Shown here one piece after another: positions 1 to 35,500 of a stretch of 35,500 nucleotides of DNA (its first letter is position 1; every line of letters begins with the position of its first letter). Below the pieces are notes generated by a model, which did not search any database, was not told where the DNA came from, and saw nothing but the letters and a program-made list of their open reading frames with translations. The stretch spans positions 1 through 35,500 of the forward strand of contig JAGQQS010000227.1 in NCBI GenBank assembly GCA_020426105.1. Reading direction: 5' to 3'. Source of the stretch: Planctomycetaceae bacterium. Its GTDB lineage: Bacteria; Planctomycetota; Planctomycetia; Planctomycetales; Planctomycetaceae. Position numbers and translations under genes: made by a program.

Positions 1-47
1 TTCGCAGCCATTCGCAGCCATTCGCGTCCATTCGCGTCCATTCGCGG
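1..47. repeat. 10-bp tandem repeat at the window edge
   Basis: Four and a half consecutive 10-bp units lie at the extreme left end. Two copies of TTCGCAGCCA are followed by two of TTCGCGTCCA, then a partial TTCGCGG. The array probably continues outside the window, so its true copy number is not visible. No coding frame is associated with it. Confidence 0.8.
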
Positions 48-263
48 TTTAAACGCTAATGTTCCTCCGCGCACGGCATCGGCGAGCATCTCCGGCCGCA
101 ATCGGCGACGGCACCCCGGCCGTAGGCGTATGCACGAGAAAAACAGAAAAAAACTGTACGGTAGTGCTGAGTGGAAATCAGCGCAGATCAGTGTTCGCTG
201 CATTCGCCGCGCGAAACATTAATCTTCGCTGATCGAACACTCATAGGGTATGGCAAATGTAGC

Positions 264-282
264 CATCACGCTCCGCGTGATG
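264..282. repeat. Short perfect palindrome (8-bp stem)
   Basis: CATCACGC, a 3-base loop and GCGTGATG form a perfect 8-bp stem. A second palindrome of similar size lies about 120 bp away. Such short GC-rich palindromes between genes are typical of dispersed REP-like elements. Copy number elsewhere in the genome is not visible, so calling it a repeat family is inference. Confidence 0.5.
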
Positions 283-400
283 AGCCCGATGTCTCCCGTG
301 TGATGATGATCAGGCCGGTTAGCAGGTTGTTTGATTCGTTATCGCATGTCGTTTGAGAATCGACCGTGGTTCGCTGATCGTGTGTGCCAGCCTGTGGGCT

Positions 401-420
401 CGTCTCGGCGGAGCGAGACG
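401..420. repeat. Short palindrome (7-bp stem)
   Basis: CGTCTCG and CGAGACG are separated by six bases and form a 7-bp stem. Size and spacing resemble the palindrome at 264-282. It could be a REP-like element or a terminator-type hairpin, but no gene ends just upstream and there is no T-run. Confidence 0.45.
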
Positions 421-769
421 GCTAGTGCGTTTGTGAGTGAATCAAATCAGCAGGGTGCGAGTCACTGTCAGGAGGTTAGAGTTTGAAACTGTAGCTGACC
501 GAAACTGCGTCGCTGTGAAGCGGAGTAGGAAAAGATGCCATGCACCGGGCGCTATTGTCCTCTGTTTTCACGCAGGTCACGCCCTCCTTAGTGAGTTGGA
601 TTGGAGCCGGTGCATGCTGCGGTGGTGGTCATCGTCACAGCTTCGTCGAAGGGCTTAAGTCGTCAATTCGACTACGCCGTCTGACAATCGTTCGAGCTGT
701 CGCAAATCAGATCGTTGGGCGCGTTGGTCTGGCGGACCTAAGTGGTATTAATCCGTACCAACAATGACA

Positions 770-1135
770 AGCTGTTGATGTCCGGAATCGTCGTGATGGC
801 TTTTTTGGTTTGAGTTCGACGCGAGCGTCAGCCGTGGTGAATTGCCAGTCGATTTTGGATTTACGAGAGTTGCGTTCCTGTTTCCATGCGGTGACTTCGG
901 TCGTCAGAAGTTCATTTGCGTCAATGCGGCATTCAAGGCATTGCCGCGACAGAATGCTCAATTCTGTTTCTGCCATGTTCATCCAACTCCCGTGTTTTGG
1001 TATATTGTGGATTCCCAGTCGCGAAGCCAGTGCTCGCGGGATCGAAGGCTTCGTATAGGCTCCCAATTCAGTGAGTGTTGAGATTGTCCATCACCAGCAC
1101 AACCACAGCGGCCTCCGGATAAACCGTCAGTGACA
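770..1135 (-). pseudogene. IS630-type transposase, broken 3' half
   Basis: Read on the minus strand, the first part (about 1080-1135) gives VVVLVMDNLNTH. This is the IS630-superfamily DDE-core signature, and it is followed at once by an in-frame TGA. A second frame (about 790-1010) gives IPKHGSWMNMAETELS, then SRQCLECRI and WQFTTADARVEL, the conserved C-terminal blocks of the same family. An intact gene would join these blocks in one frame after about 25 residues, so at least one stop and one frameshift are present. The N-terminal half of about 200 residues is missing and is replaced by kinase-like sequence. No inverted repeats were identified. The element is inactive. The family assignment is confident; the exact ends are not. 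Confidence 0.8.
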
Positions 1136-1171
1136 CAGAGTCCACATGTCCGAGTACCACCAGTCGATTCG

Positions 1172-1315
1172 CCCTTCGATGAAGCCCATCAAAAAGAAAT
1201 GCTGGCCGTCGAGTTCGCCAATCTCAAAGATCGGCACGATGCCCGGATGATCCAGACTCGCGGCTGCCTCTGCTTCAGTACAAAACCGTTTAACGTCTTC
1301 AATGATCCAGGTCCA
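1172..1315 (-). pseudogene. Ser/Thr protein kinase fragment
   Basis: The minus-strand frame reads WIIEDVKRFCTEAEAAASL followed by DHPGIVPIFEIGELDGQHFF and LMGFIEG. This matches the helix-C to beta-5 stretch of Pkn2-type bacterial kinases; the same block occurs in the intact kinase at 6133-9678 (NEATAVSQLEHPGILPVFDV). About 46 codons are left, with no glycine-rich loop, catalytic loop or start codon. It lies between the end of the glycosyltransferase gene and the IS630 remnant, and homology stops a few tens of bases before transposase-like sequence begins. This suggests that a deletion or insertion event joined them. It is too short to function. Confidence 0.7.
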
Positions 1316-1329
1316 ATTTCGTGGACTGA

Positions 1330-4134
1330 TCAGGATTGAAGGACATCTCCTGAACGGGATTCCGGGAAAAGAACTCTCTGGTAGCTGTCTGTCATTTGGT
1401 CAATAGAAAAGACTTCTGCAATGCGTTTCCGCGACGCTTCCCCGAAGTTGGCTCGAACATTCGAGTCTTGAGCGAGTTCAATCATGGCTGCAGCCAGAGC
1501 AACGGGATCTGAAGCGGGAACCAGTCTGCCATTCAATCCGTCTATCACTTGTTCACTTGCCCCACCAATATCTGTGGCAATGACTGGCAGACCGACAGCC
1601 ATTGCTTCCAATGAGGCATTCGGACACCCCGCAGGGTTGGAGATCATGGCAAAGATATCCAGCGACAACAGGAATTCAGAAATGTCCTGAATCTCCCCCA
1701 GCCAGACAACCGGCAGACCGGCCGCTTGTTGCCGAAGTCGCATCGCATAATCGTCGCAGCCCCGCTCAATTCCACCCGCAATGCGAAGTTCGTAGCGAGG
1801 CAAATCCGGATCCGCCAGACGCACCGCTTCGATCAGTTCTTCCAATCGCTTTTGCGGATTTATTCTTGCCGCGGTTCCCAGAATAATGACTTCTTTTAGA
1901 CCGTGTACGACAGATTGCTCCGGAATCGGAACTCCGTTCGGGATCACAGACACTGAGGTCTGCAGTTGTGCCTGGGCCAGTGAACTTTCCTTCGCATACT
2001 TGACAATACTCCCCTGAAGTCGGCGTCCATAGTCGCAGAAACTGCGATAAGGCAAACCGGGGCGCGGTTTTGAAAAGTAGTTCGACAGCGACTGAATGTT
2101 CATTTCTCCCGGGCTTACATCAAACAGTTGAAAGTCGAACAGTAAGTCGGCCAGCAACAGCTTGTATTCGGGAATGACATTCCACAATAACACGGCTTCC
2201 GGCGGTCGTGCATTTACGTCCACGAGCAGCGGTTCGATGGCCTGTAACGGATCAATAGAACCTGCAGGAATCAGCGCCGTGACAGGAATGCCGGCTGCCA
2301 GAAGTTCCTGCCGTCCCGGCGTTGGGTGGTCCGGTTGTTCCTGCAGGACTGCTGCTCTAATATGGATTCCGCGAGAATGAAGTTCTGTCAGCAGCCGTCT
2401 CGCACTGGTCTGAGCACCGCCCGTGGAGAAATTGTTGATGATCAGCAGGAGTCCGTTCTTCTTTACTCTGGAGTTGCTGTTTGCCAGTTGAAAGTAGAAC
2501 CGGCGATACCGATCCGCCATCGTGTTCAGAGAAAACACGCGTGACACGACAGAGCCGGTAACGACTGGGGGCGATTGAAGAATTGCGGCCGCTCTTTCAG
2601 CGAAATCCACATCCGAAGCATTGGGATGCATCAGGAACAGGCCGTCAGACTCCGTGCCGATCTCGGATGTGCCTCCAACCGACGTGGCAATGACCGGTAC
2701 GCCGGACGCGAGTGCTTCCAGATGCGCAAGACTCAATCCTTCATAGTCGCTGGCACTCAGAAGCAAATCCGCAGCGGAAAGCAGCTCACGTACATTGGCA
2801 ACGCTTCCCAGTCGGTGAACCTGAGCCGAAACTTCACAGGTGGCGATCGCGTCTTGCAGTAGTTCCTCAGATCGCATGGCGTGTTCGTTGCCGGAAGAGG
2901 GCTCACCCGCAATCAGAAGATGGAGTTGCTGCGGGAAACCATCCGCTTGCAGTATGGATTGAGTTCGCGCAAGGATTTGCGGCAGTCGCTCTATGCGTTT
3001 TTGTGAACGCACATTGGCGAGCGCCACAATCAGCACTGCGTCTGCTGGAATCTGCAGCCGACGAGTAAGTTCGGCGGCCGCTTTTCTTCGCTCCGTCTCG
3101 TCAACAGGACATGACGAGATACTGATTCCGTTCCAAATGGTCCGCGTGACAATCGGAATTCTCGCATCCCGAAGATCTTTTTCGACGGCCATTGAGCAGG
3201 CAACGAGCAGATTGACGTCCCCTGGTTCCAGCAGTTCCGTCTCGTGTGTCCAGCCGGGTCGAGCATTGTGAACTGTGGAAAGGAGCGGAATCCTGGTCAT
3301 TGAAAGCCGCTTCAGGTCGTTTCTACTGAGCAGATGGGCGTGCAGCAGATCGCCGCCGCTGCGTTCGGCCACTTCAACGGCTTTCTGAATTCTCGCAGCG
3401 CGGGAACCAGTACTTGCCAGTTCGATGCAATCGGAAGGTGTGGCAAATGCTTCACGCGTTGGCCGTCCGAGAGCGATCAGCAGTGCGTTCATTTCTGAGC
3501 ATCGTTGCCAGCATCGGTGCAAGTCCAGCGCAATTCGTTCTGCGCCGCCTCGCTGCAGGCTGGTGATAATTTGTACGATTCTCAGCCGACTATCGTGGCA
3601 TACATCAAGTCCGGACCAGTAAACGAATCGATTTGACGGTTCCTGCAGGACCAACCTGACTGCGTTTGCAATACTCACTCCTGACAGCACATGTGAGCGA
3701 AATGCAATTGCCGCCGTCTCGTCCAGCCAGCAACTGGCCGGAAGAAGTTCCCGGTCCCCGCATCGGAAATAATTCTGCAGGTCGCCGCCGGTTTCCTGAA
3801 AGACCTTTTGCCATCCGGAGAATTCTTCAGAAACAAGTGACGTTCCGACCGCTGGCTTACGAATCATTCCCACAGCAACGATCGGGCGACCTGTGCTGCT
3901 GGCGGGTGGCCTTTTCCAATCGTGAAAAACGGGCCATGCTCCAGCTCGAATAATGCAGAGCGGTGCCGCATCGGTATGATTTTCACCGAGGAGATTGTCC
4001 TTTCCATGTGGGCCATGCAGCGAGATTTCGTGAATTGCCGTCTCACTGACACCTTGCTTCAACAGTGCCCGTTGAGTTCTCAGGAAGAGATGCGGCGCGC
4101 GAAGATCTGATGATATCAGGAACTCAGGATTCAC
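1330..4134 (-). CDS. Double-domain GT4-type glycosyltransferase
   Basis: The 934-aa protein contains two complete GT-B glycosyltransferases in tandem, at about residues 184-555 and 565-930. Each opens with the family-1/4 acceptor-side motif (ITSLQRGGAERIA; INNFSTGGAQTSARRL). Each also has the donor-side EX7E region (SDYEGLSLAHLEALASGVPV; NPAGCPNASLEAMAVGLPV). GT4 enzymes transfer sugars from nucleotide donors to glycans or lipids in the cytoplasm; donor and acceptor cannot be told from sequence. Residues 1-180 match nothing I recognise and carry no signal peptide. The start is GTG, with GGAG seven bases upstream. The gene follows the FGE-like gene by 66 bp and may be cotranscribed with it. 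The duplication-fusion could make a disaccharide-adding enzyme (inference). Confidence 0.85.
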   Translation of the reverse strand: MNPEFLISSDLRAPHLFLRTQRALLKQGVSETAIHEISLHGPHGKDNLLGENHTDAAPLCIIRAGAWPVFHDWKRPPASSTGRPIVAVGMIRKPAVGTSLVSEEFSGWQKVFQETGGDLQNYFRCGDRELLPASCWLDETAAIAFRSHVLSGVSIANAVRLVLQEPSNRFVYWSGLDVCHDSRLRIVQIITSLQRGGAERIALDLHRCWQRCSEMNALLIALGRPTREAFATPSDCIELASTGSRAARIQKAVEVAERSGGDLLHAHLLSRNDLKRLSMTRIPLLSTVHNARPGWTHETELLEPGDVNLLVACSMAVEKDLRDARIPIVTRTIWNGISISSCPVDETERRKAAAELTRRLQIPADAVLIVALANVRSQKRIERLPQILARTQSILQADGFPQQLHLLIAGEPSSGNEHAMRSEELLQDAIATCEVSAQVHRLGSVANVRELLSAADLLLSASDYEGLSLAHLEALASGVPVIATSVGGTSEIGTESDGLFLMHPNASDVDFAERAAAILQSPPVVTGSVVSRVFSLNTMADRYRRFYFQLANSNSRVKKNGLLLIINNFSTGGAQTSARRLLTELHSRGIHIRAAVLQEQPDHPTPGRQELLAAGIPVTALIPAGSIDPLQAIEPLLVDVNARPPEAVLLWNVIPEYKLLLADLLFDFQLFDVSPGEMNIQSLSNYFSKPRPGLPYRSFCDYGRRLQGSIVKYAKESSLAQAQLQTSVSVIPNGVPIPEQSVVHGLKEVIILGTAARINPQKRLEELIEAVRLADPDLPRYELRIAGGIERGCDDYAMRLRQQAAGLPVVWLGEIQDISEFLLSLDIFAMISNPAGCPNASLEAMAVGLPVIATDIGGASEQVIDGLNGRLVPASDPVALAAAMIELAQDSNVRANFGEASRKRIAEVFSIDQMTDSYQRVLFPESRSGDVLQS

Positions 4135-4200
4135 TGGTCTTCTCCGGCCACCAGTGAATTCACCGAGCGCACAACACCAAAGGCACCGTTTCGCAGAGTT

Positions 4201-5853
4201 CTAGTACGCAGGCGGGAAGGAGTCATCTGCTTCTGCACGAAGGCCATGATTGACTGGAGGCGATTGATTGCCTTGATCGGCCCGGGCGTTCGGGGTTCCC
4301 GTGTCGTCCGACTGCAGGAAGTTAAACAGACCCTGCGCCGTTGCCATTGGTCCGATATCCGAAGGCACGTCAAGTGGATTCTGCTGCTGAGCCGCAGAAT
4401 CACCAGAGGCATCAAAGACGTGAACTTCCAGTTTCTGCGGTTTGACACCCGTGTAAACGAACTGCTGTTCGGAGTGCTCGACGATCAGCGTCACTTCATG
4501 CTTCTGATCTGCAGACCAGTATTGACAGAACAGGACGGTCCCGATGGGATAGTCGCCTGTGGAAACCCAGAATCCATCCTGTTCAATTCGGACAGATGGT
4601 GACCGCGACTTTGTGCCAGTTGCCGTACGAGTCCATCCGTTGCGCGTGGTTTTCCTGATGCCGGAGGATCGGGATGATTCAGAAGTACCCGACAGGAAGA
4701 TCATCGTCAGGATGAACAAGAAGATCCCAAATCCTCCGACGATAACCCAAAACAGAAACCAGAAAATGACAGAGGCGAATGACTGCTCCGTTTCGGAATT
4801 CTGAAAACTCACCGAATTCTGATTGCCGTTCCCGTCTGCGTATCCGATTGGGTACGGAGCCTCACCTGTCGGCGTTGCTGTGTTCTGCCCGTCAGCGGTT
4901 GCGGTACTGGCAGCAGGATTGTCACTCTCAGCTTGAAATTTCACAGCCCCGTCAATCGGCAGAACGCTCAGAGGAACTCCATCGAAGGTGGCGACTCGAA
5001 AACCGTTTTCGGCGTTTCGCGTTCCTGGCGTCGCACGATACCTGGCAGCCGATCGGCATCGTTTTGTTGGTCGCATCCAGGATCCGCCTCGCAGGACGTT
5101 ACGCAGTTTGTCGCCCTGCGGCGGAAGTTCCTGCAGCGGATCAATCAGTGTTTCGGTTGGATAGTTGTTGTAGACGTCGCGGCACCACTGATAGACGTTA
5201 CCCGACATGTCGAGCAAGCCAAATGCATTGGGCTGCTTCTGCCCGACAGGCATTGCAGAAACACCGGAATTCTTCTGATGCCATCCGATGGCATCGATCG
5301 CTGCGTCATCATCCCCGTTGTAGTACATTGATGTCGTGCCGGCGCGACAGGCGTATTCCCACTGACTTTCAGTCGGCAACAGCATTTCCCGCTGTGCCTT
5401 TTTGCTGAGCCACTTCAGAAATTCGTTGGCGTCACCGAACGTAATGATCGTGACGGGATGTTCGTCACTCTGGACATAACCAGGATTTCGCCAGTTGAAC
5501 TGCGGACGCTGTTCGAGCTGACCGTTGACGACTCCGAACCCGCCTGAAGTGCCGGTTTCTGACTCGGTTCGATAATTTGTCTCAGAGACAAAACGGTGAA
5601 ACTGACCGACTGTCACAGGGGTTTTTCCGAGAAAAAATCCCTTAGTCAGTGTGACCTCGTGCGGAGTTTCGTCAGCGTCCCGTCCATTCTCAGATTCCGC
5701 AGATCCCTGGAGAAACTCTCCCGCTGGAATTCGCAGCAGTTCTATGGACACACCTCCACCGAGATCAATGATCAGGGGATCTGCAGCCACGGACAGCGAC
5801 GCCGAGAGCAATACCTCCAGACTGAAAACTCCAATGACCAGCAGTCGGCGCAT
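4201..5853 (-). CDS. FGE/SUMF1-like domain membrane protein
   Basis: The 550-aa protein has a signal peptide (about residues 1-23) and a formylglycine-generating-enzyme/SUMF1 fold at about 34-290. Visible motifs are RIPAGEFLQGS, the TPVTVGQF region, LPTESQWEYACRAGTTS, FGLLDMSGNVYQWCRDVY and NVLRGGSW. A proline/threonine-rich linker leads to a strong transmembrane helix (about 361-388) and a C-terminal domain of about 150 residues that I do not recognise. In true FGEs a catalytic cysteine closely follows GGSW. Here the sequence is MRPTKRC, so the classical cysteine pair is not clearly preserved and a binding or structural role is likely. In planctomycetes such domains are often fused to or placed near Ser/Thr kinases. 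A GAGGA ribosome site precedes the ATG. Confidence 0.85.
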   Translation of the reverse strand: MRRLLVIGVFSLEVLLSASLSVAADPLIIDLGGGVSIELLRIPAGEFLQGSAESENGRDADETPHEVTLTKGFFLGKTPVTVGQFHRFVSETNYRTESETGTSGGFGVVNGQLEQRPQFNWRNPGYVQSDEHPVTIITFGDANEFLKWLSKKAQREMLLPTESQWEYACRAGTTSMYYNGDDDAAIDAIGWHQKNSGVSAMPVGQKQPNAFGLLDMSGNVYQWCRDVYNNYPTETLIDPLQELPPQGDKLRNVLRGGSWMRPTKRCRSAARYRATPGTRNAENGFRVATFDGVPLSVLPIDGAVKFQAESDNPAASTATADGQNTATPTGEAPYPIGYADGNGNQNSVSFQNSETEQSFASVIFWFLFWVIVGGFGIFLFILTMIFLSGTSESSRSSGIRKTTRNGWTRTATGTKSRSPSVRIEQDGFWVSTGDYPIGTVLFCQYWSADQKHEVTLIVEHSEQQFVYTGVKPQKLEVHVFDASGDSAAQQQNPLDVPSDIGPMATAQGLFNFLQSDDTGTPNARADQGNQSPPVNHGLRAEADDSFPPAY

Positions 5854-6132
5854 AGCAGCGAATCCTCATTCTTCAGACGGGCATTTGCAACCTGTTTAGC
5901 ACGCATCCACTCGCCACCAGCGTAGCCGTTGTTTTACAAATTGCGATGGTGACAACGTGGCATCCTGGGCAAGAGTTATGAATTTACGTAAAGGCACTAC
6001 CGCAATAGACAGAGGCGGTTGATATCCAAAGCCCGCATCACATTTGAGATGTTCAAGACTGCATAGGAAACTTCACTGTTAGAATCGAAGTGCCTTGCGG
6101 CAAGCCGGTCACTCTGCAGAATCCGGCATTCG

Positions 6133-9100
6133 TTAATGCTGCCCTGGGGATTGCGTACGGACGCTGCGAGATGTATCGAACAGCAGAACCTGTCCATCGT
6201 GGAGGCGCGCTGCGAGACGACTTCCGTCGGTGGCGAATGTAGTCGAAAAGGGTAATGACGTCGATGACGTCCAAAGATCGCATAGGAACTCACCTGTCGC
6301 AACGTGCCACACTTTGATTGTTCCCTCACGCCCCGCACTGACGAGCGATTTTCCGTCTGGAGAAAACTGAATACTTATTACACGGTTACTGTGTCCCAAC
6401 ATGCGATGCGCTTGTTGCCCCGTCATGGCGTCCCAGATTCGAATCGTGCGGTCCTTACTGCCGGAGGCAACCCAACGTCCGTCTGGTGAATAGGCAACGC
6501 TTGTGGTTGAGCTTAGATTTCCCTGTAGCAGTTGGTGCCTGGACCATGTTGAGCAGTCCCAGATCTGGACGTCGTCCAACTGGCCGATTGCCAGGTGTAG
6601 ACCGTCGGGCGCAAAAGCAGCAGCCCAACATTGTGGTGATGGTAACTGCGTGACAAGTTCGCCAGTTGCTGAATTCAGGATTACGACCTGGTCGCCGTTC
6701 CAATCAACTACAGTCAATAGTTTACAATCGGGAGAGAAAACCAGTTGGTCACATGATTGTTTTTCTCGACGCCATTTTGGCTCGTTCGAATTAGTGGGAT
6801 CTTCCCAGAGCTCAACAATGGTGTCGCTCTTGCTCCCAGAGGCGACGTACCGTCCATCCGGGGAGAACTCAACCATTTCGGTTCTTTGACGTTCATCGCC
6901 AATTCGCGTGCAGGAATGTGTACTCGTATTCAACAACTGTATACCATGTTCGGAACTCATTGCCAGAAGTGTAGAGTTGGGCGCAAATGACAAGTCGCCA
7001 AACGGGGAAGACGGATGAAACTCTTGCGAAATCGTCGTGACGGGCTCGAAAAAATCTGGTTGCCAAAGCCTAAGCGACCCATCTTTAGTTGCCGATAAAA
7101 TTCCATTTGTCGTCGGAGAAATTGCAACTGCGTTTACTCGACTTTCGCGCGACTGCCATCTCACGGGAGAGGCTGGTCGAAACTCAGTTTCTGATTGAGA
7201 GTTGTCTATTAGCCAGGTATGCAGACCTCCAGCTCCATCACCGACGGCAAATCTGCCTCCACGTCGCGAGAATGCAATACCCCGAGGTTCATCCAGGAAT
7301 CGTTCCCAAAAAAGCAGATTCGAAGTACCTTTGAAAGCAAAAGACCAGACCTGTATGCTCCGTTCGTCATCGCGGAAAGCGATTTGTTTTCCATTGCACG
7401 AAAACTGAAGCGATTGTCGTGTCGGTACATCGAACAATTCAATAAAGCAAACAACGCCTTCCAAGCCCAGTTGCCGAATTCCGACACCGGTTTTTCCAAT
7501 TGCTGCAAACAGACGCTCCTCTGGATATGCGGCGACGTCGTATACTTTCCCCAGTTCAGCATTGATTTCAGTGACTGATTTCTGAAACATATCGATGATG
7601 AACAGCAGATCGCTTTGGTCAGTGGCGACGAGATGGATGTCGTCAATGAAATGAGCGCGGGAGGATTTTCCAGGAAGCTTGAATCGATGCACTAACTTGC
7701 CATTCTCCGGCGTCCAGACACAGATCGCTCCATTTTCTCCGCCGGTAGCAAGGAGCTGACCTGAAGGAGAGAATGAAATGCTCTGGGCCATATCATGCTG
7801 TGTCTCCCACATTACCACCTGATCCATTGTCATGGCATCAAATGTGGCGATAAACCCGGAGCTGTCTCCGACAGCCAAAAGCCGTCCGTCAGGCGAATAT
7901 GACATGCATCGAGGATTGTCCATCATGGAATCTGTCTCAGACACAGGGATTTCGATCAGTCGCTTCAACCAGAACCACTCGAAACCTCTCAGGTCCGTGG
8001 ATTCCACGCTTCGCTCGCACTCATCGAGGTTCACTTCAGCACTGCGAGCGTCATTAATTGAAATTGCTTCTGCCGCACTCTGCAGGTGTGCGGCATACAG
8101 CAGCTGTTCGGAGGAATCGCGGGCACGGATCGCGTCTCTTTGCGCCAGCAGTGCATTGCTCTGCAATTCCACAGCTGCTGCTCGCATACGTACTGAATCT
8201 GCTCTTAATCGATCGGCATCGACATTTGCATTCTGTGCGTTGCGAACCGACGTGGCCAGTGTTTCATTCATCTGTCCTTCTCTGATCATAAAAACTGTGA
8301 TCAGGCAGAGCATTGTCGTGACAGCAAGGGCGAGAACCGCTGTCACGGCTGAAAGAACGGGATGTCGAAAGATTTGACGCTTTCGGTGTTCCAGCCATGG
8401 AAGCGGACGAGCAAGAACCGGTAGTCCCTGCCGAAATCTTTCGAGATCCTGATGTAATGCATCTGCGGAGGCATAGCGTCGAGCTGGATCCCTGTCCATT
8501 GCCTTCTGACAGATCATGTTGAGGTCGCTGCCGATTTTCGGGTTCAGAAGCAACGGAGGCCTTGGCGCCGATTCCCTGACTCTGGCAAGCACATCCACTG
8601 GGTTGTTTCCTTCGAACGGTGGGCGACCGGTCAGAAGATAATAAAGTACCGCACCAATGCCGTACACGTCACTGAAGATTGTCGCGGCTCCGGCAGTTCC
8701 TTCAGCCTGTTCAGGAGAGATCCACGCCGGTGTTCCTATCAGTTCGCCAGTGTGCGTGAGATCTCCCGAGGCATGTATCAACTTAGCCAGCCCGAAATCT
8801 GTTACATAAATTCGACCTTCGTCATCGATCAGGACGTTGGATGGCTTAATGTCCCTGTGTAACACCCCACGTTCATGGGCATGGTGTATCGCCGATGCCA
8901 GACACTGAACGATCCTGACGACACTAGCCGGATCACGACACAGCGAATGGACATGATCTGACAATGTCCCGTGTTCAATAAGACGGCTCGTAAAGTACGG
9001 AATGCCTTCGCTCTCACCAACATCAAAAACGGGCAGAATGCCTGGATGTTCCAGCTGAGACACTGCCGTTGCCTCGTTCTTGAATCGCTGCACGTCTTCC

Positions 9101-9678
9101 GCCGAAAACAGCCGATCCGACGACAACATTTTGAGAGCGACGATTCGTCTCGGGCTATCCTGTCGGGCCTCATATACAATGCCCATACCGCCGCGTGCGA
9201 CTTGTTTGACCAACTCGTAGTTACCAAATCGTCTTGCCATTCCGTTTGCGTTAGGAGGATAATGCGGCAGCGAGGGCAATCGTTCAGGAACTGACGGTGT
9301 ATGAATCCACCCTGCCAGTTCCAGCTGTTTCGAAAATGGCTCGGCGATTGAAGGAAACCGCTGCTGGTAGTGATCTGCATCGACAGCAAAACCAAGTTTC
9401 GCCCTGGCCCTCGCTTCACCATAAACCAGATCGAGCAACAGCGATCGATGCTCTGCCAGTGTCGGAAAGTGCAGCAGATACTCCTCGACCCGCGGTCCCG
9501 GTTCACCCAACCACCGCAATTGCTGATCAGTCAGCAGCACGGCACAGATTTCCTCCAAAGTGGTTTCGGGGAAATCTGCCAGGAAATCAGCAACGTCTTT
9601 GATGGAGCCATCGCGATGAAAACGAACGCACCAGCTCTCTGAGAGCGTCGCCATTTGATCTGGAAATCCTGGTTCCAC
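6133..9678 (-). CDS. Ser/Thr protein kinase with WD40 repeats
   Basis: The protein has 1181 aa. Residues 1-130 form a helical module (DQQLRW, VEEYL, DLVYGEARARAKLG) that is shared with the neighbouring DUF4384 protein. The Pkn-type kinase domain starts near residue 151. It has the glycine loop ARGGMGIVYE, Lys183, the catalytic loop HRDIKPSN (Asp276), DFG at 294-296 and the APE-like SPEQ, so it should be active. A transmembrane helix (about 440-466) and a coiled coil follow. The C-terminal half consists of WD40 repeats (for example SPDGRWVASGSKDRTIRIWD), placed outside the membrane if the kinase is cytoplasmic. The start is GTG with an excellent GAGGAG site. The gene is last in the sigma/CHAT cluster, 165 bp after the CHAT gene, and probably phosphorylates cluster partners (inference). 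Confidence 0.93.
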   Translation of the reverse strand: MEPGFPDQMATLSESWCVRFHRDGSIKDVADFLADFPETTLEEICAVLLTDQQLRWLGEPGPRVEEYLLHFPTLAEHRSLLLDLVYGEARARAKLGFAVDADHYQQRFPSIAEPFSKQLELAGWIHTPSVPERLPSLPHYPPNANGMARRFGNYELVKQVARGGMGIVYEARQDSPRRIVALKMLSSDRLFSAEDVQRFKNEATAVSQLEHPGILPVFDVGESEGIPYFTSRLIEHGTLSDHVHSLCRDPASVVRIVQCLASAIHHAHERGVLHRDIKPSNVLIDDEGRIYVTDFGLAKLIHASGDLTHTGELIGTPAWISPEQAEGTAGAATIFSDVYGIGAVLYYLLTGRPPFEGNNPVDVLARVRESAPRPPLLLNPKIGSDLNMICQKAMDRDPARRYASADALHQDLERFRQGLPVLARPLPWLEHRKRQIFRHPVLSAVTAVLALAVTTMLCLITVFMIREGQMNETLATSVRNAQNANVDADRLRADSVRMRAAAVELQSNALLAQRDAIRARDSSEQLLYAAHLQSAAEAISINDARSAEVNLDECERSVESTDLRGFEWFWLKRLIEIPVSETDSMMDNPRCMSYSPDGRLLAVGDSSGFIATFDAMTMDQVVMWETQHDMAQSISFSPSGQLLATGGENGAICVWTPENGKLVHRFKLPGKSSRAHFIDDIHLVATDQSDLLFIIDMFQKSVTEINAELGKVYDVAAYPEERLFAAIGKTGVGIRQLGLEGVVCFIELFDVPTRQSLQFSCNGKQIAFRDDERSIQVWSFAFKGTSNLLFWERFLDEPRGIAFSRRGGRFAVGDGAGGLHTWLIDNSQSETEFRPASPVRWQSRESRVNAVAISPTTNGILSATKDGSLRLWQPDFFEPVTTISQEFHPSSPFGDLSFAPNSTLLAMSSEHGIQLLNTSTHSCTRIGDERQRTEMVEFSPDGRYVASGSKSDTIVELWEDPTNSNEPKWRREKQSCDQLVFSPDCKLLTVVDWNGDQVVILNSATGELVTQLPSPQCWAAAFAPDGLHLAIGQLDDVQIWDCSTWSRHQLLQGNLSSTTSVAYSPDGRWVASGSKDRTIRIWDAMTGQQAHRMLGHSNRVISIQFSPDGKSLVSAGREGTIKVWHVATGEFLCDLWTSSTSLPFSTTFATDGSRLAARLHDGQVLLFDTSRSVRTQSPGQH

Positions 9679-9843
9679 AACAACTCCTCATTCGTCGATG
9701 TAAGCGTTTCTGTCACCGTAAGCGGTGGTCTCAGGAAACCATCGGAGCATACAGATGCGGACAGACAGGCGCAAATGCATCGTCGCATCCGCTGGTCATT
9801 TTCACATCAAGCAGGCTCTGTGCATTCCGGAATTTCTGAACTT

Positions 9844-12800
9844 TCATGGATCAGGCAACGTCGCCGCAGCTGTGACTCCGCCTGTCCTGTCATCCCCCGC
9901 GACGGTAAACACCGCCCAGTAGTATGGATGCGTCAGAAATCGCAGCGGTTCCTGGGGAAACTCACGCCAGGTTTTCAAATAGGCTCGCTGTGCTTCCGCC
10001 AATGCGCGCGGGGCGGACGTTCCAGTGCCAATCCGGACCCAGAAATCATTCATGATGTCAGGAGCCGTCGCATCGTAAATATCCCACAATCCAGAGATGA
10101 CAGTGCGGGCACCGCCGTGAAGCAGGGCACGCTGAATTCCGAACAAATCATCGCCGGGCATCGGAGAACGGTCGGCGAAACCGCCGTAACAGGCATTCAA
10201 CAGCACCAGATCTGCCTCAACATCCATTTCATAAATTTCACTTGCTCTCAAATAGCCATCGTTGTTTTCATCCGACTGGCAAACCAAATACGCATCCAGA
10301 GGCTGATCAGGAGTTTTTTGGCCGTGAGTGGAAATTGACAGGATTCCCGGTTGCCCCAGCAAAGCATTCACGTTTGTCTCCGTGGCGTCTTCGTTCGATA
10401 TCAGTCCGTTGATCTTGTCGCCAAATATATGCTGAAGGTTTTCAATTTCGGTCCTGACCCCGGGCAGATTGCTGGCGTGTCCACCGAAATCCGCAATTCC
10501 AATTATGTTGACTTGAGACAACGGGCGATTCATCTGTTGCCGCAGCAATCGCCACGTTCCCAGGGACGGAGCATTTACGATGCTGAATGGCTCTTCCACA
10601 AAAAATCTCGGCAGCGGCATCAGCGTCGGTGCAGTGGCCGAGGTGTCCAGCTCAGTCACGAGCGCCGCAAACGGAAAATAGTGCAGAATGTGATGCGGAA
10701 CAATCACCAGCGAATCGGCGGAGTGCAATAACTCACGACATCGACCGGGTACCAATGTGTTATAGAACCAAAATAAGTCATCTTGCCATGCGTGATCGAA
10801 CGTTGCTTTCCCCGATCCGCTGGCGGCATGAGCTATTCGACGACCTTCCACCGGCCCCAGTCGGTCAAATCGGGTGATCAAATCATGCACCTTGGCGATC
10901 AGCACTCTCGATGCGATAGGCTGGCCTTCATCGTCCTGCAGAACGAACGCCTTCACCTTTCCATCGCAACTGACCGCGAAGAGCCACGTCTTCTCAGAGC
11001 CGATGAAATACTCCAGCGCCGCCGTCCCCGAAGGCCAGTCTAAGAGAGCATCGGACGACGTTGAGGTGATGTGTTGGCTTGATGATGACAGATGTCGGTT
11101 TGCAGAAAGCACGTCCTGCAATGCTCTGGCCTTGGCCGATTCCGCAAATTGCAGTGCTTCTGAATCCCGCTTTAGCTCCACAAGTAGTTCGACAATTCTC
11201 TCGTTCACATAGGCGTGTCTTGCAAAGAAGCCCGCACTCGTTCGTCCAGTTTGGTCTGCCGGGATCCGTTCGCGCAGGATCTCAGTGAGCATCTGAGACT
11301 TCAACAATTCATCAAGGGCCAGTGCAGATTCATCCTGGGAGCTTCCCTCTGAATGCACCTCGCTGAGGAGCAGCCCACGCAGGCGATAGATACTCTCACA
11401 TCCCGCAAGTGACCCATTATCGAGGTAGGTCGCAAGCGCCCGATCTGCGTGTTCAAGACAGCCGGAACTGTCACCACGGCGCAGAGCAAGGTGGGCGAGA
11501 ATTTCTTCCCCAACGGCTGGGATCAATCCATCGACCGGATCTGTTTCTCGTGCAGCTTCCTCGGCAGCTTTCTCGGCTTGGCTTTCTGCGACTCTCACCA
11601 TCGGCGACTTGGCCCCGTCTGCAGAAATGGGCTGAAGCACGCGAATGATATCTGCCAGAGTGCTGAAAAGATGAGCGATATTCACGCGAATCGCCGGTAC
11701 CTGCTTTGGATCAGTCGCGGCTGCGATTGTGATTGCCAACTCCAGCTGTTCTCGCGATTGATGCCAGTCCAGCAGCGAAGCCACCAAAGGGTGTTGCACA
11801 CCGCTTGCCATCTGAAACGCATGATTGTAGAGACGATCCTGGCAACGGTTCAGAAGAAATGTGCCGAAGTTGTTGTGAGCACGAAGTTGGTCGGCCCGAT
11901 CACACGCTTCGAGCAGTTCGATCGCTTCGAAAAACAACGCTTCTGCAAGGTCTGCTGTGGACTGGCCAGATTCTGCAAGGACGACCGCACGATAAAGAAC
12001 TGAAAGTGCGTGCGTGCGTGGATCTGAAGATGTCTTGATTCCATCCAGAAGTTCAGTCGCATTTTTCCATCTCCCAGCGTCGATTGCGTTTCGTACCAAG
12101 TCGATGGATTCGATCCCTGTGGCATCGGGGTCTTCGGTAGCCCCCGACTTCTTTCCTTCGAGACGGTTGCGAATGTCGGCGTACACTGAACGCAGGTGCT
12201 TTGTCGGTAATTCTGTACCATCGGCCCGATCAAGCAGATCGAACGCATCAACCAGCAACGGCCGTGGCGTCTGCATCTCTTGATGGCCCAGCAGCGTCTC
12301 AACGGTGATTTGCAGTGATACGGCGTCATCGACCTTTCCGAACATTGTTTTTGCCTGTTCAGAACTGGCCATGATATCCATTCGGGCGTCTGCAGTCGCT
12401 ATGCGAAATGATGTATCCGTCCCCGCCTTCGTTGCCCTCATGTTGTATTCTCCCGGCGGAAGTCCATCAACAAGCGCCTCAGGCAGACCACTAATCCCGG
12501 ACCATCGCAGCGTTTGTTCGCCATCGTCCAGAGACAAACGCAGTATCACCCTGTTGTTTCTGGTGATGTTCAGTTGATCCGGAGGGAATGGTTGTGACTT
12601 GTCATCCCCGGCTCTGCGGCGAATCGTGATCCTTCCATCAAGTATTAATGACTTATCCGGCGGGGTGATAAAACTACTGCCTCGCAGCACGACCTGGCCA
12701 ACAAGCTGAACAAGTTGCGTGGTGGGGGGCAGCATCGCGGAAGGCGTGATGCTGGAATCACCTCGGCTGTTATGGCTGACCAGCGCGACGAACGAAGTCG

Positions 12801-13056
12801 CAACGTCAGATGCCAGTTCGAGGCGATCCGTCGGGAGAAACTGCCAGCGATCTTTTCCCTTCTCTGACCATACTAACAGACCAGGGTGTTTGAGTTCGTC
12901 ACCGAGACTTGTGATTTGTACTGGATCGACCAGGATCGCATCGCGATCGCTAACGCGAATGAGCATACCCATGTCTTCACCACTGGCCGACTGGGATCCT
13001 GCCGGGATTGCCAGCAGCACAATTGCTATAAGGAAAGCGAAGCTGTTTCTGTGCAT
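9844..13056 (-). CDS. Secreted TPR-CHAT protease
   Basis: The protein has 1070 aa from the chosen ATG, which gives a textbook signal peptide (MHRNSFAFLIAIVLLAIPAG); the open frame extends 43 codons further upstream without signal features. Residues about 30-280 form an unrecognised beta-rich N-terminal part. TPR-like helices (about 280-620) follow, ending in the ESAKARALQDVL segment that typically precedes CHAT domains. The C-terminal CHAT domain (caspase HetF associated with TPRs) has ISTHGQ (His about 911) and LLNACYGG (Cys about 956), so the caspase-type dyad is intact. CHAT proteins are clan CD cysteine peptidases; some act in bacterial defence. Here export points to cleavage outside the cytoplasm (inference). 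It starts 56 bp after the DUF4384 gene, most likely in the same operon. Confidence 0.9.
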   Translation of the reverse strand: MHRNSFAFLIAIVLLAIPAGSQSASGEDMGMLIRVSDRDAILVDPVQITSLGDELKHPGLLVWSEKGKDRWQFLPTDRLELASDVATSFVALVSHNSRGDSSITPSAMLPPTTQLVQLVGQVVLRGSSFITPPDKSLILDGRITIRRRAGDDKSQPFPPDQLNITRNNRVILRLSLDDGEQTLRWSGISGLPEALVDGLPPGEYNMRATKAGTDTSFRIATADARMDIMASSEQAKTMFGKVDDAVSLQITVETLLGHQEMQTPRPLLVDAFDLLDRADGTELPTKHLRSVYADIRNRLEGKKSGATEDPDATGIESIDLVRNAIDAGRWKNATELLDGIKTSSDPRTHALSVLYRAVVLAESGQSTADLAEALFFEAIELLEACDRADQLRAHNNFGTFLLNRCQDRLYNHAFQMASGVQHPLVASLLDWHQSREQLELAITIAAATDPKQVPAIRVNIAHLFSTLADIIRVLQPISADGAKSPMVRVAESQAEKAAEEAARETDPVDGLIPAVGEEILAHLALRRGDSSGCLEHADRALATYLDNGSLAGCESIYRLRGLLLSEVHSEGSSQDESALALDELLKSQMLTEILRERIPADQTGRTSAGFFARHAYVNERIVELLVELKRDSEALQFAESAKARALQDVLSANRHLSSSSQHITSTSSDALLDWPSGTAALEYFIGSEKTWLFAVSCDGKVKAFVLQDDEGQPIASRVLIAKVHDLITRFDRLGPVEGRRIAHAASGSGKATFDHAWQDDLFWFYNTLVPGRCRELLHSADSLVIVPHHILHYFPFAALVTELDTSATAPTLMPLPRFFVEEPFSIVNAPSLGTWRLLRQQMNRPLSQVNIIGIADFGGHASNLPGVRTEIENLQHIFGDKINGLISNEDATETNVNALLGQPGILSISTHGQKTPDQPLDAYLVCQSDENNDGYLRASEIYEMDVEADLVLLNACYGGFADRSPMPGDDLFGIQRALLHGGARTVISGLWDIYDATAPDIMNDFWVRIGTGTSAPRALAEAQRAYLKTWREFPQEPLRFLTHPYYWAVFTVAGDDRTGGVTAAATLPDP

Positions 13057-13112
13057 TTCACGACTCAATTGTATCCAGGACATTGGAAGGGGAACTCTGA
13101 AACATTGTGCGA

Positions 13113-14402
13113 CTAAGGCTTGCCGATGACGCGAAGGCCAAGGTAATGGACATCGCCAAGTTCCTCCGGTAACTTCAGATACCACTCCTTCAGACGGACA
13201 GCGACTTCGGTCGCAGCAATCGGCTCGGCAGGTCCGATCGAGCGCGATGCGTATGATTCACCAAGTCGCGCCTTCAGGTCGGCAAGCATCACACCGCCGG
13301 AATTCCCATTCGCCGCTGGAAGTAGTCTTGGGGTCATCAGCGGAATTCCATCCACAAGCAGCGTATCGGATTCAATCCCTGGTAAGGGTAAGGAAAAACG
13401 GAGTTGATCCAGAACGGTTTCGGGGGCCTTGAAAGGACTGTCCCGGACAATCACCACGCACAGCAGTGTTCCGTCATTCTCAGGAACCGTAATTGCCTCT
13501 CCGTCCTGAGGCGGAAAGGTAGCAAGACGATCTGTGCCAATCTTGTTTTGCGTTCCCAGATAGGCAGCAATGCCATTTGATCCAACCGTGTAAACGTAAA
13601 CATGGGCTCCAGATTTAACTCCAACACCAATCCGAAATGCATCACCGCCATACAGCGACGATGGCCGATCGGTCAGCCGTTCGTGGCGATTCATGTCTCC
13701 TGAACGATAAACGTCCACAGTCCAGGCAACATCATAGTCAGCCCTGAAATCGCCTGTCGCAGTGGCAGTCGAGTATTTCCGATTTGTGGTCGAATCAATC
13801 GCCAAATAGGCAATCATGATTAGACATGCCGCGATGGCAACGAACACAGGGAGATAACTCGAAAGTCCAATCCGCTGTTTTCGAACTGGAATTTGTTCAT
13901 CGATCAGCAATAGTTGCGGATCCCGATCACCATGATTAACTGGTTGAAGCGAGTCTGCCAGTCGCATTGCCTGAAGCAGATCTGAAGAACAACTCAATGC
14001 TGCCGCTTCATCACAAATGGATTCCAGAAGTTCCATCTGCAACCTTAGCTTTTGAGGGAGGTCCGGGAATATTTCGATCATGAGAACGGAAGGCTCGGGA
14101 ACGCCGGATTTTCCTCTTGCCAGCCATTCTCCATATATTAAATCAGCGACAAAGTCCGAACTGATTTCCCAATTGGCGGCCGAAGTGTTGAGCTCCTGCA
14201 GGTAGTCTTCGACTGACCTGCCATTACCTCGCATCCAGCGCAATCGCTGGTCAACCAGAACAAGATTCCGCCGGTCGCGAGGCGAAAGTGTTTCCTCCAA
14301 AAGGAGTCGCTGCAAATTCTCTGCGTCGGAATCTGGAATCCAGTTACGCAGGAATTCCTCGACTGCCAAACCCATGACAGAGGTTCGGTTCGATTTGGTC
14401 AT
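13113..14402 (-). CDS. Membrane protein with DUF4384-like domain, anti-sigma-like layout
   Basis: The protein has 429 aa. It has no signal peptide. Residues 40-130 carry DQRLRW, VEDYL and DLIYGEWLARGKSG, matching the N-terminal module of the WD40 kinase next door. One transmembrane helix (about 182-203) leads to an extracytoplasmic domain of about 215 residues. That domain resembles DUF4384 (LYGGDAFRIGVGVKSGAHVY, then VYTVGSNGIAAYLG), a fold found beside caspase and CHAT proteases. The layout, with a cytoplasmic helical part, one helix and an outside sensor, is that of a transmembrane anti-sigma factor. The gene directly follows the ECF sigma gene (158 bp gap), so it may regulate that factor. 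This role is inference; no known anti-sigma domain (ZAS type) is visible. Confidence 0.75.
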   Translation of the reverse strand: MTKSNRTSVMGLAVEEFLRNWIPDSDAENLQRLLLEETLSPRDRRNLVLVDQRLRWMRGNGRSVEDYLQELNTSAANWEISSDFVADLIYGEWLARGKSGVPEPSVLMIEIFPDLPQKLRLQMELLESICDEAAALSCSSDLLQAMRLADSLQPVNHGDRDPQLLLIDEQIPVRKQRIGLSSYLPVFVAIAACLIMIAYLAIDSTTNRKYSTATATGDFRADYDVAWTVDVYRSGDMNRHERLTDRPSSLYGGDAFRIGVGVKSGAHVYVYTVGSNGIAAYLGTQNKIGTDRLATFPPQDGEAITVPENDGTLLCVVIVRDSPFKAPETVLDQLRFSLPLPGIESDTLLVDGIPLMTPRLLPAANGNSGGVMLADLKARLGESYASRSIGPAEPIAATEVAVRLKEWYLKLPEELGDVHYLGLRVIGKP

Positions 14403-14560
14403 TGATCCACACTCGAAGTTGACATCAGGACGAAAGCACTACGTCATGGATATTGCTTTTGGTGTCTCGACCGGACGAAATTTCCCTGAAGAAAGTCAGG
14501 AATACCGGGAGTTCAAGCGTGCCACCAGGAAATATTGTTTTCCAAACCCCTGCGTCGAGT

Positions 14561-15160
14561 TCAACTCTCGGAGACTTGCTGAGAGAATTCTGCAGCGATC
14601 TGCGCCAATGCCCGCGTATGCTGCTTTCTCAGGGCTTCGCCGCTAACGGCCCCCATCCTTTCCGCAATTGCAGACCAACTCAATCCTTCGTCTCGAAGCA
14701 GCATGATTTCACAGTCGCGAACTTCCAGACGCCCTTGAATACAGGAAGCCAACTCGGCACGAGCCAGGACATGATCAGGGCTTTCTGATTCATCAGAAGC
14801 ATCCGTCGTTAACGCCGCGTCATAGTCTGTGTTTCTTGAGAGATCACGTCGTTGTGCGTGCCAGAACCTTACAAGTTCCGCAATGCGATTGCGCGCAATC
14901 CCTTTCAATAGACCCACCAGATCTGTTGGCGTCTCTACCGTATACGATCCTTCTCGCATTCCATTAACGAATCGGAATATCACAGACTGAAAAACGTCAC
15001 TGTCACCGATAAAGCGTCGCAATCGCGAATCCAGCAGCGTAAAGCGAACCTCCCGCTGGAGCGCCTCGCCATAGCGGGTCATGACCTCTTCGACTGCGCC
15101 GGTCTCGCCATCACGAACGCGAAGTATCAAATTGGCAAAGTTTTGAGTGTCCACGCTCAT
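14561..15160 (-). CDS. ECF-family RNA polymerase sigma factor
   Basis: The product has 199 aa, the usual ECF length. The region-2-like part runs over about residues 20-95 (RYGEALQREV, then DSDVFQSVIFRFV and LKGIARNRIAEL). An acidic linker follows, then region 4 with a helix-turn-helix (RDCEIMLLRDEGLSWSAIAE, RMGAVSGEALRKQHTRALAQ). It resembles the planctomycete ECF groups that sit beside Ser/Thr kinases. ATG at 15160 is preferred over the TTG one codon upstream; GAGG lies about 10 bases before it. The gene is placed between the secreted caspase gene (91 bp upstream) and the putative membrane partner. It probably directs transcription of this cluster in response to signals relayed by the kinase or the DUF4384 protein (inference). 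Confidence 0.9.
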   Translation of the reverse strand: MSVDTQNFANLILRVRDGETGAVEEVMTRYGEALQREVRFTLLDSRLRRFIGDSDVFQSVIFRFVNGMREGSYTVETPTDLVGLLKGIARNRIAELVRFWHAQRRDLSRNTDYDAALTTDASDESESPDHVLARAELASCIQGRLEVRDCEIMLLRDEGLSWSAIAERMGAVSGEALRKQHTRALAQIAAEFSQQVSES

Positions 15161-15254
15161 CAATTTTCGGCCTCAGTGAACGATAATCGCTGTGGCATGC
15201 GATTATGCGTTGACCTCCACTGGTGTCAAGCAACTGAGATTGTGTCGGGAATAC

Positions 15255-17489
15255 TTAAGGCAAAACAATCCACTGAACAACTGACGATGTCCATGAATTG
15301 TCTGTCGCAGCAGCCGGACGAAGTCGTTTGGTTCCTCCACGAGTGCGAAAATACGTATTTTCAATCAATATGTCATCCAGAGAGCGATTGTTGGCGGATC
15401 TGGCACCTCGCGTCACGGGCAGGCTGGCGCTTGCAAGAACGTAGAAATCATTGGGTTCCCGCGTTGCGAGCATGATTGCTGTTCTTCTGCCATGAATTGG
15501 TGGATCTCCGGGAGCGTTGCATTGAAACGGACCGCTCAGTCTTGATTCTCCCGGGAGTAGCAGTTGCTCTTCCGTCGCTCCCTGCTGATACGGAATCAGA
15601 ACGTCGATGCCCATATCTGCATCCACATGGAGAACAGTTACGTAGACGGGGTGCCCGGAAACTGCGGCCTCGGTATTGGTAATACGAACTGTGTAAATGC
15701 TACCGTCTCGCATGATCAGCGATCCTTGACCATCTTCATCACGAGAAACCGTCCATGGTCGATCGGCAATGATTTCGTTTCGGCTGTCGATGTCAATTTC
15801 AACCAGTTCCAGCTTCACCTGCGGCCGGGAAGCCTGGTCCGCTCCGGATTGTGCGACGATTCGCATAAGATTCCTGACGCGATTGATCTGCCGCAGCATT
15901 TTCATCAGATCGGCTGACGCTGTTTCAGATCGAAGATCAATCGGGCCCCAGCCACCTTTGAGCAACTTCGAAATCTTGTCAGGCTTCGCTGATCCCTGCG
16001 TCACCTTGGAACTATTCCCGGTTGATGGAAAGACGGCCGCATGATCATCGGCAATTCTAAGCACGACATCGCACGCGGCATCATCAGTTGCCAACACCAA
16101 CCAGGGTGATTCGCTGTCGTTCGTGCGGCCTCCGGCCAGAGCGTTGCGTACCAATTGCGGCAGCGAAGGATCATCCTTAGCCAAAGCGGGGCTGTCCTGA
16201 TCGACGTCAATGGCCCGAACGACTTTCATGCGCAGCATAAAATCACCATGTTCATGGACGCGTTCAACGGCATATCCCGCCAGAAAATCCGGCGGTAACC
16301 CAGTCGCGACCTGCTCATTTTCCTTCCATCGAAATACACTCGCCATTGAAGTTACACCGTCGGTCTGTTCGATTCGGAGCCACGGTCGAGACGAGTCGTC
16401 AACGGTAATGTCAGTAGACGCCAGTGGATCGGGAATCTGGTCTGGGCGATCATAGAGTTCGAATAGCGACCCTGTCGTGATGCCGTGCAGCGATCCCGCA
16501 TGAACGGTTGCCATCGACTGATCACTTGAATCATAGCTCACTTTCCAGAACGGTTGCCGGTCAAGTGACGCAGTCGCCCCCAGTACAATGCTGCTTCGGG
16601 CACCTTCAAGTTGCGGGGTCGGTGCCTGAGTAACTCCCGCCTGGCGGTAGTGTACGACCAGTGACTCACACAATGCGTCATAAGATAACTGCGAAACTGC
16701 CGTCTCCTGATTCAGGATCTGGGTCACAAACCTGGTCAAGAGTCCGTATTGCAGAGTGCCATCCTGGTACTCTGGCTCTTTTTCACTTGCTCGACACGCC
16801 GACAACAAAACCGCTCCGTCTGGCAGTCGCTTTGGTGTGACACGGCGAGTCGTTTCTAAATCCACGTCCAATGGCAATACCGATCCTCGTTCCAGTGACC
16901 GAAAGCGAGTCGTCCCACGAGCTCCGGTTCCCGAATGGCAACAATCCAGCAATAACCAGACCCTTGCTTTTTCGCCATGGCAAATCTGATCCGCAAAGGC
17001 GAACACTTCGTCATCGCGGATGTCTTCGGATCCTCCCTGCGTTGTCGCATCACAGGGAACCAGCGTTTCATCCAGTCCGTCCTGTTCGTCGCTGCCTGCG
17101 TCACCCGAAACCTGGTCGGCCACCTGCGATCCATGCCCGCTGAAGTGAAATACGATTTGTGCGGGTGCAGAATCTGCTGGTAAGGCATGGACTCGCTGCA
17201 CCAGTTTCGAAAGTTCCTGCCGGATTGTCGCCCCGGTCGCAGCTTCGTCGTTTAGCGTCACGACTTCAGCAGGCAGAAAACCAAATCGTTGAATCAGCAA
17301 AGTACTCATTGCCCGGGTGTCGTTAACGCAACCGGCAAGTTGTTCATGTGGAGCCAGATTCTGGTACTTTTCGACTCCGACCAGTAAGGCCAGTCGAAGC
17401 GGAATGGCATTGGTATCCGGTTGCCCGAACGAAGTGGTGTTGATCGCCACCGTGAGCAGCAGGATTGTCATTGAAGAACGTGGAAACAT
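15255..17489 (-). CDS. Secreted caspase-like (C14) protease with DUF4384-like C-terminus
   Basis: The protein has 744 aa from ATG 17489. The frame also allows a TTG start at 17549 that overlaps the stop of the small upstream gene, so coupled translation from there is possible. The segment MTILLLTVAINTTSFG acts as a signal peptide in either case. The C14 domain follows (LRLALLVGVEKYQNL; FHFSGHGSQ with catalytic His; WLLLDCCHSGTG with catalytic Cys), giving an intact dyad at about His119 and Cys184 from the ATG. Residues about 330-744 contain regions resembling DUF4384 (MRDGSIYTVRITN, YVTVLHVDADMGIDVLIPY). Bacterial caspase-like enzymes cleave after basic residues. Export suggests an extracytoplasmic target. 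It heads the sigma/CHAT cluster. Confidence 0.9.
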   Translation of the reverse strand: MFPRSSMTILLLTVAINTTSFGQPDTNAIPLRLALLVGVEKYQNLAPHEQLAGCVNDTRAMSTLLIQRFGFLPAEVVTLNDEAATGATIRQELSKLVQRVHALPADSAPAQIVFHFSGHGSQVADQVSGDAGSDEQDGLDETLVPCDATTQGGSEDIRDDEVFAFADQICHGEKARVWLLLDCCHSGTGARGTTRFRSLERGSVLPLDVDLETTRRVTPKRLPDGAVLLSACRASEKEPEYQDGTLQYGLLTRFVTQILNQETAVSQLSYDALCESLVVHYRQAGVTQAPTPQLEGARSSIVLGATASLDRQPFWKVSYDSSDQSMATVHAGSLHGITTGSLFELYDRPDQIPDPLASTDITVDDSSRPWLRIEQTDGVTSMASVFRWKENEQVATGLPPDFLAGYAVERVHEHGDFMLRMKVVRAIDVDQDSPALAKDDPSLPQLVRNALAGGRTNDSESPWLVLATDDAACDVVLRIADDHAAVFPSTGNSSKVTQGSAKPDKISKLLKGGWGPIDLRSETASADLMKMLRQINRVRNLMRIVAQSGADQASRPQVKLELVEIDIDSRNEIIADRPWTVSRDEDGQGSLIMRDGSIYTVRITNTEAAVSGHPVYVTVLHVDADMGIDVLIPYQQGATEEQLLLPGESRLSGPFQCNAPGDPPIHGRRTAIMLATREPNDFYVLASASLPVTRGARSANNRSLDDILIENTYFRTRGGTKRLRPAAATDNSWTSSVVQWIVLP

Positions 17490-17545
17490 GTCGCTATTCG
17501 AAATGGAAGTCGCTTCAGGAAGATCGGTTTGAATTCGGAAGTTTT

Positions 17546-17767
17546 TCAATCAGCCTTGCTCACTCCCTTAAGTCCCGAACGCTGCATCTTTTTTCCAGTC
17601 ATCAATCCCCACCCGACTTTGCAGAACAGGCACGTAACAACCAATAAGACCAATTCAACACCCCAGTTTATGGACTCAATCGGCTGAATCCCGATATAGA
17701 ACTGGTAGCCAAAAGCTGCTGCTACCAGCAATACGGGGATCGCGACGATTTTCTTAAAAACGTTCAT
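17546..17767 (-). CDS. Small two-helix membrane protein
   Basis: The 73-aa hydrophobic protein has helices at about residues 5-25 (IVAIPVLLVAAAFGYQFYIG) and 36-55 (WGVELVLLVVTCLFCKVGWG), then a basic tail (MTGKKMQRSGLKG). No family is recognised. Its stop codon overlaps the TTG alternative start of the secreted caspase gene, which suggests one transcript. The upstream ribosome site is weak. It could be an anchor or partner of the protease; that is inference from position only. Confidence 0.6.
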   Translation of the reverse strand: MNVFKKIVAIPVLLVAAAFGYQFYIGIQPIESINWGVELVLLVVTCLFCKVGWGLMTGKKMQRSGLKGVSKAD

Positions 17768-18304
17768 TGACTCAGGACTTTCTAAAGGTTGAGTTGTTGT
17801 TGAATATTGCAGATTTCGCGTAACGCCATCTTTTGCTGACGAGACGATTCAGATCTCACCGGCGGTACCTCAAATGATTCGCTGGTCGTCACAATTACGG
17901 CAAATTGTCCACACGCAGCTTGTGCCGTTCATTGGAGGATTCCATCTCGGGCGGACCGGATATTGACGCACGTTCCAGCAACCTGATTGCAGAAGATGTG
18001 ACCGCCGGACATCTTTCTGGTCAGGAAATCCTGAAAAACTACAGTTTGATTTCTCAGTGGTGCTTCGGACTACTTGTTCCGATCTGATTTGGCCTGCCAT
18101 CGACTCCTGGAGTGCTGTATTCCTCAATACGCTTCCGTAACTGGTCGGGTGTAACGATGGCGTTGTGTATGGCAACCATCGGTGGTGTTTGTGGCTGGAG
18201 ATGACTGCGCTTTGGTGGGGAGATGCAAGCTCTGTGAAGTATACAGGCCAGACTAATACCCGCATTTCTGACTGTTTAGGGTCTTGTGGAGACTGCAACA
18301 CCTG
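17768..18304. other. Intergenic region, includes dispersed repeat copy A
   Basis: No convincing gene is seen. An open frame on the minus strand across 17870-18301 has no domain and mostly covers the repeat copy at about 17980-18150, so it is not called. The remainder (17768-17970) should hold the promoter of the small membrane protein and caspase cluster, but no clear -35/-10 pair could be assigned. Confidence 0.5.
17980..18150. repeat. Dispersed intergenic repeat, copy A (short form)
   Basis: This stretch matches the one at 21470-21810. Shared blocks are a 14-base block starting CCTGATTGCAGAAG and a 25-base identical block at about 18007-18031. Further along come CTTCGGACTAC-type, TTCCGA, GCTGTATT and AACTGGT blocks. 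Copy A lacks about 125 bases present in copy B. Both copies have the same orientation and lie between genes. In one minus-strand frame both encode a similar peptide core (GFPDQKDVR and LLQSG). That may be a relic of coding sequence. Confidence 0.7.
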
Positions 18305-18424
18305 TTAGGCGTTATCGAACAATTCCGCCCAATTCTCGAGTTTGTGCTCCGTCGCAAAATCTCGAATCGCCTCGACCGCCCCAGCAAGGCGTGCAGTGAC
18401 CTGTGACGACTCCTTCTTCTTCAG
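18305..18424 (-). pseudogene. Possible C-terminal gene scrap
   Basis: A minus-strand frame of 39 codons reads KKKESSQVTARLAGAVEAI then RDFATEHKLENWAELFDNA and stops. It has no start codon and a protein-like composition (amphipathic helix, charged). It is out of frame with, and directly downstream of, the truncated helical-family gene. It may be the end of an unknown gene cut by a rearrangement, or chance. No family is recognised. Confidence 0.25.
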
Positions 18425-18945
18425 TCACAAGACGGCTCATCGCAGCGAGATGCCGCCTTCAACCGCTCGAGTGCGGCAACAAGCTGTTCGTTGCCGTCTT
18501 CCGGCTCAGGTAAGCTGACGCGAGTTTCAGCGATCCGCTTTCGCATCGTCTCGTGGAAAGCCTCTGGCACGGCGTTTTCCAAATCACTTTCCAGCGCAGC
18601 CAGTGCGCGGGCGTCACCCGTCAGTCGTGCCAGATCGATCACGCTGAGGCAGGTTCTCAGTCGTTCATAGTCGGCGACATCCACATCCTGAACATTGATC
18701 ATCATTTCCGTGGTGTTATCCCGACTCACTCCAGCAAGCTTCTGTGCGGCGGCGACCTGAGCTTCGAGATCGTTGTCTTGTCGCAGAGTCGCAAGCTTCG
18801 CCAGCCGTGCCAGTGATGCTTGATCGTTGTGCTGACTTGCAGCAGTGATCGCCAATTTCAATGCTTGATGAACGCTGATTGCCTTACGAGGCCGCTGCAA
18901 AACACGTTCACCTTCGGCCAGCTGGAGAGCCACATCCGTCAGCAA
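18421..18945 (-). pseudogene. Helical paralogue family member, 5'-truncated
   Basis: The 174-residue frame starts at LLTDVALQLAEGERVLQRP and runs to the natural end AASRCDEPSCD. It is strongly similar to the gene at 31306-32061, with matching blocks LQLAEGERVLQRPRKAI, AASQH, RLAKLATLRQD, ARLTGDARALAALESDLE and KAASRCD. The signal peptide and about 75 N-terminal residues present in that paralogue are missing; the frame can only start from a TTG with no ribosome site. This is most simply a partial duplicate of the 31.3-kb gene. If translated, the product would stay in the cytoplasm. No enzymatic motif is visible in the family. Confidence 0.65.
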
Positions 18946-19034
18946 CGATCAGCAAGTACAGCGATACCACGATCGATTGACAAGATGTTGAGCAACGTTT
19001 CATTCTAGTCGTTTTCATAAATTGAGCTGTTCAG

Positions 19035-20237
19035 TCAGAAGTTGTTCATATCAAAGCCAACCTGTCCGCTTTTCATCCACCAGAATTTATGATTCCCGGA
19101 TTTCAGGTTGTATTGTTTCTTGTTGTTAAATATGTAGAGCGTGGCATCTGACGCATTTCCGGTGAATGAATAAGATTTCTTTGCACCGGGCGCGAGTTGT
19201 TCCGTTCTGATCTTTCCCAGTCTGAAATGAATAACGGCGTTGTCACATCCGTTCCAAAGGGTGAATTGGAATCGTCTCTTTACCTGAGAATCCGTCTGGA
19301 TATTTCCCTCGGAAGAACCGGTTGAGCTTTCCATTGCCCAACCGGAGACATATCCGCCATCGTTATCAGGCAAAGATCCGTGGCCATCGCAGCGATCACA
19401 CCTCACAATGCTGAGACCTCGGACGTATCGCCCGGTGCCGCTGCATTTTCCGCAAATGCCGCGAGTCTGACCGATCAGCATACGGACCGCGTCGTCGGCA
19501 GGCGCAGCATCTGTGTCGACGGATTCAATCGCCTGGCCAACCAGACTGGAGAGATGCGTTGCTGCGGCATCGGGAAGAGAGGCGGTCTTGAGCTCGCTGG
19601 CAATGTTCCGCAGACGAACCAGGTCGCTGGTCAGAGCAGCCGATTGGATGTCGTCCCGAATTTGACGAATCCGACCGAACGTTTCAGAGTCGACCCCATT
19701 GACGTCGATGGTCCATTCCGGCTCGGTCACACGACTATTTCTGTCGAGCTTCTCAATGGCTGCGATTTGCGATGCCAGATCAGCGTGCTTCGTCAGTTCT
19801 GATGCCCTGGCCAGCCTGGCCAATGTGGCCTTGTCTCCGGTTTTCGCCGCAAGCCGAGCCGCTTTTTCAACCAAAAATCTGGCTGTCACACCTGAACGAT
19901 GCAAACGATTGAGTACATGCTCAGCCTCTGTCCACTGCAACGCGACATCGGCGAGAAGAACCGTGTCGCCTGAGGACAGGGCCAGTCCGATCAATCCAGG
20001 ATTCACATGCCTTTCAAAGGTTGGATCGCTCAGGTCGTTCTGGTTCTCACTTCGGCTGACACCAGACAGCAAGGGATCGGATTCATTATCGTCAGTTGGG
20101 CCGACGACAGCACCAATGCTACCCGTCGTGTCCGGCAGGCTTTGGGCACCGCGGTCCTGACCAGTCGCAATGGACGTCAACAGAAGCAGGCTTCCCGCGA
20201 CGCTCAGGAATAGAGAAGGCTTTAGAATGTATTTCAT
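19035..20237 (-). CDS. Secreted helical-family protein with DnaJ-like zinc motifs
   Basis: The product has 400 aa from the ATG preceded by GGAGTCTTCA. A signal peptide (MKYILKPSLFLSVAGSLLLL) is followed by the family helical module at about residues 80-240 (LLADVALQWTEAEHVLNRL, LARLARASELTKHADLASQI, WTIDVNGVDSETF). A short cysteine-rich segment then shows two CxxCxGxG motifs (CGKCSGTG and CDRCDGHG), the zinc-binding pattern of DnaJ central domains. The last 100 or so residues are beta-rich and aromatic (FQFTLWNGCDNAVIHFRLG; KKSYSFTGNASDATLYIFNN) and resemble no family I can name. Not recognised as a known protein; likely periplasmic or surface. It lies 117 bp after the related 358-aa gene and probably shares its transcript. 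Confidence 0.75.
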   Translation of the reverse strand: MKYILKPSLFLSVAGSLLLLTSIATGQDRGAQSLPDTTGSIGAVVGPTDDNESDPLLSGVSRSENQNDLSDPTFERHVNPGLIGLALSSGDTVLLADVALQWTEAEHVLNRLHRSGVTARFLVEKAARLAAKTGDKATLARLARASELTKHADLASQIAAIEKLDRNSRVTEPEWTIDVNGVDSETFGRIRQIRDDIQSAALTSDLVRLRNIASELKTASLPDAAATHLSSLVGQAIESVDTDAAPADDAVRMLIGQTRGICGKCSGTGRYVRGLSIVRCDRCDGHGSLPDNDGGYVSGWAMESSTGSSEGNIQTDSQVKRRFQFTLWNGCDNAVIHFRLGKIRTEQLAPGAKKSYSFTGNASDATLYIFNNKKQYNLKSGNHKFWWMKSGQVGFDMNNF

Positions 20238-20354
20238 TGAAGACTCCGAATGCCGTTCGTAAATGTCGAAAATGAACAAGTGCACATCTTTTTACTCGCG
20301 TGGACTCATCCTCCAGAAAGGTCGCATCTGCACAGTTTGAAGTCACACAGAGTG

Positions 20355-21431
20355 TTACGGGACGATTTGAATGCTGCCGTCGGCACGTCGAATAATTCGG
20401 TAGTCCTCGCCATCTCGGGAAATTGTCCTCAACCAGTTTTTTCCGTTCGATGCTTTCGCGCGCACTTGAGGATATGTGTATTTGACACCTGTCTTTTCGC
20501 TCCCCCAGGCTGAGGCTCGTGAGCGGCAGGTGATTTTTTTCCCCGGGGGCAATGGGCTTACGTTTCCTGACGGAGCGAACTCGACGGAAATGTGATAGGG
20601 TGTTTCGTTCTTCAGCGTGTAAACCATTTTCCAGTGTTTCCCCGAATTGCCTGAAAAATCCGTGTTGTTCTGCTCAATTCGAAAGTCAGCACCGGAAATT
20701 GCACCGACGAAGTCACCTTCTGCAATCTCGCCAATCGTTTTCCGTGGATTCCAGCCGCGGCCTGTGGATGTCAATTTGGTCAGCAGACCGTCTGGATCGG
20801 AATTGCCGATTGCTTTCAAAGAATCATCCGCTTGTATTTTCAACGCAGTCTTCTGTGAGTCTGAAAAACGTTCTGAGGCGTCGATCGACTCAAGCACAGC
20901 AACCAATGATGCTCGGTCGCCTGTGCTTTCCAGGCCGCTGATGAAATCCATCCAGTCTTTCAAATCAATCAGACTATCGATGTCTGTTCCTCTGATCGAA
21001 ATTGAAACCTCAGGTTGTTCGACTCGCGAATCGGCTGACAGTTTTGTTGCCGCTTTGATTCGCGTCAGCATACCTTTGTCCTCCAATTTCTCGGCGAACA
21101 TAGACAACCGTGCGAGTGAATCGGTGTCATTATTCTTCGCAGCCAGCTGCGCTGCCTTCAGCAATAGTTCCGACGAAGTCAGCTTTGAATTGTGACCTCG
21201 CAACAGAATTCGTTCAGCTTCCGCCAACTGCAACGAAAGATCAATCAATGCGGCAGCATTTTCTGTCCTCAACGCATCTGCAATCTGCTGTAATTCGACA
21301 TAGTGCTCAAATGCGATATCAGCATCCAATGGTTGATACACCGGGTCGTGCGGAGGTTCGCCCGCATCGCTTACTCCATTTGCCGCGAAACAGACTGCAG
21401 ACATTAACATCCACCGGATTGGTAACTTCAT
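20355..21431 (-). CDS. Secreted helical-family protein with unique C-terminal domain
   Basis: The product has 358 aa with a signal peptide (MKLPIRWMLMSAVCFAANGV) and an AGGAG site seven bases before the ATG. The family helical module spans about residues 45-215 (LIDLSLQLAEAERILLRGHN, LARLSMFAEKLEDKGMLTRI, VSISIRGTDIDSLIDL). The C-terminal part (about 235-358) is beta-rich (WKMVYTLKNETPYHISVEF, PLPPGKKITCRSRASAWG, TISRDGEDYRIIRRADGSI) and differs from those of its paralogues. It may be a carbohydrate- or protein-binding sandwich; no family is recognised. The gene is followed by the zinc-motif paralogue on the same strand. Function unknown; extracytoplasmic location is well supported. Confidence 0.75.
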   Translation of the reverse strand: MKLPIRWMLMSAVCFAANGVSDAGEPPHDPVYQPLDADIAFEHYVELQQIADALRTENAAALIDLSLQLAEAERILLRGHNSKLTSSELLLKAAQLAAKNNDTDSLARLSMFAEKLEDKGMLTRIKAATKLSADSRVEQPEVSISIRGTDIDSLIDLKDWMDFISGLESTGDRASLVAVLESIDASERFSDSQKTALKIQADDSLKAIGNSDPDGLLTKLTSTGRGWNPRKTIGEIAEGDFVGAISGADFRIEQNNTDFSGNSGKHWKMVYTLKNETPYHISVEFAPSGNVSPLPPGKKITCRSRASAWGSEKTGVKYTYPQVRAKASNGKNWLRTISRDGEDYRIIRRADGSIQIVP

Positions 21432-21469
21432 CGCAGGGCTCCTGATCTTGAATGGTTAATTCGTTTGAA

Positions 21470-21810
21470 AGTGTTCCTGAAGCCTGATTGCAGAAGTCGT
21501 GGCAGACGGACATCTTTCTGGTCAGGAAATCCCCAAAAACAAAAGCTTGTTTCCTCTGCGGGTCAAGTAATTCCATTTCCGGAGCCTTGGCAAGATGCAA
21601 TGTGGCCCAACAGCAAGCGAATTGCGTTCGAAATCAAGCGACCATTCGCTCTTAAACTAAACAGAGAAGACATGGAGCTTCGCGCCAAAGCATTACCCTG
21701 AGGTCATTTCTCCGGTACTTCGGACTACGCGTTCCGACCTACAATGGCTTGCCTTCGGCCCTTGAATCGCTGTATTTCGCGACGCATCCCCGTGAACTGG
21801 TTATCACCGG
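21470..21810. repeat. Dispersed intergenic repeat, copy B (long form)
   Basis: This is the second copy of the repeat at 17980-18150. The left block (about 21483-21540) and right block (about 21700-21805) match copy A. About 125 bases between them are absent from copy A. Both copies flank the cluster of helical-family genes on the same strand, so recombination between them could delete or duplicate those genes (inference). Confidence 0.7.
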
Positions 21811-21836
21811 GAGTCCGTAAGGTCCGGATCATGTAC

Positions 21837-22460
21837 TCAGTCTGTATGGGGTATTGTAAGCAATTCGCCGAGCCATTCGGCTTGCCGTAAAGTGTCGGAT
21901 TGCTGGGTGGCTAAATGATCAATCGCTCTGGCAAAGTGCGTGCAGTCAAGCATTGCGACGACAGAAAGGGAAGGTGCGTGTAGTTTCAGGAATGCTGGTT
22001 CATGCGGTTCAGGCATGGAGAACCTATACCCCATCCTTTTCATGTCAGGTATGCGCGGTGCGGTAGAGTTCATCGCACCAATAACGGTTTTGATGCTAGT
22101 GTCTACACACCCACGAATAAAACAGTATCGCAGCAATGACGAGTAGCCATTTCGACGCGCCGACGCTTGCGTGGCTGCACGTGACAATACTAACGCAGGA
22201 AAATTTACGTTAGCAGAGTCAAGCGGACGTTGCAGGATCCCCTCAGCATCCACACTTGTGGCAACCACAGTACCGCGCATCGTTGAGACGATGCGACCCA
22301 GAATTACTACGACCAGGATAACATCCGAATCGCTCGCATTGGTCCAACGGATCTTGTGCTCATTGCGCAATGACACTTCATCGGACTGAGCGTACTGGGA
22401 CTCCAGCAGTGCTGCAATTGCAGGTTCGTCAGATATTGTGGCGATCCGCATTCCGACCAT
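21837..22460 (-). CDS. GNAT-like acyltransferase
   Basis: The product has 207 aa. The N-terminus MRIATISDEPAIAALLESQY is the beta-1/alpha-1 region of GNAT folds. A central strand (VILVVVILGRIVSTMRG) is followed by LVLSRAATQASARRNGYSS and LLRYCF, resembling the acyl-CoA-binding Q/RxxGxG/A loop and alpha-3. This arrangement is closer to N-acyl amino-acid-synthase-like GNATs than to ribosomal acetyltransferases. Substrate unknown. The ATG at 22460 has a weak ribosome site; a second ATG three codons later is possible. The gene is monocistronic-looking, between repeat copy B and a pseudogene scrap. It may be an unrelated cargo gene. Confidence 0.6.
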   Translation of the reverse strand: MVGMRIATISDEPAIAALLESQYAQSDEVSLRNEHKIRWTNASDSDVILVVVILGRIVSTMRGTVVATSVDAEGILQRPLDSANVNFPALVLSRAATQASARRNGYSSLLRYCFIRGCVDTSIKTVIGAMNSTAPRIPDMKRMGYRFSMPEPHEPAFLKLHAPSLSVVAMLDCTHFARAIDHLATQQSDTLRQAEWLGELLTIPHTD

Positions 22461-22599
22461 ATTGTAGCCCTGCCTTCAACTATCACATGGTTTTCGAATT
22501 CGTCGGACAAATTCCACCGGGATGTTCAATCAGCTGAATTGGTATCCGCTGTTTGAGACTTGTAATTGGCTGAGATACCCAAAACGTTTTTTGGGGCAT

Positions 22600-22782
22600 T
22601 TACAACAGAAAGCCCAGTAGTCGGGGACGGCGCCGAACCACTTCAAGCACAATTTCAATCGGCACAGTCGGAAAAACGCGAGTGCAATTCTTCAACGTAT
22701 GGCACATTACCGAACCGCGAGTCTCACCCTTACGCGGTCGATGCAGGACGCGTTCTCCTTCGGCCAGTTGGCGAACCCACAT
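22600..22782 (-). pseudogene. Helical paralogue family scrap
   Basis: The 60-codon frame begins WVRQLAEGERVLHRPRKGE, which matches LQLAEGERVLQRPRKAI of the 18.4-kb and 31.3-kb family members at both protein and DNA level. Similarity ends after about 20 residues, and the rest reads unlike the family. It lies two codons past the stop of the unknown 123-aa gene. It is best explained as a recombination relic that carries only the conserved core of the family. Confidence 0.6.
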
Positions 22783-22785
22783 TCT

Positions 22786-23157
22786 TCAGAAATACTGATT
22801 GCCCATTTCTGTAGAACTCTCGATGGCAGCAATAGGGCCTATTGTGATTTTTGTGATCGTTTTTCCGGTGTCATCCAGGAACAACCGACAACTCTGATTA
22901 TTGACTTCGAGGCAGATTTGCTTGCGGGATCCCGGCTTCGCGTTTTTGGAATCTTGTGGGACAACCAGGAGCTTCCAGCTTTTTTCACTCATGTCAGCGA
23001 GCAAATTATTCGCTTTGAGTGAAAGTTGCCCGACATTTGCAGTGTCGCAACTGTGCAATCGACGATACGTGTGCCCTATCCAGATATCGCCCACGTATTG
23101 GGATGTGCTGCCATTGTTCAGAACACTTGAGGTCGAGTACTGACGAAGTGTTGTCAT
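22786..23157 (-). CDS. Hypothetical protein, 123 aa
   Basis: Starts at an ATG with GGAG eight bases upstream. The product (MTTLRQYSTSSVLNNGSTSQ, then YVGDIWIGHTYRRLHSC) is polar and beta-rich with no signal peptide or membrane helix, and matches no family I recognise. The ATG overlaps by 4 bp the stop of a 92-codon frame upstream (23154-23432). Its end leads straight into the helical-family scrap, so its 3' end may have been reshaped by recombination. It could be a cytoplasmic small protein or a relic of a larger one. Confidence 0.5.
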   Translation of the reverse strand: MTTLRQYSTSSVLNNGSTSQYVGDIWIGHTYRRLHSCDTANVGQLSLKANNLLADMSEKSWKLLVVPQDSKNAKPGSRKQICLEVNNQSCRLFLDDTGKTITKITIGPIAAIESSTEMGNQYF

Positions 23158-23432
23158 AATAAGCTCCAGTTCGATTTTGATACCGATGTGTCCCCAGGAA
23201 ACTCGATGTCGATCTTCACCATCAGCAGAATGACGATAACTAAATCGGTTCGCGTTTCCTTCGACTGTCCTCCAGAATTGCAAAGGGAACCGCTGGCGGA
23301 CAAAAATTTGAAAAAGAAAGGGACATTTTCGTGAGGTAGACTCAGGATTTCCTCAATCGATGAAGAATGTCGAACATTAGAACGACGGCACAAGCCCCGG
23401 AAATTCCTGACGATCCCCACAACGAAACCCAT
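23154..23432 (-). CDS. Uncertain upstream frame, up to 92 aa
   Basis: This open frame ends in VKIDIEFPGDTSVSKSNWSL, and its TGA overlaps the ATG of the next gene (ATGA). Such overlap often marks coupled translation, but the protein matches nothing and its start context is poor. It may be non-coding leader for the 123-aa gene. The gap between the trypsin-like gene and that gene (23158-23518) otherwise holds nothing recognisable. Confidence 0.25.
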   Translation of the reverse strand: MGFVVGIVRNFRGLCRRSNVRHSSSIEEILSLPHENVPFFFKFLSASGSLCNSGGQSKETRTDLVIVILLMVKIDIEFPGDTSVSKSNWSLL

Positions 23433-23518
23433 CGATTTGCCTGGACTCGACTCGGATCGTTTACGTCAACAAGGACTTCGATCGACCGGCCTTATTTGAG
23501 ATCGGAAAAGGAGTGTCG

Positions 23519-25021
23519 TTATTCCTGCTGCGCCGTATTCTGTTCTGTGGGTGATGGCTCGGTCGCTTTTGATGTCGCAGCCTCTGACTTGTTTGGCAGT
23601 GCGTTTGGCGGCGGTTCGTGTTGCGCGGGCTTCTGCAAAACGATGGTTTTGAAGCGTTCGCGCAGACTCACTTGCGTCAACAGGTTCGGATCAAGCATCT
23701 GCTGCCTCGCTGCGGGAAGTTTCTCCCAGCCACCTTTCGTCTTTGCGACTGTCAAATTGCTGGTCCCGTCCTCGTTGGTATCGGTCAGGATCATGTCCAC
23801 TTCGCCGTCGTTGTCCCGGTCATAGAAAACGCGAGTATTGGGAATTCGAACGTAGGCCACTTCAAAATCAAACTGTTCTCGCTTCGCTGTCCCGGCTCGA
23901 AATTCTTCGACAAATGTCGGTTTTGTGTCTTCATCAAGGTCGAACAGAATCCCCGACGCCGGGTCCATATCGTTGATTGTAAAGAACCAGGTTTCGAATT
24001 TGTCGTCACCATCTCTGTCCATCAGTTTGCTGGACGTCGCTGGAGGCCAGTAGTCCGGACGAAACACCTCGGGTTTTTCGGGTTTGTTGACGGTAAAGGC
24101 TCTGACCTCATCGAGATGCACGTGGTAGCTGAACTTGTCCAGATTGACCTGAGAATCCTTGTCCGATTTTGGTATCGCAAAATTCACGGCCACCAACTCT
24201 CCTTCATTGTTCAGCAGTGGACCGCCGGAATCTCCGGGGTTAATTCCACATGTCGAAAGCAACGCCTTTCGAGACTGGCCGTGACGGAGAGACTCCGCGA
24301 ATGATTCCTGGGCTGCCACGGACATTGTGAATTGCGGCATGATCGAATCAATCATATCGCCGGGATAGTTTCCCGCGCCGACAATCTCACCGCTGCGGAC
24401 TGACCAGAACAGGCCGCGTGAGGGATGTCCGATCGTGATGCAATCCAGCCCCGGATCAGCATTCTTCCCGGCGAAGCGGACGGGATTCAGTGTGCGCCCC
24501 TCTGGCAGTGTCTTAAGCTTCAATAAGGCGAGGTCCTTTTCAGCACTCGCGGCATGCACGAAAGCCAGATGGCTCGTCTTGTTCAGGTTCATAAACCCTT
24601 CCTTCATATCCCCAAAATGGATGAAGGCGAAGCGACTGCCGGAATCAATATCAATGGATGCTGAAGCAATCACATGATTGTTGGTCAGTATCCAGCCGTC
24701 GGAATCAATCACAAATCCGGTTCCATAGCCAGTCGGAATTCGCACGACGACAACCGCTGGTGCGACCTCCGGAAACACCAACGATGCCGCACCGCGACTG
24801 GGACCTTCCAGAAGTCTCCGTATGTCTGCGGATGGCGTTTCGGCTTCAAGATCCACAGGACCGCTGTCCGGATACAGAGCGGCCATGGCCTGTTCCGGAT
24901 GAACCGGCAGACTCACTGAGTTGCCAGCCGAGTCCTTCGTCTGTGCGCTGCACGGGATGATGGTCAACATCATTGTCAGGACGGTGCCAAATCCGATGTT
25001 CAGGGGTGTTTCATATCCCAT
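23519..25021 (-). CDS. Secreted trypsin-like serine protease with Asp-rich loops
   Basis: The product has 500 aa from ATG 25021 (GGAG upstream); a TTG five codons earlier is less likely. A signal peptide (about 1-27) precedes an S1C trypsin-like domain of DegP/HtrA type. The triad is complete: ILTNNHVIA (His116), EKDLALLKL (Asp163) and NPGDSGGPLL (Ser265). No PDZ domain follows. Residues 330-425 instead carry four Asp-rich loops (DRDGDDKFE, DLDEDTKPT, DRDNDGEVD, DTNEDGTSN) like EF-hand, dockerin or thrombospondin-3 calcium sites. A low-complexity tail rich in Pro, Ala, Ser and Glu ends the protein. It lies 91 bp after the TPR gene and is last in the FHA-caspase operon. It is a likely calcium-responsive extracytoplasmic protease (inference). 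Confidence 0.9.
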   Translation of the reverse strand: MGYETPLNIGFGTVLTMMLTIIPCSAQTKDSAGNSVSLPVHPEQAMAALYPDSGPVDLEAETPSADIRRLLEGPSRGAASLVFPEVAPAVVVVRIPTGYGTGFVIDSDGWILTNNHVIASASIDIDSGSRFAFIHFGDMKEGFMNLNKTSHLAFVHAASAEKDLALLKLKTLPEGRTLNPVRFAGKNADPGLDCITIGHPSRGLFWSVRSGEIVGAGNYPGDMIDSIMPQFTMSVAAQESFAESLRHGQSRKALLSTCGINPGDSGGPLLNNEGELVAVNFAIPKSDKDSQVNLDKFSYHVHLDEVRAFTVNKPEKPEVFRPDYWPPATSSKLMDRDGDDKFETWFFTINDMDPASGILFDLDEDTKPTFVEEFRAGTAKREQFDFEVAYVRIPNTRVFYDRDNDGEVDMILTDTNEDGTSNLTVAKTKGGWEKLPAARQQMLDPNLLTQVSLRERFKTIVLQKPAQHEPPPNALPNKSEAATSKATEPSPTEQNTAQQE

Positions 25022-25112
25022 GGCTGCTGGCTCCAAAGTGCGATGAACGTGGTATCACGAAACAGCGACATTTCTGATGAAATCGATTCTATTCTTCCTG
25101 CGGTAAAAGAAT

Positions 25113-27110
25113 TCAGGCACTCGTTGCCTGATCTCCGACGGAAACATCCAGTACCATCGCGCCGCCGACAGCCGCAACAGTTCTGACTTTGCGGGTTGCC
25201 AGCAGTTGGTCGAGTTTTCCGGACTCCCTGGCCCTGAGTTTTTGCAGTTTTCGATTCGGCAGAATTGCCAATACGGAAAGCGCCACGACAACACTTGTCG
25301 TAAGCGTCAGCAAAATCCAAAGCACGGGTGAGTATCCTCGACCTGCCGAGTAGTAGGCGGCGAACAGACAGCTCATAATTATCCAGGTCCAGTCTTTTGT
25401 CTGACTGGATGTGGCGTCCTCGGAGACTTCGGAATTACCCTCGCTGGCGACGCTGGTTACCGGATTCGACTCAGCCGGGATCGGCGGTTGTGCGGCGATC
25501 TGTTCCTTCACCTGCATGATGTTATTGCGGACAGTCGCCAGTAAAGGAGATTCGGGAGCGACGTTCATCAGGATTTGTTCGGCTCTCGCAAAGAATTCCA
25601 GAGCCTTCGCGGGGCCGGTAAGACGCTGCTGCAGTACGCCGAAATGGTTGATAATGTCGGCATCACGAAAATCAATCGCGAACCCTAAGTCGCGTCGCAG
25701 GTTGTAGCATTTGTCGAACAACTGCATCGCGTCGACATCCTTCCCCGCTTTTAAGTGCAGCAATGCCAGGGTATACATCATTTCGTGTTCCTGATTGAGA
25801 TCAGGGAATCCTGAATCCGCGTTGGATTGACGACCGGCTTCCAGACTCTTCTTCGCCAGTGCCAGTTCTCCGGCAGCAATCTGATGATCCGCCAGCAGCT
25901 TCCACGACGCAGCTATCTCCGGGTGCGCATCGCCCAACACCCTGCGTTCGATGTCCAGTCCTGCCTCTGCCGCATCGACTGCTTCCGTCCATCGCTGACC
26001 AGCGGCAAACAGAGCCGCTTCGTGATACTTCAGCCACGCTGCTGGTGCGGAGATTTCTCCGAACGCAGCAGCTTCGGCCTGTAACGCTGGCAATTCGGAA
26101 ATGGCCTGTTCCAGCTGGCCTGAGTTGACCAGTCCCACCTGAGCCGTGCGTCGCTGGTGCCATGCCGCGATGGCCTCAAGGCGATTCAGCCGTGTTGTGA
26201 TTGCTTCCACCTGTTTAGCGTCACTCCGAGCCTGATGAAGGACTAGCTGATGCCTCAGGATTGGTCGAAAATCCGGAGAGTCAGGTCCTTTCAATTTTTC
26301 GGCGCGTTCCAAAGCAAGGCGGTTGACGGTCAGTGATTCTTCCAGCTGCTGATCGGCTTGCAGGTTCTTTGACAGACGAAGCAGACCGTTGATCACATCG
26401 ACGTTCCATTGGCCGTGCAACGCTTCGTAAATCCTCACGGATTCTCGATGAAACGGAAGTGCCGCTGCAGCATTCTGGTGCAGTTCGATTTGAGTGGCCA
26501 GAGCTGCGTTGGCAGCGGCGACCTGAAGGGAATTCTCGCCATCCGATGTCCTGCGGATTTCAAGAATGCGCCGCAGGCAGTCAATCGATTTCTCATGTTG
26601 ATTCGCCTGTGCGCAGGCGTCTGCAAGATTCTGGAGAAGATTGATGAGGCGTGGGTCTTCGTTGCCGTACTCGAATACTCTGATCTCGAGCGCTGCTTCG
26701 AATGCCTTTACTGAATCACCGTAGTCGGCATGGCGGAAACAGGCGAAACCAAGGTTGTAGTTCACAACGGCGCGTTGTTCAGAATGACTTTCGGCAAGGC
26801 CGTCCAGCGCCTTTCGGAAGTATTGGATCGCTGCGGCTGGTTGTTGCTGATCCAGCTGCATAAGCCCCCATTGATTATTGGCTTCGCTGCGTACCTGAGC
26901 AGAATCCTTTGCCTGATCTGCTATTTCCAGTGCCTGTGTACACAACTGTTCCGCGTCTGAGAATCGCTTCTCCAGTCGCGCCTGCGTTGCTGCAGTCAAC
27001 AGCTTCGTTGGCGGATCAACTTCGTCTGCAGCTGATGGACGGTCCATAAAGCATACGGCCAGAAGTACACATGCTAACGTGTGGGAATGTTTTACAATTG
27101 ACGTGCTCAC
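25113..27110 (-). CDS. TPR-repeat membrane protein
   Basis: The product has 665 aa with a signal peptide (HTLACVLLAVCFMDRPSAAD). Many TPR-like helix pairs cover about residues 35-520 (NNQWGLMQLDQQQPAAAIQY, VVNYNLGFACFRHADYGDSV, LQNLADACAQANQHEKSIDC). This repeat type is common in proteins that recruit CHAT or kinase partners. Two membrane helices near residues 572-615 (WIIMSCLFAAYY; LWILLTLTTSVVVALSVLAI) and a basic tail follow. The GTG start overlaps the stop of the PH-like gene by 4 bp (GTGA), so translation is probably coupled. The TPR part would face outside the cytoplasm, where the caspase and trypsin domains of the same operon are found. A scaffold role is inference. Confidence 0.85.
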   Translation of the reverse strand: MSTSIVKHSHTLACVLLAVCFMDRPSAADEVDPPTKLLTAATQARLEKRFSDAEQLCTQALEIADQAKDSAQVRSEANNQWGLMQLDQQQPAAAIQYFRKALDGLAESHSEQRAVVNYNLGFACFRHADYGDSVKAFEAALEIRVFEYGNEDPRLINLLQNLADACAQANQHEKSIDCLRRILEIRRTSDGENSLQVAAANAALATQIELHQNAAAALPFHRESVRIYEALHGQWNVDVINGLLRLSKNLQADQQLEESLTVNRLALERAEKLKGPDSPDFRPILRHQLVLHQARSDAKQVEAITTRLNRLEAIAAWHQRRTAQVGLVNSGQLEQAISELPALQAEAAAFGEISAPAAWLKYHEAALFAAGQRWTEAVDAAEAGLDIERRVLGDAHPEIAASWKLLADHQIAAGELALAKKSLEAGRQSNADSGFPDLNQEHEMMYTLALLHLKAGKDVDAMQLFDKCYNLRRDLGFAIDFRDADIINHFGVLQQRLTGPAKALEFFARAEQILMNVAPESPLLATVRNNIMQVKEQIAAQPPIPAESNPVTSVASEGNSEVSEDATSSQTKDWTWIIMSCLFAAYYSAGRGYSPVLWILLTLTTSVVVALSVLAILPNRKLQKLRARESGKLDQLLATRKVRTVAAVGGAMVLDVSVGDQATSA

Positions 27111-27676
27111 TGAATTGATTCCCTTTGTTCAAATGCTGCTGCCGCCGACTGAAGTTCGTTAAGTCGATTCACGAATATCGACATTTGGTCGCGGGAAATC
27201 GGACTCAGCCGGAAGGCGAATTGACTGCGTTTTCCGGACGGCAAGCGATAGGTGATGTAGTGTGTGGCACGATCGAACATCAGGATCACAGCCGGGATGA
27301 CGACGAAGGCGACGATGCCCAGCGGAATCGCTACGGCTGGTCCCAGGTCGGAAGCAACACTCATGAACAATAATCCAATTCCCCCAAACCAAAGCAGAAA
27401 GAACAAGATCTTCAGAAAGCTGATCGATACCCAGCGACCAGTCACCTTATGCCGGATGACCTGGGAATACGGGACCGTCCGCATAGTGCGTCCGGTAATC
27501 AGGCGAGCATAGAAGCGGCCGAAAAACGGCAACATAAATTTGGGAAGGTCACCGTGCACCATCAGGCCGGTGTCCTGCAACACCACGGAACCTTTTCCAT
27601 AAAAGTACAGTGGGCGTCCAAACATCGAATCCCACAACGACATACGTGGTATCTGAAATTTACATTCCTGTTTCAT
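27107..27676 (-). CDS. PH-like domain protein with two membrane helices
   Basis: The product has 189 aa. The N-terminal beta-rich part (FYGKGSVVLQDTGLMVHGDL; RTVPYSQVIRHKVTG) and the C-terminal part (THYITYRLPSGKRSQFAFRL) together resemble the bacterial PH-like fold. It is interrupted by two transmembrane helices (about residues 86-108 and 112-133). Such proteins are membrane-bound, with the PH-like part on the cytoplasmic side. Its ATG overlaps the kinase stop by 4 bp (ATGA) and its own stop overlaps the TPR gene start, so it sits firmly inside the operon. It may connect the kinase to the membrane complex (inference). Confidence 0.75.
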   Translation of the reverse strand: MKQECKFQIPRMSLWDSMFGRPLYFYGKGSVVLQDTGLMVHGDLPKFMLPFFGRFYARLITGRTMRTVPYSQVIRHKVTGRWVSISFLKILFFLLWFGGIGLLFMSVASDLGPAVAIPLGIVAFVVIPAVILMFDRATHYITYRLPSGKRSQFAFRLSPISRDQMSIFVNRLNELQSAAAAFEQRESIQ

Positions 27677-29295
27677 TGGACAACTCCTGCAGATTGCGAT
27701 GCCAGATCTCGCAGTTCCCGAAACTCAAAGCAATATCCGGCGATGTCCAGGAAGGCATCGCAAACGCTGATCGTCAATTCATTCAGGCCAAGTTCAAAGT
27801 AACTGTGAGCCAGCAGAAGTCCCGCAGCCATGTTGTACGGGTCTTCATTCAGCATGAGTTTTGCTTCCACAACAGCCTCCCTTTGGCGACCGTGTGCCAG
27901 CAATGCCTCGGCGTATTTTTGCCGGACTACCAGGTCCTCGGTCAGTTCTTGTGCCATGGCTCCCAAAATATCAAGTTGTTTGTCCGTATCTCCACTGTTC
28001 TCCGTAATCGCTCGGCGGAGTCCAATCTCGCGGTGCTGGGCACGAAGTTTGGAAAAGAGGTAAACCGTCAAGGGGACGAAAATAAGACTGAACAGTACGA
28101 TGGAGATCGTACTCCCCAGGATAATTGCAGATCCGAATTTATTGACGTCTACTCCGCCGGCATGAAGTCCCGCCAACACCGCCGGGAGAAAGGCTTGCGT
28201 CACGACGTAGCCAATGAGCAGCAGTAAGAGTCCGCCCAGCGTGAAACTGCTGCCTCTTAACAGGTGACGATGGAAAATCGCCCGCTGCCCCTGATAGAAA
28301 CACCACAAGCCTGCCAGCACGATCGTCGTTGGAATTGTCAGCAGAGGCCCGGACCAGAGGAGCGCTGACATGACACACCCGACGGTGTATCGACGCACCT
28401 TTCGCTGAGCCTGGGCATCAATCGTCAGTGCCTGGACTCGCACATTCTGTGAAACCGGCGTCTTCGTCTGATGACCGCCGCCAAGTTGCTGCAGAAGCGC
28501 TGCCGCTGAGTCGATGCGGTTCGCGGGTTGTTTTTCCAGAGTGCCGTAAATGATCTCTGCCAGTTCGTCGTCGTGGAAATCCTTCAGCAGGCTGGCCAGC
28601 GGCACGGGGCTCTTGTACAGAACTTCGGCGGCCAGTTCCTTGACCGTTTCTCCCCCGAACGGCAGCTCGCTGGTCAGGAGTTGGTATGCAACAACACCAA
28701 GTGCCCATAAGTCAGACTGAGCTGTCGGGCGCCCCCGCAATTGTTCGGGAGCCATAAAGTGATAGGTGCCGCCTGTCTTGCGTGAGACCTGCAGGCCCTC
28801 TGAAATACGACTGATGCCAAAGTCGGTTAAGACATATCGCGGTCCATCTCTGCCCTCGACCACAATAATGTTGGCTGGTTTGATGTCCCGATGCAACACT
28901 CCTGCTTCATGAGCGTGCTGCAGCGCAGAAGCCATTTGCCGCATGAAATCACGAGTTTCCGCAGCGTTGAATTGCCCGTGTGCCTTCGACCAGGCTTTCA
29001 AATCACCTCCGTTCAGGAATTCCAGTGAAACCACAAGTCGATCGTTGTCGATGAAGTAGTCCTGCAGACCGACAATGCCCGGATGTCGCAGTTTCGACAG
29101 GATCTCAGGTTCCAGCAGCAGGCGATCCAGATTGCCGCGGTTTTCCACCACCTTCAGTGCAACTGTGGTGGATGGCTTGTCGCGATGATGGGCGGCATAA
29201 ACTGTGCCGTGTGCCCCTTCGCCGATTTTCCTCTCCACGATGTAGGGACCAATGCGTTCAATGGTCGCACTTTCTGTTGAGGTTGCCATCGTCAT
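27673..29295 (-). CDS. Multi-pass membrane Ser/Thr protein kinase
   Basis: The product has 540 aa from ATG 29295 (GGAA seven bases before); the frame extends 11 codons further to a TTG. The Pkn-type kinase domain begins at residue 16 with IGEGAHGTVYAA, Lys48, HRDIKPAN (Asp137), DFG 158-160 and APEQ, and looks active. Three or four membrane helices lie at about 303-415. The C-terminus (about 440-540) is TPR-like and soluble (LVVRQKYAEALLAHGRQREA). The kinase faces the cytoplasm, the same side as the FHA domain of the caspase upstream, which suits phospho-threonine signalling between them (inference). Spacing to that gene is 73 bp, and the next gene overlaps by 4 bp. Confidence 0.92.
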   Translation of the reverse strand: MTMATSTESATIERIGPYIVERKIGEGAHGTVYAAHHRDKPSTTVALKVVENRGNLDRLLLEPEILSKLRHPGIVGLQDYFIDNDRLVVSLEFLNGGDLKAWSKAHGQFNAAETRDFMRQMASALQHAHEAGVLHRDIKPANIIVVEGRDGPRYVLTDFGISRISEGLQVSRKTGGTYHFMAPEQLRGRPTAQSDLWALGVVAYQLLTSELPFGGETVKELAAEVLYKSPVPLASLLKDFHDDELAEIIYGTLEKQPANRIDSAAALLQQLGGGHQTKTPVSQNVRVQALTIDAQAQRKVRRYTVGCVMSALLWSGPLLTIPTTIVLAGLWCFYQGQRAIFHRHLLRGSSFTLGGLLLLLIGYVVTQAFLPAVLAGLHAGGVDVNKFGSAIILGSTISIVLFSLIFVPLTVYLFSKLRAQHREIGLRRAITENSGDTDKQLDILGAMAQELTEDLVVRQKYAEALLAHGRQREAVVEAKLMLNEDPYNMAAGLLLAHSYFELGLNELTISVCDAFLDIAGYCFEFRELRDLASQSAGVVQ

Positions 29296-29368
29296 CGTGT
29301 TTCCATGATTGCCAAAGTAGAACGTCAATTGTCACTGCGTCGTCGATGTCAAGAGATTCGGAACGGAG

Positions 29369-31063
29369 CTATTCTTCATCCATCGTCACCAGGTCACCGA
29401 GTGTGGCTTCGACAACCACACCGGAATGGTTCCACGGACTGAGTTCCATCTCTGAAACGGCAGCCACTGGGCGTGATTGACCTGCCAGATTCCCAGCAGG
29501 CTGCGCTGGACGAATCAGGATTTCCAGCGTCAAAACTTCGGCAACGGAGACGAGGTCGCCCGAGACAACCACCGCAGATTCGTTTCGGACGAGGGGCCGA
29601 CCGTTTAACTGAGTGCCAGTGGTACTTCTGTCGATGACAAAATACTGGTCGTCGATTCGTTTGAATTCCAAATGTCGGCGACTCAACAAACGTGTCTTTG
29701 AATCCGATTCCGGAATTCGAATCACGAAGTCATTCCCTTCATCCGCCATCTGTCCCGCTTTTCTGCGCTGACGACCAACCGTGACGCGTTCTGCTCCGAA
29801 CGGAGCGCGGTAGGCATACGGTGACCCCTGGACTTGCAGATACAGTTCACCGACGTCCGTCTGTTGCGGCATGGATTTGCTGATCGACGCTGTCGAACTG
29901 CTCCCGGACTGACCCGAGTTTTGCACGATTGCTTCCGCCAGCGTCCGCCGCGCTGGTCGGAAATACCACCACGCACAAGAGCTCGTCGCAATCACGGTGA
30001 GAATCGCAGTCGTGCCCAGGAGTGGCCAGTATGACGACGTATTGCCAGTTACCTTGCCGTCAGATACTTCATCCGGCGGGACTAGCGACCTGTTGTTACC
30101 AGAAACAGTTTCCTCATCCGCCGTCGATGAACCGCTTAGATCTTTTGGAAAGAAATAGAAGTCACCCTCGCCGGCCAGCCAGCCACCACGTGGGTCCTGC
30201 TGAACGTCTTTCATGGCGCGAATTCGACTTGGAATGAACGCGAATAATTCACTCGCCGTGAACAGGCTTTGGTTGTCTCCTGTGGGTCCGTGAGCCATCG
30301 CGTCCAGAAACACGCGAGTAAACGGTGAGTGTTCGCCTGAAATGTCTGCGTCTGCCGCGACCTGAGTGGCTTGCGCAGCAGCGATCGCCTGCAAAACGGG
30401 TGCTTCGAACAGATTGGCTCGAAATCCCCGGTTGACACCAGCCGACCGTGATGACTTGAAGTTGAAAACTTCGCCCGAATGACAACTGTCCAGCACCAAC
30501 AGTTGATGCCGCGCTGCGCAATAGTCCTGCAGCATTCGAAGCACGTCGTCGATTCTGAGACAACTGACGGGATCGACACCTTTGCCGTCGATCACGTGCA
30601 AATCGGAAGGATACAGCATGCCGACAAACGCATCCTGCTGACTGTGTCGTTGCTGTCTTTCTCCATGCCCCGCATAGAAGATAAACACCGCATCGTCGCT
30701 TTTAACTTTGGATGAATCACCCAGAAATTCGGTACCGAACTGGGCCCGGATACCCTGGAGAGTCGCGTCTTTCCCCAGCAGCAAATGCACATCCTGCGAC
30801 TGAAACCCATAGTGCCCTACCAGCACATCGCGGACAGCCTGAGCATCATTTTCGGCCGTTTTCAGCCGAGGCACTTCGATTTGGGCGTCGGGGCCAAGAG
30901 TGTCGTAGTTGATGCCGACAACCAGCGCATATTGCCGCCGATATCGCGGCTGCGTTGTTTCACCAAGTCGCTTATCCGCTGCATCACAAGGCAACAATGT
31001 GCCGAAGCAGGCAAGTGCCGACACAAGGACGACCCAACGGACATTGAAGCTGACGACAGTCAT
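29369..31063 (-). CDS. Caspase-like (C14) protease with TM helix and cytoplasmic FHA domain
   Basis: The product has 564 aa. Signal peptide (about 1-29), then a C14 domain (about 44-305): YALVVGINYD, FIFYAGHGE (His133) and LLVLDSCHSGE (Cys194), so the catalytic dyad is intact. A linker and a transmembrane helix (about 346-368) follow. The C-terminal FHA domain (about 422-505) has the GR, SRRHLEF and TGTQLNG signature positions needed to bind phospho-threonine. A cleaved N-terminus plus one helix puts the protease outside and the FHA domain inside. The gene leads the operon, followed by a Ser/Thr kinase. FHA binding of kinase-phosphorylated partners could gate an external caspase-like activity (inference). 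C14-TM-FHA is an unusual order. Confidence 0.93.
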   Translation of the reverse strand: MTVVSFNVRWVVLVSALACFGTLLPCDAADKRLGETTQPRYRRQYALVVGINYDTLGPDAQIEVPRLKTAENDAQAVRDVLVGHYGFQSQDVHLLLGKDATLQGIRAQFGTEFLGDSSKVKSDDAVFIFYAGHGERQQRHSQQDAFVGMLYPSDLHVIDGKGVDPVSCLRIDDVLRMLQDYCAARHQLLVLDSCHSGEVFNFKSSRSAGVNRGFRANLFEAPVLQAIAAAQATQVAADADISGEHSPFTRVFLDAMAHGPTGDNQSLFTASELFAFIPSRIRAMKDVQQDPRGGWLAGEGDFYFFPKDLSGSSTADEETVSGNNRSLVPPDEVSDGKVTGNTSSYWPLLGTTAILTVIATSSCAWWYFRPARRTLAEAIVQNSGQSGSSSTASISKSMPQQTDVGELYLQVQGSPYAYRAPFGAERVTVGRQRRKAGQMADEGNDFVIRIPESDSKTRLLSRRHLEFKRIDDQYFVIDRSTTGTQLNGRPLVRNESAVVVSGDLVSVAEVLTLEILIRPAQPAGNLAGQSRPVAAVSEMELSPWNHSGVVVEATLGDLVTMDEE

Positions 31064-31305
31064 TTTGTTTAAACATCTAGTGGCAAACTGGCAAGTGAGT
31101 AGCGATCAGCGCTGAGTGCCTGTGCCCTTTTTCCATGGCAATGCTCAGCATCCTTATTGCGGTACACCAGGAAGCCGGACAACAGAAGTGGGCAATTGCC
31201 GAAAATTGGACCCATTTGCCTGTCGCACCAACGAAGCAGAAGGCGCAGCTGCAGCAGAAGCAGCAGCATTGGAGGCAAGGAGATGCAACAACGCGCGCCG
31301 TGATT

Positions 31306-32061
31306 TCAATCACAGTCCGGCGCGTCACATCGCGAAGCCGCCTCCAGCCGTTGCAACGCCCGAATCAGTGGTTCATTGTCGTTGTCTGATTCGGGAATGC
31401 TGGCTCGGGCATCGGCCAGTTGCTTTCGAACACTGTCGCGAATCGGTTCAGGAATGGTGATTTCCAAATCACTTTCCAGGGCAACCAGCGCACGTGCGTC
31501 GCCCGTGAGTCTGGCCTGTTGAATGGTTCGCATGCAGAACTTCAGGCATTCATACTGTTCGACTTCAACATCCGCGACGGACGCCATTACGCGGTCCGAA
31601 GTGTCGCGAGTGACAGCGGCCAGCTTTCGGCCGATGGCTATCTGCGCTGCCAGATCTTGATCCTGCCGCAGAGTCGCAAATTGGGCCAGACGTTCCATCG
31701 ACACGTTGTCGTGATGCTGACTGGCAGCGTTTACGGCCAGTTTCAATGCCTGCCTGGCGGTGATGGCTTTGCGAGGTCGCTGCAGTACACGTTCGCCTTC
31801 GGCCAGTTGCAGAGCCACATCGGTCAACAACACCGGATCAACGCTGCCGTAGGCGCGGCCGATTGTGAGGGGGTTGACATAGACGTCAAATGCCGGATCC
31901 AGAATATCGGTGCCGACCTGCATGCGTTCAATCGTCAGCCCCCGACTGGCCTCAAGTTCCGGAACCGGCCCGTCCGCAATCGCCATGCATGGCGTCAATG
32001 CGCAGACGCCACACACAGTCCACAGTGAGAGCATAACAATCGTCGTGTCTTTGCGATTCAT
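31306..32061 (-). CDS. Secreted helical-family protein (full-length reference copy)
   Basis: The product has 251 aa from ATG 32061 (GGAATATTCA before it); the frame continues 21 codons upstream. Signal peptide about residues 1-29 (TTIVMLSLWTVCGVCALTPC). The rest is the family helical module alone: VNPLTIGRAYGSVDPVLLTD, LQLAEGERVLQRPRKAI, RLAQFATLRQDQDLAAQIAI, VADVEVEQYE, ARLTGDARALVALESDLEI, and a cysteine-bearing end AASRCDAPDCD. It has no extra C-terminal domain, unlike the 358- and 400-aa paralogues. The 18.4-kb copy is a 5'-truncated relative. Function unknown. It is divergent to the plus-strand paralogue and lies 243 bp upstream of the FHA-caspase operon. Confidence 0.8.
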   Translation of the reverse strand: MNRKDTTIVMLSLWTVCGVCALTPCMAIADGPVPELEASRGLTIERMQVGTDILDPAFDVYVNPLTIGRAYGSVDPVLLTDVALQLAEGERVLQRPRKAITARQALKLAVNAASQHHDNVSMERLAQFATLRQDQDLAAQIAIGRKLAAVTRDTSDRVMASVADVEVEQYECLKFCMRTIQQARLTGDARALVALESDLEITIPEPIRDSVRKQLADARASIPESDNDNEPLIRALQRLEAASRCDAPDCD

Positions 32062-32432
32062 TGAATATTCCATTTCCGGATAGAACTGTTCGTGAGCGGA
32101 GCTATTGACCGGGCAGCAGTTCACGCCGCCGCATTTCTAAGCTCAAAGCTGAAGATGCCTTCGAGTCCCTTGATTGCAAACCAGCGGCCAGCCGGACACG
32201 AGAAGAATTGAATTATCAAGAATTTGACGTTGACTACGTTTGAGTCACTGATCTTCGGTCGTGTTCAGGAGCAATTTTGGTCGCGCGAATCATTCCGTCC
32301 GGGATTCACAAACGCTGGATTTTCTCCATTGGACAGCGGAACTGGTTGTTTTTGTGGAAAAGGTGTCCGGAGTTCTGTGTAAATGCAATCTGCCAGATGT
32401 GGTACTTCAGAACGTTTGCGAAAGGTGTTCCG
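32062..32432. promoter_or_regulatory. Divergent intergenic region between two paralogues
   Basis: 371 bases separate the start codons of two divergently transcribed members of the same family, so promoters for both must lie here or the genes are silent. No convincing -35/-10 pair, palindromic operator or riboswitch was recognised. The right half stays open in the frame of the plus-strand gene, but the signal-peptide start at 32433 is preferred. Confidence 0.4.
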
Positions 32433-33209
32433 GTGCAACGGCTCTCTTGGTTTGTCACGATTATTGCTGTTTTTGCTTTGCAGCATTCGGTTCCGCTGAG
32501 TCTCGGACAGGATGCTGCGAAAAAAGTACGGACGGAAAGGGCAGGTAGCGAAAAGCCGGCTCCCACTGAATCTGATGGGGCTGCCGTGAATTTCTTTGAC
32601 CCGATTTTTGATGTTGCGTCCGTGCAGAAAGCTATCGGCAAGGGTGATGCATCGGACATCGCGGATGCGGGACTACAACTCCGGGAGACCGAACGAGTGC
32701 TGCTGCGGTCGCATCCCGCGATCGAATCAGCAGAAGTCCTGGAACTGGCGGTTCGGAAAGCTGTGGCCACGGCGGATTTTTCCACCCTTGACCGTCTGGA
32801 TCTGCTCGCCAAGCAACAGGAACTTACAGACCTTGGTCAGAAAATCGCAATTGCCCGAAAATTGGCCTCGAATGCACGCGCTGAGGATTCTCATTTATCA
32901 ATTGATCCGCAGAGTACAACGGTCGTTCAGTTTGATGCAATTAAGGATTTCAAGCAGCGTCTGAATCATGCCGCGCTCATTGGCGATCGAAGAGCTATTG
33001 CTGAATTGGAATCGCAGGTGAAGGGAATAAATAATCTGCAGCTTCAGGATTATCTTCAACAGGCGATCAAGGCCGCAAAAGCATCAATTCCCGCTGATCA
33101 TCCCCAACCGTCTGCGTTTATGCGACTGGCAGGCGAGAGTCGTGGCTGGGGAATCAGAGATCTCAACTCTACCGATAACAACAGCGATCTGAGAAAATCA
33201 GCGAAGTAG
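32433..33209 (+). CDS. Secreted helical-family protein, divergent member
   Basis: The product has 258 aa from a GTG (AAGG eight bases before) that opens a signal peptide (MQRLSWFVTIIAVFALQHSV). The family module follows: FFDPIFDVASVQKAIGKGDA, ADAGLQLRETERVLLRSHPA, LDRLDLLAKQQELTDLGQKI, ARKLASNARAE, LNHAALIGDRRAIAELESQ, KAAKASIPADHP. It ends with a short extra tail (RLAGESRGWGIRDLNSTDNN); the phrase GRGWN occurs at the matching point of the 358-aa paralogue. It is the only plus-strand gene of the family in the window. Function unknown; export well supported. Confidence 0.78.
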   Translation: MQRLSWFVTIIAVFALQHSVPLSLGQDAAKKVRTERAGSEKPAPTESDGAAVNFFDPIFDVASVQKAIGKGDASDIADAGLQLRETERVLLRSHPAIESAEVLELAVRKAVATADFSTLDRLDLLAKQQELTDLGQKIAIARKLASNARAEDSHLSIDPQSTTVVQFDAIKDFKQRLNHAALIGDRRAIAELESQVKGINNLQLQDYLQQAIKAAKASIPADHPQPSAFMRLAGESRGWGIRDLNSTDNNSDLRKSAK

Positions 33210-33560
33210 GCTGATGACATCCGATTGTAAAAGACCGAAAGCGTGATGGAGGGCTATATCGTCAGAGACTGCATTCATGGTGAGATGTTTCGAATTACCG
33301 AAATAGACAATATTGAAGACGTTAAGCACGAGATTGAATGCGGGATCAATCTCAGTCATCGGCGGCCATAGTATGGTCGCGTTTCCGCCGCAATCGTTGG
33401 GCTGGCCATCAGTCTTGCAGGAAGGTTCCAGTCGGTGGATCAAGAACAGTCGTGGCCCGTTGACTGCGATCCTCAAGATCATTGAGTGATCGAACTTCGT
33501 AAGCAACAGATTGTTGTACTCAATTTAAAAATTCAAAAGCCTCTGAAGGAATGTCTCCGC
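33210..33560. other. Gap with conflicting weak frames
   Basis: A 102-codon minus frame (33198-33506; TEIDPAFNLVLNVFNIVYFG) and a shorter plus frame (MEGYIVRDCIHGEMFRITEI) both look mildly protein-like over the same bases. Neither has a ribosome site or a recognisable family, and the minus frame overlaps the end of the plus-strand gene. I see no terminator hairpin. It also holds the promoter for the lipoprotein gene. Confidence 0.35.
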
Positions 33561-34226
33561 ATGCCAAAGTCTCTTCTCACCTTGTTAATTCTTTCGGCCA
33601 TCACCGTTGGTTGCGGAAGTCCACCTGTCACTGGTTCCGGTGTTTCGAAATCAGAAGACCGGAGTCTTTCTGAAAGTATTCAATCCGTTTCACTTTACGG
33701 TATCGGACAGATGAAAGTCATTATCGGAGATCAAGCCTCGTTGAAGGTGACGGCAGACGAGAATATGCTGCAGTATGTCAAGTCAGAAGTGAAAGACGGC
33801 AGATTGAGCGTTGGTGTGGGCAATGGATCATACGTATGGCACAATCCTCCGCAGTGCCTGTTGACGATACCGGGATTGAAGTCAATGGCGCTGGCCGGGC
33901 AGACTCAGATCGCCGTGGAGGGACTGAACGAAGCCAGTCTCAGCATCGAGGCGGATGGGCAATGTTCTATCGTCCTCTCCGGAACAGCGGCTGAACAGAA
34001 CATAAAACTCGAAGGCCAATGCGAGTGTGATGCGACTGGCCTGAAGGGAACCACGGCGATTGTCCATTCAGAGGGTCAATGCATTATTCGCTTATCGTCT
34101 CTTCAGGGTGTTGAAGGAGAAATTGGCGGCACCACGGAGGTGAAGTATCAGGGGAACCCCGTGCTAAAAATCCAGACAAATGGCGCCGCAGGAGTCCTGC
34201 TGTTGCAACCTGAAGCTTCACGATGA
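33561..34226 (+). CDS. GIN/DUF2807-like beta-helix lipoprotein with a cysteine column
   Basis: The product has 221 aa from ATG 33561 (GAAGGA ten bases upstream); the frame extends 25 codons further without signal features. A lipoprotein signal peptide ends in a lipobox (ILSAITVGC). The body resembles the DUF2807 head GIN domain, a right-handed beta-helix of short rungs (SVSLYGIGQMKVIIGDQASL; LKVTADENMLQYVKSE; LAGQTQIAVEGLNEASLSIE). Successive rungs carry the recurring motif QC (PPQC, DGQC, EGQCEC, EGQC), so cysteines should stack on one face. The role in the cell envelope is not known; members are often called putative autotransporter adhesins, which is not well founded. Confidence 0.8.
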   Translation: MPKSLLTLLILSAITVGCGSPPVTGSGVSKSEDRSLSESIQSVSLYGIGQMKVIIGDQASLKVTADENMLQYVKSEVKDGRLSVGVGNGSYVWHNPPQCLLTIPGLKSMALAGQTQIAVEGLNEASLSIEADGQCSIVLSGTAAEQNIKLEGQCECDATGLKGTTAIVHSEGQCIIRLSSLQGVEGEIGGTTEVKYQGNPVLKIQTNGAAGVLLLQPEASR

Positions 34227-34235
34227 GGTTGTTAT

Positions 34236-35093
34236 TCAGAAACATAACCAATAAAGACCGGCTGTTGTGAACAACACAGAAATGAGACACATGGCTGCGG
34301 AAAATCTTCTGATTCCGATTGATTTTCTGAAGCCTAACGAAAACAAAAGCCGCCGACCGGTCTTCTCTGAGGAATAGAATCGCTCCGGCAACGTCAGCAG
34401 AGTCCAGCCATAAATCATTCCGGAAATGCCGAAGCCTGCAAACAGGCAACCGAAGGTAGCCGCCGTGGAATCACCGGGCCTTCCGTTCCCCAGCACAAAA
34501 ATCGGGATGGCTGCAATGATGCTTAACAGCCCCGCCAGCACGCTCCGCCAACGGCCTGTGCGGTATTTTTCCCATCCACCCGATTCGGGGTAGCCAGCAG
34601 TCTGGTCGATAAACATGCGAACATCGGCCATGCAGTCGTCCAGGGCTCGCAAAACTCGTCCACAACTCAACGGATCTCCGATCGCATGAGCGACTTCGGA
34701 CGGGAAGCAGGCGCGAGCCGTCCCAACCAGAAGGTCAAAGATAATGCTGGCAAACACGGCCATTGGTGAGTGTTCATTCCTCCAGGTCCGACGCTTTTCA
34801 GTACTCATGCGAGATGATGGTGCCCGCTTCACTTTCGGCCGTAAGTCAACACACAGAAACGATTCATCGACAGGCTTCCGATCAATCGATCCCGACAACT
34901 TCATCCCGACTTTGCCACGAGCCGCGTCAAATTCGAATCGGCATATTTGCAGTGTGAGCTCACAATCACTGACCGCCAGCTCTTCGACCGACTTGAGGTG
35001 GCTTTCAAGATGCTTTTGAACAAAGGCGGCAAGTTCGACCGGATTGGCAACTTCCTCGGATGCGGTATATTGGACCGTGATCTGCTGACGCAT
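34236..35093 (-). CDS. Hypothetical membrane protein, about 285 aa
   Basis: The product has 285 aa from the ATG at 35093, with GGAAAA close upstream; a TTG four codons earlier also fits. Residues 1-115 are soluble and beta-rich (MRQQITVQYTASEEVANPVE; CELTLQICRFEFDAARGKVG). The middle part has a cysteine-bearing helical region (AHAIGDPLSCGRVLRALDDC). The last third has two or three membrane helices (VLAGLLSIIAAIPIFVLGNG, CLFAGFGISGMIYGWTLLTL, AMCLISVLFTTAGLYWLCF). No family recognised. It converges with the lipoprotein gene, with only 9 bases between stop codons, and starts next to the CHAT remnant. Confidence 0.65.
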   Translation of the reverse strand: MRQQITVQYTASEEVANPVELAAFVQKHLESHLKSVEELAVSDCELTLQICRFEFDAARGKVGMKLSGSIDRKPVDESFLCVDLRPKVKRAPSSRMSTEKRRTWRNEHSPMAVFASIIFDLLVGTARACFPSEVAHAIGDPLSCGRVLRALDDCMADVRMFIDQTAGYPESGGWEKYRTGRWRSVLAGLLSIIAAIPIFVLGNGRPGDSTAATFGCLFAGFGISGMIYGWTLLTLPERFYSSEKTGRRLLFSLGFRKSIGIRRFSAAMCLISVLFTTAGLYWLCF

Positions 35094-35289
35094 GCGTTTT
35101 TCCAAATGTAAGTTTCAGATTCTCCAGCACCGCCTGATTGCCTTTCAGGGGAAAGGTGGACACGTGAAAATCTGGAAAATGAACAACCTGGAGAAATGTT
35201 TTGTCCGTGTGGTGTTGCATCAGCAATTGGGGATCTATGTAGATCCGTTGCTGCGCCATGCATCTTGTGGATTGTCAAGGATGTGTGTT

Positions 35290-35400
35290 GAGCGCGCGTC
35301 TCAGGTTGCCGGAGCGAAATCCACGATGGCCAGTTTGTGGCAAGTGGACGATGTTTTGACTTGCCATCTGATGGAAACGGTTTTATCACAACTACTGTAG
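35290..35400 (+). pseudogene. CHAT domain C-terminal remnant
   Basis: A plus-strand frame ends in ERASQVAGAKSTMASLWQVD, then DVLTCHLMETVLSQLL and stop. AGAKSTMASLWQVDD is the hallmark segment near the C-terminus of CHAT peptidases (compare GGARTVISGLWDIYDATAPD in the CHAT gene at 9844-13056). The catalytic His and Cys blocks are absent: upstream sequence in this frame (35092-35290) is not CHAT-like and no ribosome site is seen. The relic implies that a second CHAT gene once stood here or was moved through. Confidence 0.65.
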
Positions 35401-35451
35401 TGTCTCACTCAGATGGGATCTTATTGAACGGAGTGTTTTGTCTTGTTTAAC

Positions 35452-35500
35452 CCGTGGCCGACATACCAGGAACAAAGAACGCCTGGCCTGTCGGCCACGG
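35452..35500. repeat. Long inverted repeat at the right window edge
   Basis: The arms CCGTGGCCGACA (35452-35463) and TGTCGGCCACGG (35489-35500) are perfectly complementary. An inner CCAGG/CCTGG pair (35466-35470 and 35482-35486) extends the hairpin. The loop is about 11 bases. There is no T-run, so a simple intrinsic terminator is less likely than a dispersed palindromic element. The window ends on the right arm. Confidence 0.75.

What the first reader, a model, noticed from the sequence alone, without database searches (positions are those of the whole stretch)
23519..31063. Five-gene operon linking an FHA-caspase, a kinase, a PH-like protein, a TPR protein and a trypsin-like protease
Seen: five minus-strand genes, with 4-bp ATGA/GTGA overlaps at both inner junctions (kinase/PH-like, PH-like/TPR) and gaps of 73 and 91 bp elsewhere. 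Both proteases keep their full catalytic residues and have signal peptides. Known: FHA domains bind phospho-threonine, and Pkn kinases make it. Inference: the kinase and FHA domain meet in the cytoplasm while the C14 and S1 proteases act outside. That would be a transmembrane phospho-signal-to-proteolysis cascade, distinct from described cytosolic bacterial caspase systems.
Basis: partly seen in the sequence, partly recalled or inferred. Interest (0 to 1): 0.82.

Follow-up and report, generated by a model that had tools for sequence, protein, structure and literature searches.

The report
Kinase-linked exported caspase operon in planctomycetes
A planctomycete carries a conserved five-gene operon that joins an internal protein kinase and a phosphate-reading (FHA) domain to two proteases predicted to sit outside the membrane, a caspase relative and a trypsin-like enzyme, which may let an internal phosphorylation signal control protein cutting on the outside.

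Summary
Five minus-strand genes encode C14-TM-FHA, a Hanks kinase, a PH-like membrane protein, a TPR protein and an HtrA-like trypsin. Two genomes of another family (G340, G282) carry all five in the same order, with the same two 4-bp overlaps, at 40-62% identity. There the caspase and this FHA are two adjacent genes. The window protein is therefore a fusion, joining at or just after the TM (residues 361-384); one deletion would remove the relatives' caspase-borne FHA and the FHA protein's front part. The same rare FHA subfamily (5 of 398 class genomes) is fused to a kinase in two others. These two fusion patterns support, but do not prove, the kinase-FHA-caspase link. Hydropathy puts both protease domains outside and the kinase and FHA inside. 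The operon sits in a wider planctomycete locus (CHAT, second caspase, ECF sigma, kinases) that occurs without it in G035. Exported bacterial caspases and caspase/kinase/trypsin conflict systems are known. No paper found describes this combination. Phosphorylation, FHA binding, protease activity and any cascade are inferred, not shown.

The parts
29369..31063 (-). C14-TM-FHA protein (564 aa): signal-peptide-like segment ~10-29, C14 domain 43-270 (H133, C194), TM 349-368, FHA 427-506, C-terminal beta-hairpin tail
29912..29983 (-). fusion interval (residues 361-384): homology to the relatives' C14-FHA1 gene ends and homology to their separate FHA2 gene begins
29546..29785 (-). FHA2-subfamily FHA domain with conserved GR, SxxH and NG ligand residues
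27673..29328 (-). Hanks-type Ser/Thr kinase with cytoplasmic kinase domain (29-277), 3-4 TM segments and an operon-specific C-terminal region; ATG start possibly at 29295
27107..27676 (-). PH/PTB-like protein with a two-helix TM hairpin between strands 5 and 6 (low-confidence model); found only with this operon apart from one borderline match
25113..27110 (-). TPR protein: signal-peptide-like N-terminus, TPRs predicted outside, C-terminal TM 598-617 and short basic tail predicted inside
23519..25036 (-). exported HtrA-like (Trypsin_2) serine protease with triad H121/D168/S270, no PDZ domain, and a C-terminal region with Asp-rich loops; ATG start possibly at 25021
15255..17549 (-). second caspase-like protein ('ortho'), same locus; homologue (46%) lies near the operon in G340/G282
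14561..15163 (-). ECF-type sigma factor of the surrounding locus
13113..14402 (-). weakly DUF4384-like protein resembling the relatives' kinase protein of the same locus without its kinase domain
9844..13185 (-). CHAT-domain protein of the surrounding locus

Best explanation
The operon encodes a membrane-bound phospho-signalling unit that controls two exported proteases. Steps and their status: (1) five co-transcribed genes form a conserved unit (shown by conservation; probability about 0.98). (2) The C14 domain, the TPRs and the HtrA-like trypsin lie outside the cytoplasmic membrane, while the kinase domain, the FHA domain and probably the PH fold lie inside (hydropathy; about 0.85). (3) The kinase, perhaps prompted by the TPR protein spanning the membrane, phosphorylates threonines on itself or on PH/TPR cytoplasmic segments, and the FHA of the caspase binds them, gathering C14 molecules at the kinase-PH-TPR complex (inferred; about 0.45). 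(4) Clustering or repositioning switches on the external C14, which cuts an external target, possibly the trypsin at the invariant Ser-Arg-Gly (residues 80-82) just before its protease domain (speculative; about 0.15). The surrounding CHAT, second caspase and ECF sigma genes suggest it is one sensor-effector branch of a larger stress or conflict locus.
For: Same gene order, strand and both 4-bp overlaps in G340 and G282, a different family, at 40-62% identity. Low dN/dS between those two for every gene (0.04-0.37). Fusion and split pattern: the FHA2 gene lies next to the caspase gene in G340/G282 and is fused to the caspase here; the same FHA subfamily (234-270 bits; next best hit 43) is fused to kinases in G101 and G180. 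The relatives' caspase also carries its own TM and FHA, so C14-TM-FHA is the constant arrangement even though the FHA differs. Catalytic residues of both proteases and the kinase are conserved. The FHA model matches phospho-threonine-binding FHA structures including OdhI/GarA. The PH protein and kinase C-terminal region occur essentially only with this operon. Polyangium sp. y55x31 has neighbouring trypsin, TM-C14 and TM-kinase genes on one strand, a similar set built differently.
Against: No biochemical evidence. The genome has dozens of other kinase candidates (90 first-look candidates), so the FHA may read another kinase's mark. Topology rests on hydropathy alone. The conserved FHA tail first suspected as a phospho-threonine switch is modelled as a structural beta-hairpin, and its threonine is missing in G180. 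The kinases fused to FHA2 in G101/G180 are not orthologues of the operon kinase. The operon is rare, seen in three genomes of two genera.
Confidence: 0.45

Rival explanations
1. Outside-in signalling: the exported C14 and trypsin cut envelope proteins (the TPR protein, DUF4384-like proteins) on stress, and the cytoplasmic FHA/kinase and the locus's ECF sigma factor are the output, as in regulated proteolysis.
For: An ECF sigma factor and a DUF4384-like protein lie in the same locus here and beside the homologous core in G035; the trypsin is HtrA-like, the type used as an envelope stress protease.
Against: The core locus with ECF sigma exists without the operon in G035, and no ECF gene was seen beside the operon in G340/G282 in the stretches read.
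Confidence: 0.22
2. Co-expressed parts without a cognate kinase-FHA link: the FHA docks the caspase to phosphoproteins made by other kinases, and the operon kinase has separate targets.
For: Many other kinase candidates in the genome; FHA domains are common in the class (weak FHA hits in half its genomes).
Against: FHA2-kinase fusions in two other genomes and strict adjacency of FHA and kinase genes in all three operon genomes.
Confidence: 0.2
3. A defence or self-killing system of the caspase/kinase/trypsin conflict type, set off by invaders, with damage done in the envelope.
For: Caspase, trypsin, TPR, kinase and FHA domains recur in predicted conflict systems of multicellular bacteria including planctomycetes (PMC7159879, PMC8195603); neighbouring CHAT proteins; patchy distribution.
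Against: No MoxR, vWA or STAND match in the operon proteins; PADLOC gives only generic kinase, caspase and RT-protease hits; the proteases point outwards.
Confidence: 0.13

Closest known systems
PknG-OdhI/GarA phospho-signalling of actinobacteria (PMC8546545)
   Same: Hanks kinase, TPR element and an FHA protein whose state depends on phosphorylation; the FHA2 model matches OdhI/GarA structures.
   Different: OdhI/GarA regulate cytoplasmic metabolic enzymes; here the FHA is tethered to an exported protease and the TPR protein is a separate, predicted external one.
Bacterial caspase homologues (orthocaspases/metacaspases, PF00656; PMC3501461)
   Same: C14 domain with His-Cys dyad and DSCHSG motif; some known members have N-terminal TM or signal peptides.
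   Different: The term FHA does not occur in that survey's text; here a C14-TM-FHA protein is in an operon with kinase, PH-like, TPR and trypsin.
Caspase/trypsin/kinase conflict systems (VMAP, iSTAND, EACC1; PMC7159879, PMC8195603)
   Same: Same domain vocabulary, overlapping taxa.
   Different: No vWA, MoxR or STAND domain matched; caspase and trypsin are reported there as mutually exclusive in the VMAP systems' effector position but co-occur here; they are predicted external here.
DgcB of Bdellovibrio (PMC6733907)
   Same: An FHA domain switching an attached enzyme through a phosphopeptide ligand.
   Different: The enzyme is a diguanylate cyclase and the ligand is its own N-terminus; here enzyme and FHA are predicted to be separated by a membrane.
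TPR-CHAT/Craspase protease systems
   Same: The locus also holds CHAT proteins; the 1273-aa protein of G340 is TPR-CHAT.
   Different: No CRISPR genes recognised; the CHAT proteins here have N-terminal export-like segments.

Membership tests
Peptidase C14 (caspase-like) | C14 profile match with His-Cys dyad | tested here: met
   PF00656 4.7e-18; YAGH133G and DSC194HSG; nearest solved relative by sequence is metacaspase-1 4f6o
Phosphothreonine-binding FHA | GR, SxxH and NG ligand residues and FHA fold | tested here: met
   PF00498, residues invariant, Foldseek to Dun1, Rad53, OdhI; binding itself not tested
Active Hanks-type kinase | VAIK-type lysine, HRD, DFG | tested here: met
   VALK, HRDIKPAN, TDFG; activity not tested
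HtrA/Deg protease | Trypsin_2 domain followed by PDZ domain | tested here: not met
   Trypsin_2 present, no PDZ in Pfam; all NCBIfam HtrA/Deg models far below cut-off
PH/PTB-fold protein | seven-stranded barrel capped by C-terminal helix | tested here: inconclusive
   model pLDDT 60 with the right order of elements; best Foldseek hits mostly PH/PTB but E >= 0.002; no Pfam match
EACC1-associated caspase | caspase above the NCBIfam cut-off of NF047832 | tested here: not met
   NF047832 63.9 bits against cut-off 140
OdhI/GarA-type regulator | phospho-threonine motif that self-binds the FHA | tested here: inconclusive
   conserved tail modelled as structural hairpin; Thr absent in G180
Inside-out phospho-gated protease | FHA and protease on opposite membrane sides | tested here: inconclusive
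   hydropathy and charges agree in window and relative; no dedicated topology predictor available

The most novel reading that the evidence does not exclude
A cytoplasmic Ser/Thr kinase writes phospho-threonine marks that a membrane-crossing FHA-caspase reads, switching on proteolysis outside the cell membrane: a phosphorylation-to-external-caspase relay, used as one branch of a multi-peptidase planctomycete locus.
Probability: 0.3. Interest if true: 0.85.

Novelty: new variant of a known kind. Interest (0 to 1): 0.62.

Why it matters
What bacterial caspases do and how they are switched on is largely open. Here a conserved operon offers a specific, testable controller (kinase plus FHA) tied to a caspase, predicted to lie on the opposite side of the membrane from its protease domain. 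If right, it would be a bacterial route from kinase signalling to envelope proteolysis, and the fusion/split pattern tells experimenters exactly which proteins to test together.

Tried and rejected
Phospho-threonine tail switch: the conserved tail V.A[ST].GD[LI]VT was first taken for an OdhI-like ligand, but AlphaFold2 places it as two strands (pLDDT about 82) on the FHA, and G180 lacks the Thr. Contamination or misbinning of the contig: rejected, tetranucleotide profile of window and operon fits the host genome (0.94-0.965; own contigs 0.93-0.97) and not G340 (0.78). Recent transfer between the two genera: GC dips in g155 (0.545-0.547 against 0.584-0.593 in the flanks) but tetranucleotides match its flanks, so any transfer is old. 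Plasmid carriage of the PH protein: no match. The one genome-wide scan, made with the trypsin alignment, was flooded by generic HtrA-like proteases and gave no further operon, only the Polyangium locus; it was a poor choice of query and the count of operons is therefore a lower bound. FHA in the Polyangium caspase N-terminus: none found. Excised FHA1 or FHA2 N-terminal part elsewhere: no remnant in the window, and the relative's FHA2 protein matches only its C-terminal FHA part in the host genome (assembly 87% complete).

Full report
What is there. Five minus-strand genes occupy 23519-31063, transcribed from high to low coordinates: C14-TM-FHA, kinase, PH-like, TPR, trypsin. Pfam gives C14 plus FHA, protein kinase, TPR and Trypsin_2; the 189-aa protein has no Pfam, NCBIfam or PADLOC match. 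Catalytic residues are intact in the caspase (H133, C194), the trypsin (H121, D168, S270) and the kinase.

Conservation. Searching the class with the caspase found two genomes of a different family, G340 and G282 (same genus, g155), with very strong matches split over two ORFs. The surrounding DNA (L055, L056) carries the complete operon in the same order: caspase, FHA protein, kinase (61% identity), PH-like (55-57%), TPR (40%), trypsin (56-57%). Junctions recur too: kinase/PH and PH/TPR overlap by 4 bp in all three genomes. All genes show purifying selection between G340 and G282 (dN/dS 0.04-0.37). A TPR-CHAT gene overlaps the start of the caspase ORF there by 10 bp, so the relatives have a seven-gene run. 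The PH protein was found in none of the other genomes of a 119-genome set of close relatives, in only one other genome of a 392-genome phylum sample (G620, borderline, E 6.8e-4), and in 2 of 119 genomes of the g155 family, both being G340 and G282; the kinase C-terminal region was found in no other genome of a 229-genome class sample. The operon is therefore real but rare.

The window caspase is a gene fusion. In G340/G282 the caspase gene encodes an N-terminal export-like segment, C14, a TM and its own FHA (FHA1), and the next gene, overlapping by 4 bp, encodes a zinc-ribbon protein with two hydrophobic segments and a second FHA (FHA2). Local alignment shows the window protein following the caspase gene up to residue 361, within its TM, and the FHA2 protein from residue 384 on. 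A single deletion spanning the end of one gene and the front of the next would give this product. No remnant of the missing parts was found in the window, and the FHA2 protein matches only its C-terminal FHA part in the host genome. The polarity of the event is not proven, and an assembly error cannot be wholly excluded, though the joint is in frame. The FHA2 subfamily is rare and sharply delimited: 234-270 bits in five of 398 class genomes, the next hit 43 bits. Two of those five, G101 and G180, have it fused to a Ser/Thr kinase. By the usual reasoning that proteins fused in one genome tend to interact in another, this links FHA2 to the caspase and to kinases. The kinases in G101 and G180 are not orthologues of the operon kinase, so the kinase link is suggestive only.

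Topology. Hydropathy shows an N-terminal export-like segment and a TM at 349-368 in the caspase, with three basic residues after it; the relative has a TM in the same place. The window TM is weak on the Kyte-Doolittle scale (missed at a cut-off of 1.6) but clear on the GES scale. This puts C14 outside and FHA inside. The trypsin has an N-terminal export-like segment and no other convincing TM. The TPR protein has an export-like segment and a C-terminal TM followed by a basic tail. The kinase has 3-4 TM segments after its kinase domain; the PH-like protein has a TM hairpin. No dedicated predictor was available. The PH fold rests on a low-confidence model (pLDDT 60) whose best PDB matches are nevertheless mostly PH/PTB domains.

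Surroundings. The operon is embedded in a wider planctomycete locus. Upstream of it in G340/G282 lie homologues of the window's CHAT protein (39-40%) and second caspase (46%). In G035, of the window's own family, CHAT, TPR-CHAT, second-caspase, ECF sigma and kinase genes occur together in the stretch read without the five-gene operon. In other families the second caspase, ECF sigma, kinases, CHAT and a helical family sit, in varying subsets, beside roughly 1050-1200-aa caspase proteins related to the window caspase at about 30-39%. The operon thus looks like an accessory branch of an existing multi-peptidase locus. The contig belongs to its genome by tetranucleotide profile.

Mechanism. The most likely reading is inside-out control: the kinase marks threonines, the FHA docks the caspase at the kinase-PH-TPR complex, and the external C14 acts on an external target. 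Bacterial orthocaspases cut after basic residues (PMC6426788, abstract), and the trypsin has an invariant Ser-Arg-Gly at residues 80-82, just before its protease domain; C14 activation of the trypsin at this site is testable but speculative. Outside-in signalling towards the ECF sigma, an unlinked FHA, and a conflict system are the main rivals.

Known context. PknG-OdhI shows a kinase, TPR and FHA working together (PMC8546545), and DgcB shows an FHA switching an attached enzyme (PMC6733907). Bacterial caspases with TM or signal peptides were surveyed in 2012; the word FHA does not occur in that text (PMC3501461). Predicted conflict systems use the same domains but with different core genes. 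No paper found in the held library describes this operon; most subscription papers are not covered.

Verdict. Observation confirmed; interpretation partly supported and strengthened on its central link, unproven on function. New variant of a known kind, interest 0.62.

Noticed in passing
window 18421-18945, 19035-20285, 20355-21431, 31306-32124, 32277-33209: Five copies of an unnamed helical protein family flank the peptidase genes; relatives lie beside CHAT/caspase clusters in other families (L142, L150, L207), one with a weak PDZ match.
   Followed up: partly
window 13113-14402; L055:3334-5391: The weakly DUF4384-like protein matches both ends of the relatives' kinase protein but lacks the kinase domain, a second apparent domain difference in this locus.
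   Followed up: partly
window 35092-35400 (+): Short fragment 61% identical over 36 residues to the C-terminal part of the g155 TPR-CHAT protein, possibly a decayed CHAT gene; the genome has 17 CHAT/TPR-like matches.
   Followed up: partly
L057:9632-18435: Polyangium sp. y55x31: trypsin with lipoprotein-like signal, C14 protein with a TM before its C14 domain, and kinase with a TM on one strand, a similar set from another phylum.
   Followed up: partly
L055:15502-19323: The TPR-CHAT gene overlapping the caspase gene differs more between G340 and G282 (79.5% identity) than its neighbours (91-99.5%).
   Followed up: no
L160:9006-15234: MoxR-like ATPase and Bat-like gene set (judged by eye from the translations) next to the cluster in G340 on the other strand; not seen beside the window operon, probably chance.
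   Followed up: no
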